From Pseudoscleropodium purum (lineage: Eukaryota > Streptophyta > Bryopsida > Hypnales > Brachytheciaceae): 64,000 nt of DNA. Positions 1 to 64,000 of the stretch are shown one piece after another. The stretch is taken from contig OZ017796.1 of the NCBI GenBank assembly GCA_963969395.1, positions 808,501 to 872,500 on the forward strand, in the 5' to 3' direction. The notes below the pieces were generated by a model. That model was not told the origin of the DNA. It saw only the letters and a list, made by a program, of their open reading frames with translations, and did not search any database. Made by a program: the position numbers and the translations under genes. Numbering within the stretch: the stretch's first letter is position 1; each line of letters opens with the position of its first letter.

Positions 1-1239
1 CTTGAATTATTTGATAAGTCCTTTCCAATTATCCAACAAAGCATAATACCTTCCTCTAGCATGAAGAGATCATTGCTTTGTTATTCAATGTTACGTATGT
101 GGGATGTAGTGTGAACCGTCCCTTAACCCCTAAGTGCCCAAGGTACCAAAATGTGGTGATTGTAAAACTTTGAAGTGAAATAAAATCTAACCAATTTTCT
201 TTTTTTAGTAGTTCATATTTTTAAGAAGTTCTTCTTGAAGTTTAGTTTTAGCATCAAAAAGTCCATCTTGAAAATAAATGATAGTGATTTTTCTATTCAA
301 GATTATGTGCAAGAGTGCCCATTGCAATCTTGATTTCCTATAATGTTGAGAGCTCTTGGAAATGAACCTCAAATTAAACTAGATCTTTGAGAAAAAACCA
401 CATTCAAAATTCATTTAAAAAATTTATAGAGTAGATTTTAAGAAGCCAAAAATTGATTGGGATTATACATGTTAGGCCCTTTAACCTCATATTTATTTGG
501 TCACCAAATTTTTAGATTTGACTTTTGAAAAGAGGATTGAAAGACTTCACATTACTTTTGTAGCTTTAACACCTTCATGGTCAAACATTACAATCTTTCA
601 CTCCATAAATGATATTATCCGGTTTTCTTTGCTTATGAGATCTTTAACCCCTAAAGGACCATTGTTCCTTTAAATGACAAATGCAATTTTGGGTAGGTAC
701 CTATGGGCTGAAATTTTTTCCTCAATTTTTGAAACTTTTTTTGAAGATAGAAAAAATAATTAGCTCTGTGGGAATATACTTTTTTTTTTCAATGGGTGCC
801 CGAGAATAGAAGTTATGCCCAGATAAGTTCAAAACAAGGGACAGGGGATAGCAAAAAAAATTTCAAAAATTAAATTTTTTTTGCCTTATAGATTATATTT
901 TTGTGTAGATGTAAAGCTTTGATTCATTCCACATGGATTTTTTATGAGAAAGTTATGGACAATCTTGTTTTTTGGGCAATTAAAGCATCTTCTTAAAAAA
1001 ATAACTTGTAAGATTCATTTCTCAATGCAATTTTTACAATTTCTCAAAAAAATAAAATTTTTTCATGGTCTATCCTTCTTGCTAAAACAATCTCACCATT
1101 GGAATTAGTGCATTTTAATTCCATTCTAGAGATATTAATAATTTAGATTTTTCTTCTATCTTGTACCTACTTATACTTAACAGTTTTTTAAAGAATAAAA
1201 ATAAATTTTTTTCAATATATTTTGAATTTTTCCTAGACT
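1..1239. other. AT-rich intergenic DNA, no gene seen
   Basis: No reading frame with recognisable protein similarity is visible on either strand. The stretch is rich in poly-A and poly-T runs. Phrases resembling parts of it (for example the block near 1928-1990, resembled by 34281-34350) recur in the window, so it probably consists of old degraded repeats. The last 13 bases are the left target-site duplication of the next element. Confidence 0.6.
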
Positions 1240-1792
1240 CTTTTTTTTGAATTTTTTTATTTATTGAACAACAGGCGACAAGGCCATTGCATTAAACAAG
1301 AACGAAAAACAACCAAGCCTCAAGGGCTGGACAGAAGAGGAAAGAGCAGAAACAAAGAACCAAATCAACTAAATTGAAAAAGCGAAGGGCTGTTCTGGTG
1401 CCAAATAATGTTCGAGAGACTCGTAGCGGCCAAAGAAGGAGAGTGAATCCAAATGGAGTCAAATTTGGACCAGATTCTGTAATTGCTGCGCTCGTCTGGT
1501 ATCAAGGAGGGCACTCCAGAGGGTGTTATGAACATGAAATCCATATGAGCCAAAGTGCTGAGCCTCGAAGGAGAGTCCAAATGGTACTCACTGCTTGGGA
1601 TGGGAGACCCAAACAAGCGTTGGCTAAGGTCGAAGCGGGTCTATAAATTTGCCTGCGGTTCTTGGATGAGATGAAGAAGGACTGATTGTGCAAAGTCCCA
1701 GGTTTCTTGTGCTCGAGGATGATAAAAGAACCTATGGGCCGGGGTTTCCTCCAGACCAGAATCACAGCAGTTACATCTAGCCTTTTCTTTTC
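1240..1792 (-). mobile_element. LINE/SINE-like retroinsertion with 13-bp target duplication
   Basis: The 553-bp insert is flanked by the direct repeat TTTTTCCTAGACT at 1227-1239 and 1793-1805. The left edge has T-rich runs, so read on the minus strand the insert ends in an A-rich tail preceded by an AATAAA-like signal. A long variable target duplication plus an A-tail is the mark of target-primed reverse transcription. The insert is less AT-rich than its surroundings. Only short frames occur and no reverse transcriptase motif is visible, so it is a 5'-truncated LINE or a SINE. The phrase near the tail, gccattgcattaaa, has a close match near 54392 (ccattgcattaaa). Confidence 0.65.
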
Positions 1793-1805
1793 TTTTTCCT
1801 AGACT

Positions 1806-3549
1806 TTCAACTCAAAGCTTTGTAGTACAAAAAATTAAAGTTAAAAATGTTCAAAGTCAAAAAATCTAGTCGTACAATGTGTTGAAGAACTTGTTTTTTT
1901 TCACTTTAAATGTAGATATCATGCAATCTTTGTGGTCAAAAATTCTGAAATTTTTTCCACACATTTTCATACTAGTTAGGTGTAAGAACCTATGATTTGA
2001 GGCAAAAAAAAAAAAAATTAAATTTTTTTAAAAAACTTTTGCTATAGAAATGAAAGTTTTGAGTGTTTTTTGGCAAAAAAGAAGGCCTTAGTCCTTTAAT
2101 TCCTTAGTTTGAATTTGTACAATTACAATTCAAAAAGAATTAGTACAATGTATCAAAATGATGACTTTTTGTTCAATTTAAAGCAAATTCCTAGAAGCTC
2201 AAAAAAAGGGCTTATGCATTGTGGGGTTGATATCACTACAATACTTTTATTTAAAAAAATTTAGTCTACAGTGATATATCATGCTGCACTAATTTAAACA
2301 GGTACGACTGTTTCTTATTGGTCAACAAGCGTCGCACGCTCTGATAGGACACCCCCATTGAGGGATATAAAATAAGTAAAGAACATTCCCCAAAACTTAT
2401 TCCCAACGAAGCTTAAGTTAGATAGATACCTCAGTGCAGCAGCAGTTGCGCTCATGATGGGAGATGGAATGAGCTTTGGAATGTTCTTTTGGGTGCTTAC
2501 TTTTGGAGATTTTCCAGACCCAGTGGCGCTTGGGAAAAGTAACAATTAGATTTAAAATTTAAAATTTTTATTTTTATTTTTAAAAAGTTGGCAATGGTGG
2601 GGTTCTTATCGATCGTCTCCAGTGAATTTTCATGTGTGATTGCATTGTTACAAATGGTCCATGACAAGCTATTTTATCTGCAACCAAGTGCAGTCACTAC
2701 AGTGGCTCTAGTTTCAGGGCATCTGAAAGAAATTCTCATTCTCATGTGCTTTGCTATTTATTATTAGTATATCCTCAGTTGCTTCCGTCTGGAATATGAT
2801 ATCTAAGTGATGGAATTCTACTCCCAAGGTAAGGATACCCAAAGTTTGTCCCTTTCCCAGTTGGTCTAGAACCCCCCCCCTTTTTTTTTCTCTGTAAACT
2901 ATTTAATATCATACTCCAAAATGCAACTTTTAGCTTGGATCGTGACACAAAGTGTGCTAGTGATGGCCTCGTGAAGCATGTTGAGAAGTTGACTGTCGAC
3001 CTAGTTGTAAAAATACGTAGATGGAATTCATATCCTTGTAATCGAAAGAGTTTGAATTTCAGTGTATATCAAGTTCTTAAAATTATTCAAATCTTAGAGC
3101 CTCCCTTCTAACTGAGATGAGAAATGTAGTCTTGCTGTAACTCAAACAATCTATGGCTGAATGTGGGATCCAGGCTGATGAACAAGCTCTTAAGTCACGC
3201 CAATCTACTGGTGATTGGAGATATTTCTCTCTAATCCTTCAAATTGACAATTCAATTTCTAAGTCTGAACACTAGTTCGCCCATCTATCCAACTGCTAGT
3301 TAGACAAACTGGAAAATCAAACCAAGAACATGCAACCTTGCAAATTGCCCTTGGACATTCTGTTCGACTCTGCAACCGTAGTGTCGGTCTCTAAGAAGGC
3401 TCAAATTTAGGAGTATCAGTCTACCGGTGACATTAGTAAGCAATTTCGTTGAATTCCAAGATAACTCGACTGCAAGCTTCACTAGAGGACGCGTTTTTGT
3501 AAAGAACGGACTCACATTGACTGTTCGGAATATAGAACCAGTCCTCAAC
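1806..3549. other. Intergenic DNA downstream of TPLATE
   Basis: 1806-2300 is AT-rich repeat-like sequence. 2300-3549 is more complex, unlike the repeats, but shows only short frames on both strands. One minus-strand frame (2315-2545) and an overlapping plus-strand hydrophobic stretch near 2441-2530 could be remnants of an exon, but no family is recognised. A run of pyrimidines sits at 2873-2891. Confidence 0.5.
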
Positions 3550-3555
3550 TTTATT
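3550..3555 (-). terminator. Candidate polyadenylation signal of TPLATE
   Basis: AATAAA on the minus strand, about 420 bases past the TPLATE stop codon. It is the nearest clean signal seen, but plant signals are loose, so this is only a candidate for the transcript end. Confidence 0.35.
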
Positions 3556-3974
3556 TTCACTAGATTCCATGGGAATTGATAGCAATACGGAAATATGATG
3601 TTCCTGTTCAAGTGGCTTTCAAGATTGAAAAGTCCGAACTATCAGTTATTCTGTAAACACTTTTCAACCACTTTCTACGACAGAATCCGCAATCACAGAT
3701 TTTGACATTATTATTTCATTAATAAATCCTGCTTCTAGAAGAACTAAATTGATAAGGTGAAGATCACCGGCGTCACTCGACAGGCGTTGTATGCAACAGT
3801 CAGCTTGGTCTTGTACAAATTCTGGTTGTCCTGGACGACTGGAAATAAACCCAGCTTGAAGTTTGCTCCTCAACATCCACCTGTGGATACTATTAACACT
3901 GCAAGACATCCTACGTTTCTAACTGAATATACAACTAAGCTAAACTACTCATTCAATACATTTCGAAATCTAGT

Positions 3975-6900
3975 TTACACAGCTTGCTGACGGAAGACTT
4001 GCCATTCGTGAAGTACAGCAGCTTGCAATGCACGGTGCTCCATTTCCTCAGGAGACGGTGGAGTGAGAGTGGATGGTCTCTTCTTTGGTTTCGTTTCCAG
4101 ACCTGGTAGCAAGCTGTCGTCTTCTTCTTCTGGTTCCGGCTCAGGTTCCGGCTCTTTGGGCTTGGCTCTTATGATTGCTAGAAGCTCTATCAGTCTCTTC
4201 AGTTTCTCTTCAGCTGCAGCCTGATACAAGAAAATTCTTTGTAAGGTAAGCTTACTCTATCGAAGAACTGAAGCCCGAGAGAAGAACTACGCGAAGTTAA
4301 CCTCTTTAACGCCCAAATCCCTTGTAGAATAATTGCATATGTTGCTTAACTACTTATATAGTCTCATCAAAATTGTCATAAAAGAAGGTTTGTCTTCAAA
4401 AGTTCAAGCAATAATTTGGATGACTGAGAAGTTAACTGGACAAAACATCGACTTGAAGCACTCTGCTCCAGAGAGTATGGACTTCGGAGCGCTTAAGCCA
4501 TAAGAGTTAATAGTATGGATGCAATGAAAGAGGTGCTTGCACTAATCAACTCATAACTCAAAGAGCCGCCCAAAGTCTGCAGAACATTTAAGGTAGTAAA
4601 AACCTTGCATACCTGTACTTCAGCATCAGAGACTACTCTCACAGCACAATCTGTCAAATCATCGAGCCAGTTCTGCACATCAGCAGTAATTTCATCCACC
4701 AGTGTGCCAGATGATGAGCGTATCACGAATTTGCACACCATTGTCCTCGTCTCTTCCCCGAGGTCCACATTTCCACTGACTTCACTCACACCGAATATCA
4801 TCATGCCTATTAAGTCACCGTACCACGTCTTGGCTGCATAGCAAATCTGCACAAGAAGTTGCACAATCCAGCAGTCAGGAATGATGGAAGTCGCTTGCAT
4901 GATGTCATACAATCCATTCGGAAATAGTCACCTGGTATTTTTTGATATTTGGTTATTAAACTTGAGAGCGGAAACAATTTGACTCGCAACCGTTACTAAT
5001 ACACTCTCTCAAATTTTCTTGCTGCAGACCAATCTCCTGAAAGGATTCAAGAATTCAACTGTGAAATTCATGTAGAAATCTTACCTGGAACCCTGCCACA
5101 GTGCGCAAAACATGGGAGCAAACTTTATGAAACGGTTTAGATGATAGAGATTTAAGTCCACTAAGGATTGGCAAAACTGCAGGTTCGAGGTACCCCCCAG
5201 ACAGAGTGGTTGCAGATTTCGGTCCTTCCCCCTCATAGGCGTAACCCCCAGTAAATTCAGCTATAGCAGGCAGGCTTGGCCAGAGCCTGAAGAATTCCAC
5301 GGGTGAAAGACTATGAGGAAGTAGAATTTCAATAAGTGGTAACCGGTATGACCCACATCGTAACACCACAGGTTCTCCGTATTCTGTTGGCGTCATTTTA
5401 CGCAGTCTACCATGAGTTCCCTCCTCTACTGGGGCATCTGCCTCCTCTCCATTAGCCAATCCTACCCCTCCAAAGAAAGGGTAGTAGAGAAGCTGTACGC
5501 ACAGGGAACAGCGCTCGAACCGTGAAATTCCAACCGTAACACTGCATGCAACTGGTTCCTGCGAACACAACGATGGTTCAGAATCGCAAAAACTACATAA
5601 TTTTGCTGCTCTTCAGTACGATTCAGAGAGTGTGTAGTAGGGTGAGCTCGAAGTTTAACGATCATGGTACAGCCAACACTATACCATGGCATGGCAAGGC
5701 ATACGCTATCAAAAAATAGGTAACCATAATTCCTTGACACATGTATATTCGGTGTGGAACATTGTGGGAAAAACCTCCTTCAGCTTAGCCACGCATCCCA
5801 ATACCTTCCCAGCACATGATCACTTTCGTGAATTTCTAGGGACTCCAAAATTCGAGTAAAATTTTATAATCAAGTAAAATACCTGGGAATGGAGGTGGTG
5901 AAGTTGGCGGACACCCTGGGGAGAACCATCCATGAATCGGAGGGCGCCAATTAGCCCAACGCGCACATCTACTCGTTTGAGTTCTTGCTCTGTCATATTG
6001 ACAATCTGGAAAAGGCCACAATGAGCTTCTATGTCCAGTCTTCCAGCACATGATCCTCTACAGAACCAAATCCCCTAACTCCCAAAATTAGTAAAGCTGG
6101 TGAACTTCCTGTTGGAAATCATATTACCTTCAGATGCAGGGTAAGTCGATTTTCATGAGCATCAATCAGGTGGTAAGCCTCCACGAAGCAAGGATCACTG
6201 CTGCCTGATAAAGTTATAGGCGTCGGTGGAGCCTTCAAGTAAGAAAATCCAGACGTCGCTAGGCTCAACTCACTCCGTGCAGGTCTCCAGAGCTCCTGAA
6301 CAGCAGTGTGGACAAGGTCTTCTACCTTACGGTCCTGAGCTGCTGAGTGGTCGAAGTATTGGGCTGACAGCTTGTGGTGTGTGAAAGGATAATCGCCAGT
6401 TGCACCTGAATTTCCTACCCATCTGCAATAACAAACAATGCCGTCATTTTAAACACCGCTTCACCGCACTAGGATGCACCAGGGTATTGCTACTGCACCT
6501 CTGAAACGCACACAACCAATAAACTCAAGGAGAACATCAGCCTAAAACAGGTGAACCTATTTGAAAGAAATGAAAGGTCATGAACAAATGGTCCTGCCGC
6601 AAATACGTAACAACCATTACCCACCACGTCTTTGTTTCTTGGCATTTAAAAGTATGCTAAAAAGCACGATCTGAAACTACTTACTTAGAGTCCTGATGCT
6701 TGGCAATATATTTGAACTTCTGCAGAATCAGACGGCACTGGTGCTTGAGCACAGAGTCCGCAAGTGAGCTGTTCCTAAATTCATCGAGCTCTCTTGTCAA
6801 GAGCTGGCCTGCTCGCAAATTCCTTGATCCCAAGTGCTCAGCACAAAGCAACAAAGCCTGTGCGTCTTGTAACCTGCAGAAGGAGCGAATCTTGAATAAC

Positions 6901-9900
6901 ATAATACTAAAAATGTCTGTCATCAATATCTGATTATTTGAGGAAGTAAGCGAAGTAGACATACGAAAGTCAACATATACGAGAAAGAAAATGACCTGTT
7001 GGTGGAGGTTGCCGTGGAGTCATGATTGAAGAGGACTTTGTGTATGTGATCAATGATAACATTCAACGGATCATCAGGATCATCAGCTAGCAATGGATCG
7101 AGGCCTTCGAGGTCAAAGTGCTCTGCCAAGGCCCAAATAATACGGGCCCGTAATCTTGAAGTTGTGACCTGCATAGAGAAAGGGACACTTGAAGCTCTCG
7201 ATTAAGAAAATATCTTTTGAAGTCGATGTTTCCATTGACCCAACTGGACAAAAGAGCTCAACGAGCTAATCAAGAATGGCAACTATGCAGAACAAGAGTA
7301 AGAAAGAAGCATACTAGAACTCTCATTTCTCGCTATACTACCCACAAGCTTCAGAATCTCTGGCACAAAGACTTGTCGGCAAGGAGTATCCCCACGGCAT
7401 GATGCACTGACCTCGCTAAGATCTTTGACGAGTCCTCGCTGAAGAGCCTGTAGTCGCTTCTCGGCCAAAATTTGCTCAGGAGATGCACCATCCTTGGCTT
7501 TCTTCACACCCCCAACAGTATCGTAGATATGGCACAACCGCACTAGCAACTTCAAGTAACAGTCCATGGCATATGTACGACCTATCAGAAAGAAATATGT
7601 TCACTCATGTGAGTATTTCCATGGCAAGCTAATACTTCAAGACGCCTCATACAATACAGCGTACAAACACCAAAATGAAAATCAACATACGATTTGAAAT
7701 CGCAGTATATCATAATTCGCCGCTAATAGACATCCCGTCCTTAGTCATTATGACCAACGGCTCGTTTTGTTTCTGGCAACGGAGTGTTTCAGTTAACGGA
7801 AGGCCTAATTCGCAGTGCACTTCATAACAAAGTCACCCTCTATAAAAGATCTTCACTACTCAGAGACGAGTAACCTACCTTGGCAATCCCACTTGATGCA
7901 AGGCCGGCAAACCTCAACCACTTCGAGAGCTGATTGAGTCCAGCTCATAGCTCCTGACCCCGTGCCGTATCTCAAGGCTCCTATCACACGGCTCTCAGTG
8001 CCCGTGGCTTTAATGCGCGGTAGAGGGACAGAAAGTTGGAAACAGCTTTCAACCAGACATGCAACGAGCTCTTCTCGGAAAATACCCTCACTCTGGGCGC
8101 TCCCCATGTCCTCCCTTATTTTGGACTCCTCAAACAGCGAAGCTATGTTCGTGTTTTGCAACGGTTTCTGACCCCTTCTAACGCTTTCCTTCGCAAAAAG
8201 ATCCACGCAGAGTGCCGTCCGGCAAATGCAAGCTAGAGCGTGCATGCGATCCGCTTCCACTCTCAGATTTCGGACCATTAAAAGCAGTCGTTTGAAAAGA
8301 GACACCTGCAATTAAAGAAGATAAGTCATTTGATGAAGTGTACTCTCAGAGATACTACATTCAAGCGATTGAAAGCACAATAGAAGACGAAAGGAAACCA
8401 GGAACATTGAAGAGACATATTGAATATATCGAACCTGCAAGTGAAGATCCAATAGTTGAAGACTCTTCACGACTGCGCGGACGATACTCTCTCGCCCTGC
8501 ACTAAACTCTTGTCGATCCCACAAGGTAAGAAGTGCAGTAATTGGTGCTGATGCCCACTCGGGTTTTCCACCGGGCACATCTGCTAAAGAAAGGAGGTTC
8601 ACGCTCACCTCATACACTAAGGCTGGGTCCAGGATGAATAGGTAAGGCAAAAGGTGTGAAACCACATCCGAAATTCCAAGAATGTTCTCAGCATTACTCC
8701 TCTGGTGTAATGCCGGCGGCACTATTCCGCGGTTCCCTGTAAGCATCTGCACCAAAAATACACCATCGTCAGAAAAACCACGTGCTGTGAAATCATCGGG
8801 AGGTATCCCTATGATCGTGTCATGCCGCGTCAAGCCTATCTTGCATCCCATGATCAATCTTCTTGTAATGTCTAAATACGTTAGAAACAATCTACAGAAA
8901 ATCATGCGTAGTGAGGCACCTGTCCACATTGCCGAGGTTCATATTCCTCAGGGGTCAAAAGCTAGTGTGGCACTCATGTTTCATTTTTCCCATGGCATTC
9001 AAAGTTGTTGGATGAGTACACCCATCTTACTAATCACACTGACAACATTTAAAAACCACAATATATGATTTAGATTCAATCAATATATTTGAGAATGGAG
9101 TGTAATAGCATGCTACTTCTAACTCAAAATTGTCAATCCCTATCAGGGAGTTTTTGATGTCAGGGGCTACTTTCTTAAAAAATTCTTGAACTCAAGATGT
9201 GTGTCAAATGGAAATCGTCATAGGATCAGAGCATCTTAGAGATAGACCTAAGGTGGGAGGAGCTGGTTTCAATAATATCATTTCCCACGCACAATTGTGC
9301 AATCTCTACTGTTAGTGAAACATTAAACTCTTAGACGCAATCATGAAACTCTTGCTCTCTAAGGAAGTGCTGATATCATAATTCATAAGGAGTGAATGCT
9401 AAACTGATAATTTTGACACTGAGAGTTTAGGTTTTGACACTGAGAGTTTCAATCTTTTTTACGGGGTGTCAGAGTGAGACCTCTGTATTCTGCTATAAGA
9501 ACGGATTCTGAATCGTGAATTGAAAACTCTGCGATGGGGTAGTAACTCTGGGATGCAGGGCCCAAAATGGAAAGAAACAGGCAAATCTCGCCCTAGAAAT
9601 CGAGAGCTATGAACCCTAGTTTTAGTGACAATTTGAACGTCACAATTGCAAAGGGCTAAATAGGGAAAGAAAAAAGAGAATCTTGCAATTAAGGTCATGC
9701 GCCAAGACACCCTTATTTCAACCGCAGCTTCGATTTTAGAGCTCAGTTAGAGTCCCAATTGTGATATCGCTATTGCACAATCTACATTTCAACAGCAGCT
9801 TCAATTCTAGTACGTACTTGGAGTCCACATTGCGATATTGCGATTGCACAATCTAGACATCAACTGCGGCTTCAATTCTAGTGCGTCGTTACAATCCCAA

Positions 9901-10781
9901 TCTTTATATATAAAGCCATAGCCCAAATCCACAAAAATCACAAATAGGGAGGACAGTTCAAAACTTGCCTCCATATCTTCGACCATGCCCGTGGCGACGG
10001 ATTTCGCTGAAAACACAAGCGGATAGACGGACGATCGGAAATTCTCGAGCGTCAAAACCTTGGCCCGCGCCATGAGCAAATCGGCCTTCTCCCACACGAA
10101 GCGGCACATGGCGGCGACCCAGCCGGAGCGAATCGCAATGGCATCCTCCGTGGGCACCAGCTTGTCGCCCGCGAGTCGACTCATCCGCTTGGTACTAAAC
10201 TCCAGGAACAGACGCCCGACGCCTTCGTAGGCAATTCTAGCCACGGCGTCATAAGGGTGCAACATGCTCTCGCCAATCTGTCGCCACCATGTGGACACTC
10301 TCTCCAGCAGCGGAGCACTGGAGACGCAGAGGTTGACCACATCGTCCCGGGCGAGCAAGCATCCCAGGGTCTCGATGATCGCGTAGCGGAGGTTGGGGTT
10401 GTCGCTCGCAATGCAGTTGGAGATCGGCTGGCTGCTGTCGATGATAAAGGTCCCGAGGCGCCACGACGGGATTGCGGAGATGAAGGACACGGCCGCGGCC
10501 GTCACGTCGGTATCCGGAAACTCGAAGTCGTTCTTGATGCCGCGGCACACGACCTCCCACTGCTCGGCGGTGAGGCGGGTGGTGCGCACCAAGTCGAACG
10601 CCAGCTTCTTGCACACCGCACTGGCGGGACTGGCGATGATCTCGTCGCAGGCGGAGCTCGCGATCGAGGAGATGTCCTTCCCGGACGCCGCGTGCTGGAG
10701 CGCCAGTAGGAGCGCGTTCGCTTGACGCACCCCGTCATTGGAAGCGAGCTCCGTCCGAATCCCCGCAAACACGTGATCCAT
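3975..10781 (-). CDS. TPLATE: TPLATE, large subunit of the TPLATE/TSET endocytic adaptor complex
   Basis: TPLATE is a beta-adaptin-like scaffold of the plant TPLATE (TSET) complex, which acts at the plasma membrane in clathrin-mediated endocytosis and cell-plate formation. I placed 11 exons: 10781-9969, 8746-8435, 8305-7879, 7581-7412, 7168-6996, 6873-6685, 6422-6128, 6005-5883, 5558-5085, 4846-4613 and 4220-3975. All junctions join in frame to 1151 codons, close to the Arabidopsis protein (about 1176). Colinear landmarks include ASPASAVCKKLAFDL, GKPEWAS, DLEGLDPLLADDPDDPLN, SPVEFFRLWPSLPA, SGLKSLSSKPFH and EHRALQAAVL. The N-terminal three quarters is the helical adaptin trunk, followed by the appendage-like region. 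A short acidic Glu/Pro tract precedes the C-terminus; it is much shorter than in Arabidopsis. The start matches the family (MD.(V/L)FA.I). Intron 1 has a GC donor; all others are GT-AG. No stop or frameshift was seen. Confidence 0.96.
9717..9905. repeat. Three tandem copies of a ~70-bp unit inside TPLATE intron 1
   Basis: Three imperfect direct copies begin near 9719, 9788 and 9859, each with a phrase like CAAC.GC.GCTTC followed by agagtccca-type and GCACAATCTA words. Spacing is 69 and 71 bp. They lie just inside the donor end of the first intron. Confidence 0.75.
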
Positions 10782-10906
10782 CGTTACCGTGGATGTCCAA
10801 GCTCATCGCCTACTCCACCACAAAATTATTCAACCTCCGAACAACCAGACCCAGCCTGCCCTCCCCAGCTGCTCCAGAAAGCCTCGAAGCTCCCCTGGCT
10901 ATGGCG

Positions 10907-10922
10907 AAACCCTAACCCTAAC
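10907..10922 (+). promoter_or_regulatory. Telo-box in the TPLATE upstream region
   Basis: AAACCCTAACCCTAAC lies about 126 bases upstream of the TPLATE start codon. Telo-boxes (AAACCCTAA) are a known plant promoter element, common in genes expressed in dividing cells and bound by telobox-binding factors. Its position fits a promoter or 5'-leader of TPLATE. It is a two-unit motif, not a telomere. Confidence 0.6.
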
Positions 10923-11807
10923 TCTCAAGTTCCTCTGCAACGAGCGCGACCAAGCCAGAGGACGAAACAGAGGCATCATCTTCCCCCGCCTGGCCCACTA
11001 TTGCGTTGACCGTGTTCAGCACAATTATTTTTGCAAATCTCTTACTGTGGGCACCCGATTGTGGTTACAATTTCTGATCCGGGGGCCCCTTCAGTTGGAA
11101 GGTTGAGGAAGTAACCATTTGTTAATTTTGTTTAAAATTAAAAAAATCTTTCCTTTTCAGATAAATAGTTTAAAAACAAATTAGAAGTCAAATCTTATAT
11201 TTTTGAAAAATTATGGAATACTTATGAAATTTTGAATTGATATGCTCTTAGTATATAAGTGCTACTAGGTCATCCCCAAAATTGACAAAAGCGAATCCAC
11301 AATGATCATCCTATTCACCTATTATGACTAAATATTTTTCAAAAATGGTCACAATGTCTAACAATTCCATTGATAGTTTTTCATCTAAAATATACATGAT
11401 GGCTTAATTATTGCGATTTCTTATATGTTTGGAAGTCATTGTTTGTTTCATCCCAACGTGTACTTTGTAACTCATTTTTTGTATTGCAATGAATATGTTT
11501 GTAATAATTGTATATTATTCACTAACCTCTTCATTTTCATAATCCAAAGACCAACACAATTATTTTACTAGTTAGATATGGACATGCAATAGGTAAATAG
11601 GACATACAACAAGACATTCTAACCTTTTTAAGGACACATTGCAAAAATTTTTACAATTTCTAAATTTTTTGGTTGAGTCCCACAATGAAAAACATGATTC
11701 TTGTATAGTTCAAGGCATTGACTTATACACTTCTCTTACACTAATTCATTTACAAATTACAAGACTATTGGAAGGTCAATTTTAATAGCCAAATATGGTC
11801 GATTTCA
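10923..11807. other. Intergenic DNA between TPLATE and the first receptor-kinase locus
   Basis: The first ~180 bp keeps the balanced base composition of the TPLATE promoter; beyond 11106 it becomes AT-rich without genes. From about 11640 it matches 34620 onward (for example the shared phrase aacatgattcttgtatagtt), marking the outer part of the receptor-kinase segmental duplication. Confidence 0.55.
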
Positions 11808-11811
11808 TTAA

Positions 11812-12088
11812 AATGGCAGTATTATGTGAATTTGGCACTTTTAGCAGTTCAAACCGCACGGTTTGAACTGAGTTTTTTTGTACTAGAATCTATACTAGTA
11901 TTAGATTTTTGAAATCTACAAGTCTCCTAGATTTCTGAAATCTATATCATTCCTAGATTTTTCAAATTGCTTAGTCTAATACCTTTATTAGTCATAGATT
12001 TTTGAAATCTAAAAGAGACCTAGATGTTGGCAATATACACTTGTCCTAGATATCAAGGTGTGAAAATGGCATGTGGAATACAGCCATT
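11812..12088. mobile_element. 277-bp MITE flanked by TTAA
   Basis: The ends form an inverted repeat (AATGGCAGTATT on the left; AATGGCTGTATT as the complement of the right) and are flanked by TTAA at 11808-11811 and 12089-12092. The insert is missing from the matching place in the duplicated locus near 34760, which supports a mobile origin. TTAA targets are used by piggyBac and Sola3 elements, but TTAA is its own complement, so it could also belong to the inverted repeat. It encodes nothing. Confidence 0.55.
11845..11870. repeat. Perfect 12-bp palindrome inside the MITE
   Basis: CAGTTCAAACCG is followed after two bases by its exact complement, giving a 26-base hairpin. Further right, a short palindrome of the form AGATTTYTGAAATCT occurs three times (near 11904, 11929 and 11996). 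These may be subterminal binding sites or remnants of nested repeats. Confidence 0.7.
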
Positions 12089-12092
12089 TTAA

Positions 12093-13451
12093 CCAAATTT
12101 GTCATAAATATCAAATTCATGATTTATACAACAAAGAAGGAACAAATTTTTGAACATATGTTACAAATATATAGTAGGGTAGTCTTACATTATTATATAT
12201 GCAATGTGATATACAAGTGTATTATTGACATATTTTTATATTTGGGGGTTTACAACAACTTATAATCCAATGATTCTTGTACTATTTGACTTGATGCAAG
12301 ATTTTAAACACTTGTTGTCCAACTTGCACAAGTTCTCAAACTACATCCATTTCAAGTTATTTATTTATACATACTTTAAAAACCATTTTTGTAGCTAACT
12401 TTCAATTTTTTTTAAAATTTTTTTCAAAGTAAGTGTCTTGTCCCCATTATCAAAAGAATTCTAACCCATCAAAACATGAATATAACCATAAGGCTAGAAT
12501 TTTCTAATCCTCACAAAATATCAAATAGAGGCATTTTGGTTGTAATAGAATTGACAAAATCATTATTTATAAATCAATTGTTTCCTATGTTTGCAATGGT
12601 GGGAGATGAACCTTAATCTAGGAACAAGATGACTGAATATGATTAAATCACATACAACCACACCTTGTTGTCATTCCCCTCCCCAAACTAATACAAGTAC
12701 TAAATTAAAAATTCATATATATGCAATTTAAAGTTTAAAACAAACTATGGTCTAAAGAGAGGCCATGACTTTCAAGACTTCAAAATAGCTTCAATCCAAT
12801 ATCAATATAATAATCCATCAAGTGAATCGAGAATATGTGTGGGTCTTTTCTGAATTTTGTGACACTATGATTGACAGTGTTGAGTAGCAACAACTGTATG
12901 CATATCATTCTTTCTCTGCAATACAGAAAAAAAAAAAGACTCGAGTCTAGCACAAATCCATTAAAATTCTCTAACAAAAATTCAAATTATTCAGAGGACT
13001 AACATACACATGTGGCACCGTTACAGCAGCCCCAAACCTAAAAATGTACAGCACCTGCCTATTTTTTCCATTCAATCACAAGATTTACAAGAAAACCATA
13101 ACAAAACAAAATCAAATTGTCGAAGCTACTGAGACCTCTTTAATATCACCACCCCTCTCTACTACCATGTCCTCAATTCTCTCACCAACCTGAGCCACAA
13201 GACTTCTCCAGTTCAAAATCCCCTAGCCTCCACACACTATACATGCATCACATCACAAGAACTTGCATCTAAAAGTGATGACAAAGAGCTTGAGAATTGT
13301 GAAGAATTCTACACCACCTTCCTGACTCCTGCCACTCTACCAACTTTACATCAAGTGTCACAATTGTCACAATGTGAGCGTCTTTGGAAGTCCATCAATC
13401 CCCAAAGACAGTAAAATGAAAGAGGTTTGGGTGTATGCAGGTACCATGGAT
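12093..13451. other. AT-rich DNA downstream of receptor-kinase copy 1
   Basis: No gene seen. 12540-12970 resembles 35140-35560 and the last ~180 bases resemble 39780-39960, so this is the downstream flank shared by the two receptor-kinase copies. In copy 2 the two matching blocks are pushed about 4 kb apart by transposons. The conserved stretch just before 13452 probably contains the 3' untranslated region. Confidence 0.6.
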
Positions 13452-16400
13452 TCAACGAGCAGCTGGCCAGCTGGGAACACTGGTGTTATAAGCACCTGAA
13501 TCATAATCAGGTGAAGTCGATGTGTAACGCTGCTTCTGTCGGTGATGCTGGTGTTGGTGGTGAGTGTACGCTGCCCCGGTGTTGGCCTCGTCAATGGTAA
13601 GCGCGCTGCGAAGCTCATGGACAACCTCCGCCATGGAAGGCCTGTGAATGGACTTGGGCTCCACGCACATCATCGCCATGTCTGTCAATTTCCACACCGC
13701 CTCTTTGTCAGGATGGAAGACTTCAAGCTTGGGTCCAGGATCTTGTCCGTGTCGCCACCACTCTGGAGCGTCCTTCGCACCTGCAAGTCATCAGGTCCAC
13801 TCAGTGACAGTAACGTCGATTCTGTTAACGTGGCGTTTTGAGATGGACATTAATTTGCTTTCTGTGTCGACAGATGCGCAAGTTCATTTGCCAATTGTTA
13901 GAGCAGCATCTGCCATTAAGTAATCTTTTGTTAATTAGCTGTTCGGTATTCAATACCGTGTGAGATTAAAGGCCTTCCTAACGGCCATCCACCTGGACTA
14001 CCAGGTACCTTTTCTGACTGCTTAGTCTGGCCTTTCTGTAACACGTCTATTTATCAATGCATTAAGTTCTAGACCTATTTCTATACAAATTGCATTTCGT
14101 ACTGTACAACATTGGCACTGTGCACTGGTCAGCTAGGATTTCCCACCTCGGCTCCGTAATCGTTTCATTTCCGTAATTTCTTTGGGGTTCACAGCGACAT
14201 TTCAATGGAATTGCGTAAATTTAACGAAACTGACGTTCAAATTAGATAGGCAAGGAAGAGTAAAGGCCTGTGCATGAGGCGATTGATTTCATTCTCTCAT
14301 CCAGGCGGCTATTTAGCATACACAGGGAGATTATTCTTGTTTCTAAGACGGGAATATCGGGAGTTTTGTTATAGGAATGGGGGAATTCCGGGAAAACAAG
14401 AAAACAGGGAGAATCAGTGGCATTGATTTTCCAGGCTCGCAAAAGCGTGAACCGCGGGGGGCGATCTGGTAACCAGAGATAGTCGTCTCCCTGTGATTGC
14501 TCACTTGGTTGTGCATGAAAGCATCCATGGAAAAGGACGCCCTCTAGCCCACAATCATCGAGTTTATGTTCATGGGCTAATTGGGGCAAAGTTCTCTCCC
14601 GTCTAGCTCCCATTGCGAAGAGATCAAGTAATGCGGGTAAGGAGCGAGGTACCCAGTCACAGAGGGTCCAAGCAAAGTCGGATTGCGGTTCAGAAGTTGA
14701 AGGAAGCGGGACACGGCCTGTCAAGAGCTCCAGAAGCACAACGCCAAAGCTGTACACATCACTCTTGGACGTCAAGAAGTGAGTTGTCACATACCTGCAG
14801 ACAAGCAAGAGAACTCACAAAATTAGGATTCAAATCACCATGAATGATGCGGGATTGAGAGCAACGTATGCAAGTGAATCTGGACTGGATAATGACATTT
14901 TTAACGTTTAACCAACATCTGATCGTTCCAAATTTCATTTTTGGTACCTAATCTGCAGATTCCTACTGTAAAATCGTAAAAAGCATGTTATGTTCGTCCT
15001 ACAGAATTCTCCGGTTTCCAGTTGCTGATTCTAAGTTCTAATCGCAAACGATCATAATAGGCAAAAGTGTAGACTTCAAGAATGAGCCCTTTAAATTGAC
15101 CTGAAGTGAAGATATCTTTGTGCACTTCAAACTCATTCGCTGCCTACCTTCTAAATGAGATTCTTAGAGGGGATGTAAATGCAAGAAGAAAAGATTAGCG
15201 ATATGGATCAAATCCTCAACCAATCCAATCTGTCACATTCTCTTCCAAATTGGCATTCGAGTAATGGTGGCTCATATAAGGTGAGCTGATTACTCTGGGT
15301 CAATGTATCCTCGGCTGCCTTTGACGACGGTGACGGAGCCATCTTCCCCAGGGAACAATCTCGACAACCCAAAGTCGGACACTTTGGCCGCTTCTTTTGT
15401 GTTGGTGAGCAAGATATTGGAGCTCTTCACATCTCGGTGCACTATGCATGGATTGCACCCAGTGTGTAGGTACTCCAGTCCTGGAAGATTCAATTCACGA
15501 ACGCCCCACACTCAGTACCAAATTGACAACCCATCCTGACACGTGTTGTAAAACGTAGCTGCGTTAAAAATTGGAAGATTTCAGGTTAGAAACTGTCTTT
15601 AATGCCATCACACATGTCAATGTGTAATGCAATTATGTTTGCTAGAATACTTCAGGGGGTGGTTTTCGTCTAGTGCTGACAAAAGGATCTGATGATGCCC
15701 CAAACGAAGATTGTGAGTTTCCCTGAAAAACGCTGGACAAGAAATCCTACTCCTGGAGAACCAGAAGCAAGGGATCAGTGGATGAAAGTCGAACTTGGGT
15801 ACCTTGCGCTGCATTCAACGCCACATTGAGGCGTGCCTTGAAATCAAGCACTCCCAGATGTCCGGACGCTATTTGAGTACATTATAATTTGATGGAAAAG
15901 CGTCAGTTTTGAAGGAACGGAGGATACCGAAAATGAGAATATGTTGACAGGGTTGTGGAAGAAATTTGTGGAAGAACAAAACTTTGTGAGGGGTTGTGCT
16001 AGAATTGATCGTACCATTCAATCGGTCTCGTAGAGATCCCTGGGGTAAAAACTCGTAGACCAACATTTCGTTGTCCGTTTCATTGCAGAAGCCCAGCAAT
16101 GAAACCAAGTTTTTGTGATGAACTCTGGACAGCACATCTACTTGCCCTCCCACACCATGTCATTATCTCAGCCACATTGCAGAATTAATTTTCAATTCCC
16201 CCCAAGCTCCCCAGCCCCCACAACTTCCTTTGTGGCCAACAGTGGTCGCTCCGTATCTGCAGGAACTGAAAGGAAGGTAGCAAAGTGTCCAATAGAAAGA
16301 AAACTCACGTCCTTCAATCTTGAAAGGATAAGAACCGGTTTGTGAACCAAACATTAGTTGCCCCAAAGCTTTAAGACTAGTTTTAGTTCACGCACTTACA

Positions 16401-19400
16401 GTAAGTAGAGCTCAATATGTTCCATGTGACAGTAAGAGAAACCAAACCGCACCACCGCGGGAAAGCGAGTACAAAGAAAGATTTTCAAATAAGCGTGTCA
16501 GGTAGCTTGAAGGGATCAGGGAAGAGGTAGAGATTAAAATACCTCATTGAAGAACTCATTCGTTCCTTGGTTACTTTCTTGGTTGCCTGTGCCGCTGCCA
16601 AGGACCTTCACGGCAACCTCGAAGCCATTCGGAAGCTTTCCGTAATAGACAGATCCAAACCCTCCTTTGCCAATCTCTCTATTGAAGTTTTCTGTTGCTC
16701 TAGTAAGTTCTGCCACCGAGAAGGATCTTGCACCTCCAGCATTAGGAGCTCGACCTGTTGCTGATTCTACAGCAGGAGCCTTGTCTGCGGCAGAAACATT
16801 GTTTCTGGACCGACGTTTTTTGCAAACACAGCAGTAAATAATGAAGATTGCCGAAACAGTAACTGCTACTGCACCTCCAATAGCAGGACCAACAATGACC
16901 CAAATATTGGTCTTTTGAGGATCTCTGTCACTGCCTTGTGACCAAACGAGTGTATTTCCAGGCTGATACCTTCACACATGTGGAAACAAACTCAAACATT
17001 AATGAGTGCCCAGTCAATTGAGCACCTTTGCAAGAACAGTTCCAAAAACGAGTGTACTGCAAATTCAGATGAGAGAAGTAAGATCATCTTACTTGAAGGT
17101 CAGTCCATTTCTGTTAAGGGCTGAAGGATTAACACCCGTGAAACGATTGTTCTGCACGTAGCTGTTTCATTAACAAAATCAGTGAGTCGGTCGTGTGATA
17201 GTCACAATGTGAGTGGACATTGCATCAGCTGCACATATAAATCGGAAAAGACTACAGTTTCTGCAGATTGGTTTTGAGTGTTACGTGCAGTTCTGTCAGA
17301 GATTTTAGATTTCCTAACCACTCCGGTAGTGACCCATTTAAATTGTTGTCCTGCAGATCCCTGAATTCAGAGAAAATGGTAGTCAGAATAGGCCCTCACG
17401 ATGATTTTAGACCCACGACAGGTTGCAGAACTACTAAATTAGTAGCGGATAACATCGATGGCTCATGGTTAAGGTCAACGATGCTACGATCACAAAACTT
17501 ACAGTATTCGAAGATTAGTCAAAGGACTCAAGTCGGGCAACTCCCCTTCCAAATTGTTGCCAGAAAGATCTCTGCACATTGCAAGAAAATATACTGCATA
17601 AAAATTCAAGAGCCGATTGTGAAATTAGCAGAGAAGAGGGTCCTCTTAGCAAAGTGTAACGACAACTCTTGTTACAACATTTTTAGCGAGTGTGCGTGAC
17701 TAATGTAGCTTGAATTGCCGTAGATTGGATTTCCGAGTATATGAGGGATGAAGTACGTACAAGGCGATGAGCGTGTGAAGCTTGGCAAATACAGCAGGTA
17801 TAGTCCCTGCCAAATTGTAGTTGGAGAGGTCCCTGCGCAGGTGCAGACAAAGCTCAAGTGATCACCTCAGTCTTAAATTAAAAAAATTCATAAGTTGTCC
17901 AGTTTTCGATAGAGCTGAGAATGTTGTAACCACATCAGAACAAAATAAATTTTGTCCTTGTAAGAGATCAGCACTATCCATGTTTTCCAGAGATGAAAGA
18001 CCATATTTGCCAGACGAATTTCATATGTACGCCATCCGGGGTATGAAATCATCAGGCTGACAAAACAAATAAAGAGAAGGAAATGCCTTTTGTGAAGACA
18101 ACGAGTTGCTAACATATACTCACATTGATTCGATAGTTGGAGGGTCGGCTGTAGAGCAATTCACCCAAGTATGAGGAACAGGGATACACGGATCACCAGT
18201 CCACTCTCCAAGGCCCAAACTTGACTTGATGCCATCAATGGCTAGTGCTGCACTTGAGTCTCACAAGCGATTAGTGCCACTTCCATTTCAAAAGAAGTCA
18301 ATGCAACAATCTCAAAGGTCCCACTTCAGTCTGATGGGCCCATTTTGAAAAATAGTCCAGTGAATTCGCGGTGATATACTAGTTATCTGTTCATTGAAAA
18401 TGAATTGAAGCAGAAAAGCGCAGACCTCAGCACTTACCATCCACGTCAAGAGTCTTCGAACGCGAGTTGTCCTCGAGATATTCGAAAAACTCAGCCGCAT
18501 TTAATATAGGGCCATAGATAGAATAGGAAGTAGGAATAAAGTCTACAGTCTCATAATAAATACTCGTGAAATTTATTGGATTAAACCACCAACCAGTGGC
18601 ATCGCCCCCGATTGCCAAGCTGTCGTTGAAGGGGTTCACCAGAACTTCCCCTCCCGAACTGATATTCACCGTGAATATTCTTGAGGTTGCATTTACTGCA
18701 GGATTCAATTCGGCAAAGTGCAAAAACAGGAATCCCTTATCCCCCGAACGACGAGGCAGCGTTAAAGTCATGCGGGAACTTGAAGCTAATGCAGATTGAA
18801 GAACCATCAGTGGCACTTGAGCATACTCAGGGTTGCCACCTGCGTAAAGTAAGGGCCTCGTTGTGTTCAGGACTTGAAGTGGAGTTGTGGAGGACAGTAT
18901 GGATGACTGTCTCTCATTAACTGAAGTCCAGTGTTGATCGTAAATGTCATGGGGATACCTGTGCAATGGTTTCAGTAATGAGCGTTAGAATCCAAATTTC
19001 ATGAGAGGTAGTTTCACTCACAAAATGAAAATCAAACAAATTTAATAAGGCACAAGAATGCAGATACACCCACCCACCTTGGAGTGTCGCTAGATCCGAA
19101 ACTGTATCTCCTCCGCGTATTAGCCACGAACCCCTTGGACAGATAATAGTCTTTCATGGCGGGGTAGGGAATTACAAGGCGTACCGAGATGCATGGTAGA
19201 AATGTAAGGGTCGGCGTTGGTCTGGTCTCTCAGCAAGCAAAGGAACGTGGTGTTCCCTTTTGCCATGTACGTTGTCTCATAGTAATATCCAGTGGTTAGA
19301 GAACTGGTGACATTCGCAACCTTTAGTCCATCTATGGTCATCTGGAACGTTGGCGCAGAGTTCCCACCATCGTAGACTCCGTAATAGAATTCCGTTCTCA

Positions 19401-20480
19401 GCATGTACGTGGATTGAGGTTCCACTGGCAGCTTGTAACAGTACTTCGGAAAACGAGTATCATTGAAGTATCTGAGGGTGTTGAGTTGACGAAATCCATC
19501 CCAAGTAGGCACGTTTGAAGAGGACTCTCCAGTACTGATGTAACTAGTATCCTCATACCATGTTAAGTTTGTGTTGCGGTCAGTACTATTGAGTGAGGCA
19601 CCGCAGTCGATGTTGAGAGATATCCCTGCCAAATCAAAGTAAGTTTAGCAATATGAGAGATCTATGGTGATTACACATGCTCATTAGATCCAGATGATTT
19701 CTTCTTCCAGTGACAACTAGAAATCCAGCAGCTACTCCAAACAAGATACACATGCTTCAAGTTTAACCCGCAAAGGACCTGAAGGAAATTCATATTGGCC
19801 CCTCGCGGGACAAAATGGATTTCTGGCAGGCTCCTAGGTCTCAATTTCCGTCCAGATTTTCCTAAAACTTTTTCTTGGGATATTTAGAAAAATGGATTAG
19901 CTTTCTAGGAATATAACATTTATTTCAATCGTTGATTGGGAGCAAAAGTTATGCCATCCTGAGCACAATTTTCTTTTGCCAGGCAACAAAAGAAATTCAA
20001 AAGAACTTGAAATATAAATTTTGATAATATGTCAGTTTCTTGTGTTTCATGTTTGCCCACACCAACCAAGGCAGTGAGGACACCTAGCGACTAAGCCACA
20101 ACTGATGCGGGTGGAGCCTTACAAGGCTCAACAGTTTATAGATTTCTCCATCAGTCTTCATGACGATCGGAGACTCAGAAACTGAAAAACAAGGAACATA
20201 ACGCATGAGGCTCACAGAGAAGTTGTACAAATCTACTAACACGTTCACTACTTTTCTGGTATAAGTGTTTAACCATCTTAGTTTGTGACTGCTTTTCTGG
20301 TATGGGTGTTTAACGATCTTAGTTTGTGATAACTTGAGATACAAGAGCAAGCAACAAGATTGAGAGATTGAGAGATTGGATTCACGGACCTGGATCAGCC
20401 TGCGACCACACTCCGGAAGCGTTGAGGATGCAAACCAAAGCGACGACAGTAACCAGCCTCATCTCCAGCAGCTTGCCCAT
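13452..20480 (-). pseudogene. Malectin-like LRR receptor kinase, copy 1, disrupted
   Basis: Same 14-exon layout as the intact copy at 39967-46495: 20480-20390 (signal peptide), 19625-19078 and 18958-18438 (malectin-like), 18247-18124 (with WTGDPC), 17832-17761, 17571-17503, 17360-17289 and 17161-17093 (LRRs), 16969-16543 (membrane segment, P-loop), 16141-16015, 15868-15803, 15480-15294 (HRD, DFG), 14794-14653 and 13780-13452. Four lesions show against copy 2. There is a 4-bp insertion creating ATGCAT near 19190, which shifts the frame in the malectin-like region. The donor after 17289 is GCACGT instead of GTAAGT. The acceptor before 16141 is AA instead of AG. One G is lost near 13717, shifting the last kinase exon. 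A truncated, mis-spliced transcript is possible; a full receptor is not. Confidence 0.9.
20250..20330. repeat. Short tandem duplication in intron 1 of copy 1
   Basis: A block of about 40 bp (CTTTTCTGGTAT.. through CTTAGTTTGTGA) occurs twice in a row. The intact copy has a single shorter version near 46330, so the duplication followed the split of the two genes. Confidence 0.7.
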
Positions 20481-22965
20481 TGTACAGCCACACCAAAGTC
20501 TTCTCAAATCCTGATGAAAGAGAAGCATGGTTTGGCAGAAACTCTTGCGTACCATAGCTTCTGTCGGCACAAAGACAACTCAGTCGGAGGTGCTTCAAAG
20601 GAAAACCAGAAGTCCGGGAGAATCTCGATCAAGAAGAAACTGTACGTCGCAGATTCTCTGCGTCACCCAATTTTTCCTGCCTTACTCTTTCTTCCTGTCT
20701 TACCCAATTTTTCAAACACCAATGATCTTCCAGGGAATCCAGGCCACGAGCTTTTGCTGTTACCACAGATGGGCCACAACTCCACAAATCAACAGGATCG
20801 GAGATGCATCATTTTCTCACAGAATATGTTCGTTCTGGATATCTGTGGCATGACCTGAGAAGTCCCTCTGCAACCCCACATATAATAATCAGTTGTAACC
20901 AGATATAAGAATTTGGCTTGACTTATTTTGCAATTTGCATCGTGGCATGTAAACTGTCGGTATGAAAATTGTAATCTATTCGACGCGTATTCAATGTGAG
21001 CTGTGCATAACGGCAACCAACCAGAGTGACTACCATGTGAGTCTAGGATCTGGAAGCCTATGAGCTTAGGAATCTAGGCATCATTTATAGTTGACTTGTC
21101 GGGTTTCTATATAATTGTAGCATGCCTTTCATGGTTATCTAGGTATGTATGTTATAGGGCATCTTTAGGGGTTATAGACATTTATATTGTAGGTACTTTC
21201 CATGGATATAAAGAATCTAAGTTAATATTAGGTAGTATGTTATAAACACCTTCAATAGTTGTAGGATATTTACTTACACCTAGGTTTAAGGCTTGTAGGC
21301 TTGTATTTCTAAGCTCACATGTTAGCATCTTTGCAATCCAAAATCATCATAACATTGTTTACCAATGAAGCAAGGGTCTATTTTGCATCCTTGAAAAAGG
21401 AAACTCTACTATGAACAAAAATGTTTTATATGTCTCTTTGGCCAACCCCAATTTTTGCATTAATTCCTAAAGTTCCTTCATATTTAGAGGCCCAAAATTG
21501 CTTCAAAATACGAATTTTCAAAGCAAGAAATCTACTTCTATATTTATTTTTCAACAAATCCAACTACAAGATCTTTTGGTTAATTTGTTCAAGTACATCA
21601 ACCCAAAATTTTAGAGTAAATATTCCCACCAATTGCAAGTTCAATGTGCCTAATCTTCAAAATGTTAGCATTTCTAGCCCTTCCAAAAGGTGAAGTTTTG
21701 TCTTTCAATATTTTTAGAAAAATCTTGTATGTCATATAATTTTTGCATTTTAGTCATTAAGTTGAAAAAAACTTGGAAATATATTTATGAAAAAACTTAA
21801 CCAAAAAACTTTTATATTCATTTTTAAAAAGCTTATAAAGTGGAAGGTGTTATTGTATGAAAGATAAAACTAATATACTAATAATTTTTGGAAGTATTTG
21901 AGAATTATTATCCCAATGTTGAGAATTTTTTAGTAAAAAATTAATATCTTAAATTTTTTTTATTCAAAATTTTTCAAAATTCAAAGCAACAGACAACTTC
22001 ATATGTTTTTTCTACCTTCATTGTTACAAAATAAAACTCTTCATAACTTTTACCTCATTATTCAAAATTCAATAGTTCAAATGTTTTGAATAGGTATAAA
22101 TCTATAAAAATTCTCAAATTTGAGTAATATATTCTTAGAATATATTTTTTATTTCCCAGTTTACTATTGAAATAAAAAATCCTTGTAACTTTTGTAATGT
22201 TTATTGGAATAACATGAAACAAATTCAAGCTTCATATGTAAATTTTGATGAGTAGCATCTAACTTACAAGGTTCATGCAAAAACTCCAAATTGATGAAGC
22301 CAGTAGATCTTGCCCAAGTTCTCAAAAAGCCCAAAGTGTTCTCCTAGGTCAAAAAAATATAGTAACTATTTCTACTTTTAATTCCTAAAAGATCAAAGAA
22401 TGTTTTTCACAACATAAAAATTTTGTGTAGCTCACTAAGAATAGAAATAGTCATTGTATTTTTTGAATTTTTTTTGGATGTAGGGACAAGGAGTACTTTG
22501 CCAAATCTACCTTAATTTTTTTTCATTTGAATTTGTCTATAAGAAGTTATTGGGAAAAATATTGTTTTTGATGGATGGAGGGCAATATTGATAGGGATAT
22601 TTACACTAGAGCAAAATTTGCAATATTATACCCAATTGACCAAGTTTTTGGCCCAGTTTAGCCCAGGCACTTCATTGTCAAATGTATATGTGTTAGTGTC
22701 TAAAGAAGTGGTGGCACAAGATGGTTGTTTTGTTACTTCACTTGATTAAGTTGGAAATTTAAAAGGCACACATAGATGCAAAAATGTGCCTAGGGAGGGG
22801 ATGGGAGGGGGGGGAGAAGGGGGCTTATACTTAAAGTATTCAAACACCCAAATGAATATTGTCAAACCTTATGGTTTTAATAAGCATTCTTGAATTGCTT
22901 TTAGTTCCTCTAAGACGAGCTTCTAGTTACATGAGCTCATAGTCATTTGAGTACTTGACAAAATC
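20481..22965. other. Upstream flank of copy 1 and AT-rich spacer
   Basis: 20481-21020 resembles the region upstream of the intact copy and should contain the former promoter and leader. 21020-22960 is AT-rich with no gene. A G-rich run lies near 22794-22822. The last five bases, aaatc, are the left target duplication of the copia element. Confidence 0.55.
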
Positions 22966-23159
22966 TGTTGAAATAATGGTTCCATTTGTTATTGTAGATA
23001 TTACTGTAAATACTACAATAGCCTTTATTCATTCATTATAGTTAATTCAAACTCATTCACTTTTTATCCAATGTTGTGTATAAAATCAATTACTTCTTAA
23101 TAAAGCTTGTAAGCTTGATTATTATCTAGTTTGTTTAAGTCTATCTAGTGTTTCCAACA
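22966..23159 (+). repeat. 5' LTR of the copia element
   Basis: Starts TGTTGAAATAATGG and ends TTTCCAACA. The last ~40 bases are identical to the end of the 3' LTR. Confidence 0.93.
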
Positions 23160-23173
23160 TGGTATTACAACAC
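23160..23173 (+). other. Degenerate primer-binding site
   Basis: TGGTATTACAACAC follows the 5' LTR directly. It resembles TGGTATCAGAGC, the initiator-tRNA-Met primer site typical of plant copia elements, with several changes. Confidence 0.6.
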
Positions 23174-24138
23174 AAGTTGTAGAAGTCTAGAGCATTAAGT
23201 AGACAATCAAATAGATGAAAGATACATGATTATAACATTAGTTAGAAGAGAGAAGTCAAAATTAGTTGAGCCTTGCTCCTATGCTGCGTGCACAATCTGA
23301 AAGTACGGAAAGATAGAAAATGGCAAAAAACTTGAGCATAACAATTAGAGAAGGAGACAAGTTAAAGGAAATGACTAATTATTACGTGTAGGTTCTCAAA
23401 ATGAGAGCCATTCTCAAGGTAGAGAGGGTCAATAGTCAATTACAACAATAGAACAGAGTCACACCGTATTCCCAATTACCATCAATGAAGAACTACATAC
23501 TAAAGCTCAGCTATGAAGGAAGAAGGTCTTGGCATATAGATTTATTATACTATGTATCTCTAACGATCTTGTAGATCTTATTGCATAATACTCCAATCCA
23601 AGACTAGCATGAAAAGCGTTCAAGGATCATTCTCAATCTAGGGACCAATTGCAAATCCTCACATTAATGAATCAATTACAATCACTCAAGATAAATGAAG
23701 GAGGATTAGTTGAAGAATTCATCAAGAAAAAAAGTAAGCTCAAGAACAAGTTCAGTGGCATAGGCAAGAAGATCTCAAATTGTAATATGAATCAAATTAT
23801 CTTGAATGGGTTACCTTGATCCTAAGAGAGTACTATTCAAACTCTCATCCATCTCAATGCAATGATGACTTTTGAACAACCTAATGCAAGCTTGATGTTT
23901 GAGTCCCATCACATGGAGCATCAAAACCAACAGCTTGGAGACATGAAAGTATTGGCATCTAGCTTTAGTCAACAAGCATCTTCACACACCTCAGCAAATC
24001 GGGGGCACGGAAGATGGCCTCAACTATGTCGAGGATGAAGTTCTCCTATATAAGAAAGTTATCTTGGGTGGGGCTACCTAGGATCATATCGTTGTATTGA
24101 CCATATCAACAACAACTAGATATATTGATATGCTACAA

Positions 24139-24195
24139 CTACAAAAGAATGGACACTACGCAAGAAATTGCCAATCATCACCAAATCCACAATTG
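24139..24195 (+). pseudogene. Gag zinc-knuckle remnant
   Basis: In one frame the sequence reads NGHYARNCQ, the second half of a retroviral-type CCHC knuckle (C-x2-C-x4-H-x4-C). The second cysteine is replaced and a frame change lies within the motif, so it is not functional. Confidence 0.6.
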
Positions 24196-24689
24196 GTCCG
24201 AGAGGCAATGGCACCATGAGGTTTGAGTTTTGTAAACTCAACTAAATTTTTTGAATCTCAAATTGCTCAACAATATCATGACCTCTACTATCATTGGGGA
24301 CAAGGACCATGGTATCTAGACAGTGGGGTATATAGGCTTATGACAATAGACAATAGATTATAATAAGCTAGATCATAATTCTAGTTCATCAAGAGTGCAA
24401 ATTAGCGAGATTAGAACTAGAGGTGGAGAACCTCATGCTATAGAAGGCTCTTGTACAACCATTGTGAGTACCAAATCGGATGCAATAAAACTCAAGGAAG
24501 TTTAGCAGTACTTAGTATGATGAAAATCTTGTATCAATTGTTGTTTTTGTTGATGCTGGTCATCATGCTATATTCTCAAAGCAATATTGTTGGATTGTGA
24601 ATACTAATAATCATATTGTGGCATCCAAACAATGCAATTCTCTAAATGGCCTTTATTCATTTAAGCGGATAGCTCATGCATTAGTTGTT

Positions 24690-27600
24690 GATCACATCAA
24701 TATGACACAATTATTGCATTGTCGTAAAGAGCATTTGAATCAAACCAGTCTATAGTTTTTGTCTTGAATAGGACAAATTATTGCACTTCCACAATTTAAT
24801 GACTAGAAGCATAAAAAGTCATTACTGCTTATTAGGAAACCAACATCGTGATAGATTTCCTCAAAAATCAACTACTTACTCAACAAAACATGGCGAAAGA
24901 ATTCATACAAACATTATGGGGCCAGTGCTACAACCTTCCCTAGGAGGGTCATGATACATTCTTGTATTTAGAGATAATTTTCATAAAAATCTTGGATTTA
25001 TTTCTTACAACACAAGAGTGAGACTTTCACAAAATTCTATATCTTCAAGCAATAAGTCAAATTTGAAATAGGCAATAAAATTCGTTTCTTAAGATCACAT
25101 CACGGTAGCAAGTATTTATCAAAAGAATTCATTATTTTTTGTTCAAACAACATAATTCTAAGAGAGCTCACATAGTATATACTCTTCAACAAAATGGTGA
25201 ATCAAAGAGGTGTAACCAAATAATCATGGAGTGGGTACATAGTACATTCCATGATTGTTGGTTGCCAATATTTCTCTAGACGGAAGTTGTTGCTATTGCA
25301 ACCTACTTAATATATCAGACTCCAATTAAAGCTAACCTTGTCAAAATTTCAGAGACCAAATATAGAAGTATGCAACCTAACATCTCAAATTTGTATATTT
25401 TTGGTTGTCTAGCTTATGTACATATTCCAAAGGAACACCACAATAAATTAGATAGTAAGACAAAAAGGTGACTATTTCTAGATTTTGATACGAAGACTAA
25501 AGCTTATAGACTTTATGATCAAACACGTTGCAAGGTCATTATTAGCTAAGATGTCATATTTGATGAAAGCAAAGTGGGCTATCAATATATAGCAGGTTCA
25601 AATAGCAATGAAGAAAACCTCCAATTCTTGCTATCTGATACACAAAATTCTAATCCACTTGACTTTCCAACCCTAGAATTTGCTACAGGATAAGATCTTT
25701 TAAGTACCTATGAACTTGTAGAGTCACATCAACCTAATTCTACTTTGAAATTGATTCACTACAAACCAAACTCCTACTCGACCCCTATTGTGACCCTTTC
25801 CTTGACCCCTACCTTTCAAATCACTCATCATTGTCTCCAAGACCTTTATTTGTAAACAAGGCTGTTGGACCAATTCAACGCCAATATCCTAGCCTATTTG
25901 CAAACCATCCATTGAACTGAAGGATTTTTGGACTCTAGTGTTTGATTTCATGGAAGAACTGATGGATTTTCATACATCTAACTAGCAAAAAGATTGACAA
26001 AGTATGATTCAAAGTGAAATTAATTCTATTATAAAAATAAAACATGGGACGTTGTGGATTGACCAAAAGGTAAGCATTTTATAATTGCAAAGTGAATTTT
26101 AAAAGTCAAACGGAATATGCATGGGGACATTAATAAACTCAAGGCTTGACTAGTAGCGCATGGCTTTCAATAGCAAGAAGGAATAGATTATTATAACATT
26201 TTTGCATCTGTAGTTAGATGGTCTACTATACAACTTATTCTTGCCCTTATTTCTCAACAAAATTAGCCATTGCTACAAATGGATGTAATTATGGCTTTCT
26301 TGAATGACACTCTTCAAGAAGAAATATTTATAGAAATTCCCCCTAGTTTTTCCTTTGTAAGAGATTCAAGCAAAGTTTGCAAAATAAAAAAAGTATTATA
26401 TGGACTCAAGCAAGCTCAAAAAGAATGGTACAATCAAATCAACACATGGCTTCTACAACCATGACTAGTATACAGCGAAAATGCTCCAAATCTCTACTTC
26501 TCTAACAAAGATGGAAAATTATCAATATTGCTCTTCTATGTAGATGATTTACTCATTACAAGTGACAACCAAGACAAAATTTCTTGTCTCAAAACTGCGC
26601 TCTATGACAATTTTGGAATGACAAATTTTGGTGAGGCCAACAATTACTTGGGAGCAAAGATTCACAGAAACAAACATGGTATTTTTATTGGACAACAAGC
26701 TTATATTCAAAAATTGCTACAAAAACTTGATTTCCTTAATTACAATCCCACCAATATACCTATGGACCCTAAAGTACAATTACAAAAGAATATAGGCTCG
26801 GGAAAAGCAGACACAATGACATATAGGTCTTTAATTGATAGTCTCTTCTATCTAGTAAACACTCACTTGGACATTTGTTATGCAATCAGTTGTGTTTCAA
26901 AAAATATGAATCAATCAAAAGTCGATCATCTTCAAATTGGTAAAAAGATTCTATGATACATGAGTGGATTTCTTGATTACAAAATCTTTACGCTCACAGC
27001 TAACAACAATCTTTATTGCATTTATATAGATGTAGATTGGGATTGTGATTAGACACAAGAAGATCAACCTCAAGAATTATTCACAAGTTAGGCAACTCCA
27101 ATATCTCGTGGTCTAGTAAGCTACTGCCCACAATTTCCTTCTATAGTATGGAAGCCAAATATTGAGTTTTCATAGACATTGCCAAAGACATAACATATTT
27201 TCAAAGAATTTTAAGTGAATTAGATTTGGATATAGATGCACCAACTTCCCTACTTAGTGATAACCATTCATATATTAAAGTTGTAGAAAACCATGTTATG
27301 TATTCAAGGATAGAACATATCGGCATACAACACTTTATTCGTGAGGTCTCTGAAGAAAGAATCTTACACTATAAGAAACCCATGTTTTAGATGATGAGCT
27401 CTAATTTTTTTAAACAAATTTTAGGTGATGTCTAAGGTAGCAAATCCATATTTTTATGTCAACATTGATGTTATGTTGAACACTTTGTTGACATAAGAAC
27501 ATGGATTTGTTGCATTGGATGTCACCTAAAATCTGTTTAAAAAAATTAGGCTCATCACCTAAAATGTGCATTTCTTATAATGTTATAGATACATCATGTC

Positions 27601-27720
27601 CCTACTTCACCACAACATGTTGACTTTCTAACCAAAATGCTGCCTTACACTAGCTTTGTATCCAATAGACAAAGTGTTGGATTAGTTCAACTTAAAGCTA
27701 CTACTTCAGCCTTACCTTCA
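24690..27720 (+). pseudogene. Copia pol remnant: integrase, reverse transcriptase, RNase H
   Basis: The pre-integrase motif (LLHCRKEHLNQ) is near 24710 and the integrase core (LRSHHGSKYLSKEF) near 25090. Reverse transcriptase lies at 26270-26956 with DVIMAFLNDTLQEEIF, LYGLKQAQKEWY and the catalytic YVDDLL. RNase H is at about 27000-27366 with VMYSRIEHIGIQHFIRE. The frame is cut by stops at 26462 and 26954 and many more in integrase. The longest open pieces are 64 and 142 codons, so the protein is dead. Confidence 0.88.
27367..27582. mobile_element. 216-bp CACTA-type MITE nested in the copia element
   Basis: Almost entirely an inverted repeat: the left arm begins CACTATAAGAAA and the complement of the right end begins CATTATAAGAAA; the arms continue with similarity for about 100 bp each. 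It is flanked by TTA at 27364-27366 and 27583-27585. CACTA ends with a 3-bp target duplication are the signature of the En/Spm (CACTA) superfamily. It splits the RNase H end of pol, so it inserted after the retroelement. Confidence 0.88.
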
Positions 27721-28315
27721 CCTAGCTAGGTGTTACCCAATTGTCGATCCATAGGGCTTGTTTGGTGACTTTATATTTAAAATCTAGCCCTCCCAAATGA
27801 CATTTTGTCTCTATTATCCCACCAATCTTCTAGTCTTTCAAAGTATAGCTCCTAAAACCTTTCATTAGCATTACCTCTGCTATCTTTAATCTTGCTTACA
27901 ACCCTATCAAGATTATTAGACGAACTTGACAGCATTCCTTTGACACTAGGGTTTTTACAACTTCCTTGCATCAATTCAAATAGAAAGAAACAAGCCTCAA
28001 ATATATTGTTAGACACTTGGCAAGCATTGAAAGCCAGAAACCATACCAATATAAAGATCACCCCACTTGCAGATGCAATTCTATAATTAGTTATCATTTT
28101 TATAAGAAAATTCAACTCTCAAACTATGATCAACAATGATCTAAGCTTACTAGCAACATGTTTTCATTATTGTGAAGCTCCTTCGTAGCATTCGTGGACA
28201 ATAATGTAACATGCAACATCTTCTGGAACTCTAATTAAAAGTATACAATTATACAAAGGATGCGATTCCGAATGTAATGCTCACGACTTTCCAAGAGATG
28301 GTGTGAATAGAGGGA

Positions 28316-28508
28316 TGTTGGAATAATGTTCCATTCATTACTATAGATATAATTGTAGATACTACCATAGCCTTTAAACATTCATTGTAGTTAATTCAAA
28401 CTCATTCACTTTTCATCCAGCTTTATATATAAGATCAATCACTTCTCAGTAAAGCTTGTGTGCTTGATTATTATCTAGTTTGTTTAAGTCTATCTAGTGT
28501 TTCCAACA
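28316..28508 (+). repeat. 3' LTR of the copia element
   Basis: Starts TGTTGGAATAATG and ends TTTCCAACA, followed by the target duplication aaatc. A short purine-rich stretch (agaggga) lies just before it and may be the decayed polypurine tract. Confidence 0.93.
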
Positions 28509-28513
28509 AAATC

Positions 28514-30703
28514 ATTTGTAAAGGTCCTTGATATTCATTACAATCACTAAAGACAAAAATCTCCAGATGTATGAGTTTAATTATACAAGGCATAGCTACT
28601 AGTACTTCTTACAAAAAATAAAATTATATTCAATTTTGATCAATGCAAAGCTTGCCTAAACTCTAAATCACACGTACAAACTTCAATAGTTATTGTCATT
28701 CATATAAAAAATCCCAACTATCTCTTGAAATCCAAAACAAAGTGGACAATGATTATCTAATGCAACAAGCAAAAGAGACATGAAAAGACAAAGAGATTAT
28801 TGTACTTGATGAAGCTCAACATGCAAATCAAGATATGTGGGGTGGAGATAGGGAGCTTGTAGTCCAAAATTTGGAAGGGATCTCGACCAACTAGTAGAAA
28901 ACTTTATGGTTTTAGCCCACAATTGGTTTAGATTTAGGCATAAAAGAATGAAAGAATATCAAACTAGTCATTTAGACACCCTATCAGCAAATTGATGAAG
29001 TATAAAAAAAAGCACACACTTGTAGTAATGCTCCCGCCTTCCAACCAACATATGAGGTCTTCAACACTTGCAACTTTGCACCATTTGGTAAACTAAAGAC
29101 TCATCTAATTCTCTACTTGCACAATAGAAGTACGAAGGATATAATAGTCATTACATATTTTGAGTTAGTGGCCACAATCAATGCCTTGGGTGATGGTGAA
29201 GGAGTTATTAATGACTACAATAGGAACTCTCACCTTTCTAATTTAAATTCATCATGTGCAAGAAGTAACTTTCTGAGCCGCACATCATTTGTCAGATGAT
29301 GTCATATTATGATCAATTTAGAAAATATTATGTCCATGTTAAGAAATATTAGGATTGCTTTAGGTAGTAAGATATACATTAAAGGTACCTATATTTTTTG
29401 GTGGTTTGGGATAGCCTAAAGATTGTTTTGGGCTACTTAAGCAACAAAATTCAAAAATTTATAACAAATTCATACTTTGCTAAAAAAAACTCAATTCATC
29501 TCTCCATTTCTCACATTTGTCTTTATATGGAAAAAAGTTAAATTTTTTTCAATAATGTCAACAAGGCAAACTAGTCATTTTGCCTATCATAGTTTCATAG
29601 GTTGTTTTTTCTCTAAATTACTATGTCTTCTAATGGAAGAATATGTAGTATGTCCTCTTTGTGGGAAGGAGAACATAATCATGCGTGTGGCAATAAGGCA
29701 TGCATGTAATAGGAAGATTATCAAAGGACTTGTGGTAGTGTATATCCAATGTTAGAGGTTTCCATCAATGACTTAGAGATACTACAACTTTTAACCAAAC
29801 CTCTTTCCATGGCCTAAGGTAGGTGTACCCATTTCCACCCTTGAACACAATATTGTAATCATATACTAATGGAGGACATTCTAGAAAGAAAATGTGCACT
29901 ATTAGTACAAGAGGGAGGAGTTTGTAAAGGGATAAGAATGGGTGCATCTACCATAAACCCAATATATCCAATTACCTTGTAGTTTAGTACCTTTATTTCA
30001 ACCTCAAGCTTGTCAAAGCCACATATTTTGGGTGATTTGTATGGGAGGTTCCCACCTTGTAGGCCTAGCTAAAATCTAGAATTCCACTATTTACACTTTG
30101 AAGAGATTAATGTATATATAAGCCATAAATTGTTGAAAAAAAGGCTCTGTATAAGAGTTTTCTTAAAGCTAATTCCCTCTAAGTTAATGTATAAACTCAA
30201 ATGTTTAGGGTGCAAAATTGTATACATTACTACTAAGTCCAATAGCCTAGAGATTGTAAAACCCTAAACTAGAACAACTTGTCTTGGTAGTAGTAGGTTC
30301 ACCAAACCTTGAAGATCAAATCACCTTAGATACAAACACTAACTAAACCTCCAGCCTACACTTTAGACAATAGATACTCCCCCACCCTACACAACTCACA
30401 TACAAACCTTCCAAACTATCAAACCCAAAAGCCTCAATAATATGTGAGAATACAAAGAATTGTTGAGATCTTTACCCTAAACAATGGATCACCAAAGAAA
30501 ATAATCTAACACACATCTAAACAAGTTATAGAGCCTAAATCCTAAACTTTAGACAATAGGCCATATACATTCTAAACCTTGAAAATCAAAATCAACATTT
30601 AATTCAGGACTTTGAAAACCAAAATCTTATAAACCAAGTTAACTAACAATTGGTCTTAATAGCAGCAAAGTTGTCAAATCCTAAATGCCAAATTGTCAAG
30701 GCC
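28514..30703. other. AT-rich spacer, no gene seen
   Basis: Only short frames without recognisable similarity. A 92-codon plus-strand frame at 29477-29755 contains one CPLCGK pair of cysteines but nothing else supporting a gene. Confidence 0.5.
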
Positions 30704-30707
30704 TCTA

Positions 30708-31438
30708 GGGTAGTTGCAAGAAAAGGTGGTACTATTTTCCGTCATACATCGAGTTGCGTAGTTTAGTTTGGCCATAACTTTTGGAGAATAAAACCGATGT
30801 AAATGAATTTTTTTATTGAAGATGACCAATTTGTTGATGAAGATATTCCTTATTTTTCGAAAATTTCCAAAAAATGTTATATAATTAAATTCTAATTTAG
30901 CTAATTTGTCACACTTTGCAGTTTAGGGGTTTTGAGTACTATGGAGTTTCCATAATTGATGATGTAGAGCTAAAATTTGTGTGGGATATTCCTACACTAG
31001 AGATTCATGTGCCCACCAAAAAAAAACTTAAAAAAAACATTATTTTATGGCATCCACATGCATGCAAATAGGGGTCCTTTGCACACTCACTTTTGAAGTG
31101 TGAAGATGGTTTTCTCTTAATTTTTTTGATGAAATATGATTACCATGAAGTTTTTACAAATGGACAATTTTTAGATTTTTTTTATCATGATATTTTTTTT
31201 ATTATTAATTTAATCCTCATTGTAACCATTTTTTGTGACAGTCTGGTTTGTTTTTTCAAACAATAATATTTCAGTACTTTGTAATGCTTATAGTACTCAA
31301 AATGGTACTTTTAGCCGTCGATTTTCTTGATCAATGGCTGAAATTGTTTTGTTGCATAGTACTTATAGTACTACACTATAGAAAGTCTATTTTTAGCCAA
31401 ATGTGACAAAAAATGGACACCCTTTTTTGCAACTACCC
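30708..31438. mobile_element. 731-bp DNA transposon, family copy 1, 4-bp target duplication
   Basis: Left end GGGTAGTTGCAAGAAAAGG; complement of the right end GGGTAGTTGCAAAAAAGGG. Weaker inverted similarity runs about 40 bp inward. TCTA flanks both sides (30704-30707, 31439-31442). The full length matches the element at 32958-33690. No transposase frame is present, so it is non-autonomous. A 4-bp duplication excludes the usual hAT (8), Mutator (9) and CACTA (3) patterns; Sola-type elements are one possibility. Confidence 0.85.
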
Positions 31439-31442
31439 TCTA

Positions 31443-32953
31443 AAACAACTAAGTGAAAATATAAGCACAATATATCAATACTTTGAAACACATTGCCATT
31501 ACCTCATTCCAAAATGTCAAACCTTAACCCCTCAACGCCCTAGCCTAAATTGCATATTTGATAAGTTTTCGAAGCAGGCTGAACTTGATCTAACCTACCG
31601 GTGAATGAGCACAAAAGTAGAGAGGTTCACTGTTGATTTGCAAAATCACCTTTGGTGTGCTGAGGCCAGCTTTATTGGATTGGAAAATAATGCATCACAC
31701 AGTGACATCATAAGGTTTCATGATCGGTGACTTAGTAGAAAAAAACACATTTTTTTATACTCCTTGCCATTTGCACCCACATTGCATGTACCTCCTATCA
31801 AGGATCTAGGGCCCGCTTTGAGGAATTGGAGGAATCCATGATCCCCCTTAGCATACAATTTTTGAGGCCACATACAAACACTACTATATGAAATTTGCAC
31901 GCAAACTTTGTCAGCAAGTAACATAGTGATTGGTGCAAACCGGCTTCGAGAGTGATGCCAATGAGTAATCGCCGGTCAACATTCTTTTACAAAAAATAGT
32001 ATGGGTTCAATTGGTTGCAACGTGCACTTGCTATAGCTTGCTCTTGCACAACGCCTCCAATAAATTACAGCAATTACAGATGAAATGAAAGGATAGCGAT
32101 GTCCTCCTCAAAATGCCAATTTACAAACAATGCACACCCATTTGCCTACTGGATCAAAAGTTTTTTGGATTGCAAAAAATTGATTACAACAATGAGCATA
32201 TACTTAGCTGCTCAAGGACTATACAAAAATGTGATCAATCGAATTTGGAAAATTCGACAAAAAAACTTGGTGTTTAATACCTTGAAGGTCCTACCTCTAG
32301 AACAATCCAAACCACTAAAACTGCTAACAAACAACTAATTGCTAACAGAAAGCCAATCCTTAGGCACAACGCTCACTACAGCCATTACTCTGGAAACCAC
32401 GGTAACAGATCCACCCGTGACCTTTGCCACAACCTCATCCTACAGGCTCACACCTCCACGAAATGCATTCGAAGTTTTTGCTTTCACAACGATGCAGTAC
32501 TAGAATAGTCTAGACGGATCGAAGGTGCAACAGCCTCTAACCGGCCCTATCTCGTTAGAAAATGGACATTTGATGGCAACTACCATGTCCGACATTTGCT
32601 GGTACAAATCTAAACCTTAATTTCCACTCACTCACTTGCCGTAGGCCCAATCACAAATGAACCTTGTGTCATCCTCTCTAAACCCTCCATTTTTGCTTCT
32701 TACCTCACCCGCATCCTTTGCCACAATTAGCTACAAACCCGTTTGGAAAATCCAGAGTGGCTAGATTTTGGCCGTTAGGGTGGTGAGGGGTTAAACATCA
32801 AAAACCACCTTATAAAACCCCCCAAATTACATTGGGCAAAATACACAAAGTTCTAAAATCCTAGCTTGTATTTCTCACAAGGAAAATTTCATCTATAAAA
32901 TTCCATATCTAAGCCTCTTTTTCATCCAACCCAATTGTAGTTATATGTTACAC
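31443..32953. other. Spacer between the two 731/733-bp elements
   Basis: More complex than the surrounding AT-rich DNA, with a 79-codon plus-strand frame at 32099-32338 that resembles nothing I know. It could be remnant gene or transposon sequence; no function can be assigned. Confidence 0.4.
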
Positions 32954-32957
32954 TAAA

Positions 32958-33690
32958 GGATAGTTGCAAGAAAGGGTGATCCTATTTTTTGTCACACTTT
33001 GAGTTCCATAGTTTAGTTTGGCCATGACATTTGGAGAATAAAGCTGATGTATTTGAACTTTTTTATTAAAGATGACCAACTTTTTTATATAGAGAATTCT
33101 TATTTTTCAAAAAAATTCCAAAAAAAATTATAATTAAATTCCAATTTAGCTAATTTGTCACACTTTGCGATTTAGGGTTTTTTAGTACTGTGGAGTATCC
33201 ATAATTAATGATGTAGAGCTTAAATTCTAGTAGAATATTTCTACATTAGAGATTTAGAGAGGCATAAGCCCACCAAAAAAAAATTAAAAAATATTCTTTT
33301 ATATTGTCCATATGCATGCAAATAGGGGTCCCTTGCGCGTGCACTTCTAAATAGTGACAATGGATTTAGCTTCATTTTTTTGATGAAATGTCATTACCAT
33401 CAAGTCTTTACAAATTGCCAGTTCTTAGATTTTTTTTGTTCATGATTTTTTATTTATTATTAATTTATACCTCATTGTATTTATTTTTGGTGACAATCTA
33501 GTTTTTTTTCAAACAATACTATTTTAGGACTTATAAATACTCATAGTACTCAAAATGGTACTCTTAGCTATCAATATTTTTTATCAATGGTTGAGATTGT
33601 ACTGTTTTGTAGTACTCATAGTACTGAGTGCAAAAACTACAGTTTTGACAAAACACTACAAAAAACAAACTCTTTTTCTTGCAACTATCC
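32958..33690. mobile_element. 733-bp DNA transposon, family copy 2, 4-bp target duplication
   Basis: Left end GGATAGTTGCAAGAAAGGG; complement of the right end GGATAGTTGCAAGAAAAAG. TAAA flanks both sides (32954-32957, 33691-33694). Same orientation and internal order as the copy at 30708, with many substitutions. The different target sequences of the two copies show independent insertions rather than a local duplication. Confidence 0.85.
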
Positions 33691-33694
33691 TAAA

Positions 33695-36248
33695 TATAAT
33701 ATCTAAGATCTATATTTTCAACTCCTACATTATATCTACAGATTTTTTAAATCTACCTACATTACTTTTAATAGATTTTTCAATTTTGAATGCTCCCTAA
33801 TTTATTTGGAAATCCATTATAAATTTTATTTCAAATGAATAAAATCCTACCTATATTATGCTAGATGTTGTTTAAACCCCTAGAAGAGTGAATGACCATT
33901 GAATGTACTTAAGTGATCTCAAATAGGAGCATATGAAGTCAATTTTCAACAAATGTTCTTAAAATTTTGATACAAAGTGTGAACATGTACCCCTTTAGTG
34001 GAAATATGAATTTTTTCCATCGATTAGGTGCCTCGGTCAAAATTTGCACTATTGTAAACCTTTTAGGTAGCTTAGACTGTTAGAGGCAATATATGCAAAA
34101 CTCCCCCAATAATAATGAAATTTGGCAATTACGTACCTTATATGTTATAAGATGCAAATTTCAAAAAAATAACCATATATAGAATAAAAGTCTCATTTTA
34201 GGAAGAATCAAAGTTTGCTAACCCTATTAAGTAAGATTTGAAAACCCCTTTTTTTTAAATTCTAACTTCAAATGTTATAGTTTTCCAATTTGTGTGGTCA
34301 AAGTTTTGAAATTTTTTCCACACATTTCTATAGTAGTCTAGTACGAATTTATTCAATTGAATTTTGAGAATTTTTTTTTCCATTTTTTCCTCATTGCCTT
34401 AAATAAAGGTAGTTTTTCACAAGTTGCGCCTAAAATGTGCCTTGATCCTTTAGGGATTAAGATGCACTAAGTGTCACACCTAAGGCAATGAATATGTTTT
34501 CAATAGTTTTAAATTATTCATTAATTTCTTCATTTTCAAAATTCAAAGATCAAGGCAATTTTTTTTACTAGGCAAAAATAAACATGCAACAAGATTTTCT
34601 AACTTTTCTAACAAACACACTATAAGCATATTAATAATTTTTGAATTTTTTGTTGAGTACCACAATTCAAAACATGATTCTTGTATAGTTCAAGGCATTG
34701 GCTTCTACTCTTTTCTTGTACAAATTCATTTACTTATTACAAGATTGGAAGGTCAATTTTAATAGTTAAAAATATTAAGTTCATGATTTATACATCATTA
34801 GATTCCTTTATGTATATTGTAAATATTAAGTAAGTAGTGTTACAGCCTTTGTCCTAAAATCCATCATATTTTCATCCTTGAAAAATATCAACAAATACCC
34901 TTACATATGTTGTAAATATTAAGTACATAGTGTCACAATCCCTATAAAAAATTTGTCACATTTTAATCTTTAATAAATATCATCCAATTATTTCATTTGA
35001 CATTCATAATAAAAACTTACAACCCAACAAGAGTCTTTTGATCAAACTCTAGTATTCAAAATGCTATGATCAAATTTCTAGCACTATCAACAACTTACAA
35101 TCCAACACTTACAAGATATTAAATAAAAGCATCTTTGATTGTAATAGAACTCACAAATGATCATTCCTTACAAATCAATTGTCCCGACTTTTTGCAAAGG
35201 TGGGAGCTAAACCTCAATCTAAGAAGAAGACAACCAATTTGATTATATAGCATACAATCAAATATACCTTGTTGTCCTTTCCTCCTAAATACAAGTTGAC
35301 TAAAAATTCAAATACAATTTAAAATTAAAAGCAATTAGAGACCAAGGAGAAGATAAATTCCAAGACTTTAAGAATGACTTCAATATCAATAGAATAATTC
35401 CACAAGTAAATCAAGTATATATGTGTAGGCCTAATTAGAAAGAGAATTTTGTGACAACTAATGATTGCACAACATTCTTTCTCTACTATAGACAACAATC
35501 TTGAAAAAAGATTCAAGTCTAGAACAAGCCCAATAAAATTCTCTAACATAAATTCAATTTATTCAGAAGACCAACATACACAAGTGACAATGTTATAGTA
35601 GTCCAAAACCTAAAAATGCAAATCTATAATAGCACTTACCCATATTTTTTGTTCAATTATAAGGTTTACATGCAAACCAAAAACATCAAAATGAAACCGG
35701 AAAAGCCACTCAATCCAAACCTTTCATATCTAAATGCCCAACTAAAGTAGTTAGGGGTTTAACCCCTAAAAGTTTTGGACTATGTTTTTACCAAAAACGC
35801 TCCAAAATCGTCACATCTATTGCAAGTATCAAATTTTAGAAAAAAAACATTTTTAGACACATATAAACATAGGATCTTATAGTAATCTGGTTTGAAATGA
35901 TGAGGAAAAAATTTCAAAAACTTCCATTGTGTAGATTGCAAGATATTGGTGTTTGAAGTGACATAAATCCTTGTTTTGGCCCATTGGAAAACTAGGCAAT
36001 TGTACTTCATAAGGTCACATTCGCATGAAAAAATGTTCAAAATGGTGGTGCTTCTTTGTATTCATTCTTCAAGGTAAGTTGGCTCCATGCTTGAAAATTT
36101 TTAGATCATTTAATTTGAAATTGTACAACATACAGGAAAAAAATAGTAAATAGAAAGAAGTAGAGAATGATTCAAAATAATAAATTGTTAAGAATTTAGC
36201 TATGGAATTGAAAAATGCCAATTCCAATGGATATAATGTTTTAATAAA
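33695..36248. other. AT-rich DNA, part of the duplicated flank of copy 2
   Basis: No gene. From about 34480 to 35700 it matches 11500-13100 with substitutions and small indels, so it is the shared downstream flank of the receptor-kinase duplication. The matching stops where a block of transposons begins. Confidence 0.55.
35756..35960 (+). repeat. Dispersed repeat, copy A
   Basis: Begins TTTAACCCCTAAAAGTTTTGG. The following ~200 bp align with 53457-53660 (shared words such as GGATCTT.TAGTAA and GATTG.AAGATATT). It codes for nothing. Confidence 0.6.
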
Positions 36249-36520
36249 CACTAGTAGAAATGCACGACCAAAACAATAGAAATTCAACTGATTTATGTTA
36301 TTTGGGACAATAAAATGACCATTTATAACTTTTTGTAAAAATCAACAAAATTGCAAATTCTTTTTGTTGATTTGGATAGTGCAATGACCAAATCAACAAG
36401 TTTTAATTGAATTTGGAATCTTTAAGAATCTTTTAAGAATCTTTGGAATTTTTTTGGAATATTTGAGAATCTAAGTATAATGATTTAAAAAAAAAATTAA
36501 TCATGTAAAATTCAGTCTTT

Positions 36521-36882
36521 TTTCAACTTAGCAGACTTCGGAGTCCATTCTTGCATAGTAGAATAAAAAATTTCAAAAAACAAAGAACTGAAAAAAGTTG
36601 TAAATTCAAGATACCTTGTACTTCCCAAAATCTTTTTGTGATTTAGATCCTCCAATCAAAAGTTAGACAAAAATCAGAGAGGGGTAGTTAGGAACATTTA
36701 TTTTGACATTTTCAAACATCCTATCTGATTTTTGTCTATAACTTTTTATTGGAGACTCAAAAATTCACAAACGGATTTTTGAAGGTGAAAGCTAGCTTGA
36801 ATTTACAACTTTTCTTAGTTTCAAGTTTTTTGAAAAAATGTGTTCTACTATGACTAAATGACCTTTGAAGTCCACTGAAAAT
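36521..36882. repeat. Foldback (long inverted repeat) element inside the CACTA element
   Basis: The left arm (from GACTTCGGAGTCCATTC and CATAGTAGAA to CCAATCAAAAGTTAGAC) is complemented by the right arm, with arms of roughly 150-170 bp and a short centre. A relative with the same arm sequences lies at 62581-62920, so this is a dispersed foldback MITE family. Confidence 0.75.
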
Positions 36883-36939
36883 ACAAAACACATGAAAAAA
36901 CAATGAAAAAATTAAATATATAAATTTTTAGTTCTTATG

Positions 36940-37128
36940 TGGTTACCCAAGTATTTGGGTGGTTGAGTGGTTGGAACCTTGAATCTCCAAACATGAGGTC
37001 CAAGGTTCGAATCCCCTTAGAGGCACCTACCCACATGGTGGGTGACCTAGGTGGCTACTCGGGTAGAAAAAAATTTCATTTTAAACGGGTACCGCCCAAA
37101 AAAAATTAAAAAATTAAAAAAAATAAAT
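36940..37128 (+). repeat. tRNA-derived SINE-like sequence
   Basis: An A-box-like stretch (TTGAGTGGTTGG near 36963) is followed by a perfect B box, GGTTCGAATCC, at 37004-37014. Spacing fits an RNA polymerase III promoter. It ends in A-rich sequence. The stems do not fold into a proper tRNA, so it is a SINE or a tRNA relic rather than a tRNA gene. It lies inside the CACTA element. Confidence 0.6.
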
Positions 37129-37531
37129 TAAATTATTTTTTGGATTTGTCCAAAACAACAAAAGAAATCAATAAATTTCAGTTTGATTTTGTTCAAAACA
37201 ACACCTCTAAAATGACTTGTTCATTCAACAAATTTGAATTGAGATTCTATTGTTTTGGTCATGAATTTTCTAGTAATGAAACTATTTGAGCCCTATAATA
37301 TTATTTTTTTCAAGAAATATTGAAAATTGTGCTAAATAAAGGACTTCAAAGTTTATTTTGGAGTAGAGAATCCATAATTGCCCGCAAACTAAAACTCCTC
37401 ATTACTTTCATCTCATTAATCAAAATGGAATGAATCAAAGCTTTCCTTGTACATATAACTCTAGAAGATCAGTTTCAAATTTTTATTTTTTTAAGAAATT
37501 TTTTGGACTACCCATGGAACATTAAAAATTA

Positions 37532-38102
37532 CTCCCTCTGTCCCACTAAAAACCTCCAAATCAAGCAAAATTCTTGTCCCACTAAAAGGCTCCACCTCTT
37601 GATTTTGATTGTTGAGTAAGTTTTGGCTGGGTTTTGCAACTTTGTAGGGGCAAGTCAAGGAATTAGGGAGCATTTTTCTCCTAGAAATCTTGGCCTTGCT
37701 CATATGAGGCACCTTTTACTTGCTATGCTTCCTCAGAAAGTAGTATTGACAATTTATTTGGTGACCACTTAGGTGCTATGAAGATTTGTTTATGAAGTGG
37801 TCTAAGTTTCTTTGTTGTTGATGTTTAGGTTGGGGCACATATTTCTAAAATCCCATTGTTGCCACCAACCTTTAAATCATTAAGAATGATGAAGTTGGTA
37901 ACATTTACAAATTATGCTAAAAATGATGCTTTGTACATGGATTTTTGGTGCCTAGATGATGGTGCCTAAATTGGAACTTTTGCATAGATCTAAAGGATGG
38001 ACTACAAGTTTTTGAATGCATGTATCACTAGCAAAAAGACTAAAATTGTAGTTAATCCTTTGTAGGGAAGGTTTTTGGAGGTTATTAGTGGAATAGAGGG
38101 AG
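37532..38102. mobile_element. Stowaway-like (Tc1/mariner) MITE, 571 bp
   Basis: Left end CTCCCTCTGTCCCACTAAAA; complement of the right end CTCCCTCTATTCCACTAATA; both continue with ACCTCC (23 of 26 equal). TA flanks both sides (37530-37531, 38103-38104). CTCCCTCYGT ends with a TA target are the Stowaway signature. It is at the long end of the size range for this group and encodes no transposase. Confidence 0.88.
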
Positions 38103-38104
38103 TA

Positions 38105-39966
38105 CATATCTTATAATAACTCTTTAATTATGTAGTCAAAAGTTATGAAAATTATTGGGCCTTAAAGCTTTTTTTTGGGCACATATTTTGTAAGAATTTC
38201 AACGAAAAAAATAAAAATTCCATTCGTAGTGAGTTGCCTAAAATTTCTATTTTGTAAAAAAATGCACTTTAGACATTTAGGGATTAAAATTATCATTGCT
38301 TTTGAAGTGTTATAGGTTTAAATGTTACTTGTGACAAATTGCCACTTCTATCAATTAATTATTTCACTTATGAAATGAATGAATTATTTAATTGTCCCTA
38401 TGAAATACATTTCATACACCCTACCTTATAATTATATTTCATACACCCTACCTGACAATTATATTTTTTTGGAAACACCTATATATAAGTGCAATATAAT
38501 GTAAGATATATATCTTCAGTATTAGTATCATATATTCCATATTAATATCCATATGTACCATTATACCATACTATATTACTATCCATACATATTCTATAGA
38601 TTGTATTCTATAAGTATCCATATCATATCCACAAACCATAATTTTGATGGCCATTATTGTCTTTCAAAATGGCACAATCAATGGCAACAATATTTCTTAA
38701 TAATGCAAATCAATAGCATTGAAGGGAGGATCATTTTTTTTGTATGCGATCAATGGAAGTCGGGGTTCTCACATTGGGGGGGGGGGGGGGGGTTGCTTTT
38801 GGATTAACCAAAGGTGTTCACATCTTTTTGACTCATTGTCATTAAGGTATAGAGATTTCAATTGTACAATCTTATAGTGTATGTGTAGATGACATGTATC
38901 AAATTTGAAGTCATTTGGTCACATAGATTACAAGATTGTAAAGTATATATATGTTAAAAAATGATGTTGAAATTTTAATAGCAACACATTTGGAAGTGAA
39001 ATTTGATTTCTAAACCTATTCAAATGCAAAAACTTTAAACTATAAAGTGCTTCAAAACTAGCATACAATCACATTGGTGAAGAAAATATCATTCAAATCT
39101 CATTGTGTCTACAAAATGACTTTGAATATCAAAAACATAGCAAAAAAAGTTGTAAAAACACATCCAAGGCTGAAATTTTAACCACACAAACTAGCCTAGA
39201 AGGTGCAACTTTACCAAAAAACATTATTGAAAATAGACATTGTATGAAGAGAAACAAGCCACCAAAGTTCATTGAAATCCAAAAATGTTAAAAATTTGAT
39301 CTTCAAATAGCTCCCAAACATTTAGACAGCTTGGATTGACATGAAAATTTTATCACAATAACTAGACTTTAAGGGGAATAAACACGACAAATTTTATTGA
39401 AAAAAAACATTGAATGGAGATACGAGCTCCCAAGTAGTAGCCATCACAATGCAATTTAGTGGACTCAAATTGAGCCCATGAACTTTTAATCACTTCCAAA
39501 AACACATTACATCTTGGATTGATGTGAAAGTTTCACCATGCAAGTGAGAAGAGAGAGAAGAGAGAGTGCAGATTTACCAACAAGTTTAATTAAAATTCAT
39601 AAATTGGATGCAAAAGTCATAGCACTTTGAGTTCGACTTCCAGGTTATGTGGAATAGTTTTGGTCCCCGGCTCTGAGGTGCTTAGGGGTTTATATCACCA
39701 ACGGAGCAACAAGACTTCCCTACTTCAAATCTCCCTCCACACACACTCTACATCAAATCACAAGGTCTTGCATCCAAAAGTGCTTGAGAATCAGCACAAC
39801 GAGCTTGAAAATTGTGAAGAATTCTACACCACCTTCCTGACACCTGCCACTCTACCAACTTTACATCAAGTGTCACAATTGTCACAATGTGAGCGTCTTT
39901 GGAAGTCCATCAATCCCCAAAGACAGTAACATGAAAGAGGTTTGGGTGTATGCAGGTACCATGGAT
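38105..39966. other. AT-rich DNA and 3' flank of receptor-kinase copy 2
   Basis: No gene. The last ~200 bases match the flank of copy 1 and probably hold the 3' untranslated region. Before about 39630 it has no counterpart near copy 1, so 35.7-39.6 kb is DNA gained by copy 2 or lost by copy 1. Confidence 0.5.
38776..38792 (+). repeat. Poly-G tract of 17 bases
   Basis: An uninterrupted run of G in AT-rich DNA. Such tracts can form G-quadruplexes and are prone to length change and sequencing error. Confidence 0.85.
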
Positions 39967-42900
39967 TCAACGAGCAGCTGGCCAGCTCGGAACACTGGTG
40001 TTATAAGCACCTGAATCATAATCAACCGAAGTCGATGGGTAACGCTGCTTCTGTTGGTCTTGGTGTTGCTGGTATTGGTGGTGCGTGTAAGCTGCCCCGG
40101 TCTTGGCCTCTTCAAGGGTAAGCGCGCTGCGAAGCTCATGGACAACCTCCGCCATGGAAGGTCTGTGAATGGACTTGGGTTCCACGCACATCATCGCCAT
40201 GTCTGTCAATTTCCACACCGCCTCTTTGTCAGGATGGGAAGACTTCAAGCTTGGGTCTAAGATCTTGTCTGTGTCGCCACCACTCTGGAGCGTCCTTCGC
40301 ACCTGCAAGTCATCAGGTCCACTGTCAGTGACAGCAACGTCGATTCTGTTAATTGGGCGGTGTTCAATATAAGCTTATGTGGCGTTTTGAGATGGACATT
40401 AATTTGCTTTCTGTGTCGACAGATGCGCAAGTTCATATGCCAATTGATAGAGCCGTAGCTACCGTTACCTAATCTTTTGTTAATTAGCTGTTCGGTACTC
40501 ATTACCGTGTGAGATTATGGCCTTCCTAACTCCCATCCACCTGAGTTACCAGGCCCCTTTTCTGACTGCTTAGTCTGGCCCTTTTGTAACACGTCTATTT
40601 ATCAGTGCATTACCTTTTTCTATACAAATTGCAGTTCGTACTGTACAACAATGGACACTGTGCACTCGTCAGCTAGGTTTTCCCTCCCCGGCTCCGTAAT
40701 CGTTTCATTTCCTTTAGTTCTTAGGGTCCATTGCGACTTTTAATTGAATTGCGTTCATTTAAGGAAACTGATGTTCATAGGCGGCTATTTAGCATACACA
40801 GGGTGATTATTCTTGTTTCTAAGACGGGAATATCGGGAGTTTTGTTATAGGAACGGGGGAATTCTGGGAAAACAAACAAACAGGGAGAATCAGTGCCATT
40901 GATTTTCCAGGCTCGCAAAAGCGTGAACCGGGGGGGGCGATCTGGTAACCAGAGATAGCCGTCTCCCTGTGATTGCTCACTTGGTTGTGCATGAAAGCAT
41001 CCATGGAAAAGGACGCCCTCTAGCCCACAATCATCGAGTTTACGTTCATGGCCTATCGGGGCAAAGTTCTCTCCCATCTAGCTCCCATTGCGAAGAGATC
41101 AAGTAATGCGGGTAAGGAGCGAGGTACCCAGTCACAGAGGGTCCAAGCAAAGTCGGATTGCGGTTCAGAAGTTGAAGGAAGCGGGACACGGCCTGTCAAG
41201 AGCTCCAGAAGCACAACGCCAAAGCTGTACACATCACTCTTGGACGTCAAGAAGTGAGTTGTCACATACCTGCAGACAAGCAAGAGAACTCACAAAATTA
41301 GGATTCAAATCACCATGAATGATGCGGGATTGAGAGCAACGTATGCAAGTGAATCTGGACTGGATAATGACATTTTTAACGTTTAACCAACATCTGATCG
41401 TTCCAAATTTCATTTTCGGTACCTAATCTGCAAACTCCTTTTGTATAATCGTTAAAAGCATGTTATGTTCGTCCTACAGAATTCTCCGGTTTCCAGTTGC
41501 TGATTCTAAGTTCTAATCGCAAACGATCATAATAGGCAAAAGTGTAGACTTCAAGAATTAGCACCTTAAATTGACCTGAAGTGAAGATATCTTTGTGCAC
41601 TTCAAGCTCATTCGCTGCCTACCTTCTAAATGAGATTCTTAGAGGGGATGTAAATGCAAGAAGAAAAGATTAGCGATATGGATCAAATCCTCAACCAATC
41701 CAATCTGTCACATTCTCTTCCAAATTGACATTCGAGTAATGGTGGCTCATATAAGGTGAGCTGATTACTCTGGGTCAATGTATCCTCGGCTGCCTTTGAC
41801 GACGGTGACGGAGCCGTCTTCCCCAGGGAACAATCTCGACAACCCAAAGTCGGACACTTTGGCCGCTTCTTTTGTGTTGGTGAGCAAGATATTGGAGCTC
41901 TTCACATCTCGGTGCACTATGCATGGATTGCACCCAGTGTGTAGGTACTCCAGTCCTGGAAGATTCAATTCACGAACGCCCCACACTCAGTACCAAATTG
42001 ACAACCCATCCTGACACGTGTTGTAAAACGTAGCTGCGTTAAAAATTGGAAGATTTCAGGTTAGAAACTGTCTTTAATGCCACCACACATGTCAATGTGT
42101 AATGCAATTATGTTTGCTAGAATACTTCAGGGGGTGGTTTTCGTCTAGTGCTGACAAAAGGATCTGATGATGCCCCAAACGAAGATTGTGAGTTTCCCTG
42201 AAAAACGCTGGACGAGAAATCCTACTCCTGGAGAACCAGAAGCAAGGGATCAGTGGATGAAAGTCGAACTTGGGTACCTTGCGCTGCATTCAACGCCACA
42301 TTGAGGCGTGCCTTGAAATCAAGCACTCCCAGATGTCCGGACGCTATTTGAGTACATAATTACAGTTTCATGGAAAAGTGTCAGTTACATGGGAAAGGAA
42401 CAAAGGACGCCGAAAATGAGAATACTGATGTTGGTAGGGTTCAATACAATTTGTGGGGGAAAAAGGTTGTGGAAGAAATTTGGAAGAAAAGCTTGTGAGG
42501 GGTTGTGCTAGAATTGATCGTACCATTCAATCGGTCTCGTAGAGATCCTTGGGGTAAATACTCATATACCAACATTTGGTTGTCCTTCTCATTGCAGAAG
42601 CCCAACAATGAAACCAAGTTTCTGTGATGAACTCTGGACAGCACATCAACCTGCCCTCCCACACCAAGATCAACATGTCAGTACCTCAGTCAGATTGCAA
42701 TATTACTTTCCATTACCCCCCAACTGCCATTATGGCCAACAGTGGTCGCTTCCGTATCTGCAGGAACTGAAATGAAGGCAGCGAAATATCTTATAGAAAG
42801 AAAAATCACGTCCTTCCATCTTGGAACTGTAAAATAGATTTGGAACCTAACAAAGTTGCCTCTAAGCTTTAAGACCCAGTTTAGTGCACGCACATAAGGG

Positions 42901-45900
42901 TTAATATGTTCCACGTCACAGTAGGAAGAAAACAAACTGCGGTTTAGAGGGAAAGGAGGTGCAAAGAAAGATTTTCAAATAAGAGTGTCAAATAGCTTGA
43001 CGGGACCAGGAAAGAGGTAGAGATTATAATACCTCATTGAAGAACTCATTCGCTCCTTGGCTACTTTCTTGGTTGCCAGTGCCGCTGGCAAGGACCTTCA
43101 CGGCAACCTCGAAGCCATTCGGGAGCTTTCCGTAATAGACAGATCCAAACCCTCCTTTGCCAATCTCTCTATTGAAGTTTTCTGTTGCTCTAGTAAGTTC
43201 TGCCACCGAGAAGGATCTTGCACCTCCAGCATTAGGAGCTCGACCTGTTACTAATTCTACAGCAGGAGCCTTGGCTGCTCTTGTAGCAGAAACATTGTTT
43301 CCGGACCGACGTTTTTTGCAAATACAACAGTAAATAATGAAGATTGCCGAAACAATTACTGCTACTGCACCTCCAATAACAGGACCAACAATGACCCAAA
43401 TATTGGTCTTGTGAGGATCTCTGTCACTGCCTTGTGACCAAACGAGTGTATTTCCAGGCTGATACCTTCACACATGCGGAAACAAATTCGAACATTTATG
43501 AGTGCACATTGAGCACCTCTGCAAGAACAGTTTCGAAAACGAATATACTGCAAATTCAGATGAGAGAAGAAAGATCATCTTACTTGAAGGTTAGTCCAGT
43601 TCTATTAAGGGCTGAAGGAATAACACCCGTGAAACTATTGTTCTGCACATAACTGTTTGAACATTAACTAAATCAGTGAGTCAGTCGTGTGATAGTCACT
43701 CCCAATCATGCAGCAAATGGACATTGCATCGGATAAGACTACAGTTTCTGCAGATTGGTTTTGAGTATTACTTACAGTTCTGTCAGAAATTTTAGTTTTC
43801 CTAACCACTCTGGCAGTGATCCATTTAGGTGGTTGTTCTGGAGATCCCTGAATTTAGAGAAAATGGTAGTCAGAATAGGCCCTCACGATGATCTTCGACC
43901 CACGAGAGGTTGGAAAAACTACTAAATAAGTTAGTAGCGGATAACATCGATGGTTAAGGTCACCGGTGCTATCATCACAAAACTTACAATATTCGAAGAT
44001 TAGTCAAAGCGCTCAAGTTGGGCAACTCCCCTTCCAAGTTGTTGCCAGAAAGATTTCTGCACATTGCAAGCAAATATACTGCATAAAATTTCACTAGATT
44101 GTAAAATTAGCAGAGAAGAGGGACCTCTTAGCAAATTGTGATGACAACTCTCTTGTTACAACATTCTTAGCGAGTGTGCGTGACTAATGTAGCTTGAATT
44201 GCCGTAGATTGGATTTCCAAGTTTATGAGGGATGAAAGATGTACAGGGCGGTGAGCAACTGAAGCTTGGCAAATGCAGCGGGTATAGTCCCTGCCAAATT
44301 GTAGTTCGAGAGGTCCCTGCGCAGGTGCAGACAAAGCTCAAGTGATCACCTCGGTCTTAAATTAAAATGATTTATAAGCTGTCCAGATTTCCTTAAAGCT
44401 CAGAATGTTGCAACCACATCAGAACAAAGCAGTTTCTACTTTTGCAAAAGATCAGCACTATGCCACTATCCATGTTGAACAGTATCCATTTCCAAAGATG
44501 AAAGACCATATTTGCCAGACGAATTCCATACACCATGTCACCATCCGGGGTATGAAATCATCAGGCTGACAAAACAATCAAAGAGAGGGAAATGCCTTTT
44601 GGAAGACAACGAGTTGCTAACATATACTCACACTGATTCGACAGTTGGAGGGTTGACTGTAGAGCAATTCACCCAAGTATGAGGAACAGGGATACACGGA
44701 TCACCAGTCCACTCTCCAAGGCCCAAACTTGATTTGATGCCATCAATGGCTAGTGCTGCACTTGAGTTTCACAAGCGATTAGTGCCACATTACTGCCACT
44801 TCCATTTCAAAAGTAGTCAATGCAAGGTCCAGTTCTAATCATCGTACGGTAAATTCGCAGTCATATGCTAGGAAATGCTATCTTTTCATTGAAAATGAAT
44901 TGAAGCAGAAAAGCGCAGATCTCAGCACTTACCATCCACGTCAAGAGTCTTAGAACGCGAGTTGTCCTCGACAGATTCGAAAAACTCAGCAGCATTTAAT
45001 ATAGGGCCATAGATAGAATAGGAAGTAGGAATAAAGTCTACAGTCTCATAATAAATACTCGTGAAATTTATTGGATTAAACCACCAACCAGTGGCATCGC
45101 CCCCGATTGCCAAGCTGTCGTTGAAGGGGTTCACCAGAACTTCCCCTCCCGAACTGATATTCACCGTGAATATTCTTGAGGTTGCATTTACTGCAGGATT
45201 CAATTCGGCAAAGTGCAAAAATAGGAATCCCTTATCCCCCGAACGACGAGGCAGCGTTAAAGTCATGCGGGAACTTGAAGCTAATGCTGACTGAAGAACC
45301 ATCAGTGGCACTTGAGCATACTCAGGGTTGCCACCTGCGTAAAGCAAGGGCCTCGTTGTGTTCAGGACTTGAAGTGGAGTTGTGGAAGACAGTATGGATG
45401 GCTGTGTCTCATCAACTGAAGTCCAATACCGATCGTAAATGTCATGGGGATACCTGTGCAATGGTTTTAGTAATGAGCGTTAAAATCCACTTTCATGAGA
45501 GGTAATTTCACTCATAAAATGAAAATCAAACGAATTTAATAAGGCACAAGAATGCAGATACACCCACCCACCCACCTTGGAGTGTCGCTAGATCCGAAAC
45601 TGTATCTCCTCTGCGTATTAGCCACGAACCCCTTGGACAGATAATAGTCTTTCATGGCGGGGTAGGGAATTACAAGGCGTACCGAGATGGTAGAAATGTA
45701 AGGGTTGGCGTTGGTCTGGTCTCTCAGCAAGCAAAGGAACGTGGTGTTCCCTTTTGCCATGTACGTTGTCTCATAGTAATATCCGGTGGTTAGAGAACTG
45801 GTGACATTCGCAACCTTTAGTCCATCTATGGTCATCTGGAACGTTGGCGCAGAGTTCCCACCATCGTAAACTCCGTAATAGAATTCCGTCCTCAGCATGT

Positions 45901-46495
45901 ACGTGGATTGGGGTTCCACTGGCAGCTTGTAACAGTACTTCGGAAAACGAGTATCATTGAAGTATCTGAGGGTGTTGAGTTGACGAAATCCATCCCAAGT
46001 AGGCACGTTTGAAGAGGACTCTCCAGTGCTGATGTAACTAGTATCCTCATACCATGTTAAGTTTGTGTTGGGGTCAGTACTATTGCGTGAGCTACCGCAG
46101 TCGATGTTGAGAAATACTCCTGCCAAACCGAAGTAAAATGAGCAATATGACTATATGAAAGATGGTGAATATGCATTCTCACCAGATTCAGAATCATTGC
46201 TTCTTCCAGTGACATGACAACTAGAAATCCAGCAGCTACTCCAAACAAGATAGGCCAACGGAACATTAACGCACGACGTTCACATAGAAGTAATACAAAT
46301 CTACTAATACGTTCTTTACCTCTCTGGTATGACCATCTTTGTTATTGATAACTTGAGATACAAGAGCGAGCAAGCAACAAGAATGAGAGTTTGATTTCAC
46401 GGACCTGGATCAGCCTGCGACCACGCTCCTGAAGCGTTGAGGATGCAAACGAAAGCGACGACAGTAAGTAGCCTCATCTCCAGCAGCTTGCCCAT
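39967..46495 (-). CDS. Malectin-like LRR receptor-like kinase, copy 2, intact
   Basis: A plasma-membrane receptor kinase of the malectin-like LRR-I type; ligand unknown. I placed 14 exons: 46495-46405, 46119-45576, 45453-44933, 44755-44632, 44316-44245, 44056-43988, 43847-43776, 43652-43584, 43465-43033, 42650-42524, 42343-42278, 41955-41769, 41269-41128 and 40302-39967. They join in frame to 950 aa. Order: signal peptide (about 1-27), malectin-like region (about 31-385), WTGDPC hinge, four 23-24-residue LRR exons (to about 520), membrane helix (about 543-567), then kinase. The kinase has P-loop GKGGFG at 623, Lys644, HRD with Asp746 and DFG with Asp765, followed by [11 protein letters not shown] marks it as an RD kinase, so probably active. 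All splice sites look normal. Overall layout resembles Arabidopsis At5g48740 and relatives; which one is closest is not resolved. Confidence 0.94.
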
Positions 46496-47800
46496 TGTCC
46501 AGCCACACCAAAGTCTTCTCAATCCTGATGAAGGAGATCCTAGAAGCATGGCTGGGCAGAAACTCTTGCAGATCCTAGCGTCTCTCGTTACAAGGACAAC
46601 TCGTTCGTGTGCTTCGAAGGAAAGCCAGAAGCCAGTGAGAATCCAGAGGAGCTGTCGCCAGATGCTCTGTCTTACCGATTTTCTTAAACATCAACTTGAC
46701 TTCCAGCCTTTCAGGGAATCCGAGTCACCAGCTTCGGCTGTTACCACAGATAGACCACAAGTCAACGGGTAAAGCATCATCTCCTCACAGAATACGTTTG
46801 ATTTAGATCGGTATCTGTGGTATAATCTGAAAAGCAGAATTTACCAGTTCAGTAGTTCACCATGTTTGCATTCAAGTCGCCCAACAATAGAGACACAAAC
46901 TTAGAGTACGGACGGTCCGCACCCCCTGCAGTTCTATATGCAGATAATAATAGCTTGGCTTACTTTGCACCGCCGTAGGTAGGCTGTCGGTAGGAATATT
47001 TAAATTTATTCCACGTGAATGTGCATAAGCTAAAACCATGATTATTTTGAGACAAAGCCGCTGCAGAAATTTTCAGCCAAGCTTAAGATCTATATATAAG
47101 ATATAAGGTAGGTACACCCAAATGTGCCACTGACCTTTAACCACCATCTACACTGTGTATAAATCTCCAAAGTCAGTTCTGTACCTATGTGGAAGAAAGT
47201 CAAGAAACGCTTTTAGAACCACACTTTCTTCCTTCATAACTTTTGTATCCATTATCCATTATCCAAATGCAACATTCTTTGGTGTGCTTGAATCTTCTTT
47301 CACTTTTCAACAAGAATATATGAAAATCTGAACAATTTAAGAATAGCAAATAGGCTTAGTAGCAAAAAGTGATGGTTTTGGGAGTATCTACTTCATATTG
47401 TTTTCAACTTGCCCCCCTAAATTAGATCTTGTCCAACTTTGTAATAATATACATTTTTAACCAGTCCAAACCATTACCTCTTAGAAATTGGATATATAAT
47501 CCCTCCAAGATGCTTGAAAGTGAATTTATAAAATATGCAAAGAATCATTGGCTCACTTAGAGGGTGTATAGAATCATTTGGTTGGGAAGTTGCCATATTA
47601 GTATGTTAGAAGCTCCCACTCACGGGAAGGAAAAGGGACCTCCTATTAAAATACAAATGGAGTCACAAGCTAGTGGCTAACATAGTATAGTATTTAGACC
47701 AATAATACATGTGAGTGAAAATTAAAAAACTAAAAAACTAAACTAAAAAAAATACAATCTAATGTGGCACCATCAAATTGCAACTATTTTTTTAATTTCA

Positions 47801-47841
<41 letters not shown>

Positions 47842-48215
47842 CAAAAATTTTCTTTTGCTCTATGGGTCTAGATTCATTAGAGGATTTTTAGCAACTACGG
47901 AGGGCTACAAGTTCCCTAGGTTGTCAACGTTGGGGGAACAATGTTGTAGTTGTTGCCTAATGTAGCATGGCAATTGCCACATCACCAAATTTTTTTTTTA
48001 ATAATGAAAAAAAAATTCTGCTTTTTTTCCATTCTAAATTTTTTAAATATTTTTTTTTCAAAAAAAATGAAACTGACATTGGGAACAATGGGAACAGGGT
48101 TGTATTAGAAGATTTTTGGAGGTTGGAAAAGGCTGTTTCAAGCTAGTGCATTGCAAACTTCCACTATGCAATTTATGGGGAATGATTGTCCCCCCCTCCA
48201 ATTTAATATATACAA
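46496..48215. other. Promoter region of copy 2 and AT-rich spacer
   Basis: 46496-47100 resembles the upstream region of copy 1 and should hold the promoter. 47100-48215 is AT-rich without a gene and contains a TA microsatellite. Confidence 0.5.
47806..47837. repeat. TA microsatellite
   Basis: About 16 uninterrupted TA units. Similar shorter runs occur near 48583, 53873 and 60135. Confidence 0.9.
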
Positions 48216-48405
48216 GGTTGACACGACGTCCGGATGTCCGGGACGTCCAGAAGCGGACGCTGTGTCCTCAACGTCTGCTGACATTCGCGGTCCCGGCGGA
48301 CGCAGCGTCCGCCGGGACCGCCCCGTCTGCCCCGTTTGCCCCGTCCGCTTTGATGGCCCTATTTCCCCCGACCGCCCTACTCAAAGTGCCCCGCGGTCAC
48401 TCCCT
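48216..48405. repeat. GC-rich CGGAC cluster 1 (left end)
   Basis: Dense in GTCCG and CGGAC words, starting with GGTTGAC. It includes a 33-base palindrome and the 15-mer shared with the far right end. It lies about 400 bp beyond the 3' end of the kinase-like gene. Confidence 0.8.
48288..48320. repeat. Perfect 33-base palindrome
   Basis: CGGTCCCGGCGGACGC, one central A, then the exact 16-base complement. As single strand it would form a very stable hairpin. It covers the 15-mer shared with the right end. Confidence 0.9.
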
Positions 48406-48798
48406 TAATCTTTAAACAATTAAATGTTAAATGAAGTGCAATGGTTCACGATTTGTTATTAAAACAATGTCTCTTATAAGTTAAAAGATTATAAAGTTTG
48501 ACCATGAGTCCATGATAGTCTTGAAACTATGAAAAAATTCCAATTCATTTTCAGAAGGCAAACTAAAAAAGTTTGTGACTTCAAATATATATATATATAT
48601 ACTATTTAAAAAATCAAGATCAACACAAATACAAACATAATGAATATGGGCAAAATGTATTGAATTTAATATAGAATACCATACATTGTGCACATTTGGC
48701 TAATTGCACATATAATTTTTTGCATTCCAACTCTATATTTCTAAACTAATTTTTAATGCCTATATAACCTATTCAACTACTACTTCTGCATTACCAAT

Positions 48799-50292
48799 CT
48801 AATATAAATGGCGGAAATGTTCATCTGGCATCGGCCAACGATATGTATTAAAAAATCGCGTAATCACATGGGCCAAACTAATATTTTCATCGTCAGTCTT
48901 CGAAGAAATGCGCTTCAAGTAAGCATAAAACACTTTTGCAAAGTCATGAAAGGCAAATTGTGTCGCACTAGGTGTTTTAAGTAGCAAGTTGAAATACGCC
49001 TCTGACATGTTGTTTCCATTCATCCGCCGAGTAATTTTTCGAATGGCATATTCTTCCGACTTACGTGAATACATCGGAATGACTTCCACATCTGCACCTG
49101 CTTTATGCAAATATGCAATATGTGGATCCACCCACCATCTCCTCTACAAAGTTTGTTTCATCTCATCTGCTGATGTGAATGTGTACAAAGACTTCATTGG
49201 CTGAGAAGCTAAGGTGGTCATGCCCCAATCGCAAACTCCAATGTACACACGTGACTCATCTTTTGGAAAATGCAACAAGATATTGTCCGGAGAAAGATCA
49301 TTGTGTAAATGTCCAGCAAGATGCACTGCATACATTATATGCATAAACGCCCATGTCAACTCTGTGCGCTTCTTCCGATATCGCCCTAAACGGTGAGCTT
49401 TTACAACCTCTTCTTCGGTTGGATTTGCATACATCAAATGGATTAGAATGTTGTCTGGATAGTCTTTATCCATATTCAACATTTGTCGAAGAGTTCCACC
49501 ATTCCACCAATACGCATAACCTTCACACGTCGTTCCGTGCACCACATCAAACCGTATCACACCCGCGTGTAGAATTCGAACAACCATTGCTTCGTTTTGA
49601 TGTTTTAACTTTGCAAGATCGGGTCGAGTTTGGTGGTGAATGAATTTCTTTGCCACAAACTCCCAATAAGGAAGTATTTCTGGACATCCTTCAATACGGA
49701 CCTTTCGAATCGTTGCATATTCACCTCTCATCATTCTATCATCAACAACAATCACACGTACTGTATTTGGAAGTGCTATGAGGTGCCGTTTGGTCCTTTT
49801 CGCTTTAGCAACTCTATCATTGCTTTTCCACCAACCAATTGAACCAACTCGATTGTGCTTTTTGGCGAATGGAGCACATCGCCCTCTAAATAAGTCCGCT
49901 TTCAGAATCACTTCTTCAAACTGGGTGTCATTGGGTCGATATTCCTTGCCATATTTAACCAAAATGACTTTGGAATTCCACAAAGCGTGATGAACCTTGT
50001 TCTCCAAATATTTGGTGAAGTGCGTTTTATGCATTTCGTCATGCCATTTTGCCACATTCAATGCATCCAACAACATCTGTGTCATGTCTACCTTGAATTT
50101 AGACACGCACTCCTCTTGATATCTGATGTATTTATTGTCTAAAGACAATGTTGTTTCCGATTCATAAAACTGAACGATGCGCTTGATCATGAATTTCTTG
50201 CATTTTTCCGAAGGACTTTGGCGAGCTACCTCCAAGTTTGATGGTCCCTCTCCATGTTTTAGCTTCGCAACCTTCTTCTTCCCGTTCAGCAT
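48799..50292 (-). pseudogene. Divergent protein-kinase-like gene with one in-frame stop
   Basis: One frame runs from the start at 50292 to 48799, interrupted only by TAG at 49144-49146 after 382 codons. Residues 1-180 are basic and unlike any family I recognise. From about 183 it looks like a kinase fold: a loop near GEYATIRKV (190-198), VAKKF with a candidate lysine at 215/216, a catalytic loop HNDLSPDN (330-337) and DWG (355-357) in place of DFG. HxD, the following Asn and DxG are all kept, so the ancestor could have been catalytic. The part after the stop (about 110 codons) would supply the C-lobe, so stop at 382 probably removes function unless read through. It is transcribed toward the left end of the composite block; its start is about 190 bp from GC-rich cluster 2. 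Confidence 0.65.
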
Positions 50293-50482
50293 CGTGACAA
50301 ATGAAACTGATATCGATCAAATTTTTTAATTTAAAATTGAATTCACGCGCAAGTGCCCAAAAAATTGGCAACAAGGGGGTCCAATAAACCAATCTTGCCT
50401 TGCCTTGGAAAAGAGCCAATGGAGGATGAACCACCAAGCTCTCCGCTCCACCTTACATTCACAAGGGGCAAAGCAAAAGTGA

Positions 50483-50911
50483 CAATGCGGACGGCCCGTC
50501 CGCCCCATCGGGCGGCCCCAAACCATTTGCCCGATCGGATGGGCCGGGGGTGGCGGACACATCGGCCGTCTGCCTCCCCGAAACCCTCGAGCCCCATCCG
50601 CCCGATCAGACAGCCATGGGCGGACAAATCTAGTGTTTGCCCGATCCGACGGGCAGGAGCGGACGGCCCCAAACCGTCCGCTCGATCGGAGGGGCCGTGG
50701 CTAGCGGACGCATCGGCCGTCTGCCTCCCCGAAACCCTACAGCCGCGTCCACCTAATCGGACGGTCATGGGCGGACAAATCGGGCATCCGCCCGATCGGA
50801 CGGGCCGCGGGTGGCGGACGCATCGGCCGTCCGCCTCCCTGAAACCCTCGAGCCCTGTCCGCCCAATCGGATGGCTACGAGTGGACAAATCAAGCGTCCA
50901 CCCGATCCGAT
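50483..50911. repeat. GC-rich CGGAC cluster 2, tandem units of about 110 bp
   Basis: A phrase of the form GCGGACGCATCGGCCGTCYG followed by CCTCCCCGAAACCCT recurs near 50551, 50702 and 50814. Spacing is about 151 and 111 bp; the first unit carries about 40 extra bases. GCCCGATCGGA-type words alternate with GGGCGGACAAATC. It sits just upstream of the kinase-like gene. Confidence 0.8.
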
Positions 50912-51515
50912 TTATTTTCTATATTTGAAAATAGAATCTAAAGAAGAACCACTAATTGTCTAATTTGGGCATTTCTTCATACCAATAAGAAATCATTTTA
51001 GTTTTTAGCAATCGTTGAATGAAAAATAAAAAAATTTCAAATTTTCAAATAATTCAATCTTTCATAAATTAATTAGAAATACATTTATACCATTTACGAG
51101 TTTTCCTAAATGTAATAAACACACAACAATAATTTCAAAATACACACCATGTTAGTACATATTTAACCTCGAATGCTAAATTCAAAAATAGACATAATAT
51201 GGCTCTTACAAAGTTAAATTTCTTCTTCATATTTTTATTATTTATTAAAGTCGCTTATAGCCTTCTACATCAACGCTATTATAAAATAATACAATGATGT
51301 CTTCAACAATATGCTTGCCTACATACATACTTGGTGTACACTATTACACAACACTTTTTGAAAAAGTGAACAAAATTGTTGTTTAAAATTGTTCTATTCA
51401 TTTAAAATTTTGTACAACTTCTACAGTTCTACCAATCTAGTGCTCTATACTTGTCGTGAGAGTAAAAATGAGAAAATTGAGCAAATACATGCTCACTATA
51501 TACTTGCATGTTTTT

Positions 51516-52780
51516 TTATTCGGAATCTGAATCGGACTCAAATTGTTGACCACTGCCTCTTCTTTGTACTCCAATGAATGGACCACCTCCGTAGTTTCCG
51601 TGATATCCACTCGGTGTACCTCCTTGTCTATAGTTTGAACCTCCAAAAGTAGGAGGAGGAACTGGAGTAGTAGGCTCTGATCCTTTTTCATTTGAAGCCC
51701 CGTAATAAGAGGCCCCATGATGCCCGTATGAATCACTTCTAGTTGATCCCGGATAGTATTGGGCACTTCCGTGAAGAGAGAGCAACTATACTGCGGGGTT
51801 ATATGAATTCCTCCACTACCTTCGGAGCCCACTTGAATGGACGTCGTATAATATGAACCAGATTCAGTAGACCTACCATAGTGCGTGTTGCCATAGCTAC
51901 CTGCTCCACTTTGAGAGCCAATTTCAAAGGGAGTGCCATAATAAGAACCAACTGCACTTGAACCACCATAATGCGTGGATCCATAGCTCCCTCTTCCACC
52001 TTAATATCTATTTTGAGGATCGTAACTAGAGTATGAACCACCTCTTCCTTGTTCAGATTCTAGAGTTCCATGTTCATGTCCGTAGGACCCACCATGCCTA
52101 TCTTGCCGTCCACGATCTTGAAGGCTTCTGCGTGTTGCCTCTTGCATTTGTTGTTCGAATTCAATTCGTTCTCGTTCTTCTACATGCTCGTGCCTAACTC
52201 CAAATGTAACAGGCACTTGCATATCATCGTCATCATCGTCATCTGTCCACGCATCTTCAGCATCTCGTAGAACAACTGAAGGTTGTTGTAGATAACCTCC
52301 ATTGGACCACTCTGGCATGCAATCGCTTGCGCCCCTCCACTGTGTATCTATAACGGCATCCGTGCGCGTATAGTTCTCTACATTGCGACCTGTAGCGGTA
52401 CGCCAATCCACGTCCTTGTGGAGTACAATCTCTGTCCAAACCATTGCCATAACATTATAATTCATTATATTTGGTTTGGCGCTTTTAATGCCAAGAACTC
52501 GATGCACTTGTGTGTATCGTTGTTTGAAATGCTCACTTTGGCACGTAGACATTTGTCCTTTCCAACATGGCGCTTGGTGCTCTACACGTTCATGTCGCCA
52601 AAGTTTTTGAATGTGAGTCATTTTCACATACTTCTTGCACATTGAGCAATCCCACACTCTTGTTGGTTCCTCTTCCCATCCCGGTTCACCCACGCACAAT
52701 GGATCGGCCCAAGCATCCCAAACAAACAATTGGGGTCTTCCCTTTCGACTACTTTCTTTGGATGTTCTATCTTTCGGCAT
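51516..52780 (-). pseudogene. Cys/His finger gene with Gly/Ser/Tyr-rich tail
   Basis: Starts at 52780 (MPKDRTSK) and is open for 259 codons to TAA at 52001. The same frame continues past the stop, then the reading shifts near 51800 into another frame ending at 51516. Residues 1-20 are basic. A finger-like motif C45-x2-C48 with histidines at 56, 63 and 68 sits in the block YVKMTHIQKLW, which is shared with the gene at 56278. A second conserved stretch (VMAMVWTEIVLHKDVDWR) follows, then an Asp run (DAWTDDDDDDD) and a Glu/Arg-rich helix. The tail repeats GSYYG/GSTHYGG-like units and ends QFESDSDSE; it looks disordered. Finger plus acidic and disordered tail suggests a DNA-binding or scaffolding role, but that is inference. 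One stop and one frame change make this copy likely broken, unless spliced. Confidence 0.6.
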
Positions 52781-52920
52781 GATGAAGCCGAAGCAAAGAG
52801 AATGAAACAATTAGAAAGCTTAAGAACCAAAATTTTGATTTAATTAATTAACTAAAATTTTACAAGCGTGAACTTTGTGAAAATTTGTAACAATCTCACA
52901 ACAATCGTTCACTCAAAGCG

Positions 52921-53397
52921 GAAGGGGCGCGCAGAGCTTCCAAGGCACTGGTCCGCCCACTCCAAAAGAGAACGATTGTTCGGAATGAGCCGTCCGCCTC
53001 CCCATATATATATGCGGATGCCCCGAGGCGGACGTTCAAATCATGCGGACCACATCAGTCCGTGTATCAATCGGACGGCTGTAACCGAGCAGACGGCCGT
53101 ACCGGGGCGGATGGGTATCGGGGCGGATGGGGTGGACGCCGGATCGGACAAACAGGGCGGACGGAGGACGGGGCGGATGGGTATCGGAGCGGACGAGGCG
53201 GACAGGGCGGATAGAGAACGGGGCGGACGGGTATCGGGGCGGACAAGGCGGATGCCGAATCGGGCGGACAAGGCGAACGGAGGACGGGGCGAATGGGTAT
53301 CAGGGCGGACGAGGCGGACAGGGCGGACAGAGAACGGGGCGGACGGGTATCGGGGCGGACAAGGCGGACGCCGAATCGGGCGGACAGGGCGGACGGC
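52921..53397. repeat. GC-rich CGGAC cluster 3 with a 116-bp higher-order tandem repeat
   Basis: From 53100 on nearly every 8-12 bases repeat GGGCGGAC or a variant. A longer unit starting GAGGACGGGGCG at 53164 is repeated at 53280 (116 bp apart), each half holding an internal near-repeat starting around AGAGAACGGGGCGGAC. The long frame across it is repeat-driven and not a gene. It lies about 140 bp upstream of the finger gene at 51516-52780 and ends beside AAACCCTAAACCC at 53405-53417. Confidence 0.85.
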
Positions 53398-53456
53398 TCA
53401 CCTTAAACCCTAAACCCAAGGAAGCAAATTGTTCTTTTTTCAAAATCTCACGGTAT

Positions 53457-53660
53457 AGATGTTTAACCCCTAAAGTTCTTTTCACTAAAAGCACTTCAAA
53501 ATTGCTATTAGTAGTGCAAATACCAAGTCTTAGAAGAAAAATACTTTGGGGCATATGTAACCGTAGGATCTTGTAGTAAATTAGTTGGAAAAAATGTGGA
53601 AAAAACTTTCGACAAATCCACCATTTGGATTGTAAGATATTAGATATTGAATGTTTCATT
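53457..53660 (+). repeat. Dispersed repeat, copy B
   Basis: Begins GTTTAACCCCTAAAGTTC and aligns in the same orientation with 35756-35960. It starts about 60 bp after the end of GC-rich cluster 3. Confidence 0.6.
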
Positions 53661-54370
53661 TAAGGGGGCTACTCAATTATGTCTATTAATGAACAATTGG
53701 TAGGCTAACAAACCTAACTTAGCATGTATTTTAATATTTGTTGCAATTGTTTTAGGAATATTATAACATAACACTATTATAATATTCTTATAAATGATAT
53801 AGTACTAAATCATTTCAAAATCAACAACATTCGAACACAATCTGTCAATCTTGTCTTCCATACTCCTGTAATGATATATATATATATAAATATATATACA
53901 TACATAAAATATATTAGATAAATCAACATGAACAAATCAATGATTATATATTTCATAGATCTATTTTTCATCAATCAAATAAGAGTGCATGTTCAAATAT
54001 AGACAAAGATGGTTTCTCCATTTGTTCCCAAAAAATAGATAAACAAATAGAGAAAGATATGAAGTGAATATTACTTGGAGAATTGGAAAGAAAGAAATTG
54101 AAGTACTCAATTGCATTTTATTAAATTGAAAAATTGCATGTGGATGGTATGAATTAATCTTCATAGATGCTAAACTCATACGAGTTGCATTTCAACATTT
54201 ATGATTTATGCAATTGATTGAATTGAAAGCTCTTGTAATTACATTTTCAAATTTTTGATTCAATCATTCAAATTTGCAAGAGTGATTTATGATAGATTTA
54301 TAACTTTAAATGTGAAAGCATTGAATGCCTTTATACGTTTGTTCATCAATATATTAATTTTAAATAAATA

Positions 54371-54560
54371 ATATTTTTTTTTATAACATATGCATAAACC
54401 ATTGCATTAAAAAAACAAAAACTAAGAGCCAAGCCAAATAGGTTGGTCAAATGAAGAGAACAAGAGAATAAGAGCCCTACGAGACAGAAAACAAAGGAAA
54501 ACAAAGGAAAATAAAGAAAATATCAAAAGGATTCAAAGGAAGGAGCAAGATGCATTCTTG
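54371..54560 (-). mobile_element. Possible LINE/SINE 3' fragment
   Basis: A T-run followed by CATAAACCATTGCATTAAA resembles the tail region of the insertion at 1240-1792, read on the minus strand as an A-tail. No target duplication was identified, so the edges are approximate. Confidence 0.35.
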
Positions 54561-55831
54561 CAAGACCGTAGAATACATAATGATTTCAAAATCCAAACAC
54601 AAATATATTTTCTATTTCAATGAGAGCCAAAAATGTACCCTGCTCTCAAAGATTGTATAATGTACACGTTATACAAAATGAACTTATAACAGAAAGAGTA
54701 GAAGACATCATTTATCATGATTGGAAACTAAATTGATTTTTTCTTTCTATGTAGAATATTTTATGAAATGTAACAATGTATTTAATTATCATAGTAATTG
54801 GTAGAAATCTTTGTGCAATACATAGAAACATTTCATTCATGTGGAGTTTTTTCATTTATTTAGGATTAAAATTGAAGTATTATACTCTACAAAGTACAAA
54901 CCAAAAACAATACCATATACCTAAGTTCAAAAGTTTGCAATTGTTTTGTGAATTCATTTTGAAAACTCAAACGAAGAAATATTTTATAATCAATATCTTA
55001 TTCATTTGAATCATTTCAAAATTCGAATTCCAAATTCAATTCCTAATTATAATAGAAATTATGTTTGTCAATTTTTTAGGTCTTTAAACAATGAACCCTC
55101 TTTTTTAAAATTAATATTTAAAAACATCTAAAATAAGAATATTGAAATTACGCTTCAAAATAAATATAGCACATGTATAAGTGTATAATGTATTCTACTC
55201 AACCAACTCAAGTAACGAATTTTTCTATGTTTTTAAGGAAAAATATAGCCATACATGATTTGAAAGTTAAAACATTGATTCTTTTTCTTTGTTTTCAAAT
55301 CTAATCAAAATTTCGTTAAAAAATATGAAAGACTCGATGTTCATTTGAAGATCGTGATGCACTTCTAATTAGAAATCACAACCTTTCATTAAATATCATG
55401 AGGTTGAAATCCATTAAACTGTTATTCTAATTATATATTGGGGCCTTTTTAAAAAATTTCATTTGCTTACAATGAAAAAGGAATTGATTATTTTTGCAAA
55501 ACATTTGATTTCCTAATGAACTTTAAAAAAATTCCCACCATCTTCAGATCTTCTCAAAACCTATTTAGAAGGATAATATAAGTAAATAATCCAAACATAT
55601 TGAACATTTGAACTTAACTACATTCCCCTCATTCGTAAAACAATTTAGGGGAGAAAAGAAAAGGTTTAGGGTAATTAGGGTATAGGATTTAGAGTTTACA
55701 TTTTTTTTTTTTTTAAATGATAAATCAATTACATTGATCCTCATTTAGTAGTGATTATTAGGCTGTTTTTTTTTGAAATGTTACCACTCTTTTTGAGTAA
55801 TAATGGCCTCATAGGATGCACCAATGGACAG

Positions 55832-56065
55832 TTGGGCGGACGCTGTCAGCGGTCAGTGTTTAAGTGGGGCGGTCGGCGTGTCCAAAGCACGGACGGCGTC
55901 GGAAGGCGGACAGTGCGGATAGTCCAGACGCACGCGGCGGTCGGATGGGGCGGTCGGACAATGCGGGCAGACGGGGCGGGCGGACAGGGCGGACAGGGCG
56001 ACGGGTGGAAGGCGCGTCCGATGCCGAAGCGGACGTCGTCGGTCCGCGTAGCGGACGGCTATAAG
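55832..56065. repeat. GC-rich CGGAC cluster 4
   Basis: Dense in GGGCGGAC, GGGGCGGTCGG and GTCCG words, in the same orientation as cluster 3 and opposite to cluster 5. It ends about 210 bp upstream of the start codon at 56278. A frame reading through it is compositional only. Confidence 0.8.
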
Positions 56066-56277
56066 GGTGGAGTGACTTTCATTTCTTCTCACTTCAATTC
56101 TCCTTCGGTGCCAAGTTGGATGTGCTACTATTGCTTTATACGCTAGTTGCTCCTACGGGGTGAAGAGTTGGGGTCCTCTATCTTTTGTTACTGTGTTACG
56201 GTTGATGCCATCACTTTTGACTATCACGTGAGATTTTTTTATTCACTTCAATTGATTATTGAATCCAATTGACAATC

Positions 56278-59200
56278 ATGAACGGCGAAGGTGATCGAAA
56301 TATTGAAGGGGTGACTCTGGGAAGCAAAGCCAAGAAAAAGAGCAAAGTGAAGGGGGCTACACATGACCTTCGGCTTGACATTTTAAATGACCCTACAATT
56401 AAAGCAGAGAGCGGGTGGGAAGATGAAGATGCGGAATATTGGACATAAAAAATGTGCAGGACCTATGTTAAAATGTACCACATTGACAAGTTGTGGCCTC
56501 AGGAGTCGCACAAGAGTCATACACGGGATTTTTGTTGTAAACTATGGACTTGCAACAACAAACATTTTGTCCATCGATCTAAAGAGGTGTGGCGTGTTCT
56601 ATTCGGAAACAAGCGCAGAAGAAAAGGCTATATTAATTATAGCGTGGCGTGTATAGTTTACGTCAAACTTATATTAGAACGCAAGATCGATTGGAGCACG
56701 TTTCCGACGACAACAGCTTGCCCACTTCTACTTGAAGCCAATCAAAAGGACATTTCCGACTTGTACAATTCAGAGGGAGAAACATAAAAAGTATTAAAAA
56801 ATACTATTGAGGTGAAAACGGATGGTGTAGAGAAAGCCTCAAATGTTGAAGAATTACGGTCTGTACAATCTCCAACAAAAGCAATCAATGAAGGCTCTTC
56901 GAAAAATGTGGGGAAAGATGTGGAGAAAGATGTAGAGGCGCAGGAGGGTGAAGTCTTTTCCACAGCTCCAACGCGTTTGACCTTTATACCAAATGTTGCG
57001 GCACAAACGCAAACGGAGTTTATAAACGAAGGCAAGATTTGCACGGAACGCGGGGAAACTTCAAAAAGTAAAGTAGACGAAGTCTTGGCGGAGAAAGTGG
57101 CAAAGGCTAATGCTACAATTGATAGTCTGATAGCCAACAATTGTTTTGATAGTTTGGTCTACAAATCTCCGCCTACGCATCAAGGCATTGAATCTAGTCC
57201 AGCGTTAAGTTTAGAAGACAAAGTACATACGCCTCGTGGACAAGGCGTGACGATTGATAATATATCTTCATTATGGAGTTTCGAGCGTAAAAGGCGGGCG
57301 GAAGAGTTTCCGTTTACAACATCATTGCCGAGTCTTCTACATTGAACCTTGCAAGATATGTCCAATCCAAAACAATTGGAAAATCTTTTGAAGCTCTCGG
57401 TTCAATTGGCTAACCTTTATGAAGAAATAGGCGGATCGTCTAACCCCGATGATGGTGCTATTGCTGTTCCAATGAGTCCACTTGCAGATCCAAAGAATGT
57501 TGCATATATACTTGATACAGCTTTCAAGATGACGTTGTCAGTTGAATTTTTAGCAAAAGTTGCTCTGACTTTTATAAATTTGGCCAAGGAGTTTTCTTTC
57601 ATGACACCAGGGATGTTGAAAGGTGCTATAGCATTTCAGAATCTTACGAAGACTTTCGGACCACTTTTCGAAGAAAGAGATGTTCACATACTACAATTGG
57701 TGGAATATGAAAAGAAAATTGCTGACCTTAGAGGAGTAGAAGCAAGGTGCAAAGTGTTGGAGTTGAAATTAAAGACTTCGGAGAGTGAGGTTGAACATTT
57801 AAATCAGCAATCATCGAGGCAAATGGAGGAGTTGATGAAGATGTGTAAACGGATTGCAGAATTGCAAAGAACCTCCAAGAATCCAAGTAAGGTTGCAATC
57901 TCACCAATAATTGTACTCGGAGACAGTCAAGAGACTCAAGAAAGTGAAGATAAGCTCTCTCTTCCTTTTGATAAAGCCGAAGCAAGCGACAATCCTGCCA
58001 TTGTGAATGTACAAAAAGTCACGACATAAGCATGTTAAAAGCGACACAACAACCATCAATGGAAAAGCTTTTATCCGTTTACATGAATGCGGAGACGCAA
58101 ACAAAGAGTTGTGACTTTGAAGAGTTGAAGCATAAATTGGAGGAGGCAATTGAAGCAAAAGGAATCGTTGAATCCAAGTTGAATCGATTGCAATTGTGCT
58201 TGGATTTGAAGAAGTTTATGCCATCTAGCGGCTTGGAGTCTCGATGGTTAGCATGGATACAAAGACTCCAAGATAGACCCTCTGTAGTATCTCGAGCAAT
58301 GGCAGGTCTTCAAACATTGGCAATGGAGTCGAATGAAAATTGCGATGCCATTCAAAGCTCTTTGAGTTGGTTCAAGACTATGTTTGACCAACATCCTTCT
58401 AAGAGATATACGGAGATCACATCTTGGGGAGACATGGATGCCATGTTTGAGCGGTTAAACCACACAAAGAAGGACCAAGCTCCACCCATCAATTGGGCCT
58501 TGGAAGTAGAAGAAGGATGGATCCCTTACAACACACTTTCAACACACATCAATGTGAAAGACAAGCGAGTGGTACATACTTGTGATCCAGCCTCTCCAAT
58601 CTTGGATGGTTGTTGTAGCCTTTGCCAAGGCCTCTTCGGACCGGAAGGTGCGATAACCATAGGCCAATGTCGACACACTTTCCATGTCACTTGCATTGTG
58701 AAAGCATCACTCATTCGTTCGGTGTGTGCTGAGTGTCGTAGTCCATTGAGTGCTAGGTTCTACGAAATGTTTGGTATCTTGGAAGCTATACCTCCAGGCC
58801 ACGAGTACAATCGTTGGAATCTCCTCTTGATCAAGCGCCGTATAAATTCCAAAATTATCAACATTGGGGGAAGCCAATCCGGTGGAATGCAAATGAACAG
58901 AGGCATGATTTATACGAGGAATCTCAACAACCATTGGATTTGGATGTGTGGATGACTTACAGTAGAGAGGTGGAATTGCGGGCTCGAGGAATCGTAGATG
59001 ACGCGGCCTGTGAAATGTTTTGTCGCAACATGGGGGGACATTAGAGCTTGCAACACGAAAAGTTCTTTCGTTTTCTAGATAAAAAAGTGGAGAGAGGACC
59101 AGAAGACAGTTGGGTGGAGGTGAACCATGGAAAAGAGTTTAATGAGCAGTATAAGGCATACGACCACACCCTCGTAGGTAGGGCCCTTCTATTGTCGAAG

Positions 59201-59560
59201 TCGGAAGAGGCTACAAAAGTTCGTGCTATCTACGATACAAATGGACAAACAAGCATAGGACATTCATCTGTAGATGTGACAGTAGCATTTGATAGGCGCA
59301 TTGGCGATATTATAGGGCATTGGAAGGCTTTCCTATTGGATGGAGACTGCCTCACAGTATGGCAAGGGAAAGGAGATGATGAAGTTGTTCAAGCGATGGT
59401 AGATAATGTGGAGAGCAACTTGAGAACCTTGAAAGCAGACGAAGTCGATTTATCACCGAAAAGAAAACAAAAAAGGAAGCGTAAAGAGGACGATGACTTC
59501 TCTCCGAAAACCAAGAAACAATTTCATAAGGTGGACATCGAAGTTCAATCTGGAGGGTGA
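56278..59560 (+). pseudogene. Finger, coiled-coil and RING-H2 gene, broken into six open pieces
   Basis: Starts MNGEGDRN at 56278. The first four pieces share one frame, cut by TAA 56446, TAA 56785, TGA 57343 and TAA 58027. The frame then shifts (58032-58955) and again (58814-59560, with TAG at 59042). The first part (KMCRTYVKMYHIDKLW and VACIVYVKLILERKIDWS) matches the finger gene at 51516-52780, with the first stop at the position of that gene's first zinc-ligand Cys. About 57650-57870 is a Leu/Glu/Lys-rich coiled coil. A RING-H2 finger (CSLCQ, QCRHTFHVTC, CAEC) lies near 58617-58740. The last part is acidic then basic (PKRKQKRKRK), probably nuclear targeting. A RING suggests ubiquitin ligase activity in the ancestor. 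Whole-length sense frames suggest recent decay; introns or separate genes are alternatives. Confidence 0.6.
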
Positions 59561-59970
59561 ATAGTCCGTCCAAGTCAACAATGGTCAACTCGTCAATCAT
59601 CTACTAAACTCCTCGGTATAGCAGATTTTCCTTTTGTTTTGGGAGAAGGTAGTGGTCCATCCGGTGGAAAGTAGGATTTGAGGAGAATTTTGTTTTTTAA
59701 AAACAATGGTCCTTTCATTGTTTAAAAACAAAAAAGAATGTGAAAGATTTAGATCTTAAAAAGATCGTATAGGATTCAATAGTGATATTGGAACTATGTT
59801 TTCATGTATTTTGTTTATACATATATATTTATATATAAAGATGCTATATTTTCATTTGCGTATAAAAATATTTTTATATGTACATCTTATTTTACGTGGA
59901 TGCATTCATTTTTGATTGTGTAACATTCAAATTACATAACAATATAAAATTTTCTAATGACTAATGGCAA

Positions 59971-60130
59971 TGCGAAGTCCGCCCCGTCCGCCCCGTCTGA
60001 TCTGTCTGCCCGACCGCCCCGCCCGTCCACCTTCCGACGGCGGGAGGGACGCTGCGTCCGCTAGCGTCCGTGCGTCCGAACGTCGGGAAAACGGACGCTA
60101 TTTTAGGGCGGACGTTGAGATTCGTCAACC
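59971..60130. repeat. GC-rich CGGAC cluster 5 (right end)
   Basis: Starts with GTCCGCCCCGTCCGCCCC and ends with GTCAACC, the complement of the left end. It includes GGACGCTGCGTCCGC at 60047-60061, the complement of the 15-mer near the left end. It lies about 400 bp beyond the end of the RING gene. Confidence 0.8.
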
Positions 60131-60134
60131 CTGA

Positions 60135-60153
60135 ATATATATATATATATATA
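60135..60153. repeat. TA microsatellite beside the right end of the composite block
   Basis: Run of alternating A and T directly after the putative end. A shorter TA-rich stretch lies just outside the left end (48202-48212). Confidence 0.85.
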
Positions 60154-60770
60154 ATCTTGAAATGAAGAAAAAAGTTTAAACTTTTTTTTTTTTTTTTTTA
60201 AATAATTTTTTTCGAACATAGCAGTCGTTGTGCCACATCAACGAGCTACCACGACACTCTATAGGGCTATTCTTGTTGTTTGGGAATTCATAGCTCTTTT
60301 GAGGGAAGAAAATTCCTCTAATGGAGGAACAGGCTTGAAATAGCCTTCTTGTCCTCTTGTCCTCTGAGAAATCCTCTAATGCTACTAGCCCCCTTAAAGC
60401 CCAATTTTTTTCTAATGCAAAATTGGTTAATGATGTTATATACACCATTTCACTAGAAGTTTCTAATCTTGAATCTCTACTAATAATAGTTTACTTTTTA
60501 TTTATCAACTAAGGTGTTAATTTATTCTCCATTTATAGTTATAATTTACATGTATTACAAACCATTAATCTTTAAATCTTTAGTGCTTGAATCCTTTCCT
60601 AAATTTTTCTTTACATCTTTATAAATATATAATATTTACCTCAATTTTTGACAAAATTGTGGTTATTAAAAAGTCAAGCATATATTTGAATGAATGAAAA
60701 GTTATATGGTCAAAAAAGCCCTTTGAAACTTTGTAATTGTTATTGAGATTTTTGATGTCAAAGTACTCAG

Positions 60771-61596
60771 AAATTAAATTAAATTTGCGATAAAATTTCA
60801 CTATAAATTGTTAGTATAAACATAATCTACAATTCCAAAATGAGTTGGTAAGCATTGAAGGGACCCCAAAGTCCTTCAAAAATTGTACAAAAACACAAAC
60901 TTGGAGCTTAAAATGCTCCCAAAACACATGTTTATGCAACTTTGGTTCAAAATGGCCAAAAAATCTAAACTAATTGACCAACATGTATTAAATGCCAAAA
61001 TAATGTTTACAAAGGGTGAGTTGAAAAGAGAAGAGGTACCTTTTTATATTTTTCCAAAGGCACCTACTTCCTCTAATTTCTTTGTGGTAACCTTATCATT
61101 TGAGATTTTAATTCCAAATTATCAATTTTGACTTTGTATGCTAGACCAAATTCTAACCTTTGGAGATTAGCTCCAAATCATATACGGATTGAGCCATTGG
61201 ATTCAAAAGGCCATTTTTAGTTTACCAAACTCCCTCATTTTCTTATTCTAAAAATTCATCAAAAACTAGCATCAACTTAAGTCCAAAAGAGTTAAAAACC
61301 TAACTTTTGGAGGTTGAGTTTTCTATGGAAAGTAACTAGTGTAGGTTCTTAAGTGGGTATGAAGGAGTAAGTAATGACCTCACTTTGATCCTCATTCCAA
61401 TTTTGTATGCTCCCAAAACGCCAGTCAAACTCCATTGTGATCTTTAATTTTGCTTATATTTTGAGAATCTCGTCAATTTAGATATTTCTAGCTATCAGAA
61501 TGTTTTGAAACTTGTTGGAGCATCTTAATAATATAAAATAAGCAAATATAATTTATAGTGAAATTTTATTGCAATTTGAGTAATTTTAAGGAATTT
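60771..61596. repeat. Inverted repeat pair, possible small DNA element
   Basis: ATAAAATTTCACTATAAATT near 60790 is complemented by AATTTATAGTGAAATTTTAT near 61550; weaker inverted similarity extends the arms to about 35 bp. No target duplication was found. The inside holds no convincing gene (an 82-codon frame at 60883-61131 is unrecognised). Confidence 0.45.
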
Positions 61597-61894
61597 CCTA
61601 TTGGAGGTTATGGCAATTGATCATCTAGAAAAGAATTTTTTAAGTATCAAAAAATTTCAAATTTTTTTATAGAACCTCTCATTGAATTCCACAAAAGTTT
61701 TGTAAGCCCATCTTTTGTTTCTACACGATTGTCAAGAGAGAATTAAATTCCACTACCTCTGTTAGTTATCAAGTATGAAAGAATCTTTCACATGGAGAGG
61801 ATTCTTTGCAAAGCACTTTTGCCGTTGAATTCTTAGTGTGATTTTAGCCATAGGACACCAAACATAGTTTTTTACCAAGTTCTTTGAAACCAAT

Positions 61895-62549
61895 CACTAT
61901 AAGAAGCCCCCGTTATTTGTAACAAGCAAAAAAACATAGTAAGTATGTCAATTTGGTTGTCAACCATATTAACAAAGATGTCTAAAAAAGTGCATCAATT
62001 TGAATATGCCAAAAAATATAGAATTTTTTTAAAAACATGATTTGATTTCAAAAAAAGTTTGGAATATGTTACAAAAAACATGGTCTTTGAAGGCCATGAA
62101 AAGTTTCCATGTGGCTATCGCTTAAACTCCACATACGTTAGCATCAACAAGGCAGCTAGTGCCACATCAACAATTTTTTCATCCGAGCCTTTGCTAACGT
62201 CATTAGTGCACTAGGTCCTAAATCTTGTCAATTTTGACATCTATTGTAATGCACATATATTTTTTCAGATGTCAATACGATAATACCTCTTCAATTTTGG
62301 CACGTTTGCCGAATATTTAATAAAATTTAACTTTTTAATTTCAGCAAAAACAAACTAATTATTTCAATTTTCATCATCCTAGATGTTGAATTAATAAAAC
62401 ATCCGACATGTAGCTCCAAAAGCAATTCATCAACAAGTGTGGTACTTGTAAAGATAAGATCTTTATACAAATTGTGTAGTATGAGGTAAAACAACCCATG
62501 TGGGATATATAAATAGTTAGGATTAGTAGTAGTTCAACTACTTATAGTG
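61895..62549. mobile_element. Possible degraded CACTA-type element
   Basis: CACTATAAG on the left and its complement CTTATAGTG on the right, 655 bp apart. The flanking triplets (aat, aag) do not match exactly and inner inverted similarity is weak, so this is tentative. Confidence 0.3.
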
Positions 62550-62580
62550 AAGTCAAAATTAAAAAATGTGTTCTATGTAA

Positions 62581-62920
62581 AATTTTAAACCTCATTTAAG
62601 CATAGTAGAAAAACTTTGTTCAAAAACAATTTAACCAAATTAATTTAGAAAATGAAACTAACTTTCATCTCCAAAAATCCTTGTCAAATTTTGATCCTTC
62701 AATCAAAAGTTATACACAAATTTCATGGAGAAGTTGGGAGGAACATTTTCTTTGACATTTTCAAACATCTCCTTTGAATTTTGTCCATAGCTTTTGTTTG
62801 AAAGCTTATAATTACAAACGGATTTTTGAAGATGAAAGTTACATTTATTTTTCAACTTTTCTTAGTTCAAAGTTTTGTTGAAAAATGTTATTTTACCATG
62901 CAAAAATGAGGTCTAAAATT
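62581..62920. repeat. Foldback MITE, second family copy
   Basis: Ends AATTTTAAACCTCATTT and the complement AATTTTAGACCTCATTT. The arms resemble those of the foldback at 36521-36882 (CATAGTAGAA, CAATCAAAAGTTA, ACAAACGGATTTTTGAAG). Confidence 0.7.
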
Positions 62921-64000
62921 CTACTTTGAACACAATTACTATTTTTTAGCAATGAGAGGTCAAGCTCTCATCTTCAAATTATACCATATGCTTCTTCTAC
63001 TTAGTTTTAATGAAAAAATTCCTTGATGTTTCCATCAACAAATTTCTTGATGATGGTTGATGATCTATTTTTCTTTTTTGGAAATATAATCGATGATCTT
63101 TGGACTTTATATTGTACCTTCTTACTAAAATTGGATATTTTTAAAAAAAAAACTTGGGCAATTAATTCTTAATGATTTTGGCAAGATTCCTAATTCGTAG
63201 ATACTCACATATTTTCATTAATTTCAGCAATCAGTGTTGTAAGTTTTCAAGATTTTCAACATTTATCATTATAATTTTCTGAAATTATGATATCTTTAAA
63301 AACAATTAATTTTTGCCAAAATTGAAGAGGTACTAGAGTAGTCACATGAGAATAATTTACTTAAACATCTTGTAGCATCTACCATGTGTTGCAATATGTC
63401 TACAAAGACATGAAAACATCATGAATGATATATTCTTGGACATGCTTGATGAATTTGTCTTAGTTTCTTGAGACTTCAATTTGGACATCCAGATGTTTTT
63501 TAAGACACCAACTTAGATGTCCAAACATTTTGTGACATCAACTTAAACATAGTACCACGCATACAGAATAGGCCATATAAAATACACTATACAATATATA
63601 AAATACACCATATATTGTACAACATACACCATAGATAATATGCCATACAAAATATACCATACACTATATATAATATATATGCCATATACAATATATATCA
63701 TATTTGACTTAAAAAGTCAACTATTGTAAATATAGTGATATCAAAAAATAAGGCTATTTATACAATTGGGTAGTGGGAGGGAAGACAAACTGTATGGGAT
63801 ACGTAAAACTTTGGAGTTATATGAAAAATATAATTTCAAACATGAGCATCTTCATGAACATGACTTTATCTCAGTTGATGTTTAAAAAAACATTTGAAAG
63901 TCTTGGTTGACATCTTGGTTAATGTTTCAAAAAACTTTTTGAGGTTTCAAACTTTCAGTTAATGTCTTAGTTGAAATCTAAAAAAACATCTTGACATTGC
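62921..64000. other. AT-rich DNA to the end of the window
   Basis: No gene. 63560-63710 is a low-complexity array of ATACACCATA-like words. 63470-63545 and 63850-64000 share short inverted phrases around GTTGACATCT, possibly arms of another repeat cut by the window edge. Confidence 0.45.

Follow-up and report, generated by a model that had tools for sequence, protein, structure and literature searches.

The window analysed here, a stretch of 64,000 nucleotides of DNA from the moss Pseudoscleropodium purum, contains an element of about 12 kb that spans positions 48213-60133, begins with CA(A/G)GGTTG... and ends with ...CAACCCTG. Its terminal inverted repeats are CAAGGTTGACACGA at the left (48213-48226, plus strand) and ...TCGTCAACCCTG at the right (60120-60133, minus strand). 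The inverted outer ends had already been recognized in the first-pass annotation, and the true limits are located 3 bp further out on each side. The left terminus is CAAGGTTGACACGA in the window and CAGGGTTGA... in the other copies for which the left end was available. As described before, the 15-mer GCGGACGCAGCGTCC is found inverted inside the two ends: it is exact at 48296-48310 (plus strand) and at 60047-60061 (minus strand). With up to three mismatches it has 12 matches as compared to 0.20 expected in shuffles, several of these matches overlapping on both strands and one lying outside the element. A comparison of the flanks revealed a perfect 8-bp target-site duplication, AATATATA, at 48205-48212 and 60134-60141. 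The earlier statement that there is no clear target duplication is therefore wrong; the duplication becomes visible once the terminal CA/TG is counted as part of the element. A random pair of flanks agrees over 8 bp with a chance of about 4e-5, but the flanks in the window consist of AT repeats, with 11 occurrences of AATATATA in the whole window, which makes such a match easier there.

Three genes are present between these ends. Gene A (48799-50292, minus strand) encodes a protein-kinase-like protein of about 497 amino acids in a single frame that is interrupted by one in-frame stop in the window copy; unbroken long frames were found in copies 1-3 of the further copies described below. The catalytic pattern of kinases comprises a Gly loop, a Lys, a Glu, the HxD...N motif and DxG-like positions. 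In 21 sequences, i. e. the query and 20 of its 58 database homologues, G190, K215, E234, D332, N337 and D355 are invariant and H330 is nearly so. Even though the Pfam Pkinase match is weak (score 23.3, under the curated cut-off of 31.7), the conservation of the catalytic positions supports the original reading of gene A as a kinase. Among the homologous entries that bear organism names, Ceratodon purpureus (P0026 and P0040) is the sole eukaryote, and one Ceratodon kinase cluster represents 126 sequences. One scan of bacterial and archaeal genomes confirmed no kinase relative. The homologue P0005, located on a 2.9-kb contig, is assigned to a metagenome bin named 'Bacilli bacterium' and is probably misbinned plant DNA.

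The two other genes encode finger proteins. Gene B (51516-52780, minus strand) encodes a protein of about 420 amino acids with an acidic stretch and a Gly/Ser/Tyr-rich tail, for which 19 database homologues were found. In the window it has a stop at 52001 and is frame-shifted beyond. An intact gene B was not encountered: the frame is of full length in six copies, each of which has 1-3 stops, and the window copy is broken. Gene C (56278-59560, plus strand, the end being approximate) combines an N-terminal finger akin to that of B, a predicted coiled coil, a RING finger and a conserved C-terminal region. Its length is about 1055-1132 amino acids in copies 10 and 9, the only ones in which it is free of stops; the window copy has four in-frame stops and is broken into short frames. 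A RING finger is a pattern of eight Cys/His ligands, and all eight (C767, C770, C785, H787, H790, C793, C804 and C807) are invariant in 8 sequences. The RING reading of gene C holds with a Pfam score of 26.1, just under the curated cut-off of 27, and the protein is a possible E3 ligase. The paralogy that had been proposed for the two finger genes is borne out by a homology of B and C with an hhalign probability of 99.7% over 142 columns. For gene B, Pfam gave neither a BED nor any other accepted finger, the best match being zf-C3HC (2 of 14 members, E 0.0054), and Foldseek returned nothing with E below 3 for its poor model (mean pLDDT 49). The model of gene C is poor as well (mean pLDDT 40), and a fold is not recognizable at such quality. 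Given the finger without a Pfam BED match and the poor models, DNA binding by the B/C finger is a guess from the Cys/His pattern. Of the profile and structure analyses suggested earlier, the former yielded the kinase and RING matches, both below the cut-off, but the B and C models were too poor to identify folds.

The five GC-rich CGGAC clusters noticed in the initial inspection are present in the element: the window has 91 CGGAC/GTCCG words, and 57 of them fall within the clusters, whose borders were drawn by hand. Cluster 1 (48213-48420) forms the left end and contains the 15-mer, cluster 2 (50480-50930) is located upstream of gene A, cluster 3 (52910-53410), with tandem repeats, upstream of gene B, cluster 4 (55830-56075) upstream of gene C, and cluster 5 (59975-60133) forms the right end with the inverted 15-mer. 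Thus, the window form has one cluster per end, and each of the three start codons is preceded by a cluster that starts about 130-200 bp upstream. The clusters of the window contain tandem units, and cluster length varies among copies, e. g. from 243 to 518 bp for cluster 2 if copies 5 and 6, which have longer stretches, are left out. Between clusters 3 and 4, an AT-rich central stretch (53415-55829) is common to the transposase-bearing sister form with 93% identity.

The element is real and mobile. In the genome searched (313 Mb), the left 205 bp has 40 scored places including the window (from 2905 first-look candidates), the 39 others being 85-92% identical, and the RING reading has 129 including the window (from 1069 candidates). 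Some of the RING and hAT matches occur as inverted pairs of equal score about 10-100 kb apart, e. g. C41:1125413(+)/1135055(-), C49:701573(+)/733563(-) and C46:299532(-)/327085(+); these may be large palindromes, they may have been created by transposition as inverted duplications, or they may be an artefact of the assembly. Ten further copies were picked by a paired left end and RING match or by a long RING frame, and are thus a non-random sample. Eight of them (1, 2, 3, 4, 5, 7, 9 and 10) contain gene A, gene B, the central region and gene C in this order, with gene A of copy 5 cut off by the end of the DNA examined; in copy 8, the match begins no earlier than the start of gene C in the DNA examined. 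The long pieces of the further copies are about 91-96% identical. Both ends are available for 11 elements, i. e. the window element, copies 1, 2, 3, 4, 6, 7, 9 and 10 and the two sister elements S1 and S2, and eight of these are flanked by perfect 8-bp target duplications: AATATATA, TATAAAAC, ACAATGAA, CTATTTTC, ACTATAAG, CTTTCAAT, GGTATGAA and TTCATAAA. For copy 3, the joined flanks align through the junction at two paralogous places that represent empty sites, and these carry a single CTATTTTC (L050) or TTATTTTC (L022). For the other seven of the eight joined flanks, no empty site was found in the 362,580 bases examined. The unity and mobility that had been presumed for this element are therefore shown by additional copies with both ends and the same gene order, by the differing duplications and by the empty sites of copy 3. 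Within this genome, the proposal withstood the test that had been named for it, i. e. the lack of a second two-ended copy or confinement to a single syntenic locus.

The three remaining elements with both ends, copies 9 and 10 and S1, have no matching duplication. In copy 9, the right end adjoins the central part and the transposase of another element, and directly after S1, genes B and A follow as an inverted copy. Since other element sequences directly adjoin copy 9 and S1, these look rearranged. The three-gene element of copy 9 and its transposase-form neighbour (L037/L038, from 13427 of the joined stretch) are a nested or recombined pair. The inverted B and A copy at S1 (L051/L052, about 299-14404 of the joined stretch) has a nearly identical kinase gene, and the arrangement looks as if it were the product of an abnormal transposition.

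The sister elements disclose the superfamily to which the element belongs. S2, an element of 9.7 kb, shares both ends with the window element and contains between them, from left to right, the kinase gene, the central region and a transposase gene. It is flanked by its own target duplication, TTCATAAA, and neither its kinase frame nor its transposase frame is intact. In S1, the transposase (P0069, 1121 amino acids) matches the Pfam families DUF659 (1.8e-28) and Dimer_Tnp_hAT (5.2e-9). Near-full-length transposase was scored at 41 places including the query (from 1396 candidates), seven of them without a stop, and Dimer_Tnp_hAT matches are located 7.6-7.8 kb downstream of at least five of the 40 left-end places. 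Copy 6 unites the two gene sets: within one pair of ends and flanked by the duplication CTTTCAAT, it carries the genes for the kinase, the finger protein, the finger-RING protein and the transposase, with additional DNA nested inside the element; this four-gene form is known from this one copy. Among the 11 elements that bear gene C (the window element and copies 1-10), the right end follows directly after gene C in ten, and the transposase follows in copy 6. Finally, four elements of 248-298 bp in the DNA examined consist of the ends only and have perfect duplications, having been selected by near-matching duplications. The family thus occurs as a three-gene form, a two-gene form (kinase and transposase, 9.7 kb), a four-gene form and an ends-only form (about 250-300 bp).

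hAT ends are of the CAGGG type, and such short terminal inverted repeats are present in the family (CAGGGTTGAC / GTCAACCCTG; CAAGGTTGAC in the window). A hAT transposase is found within the same ends in S1, S2 and copy 6 and is absent from the window element as judged by Pfam. The first-pass annotation had seen no transposase and no resemblance to a known transposon family. The former agrees with our Pfam scans of the window element's proteins, which likewise gave none; the latter does not apply to the element as such, as it belongs to the hAT superfamily and its same-ended sisters carry the transposase. These sisters identify the window copy as a decayed form, devoid of a transposase, within a multi-gene hAT family. 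Very probably, it represents the three-gene form of a hAT-superfamily family that is mobilized in trans by the transposase of its sisters: the transposase made by a sister copy would recognize the shared ends, and the window form was presumably moved in this way. The ends-only elements with their duplications suggest that the ends alone are sufficient for mobility.

Are the kinase, finger and RING genes part of this family, or are they host genes picked up by pack-type capture that have no role for the element? Transposons do capture genes, the window form has no transposase, and most copies of each of the three genes contain stops (0-5 per gene per copy), with no intact gene B among those seen. 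However, the same three-gene order recurs in eight of the ten further copies, and the kinase gene is retained in the transposase form too. Moreover, the genes have numerous distant homologues, and among those that bear a name, a minority of the entries, there is no host parent. The patterns of variation also argue against mere passengers: pooled pN/pS among copies is 0.50 for A (11 copies), 0.44 for B (over the first 259 residues in 11 copies) and 0.55 for C (10 copies). For variants present in at least two copies, the values are 0.44, 0.39 and 0.56 for A, B and C (12, 11 and 22 copies), as compared to 0.66, 0.56 and 0.61 for singletons in the same sets, and the transposase (4 copies) gave 0.44 for common variants and 0.79 for singletons. 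The direction of these values fits constraint in active elements and relaxation after insertion, the difference being small for C. The singleton values are below 1 as well, and this blurs the distinction between constrained ancestry and neutral decay, most of all for C. With pN/pS values of about 0.5, distant homologues and the conserved kinase residues, the three genes seem to be under constraint and not the result of random capture, and we regard capture of passengers as unlikely. The window copy itself is probably a relic.

The recurrence of three genes at high copy number with no known transposase inside could also be explained if the 12-kb element were autonomous, belonged to an unknown superfamily in which C or B is a new kind of transposase, and merely had its ends in common with a hAT family. 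Yet a recognizable hAT transposase is found together with these ends and 8-bp duplications, copy 6 combines both gene sets, and there are ends-only forms with duplications; the model of gene C has no recognizable fold, although it is too poor for an exclusion. This possibility is thus very improbable. That the element is an endogenous DNA virus or derives from a virus is hardly credible, since the family has hAT ends, duplications and a transposase, even though large DNA viruses can also carry kinase and RING genes. One scan of the viral contig collection confirmed no kinase relative, and a viral origin was set aside.

How the different forms of this hAT family may have arisen is suggested by their borders. 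The loss of B extends from 50517-50623 to 53096-53415, that of C from 55925 to the cluster that precedes the transposase, and that of the transposase from 59997 to 60010-60017, in all cases in or at the edge of a cluster. In the transposase form, clusters are located at both ends and also upstream of gene A and of the transposase gene (in the latter case about 420 bp before the start used), and in copy 6 clusters precede the genes as well. With borders in or at clusters, we infer that genes are trimmed by recombination between clusters, which would delete single genes and thereby generate the different forms.

The family shares with hAT elements of the Ac/Tam3 type the 8-bp duplications, the short CAGGG-type ends, the DUF659 and Dimer_Tnp_hAT transposase of the sisters and the occurrence of non-autonomous and ends-only derivatives. 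It differs from them by the window form without transposase and by the addition of genes for a kinase, a finger protein and a finger-coiled coil-RING protein, each with a GC-rich cluster upstream. The Lanisha elements were considered because they are reportedly DNA transposons described from the moss Ceratodon purpureus, and would thus resemble our family in type and host. According to the available text of PMC12730594, Lanisha is similar to EnSpm (CMCT group), a group with 2-5-bp duplications; identity with Lanisha was set aside, as this description differs from a hAT element with 8-bp duplications. The same text reports DNA transposons of rust fungi that belong to known superfamilies and carry extra enzyme genes, as does the moss family: hAT7, among others, carries TET/JBP genes, and IS3EU elements carry an alpha-kinase gene (PMC12730594, as far as available). 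As in the moss family, the IS3EU kinase gene is opposite in orientation to the transposase gene; however, gene A matches Pkinase (weakly) and not alpha-kinase, the hosts are different, and hAT7 makes duplications of 7 bp rather than 8 bp (PMC12730594, same text). Extra-gene hAT elements are already known in rust fungi, judging from the accessible part of PMC12730594, and the kinase-finger-RING set in a plant hAT element may be new. The Pfam scans of the family's proteins gave no match to TET/JBP. None of the papers listed in the literature searched, most of it outside subscription journals, describes plant hAT elements that carry kinase, finger and RING genes.

An analogy for a function of the clusters comes from the VANDAL elements of Arabidopsis, which are Mutator-like, whereas the moss family is hAT. 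In an anti-silencing system of the VANC type, a protein encoded by the element binds the repeated motif and removes methylation. These elements encode VANC anti-silencing proteins and have tandem target motifs (PMC5735166, available sections). The likeness is one of anatomy and extends to accessory proteins beside the transposase and to short motifs in variable tandem repeats at non-coding, upstream and terminal positions (PMC5735166, same sections). By analogy with the tandem target motifs of VANC, the CGGAC clusters might serve as address tags for an element-encoded protein, an idea that we put forward tentatively: as putative binding sites of the B/C finger or of the transposase, they would tag promoters and ends. 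Equally tentative is the idea that the kinase and the RING protein have an anti-silencing or regulatory role, with proteins of the host or of the element as their targets, and so keep the family expressed. It is possible, though doubtful, that kinase, finger and RING proteins make up a dedicated host-control module in which the fingers bind the clusters at promoters and at both ends, where silencing would be disabled by the kinase together with a ubiquitin ligase. In that case, the three-gene form would serve its transposase-bearing and ends-only relatives as a helper and be repaid by transposition, so that labour would be divided within a single transposon family.

If this is true, plant hAT elements, which are usually seen as one-gene parasites, would include a branch with a constrained accessory gene set that comprises, among others, a kinase as well as a probable ubiquitin ligase, and the family would offer a testable example of host manipulation by a transposon via phosphorylation and ubiquitination. 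Moreover, modular gene loss through promoter repeats would split one family into complementary forms. The family could also explain unannotated multi-copy kinase and RING genes of mosses as transposon genes. Elsewhere in the window, the regions 4000-11000, 13000-21000 and 40000-47000 mostly have a GC content of about 39-47% (61% at 10001-11000) amid DNA of about 27-40% GC, and these are perhaps retrotransposons.
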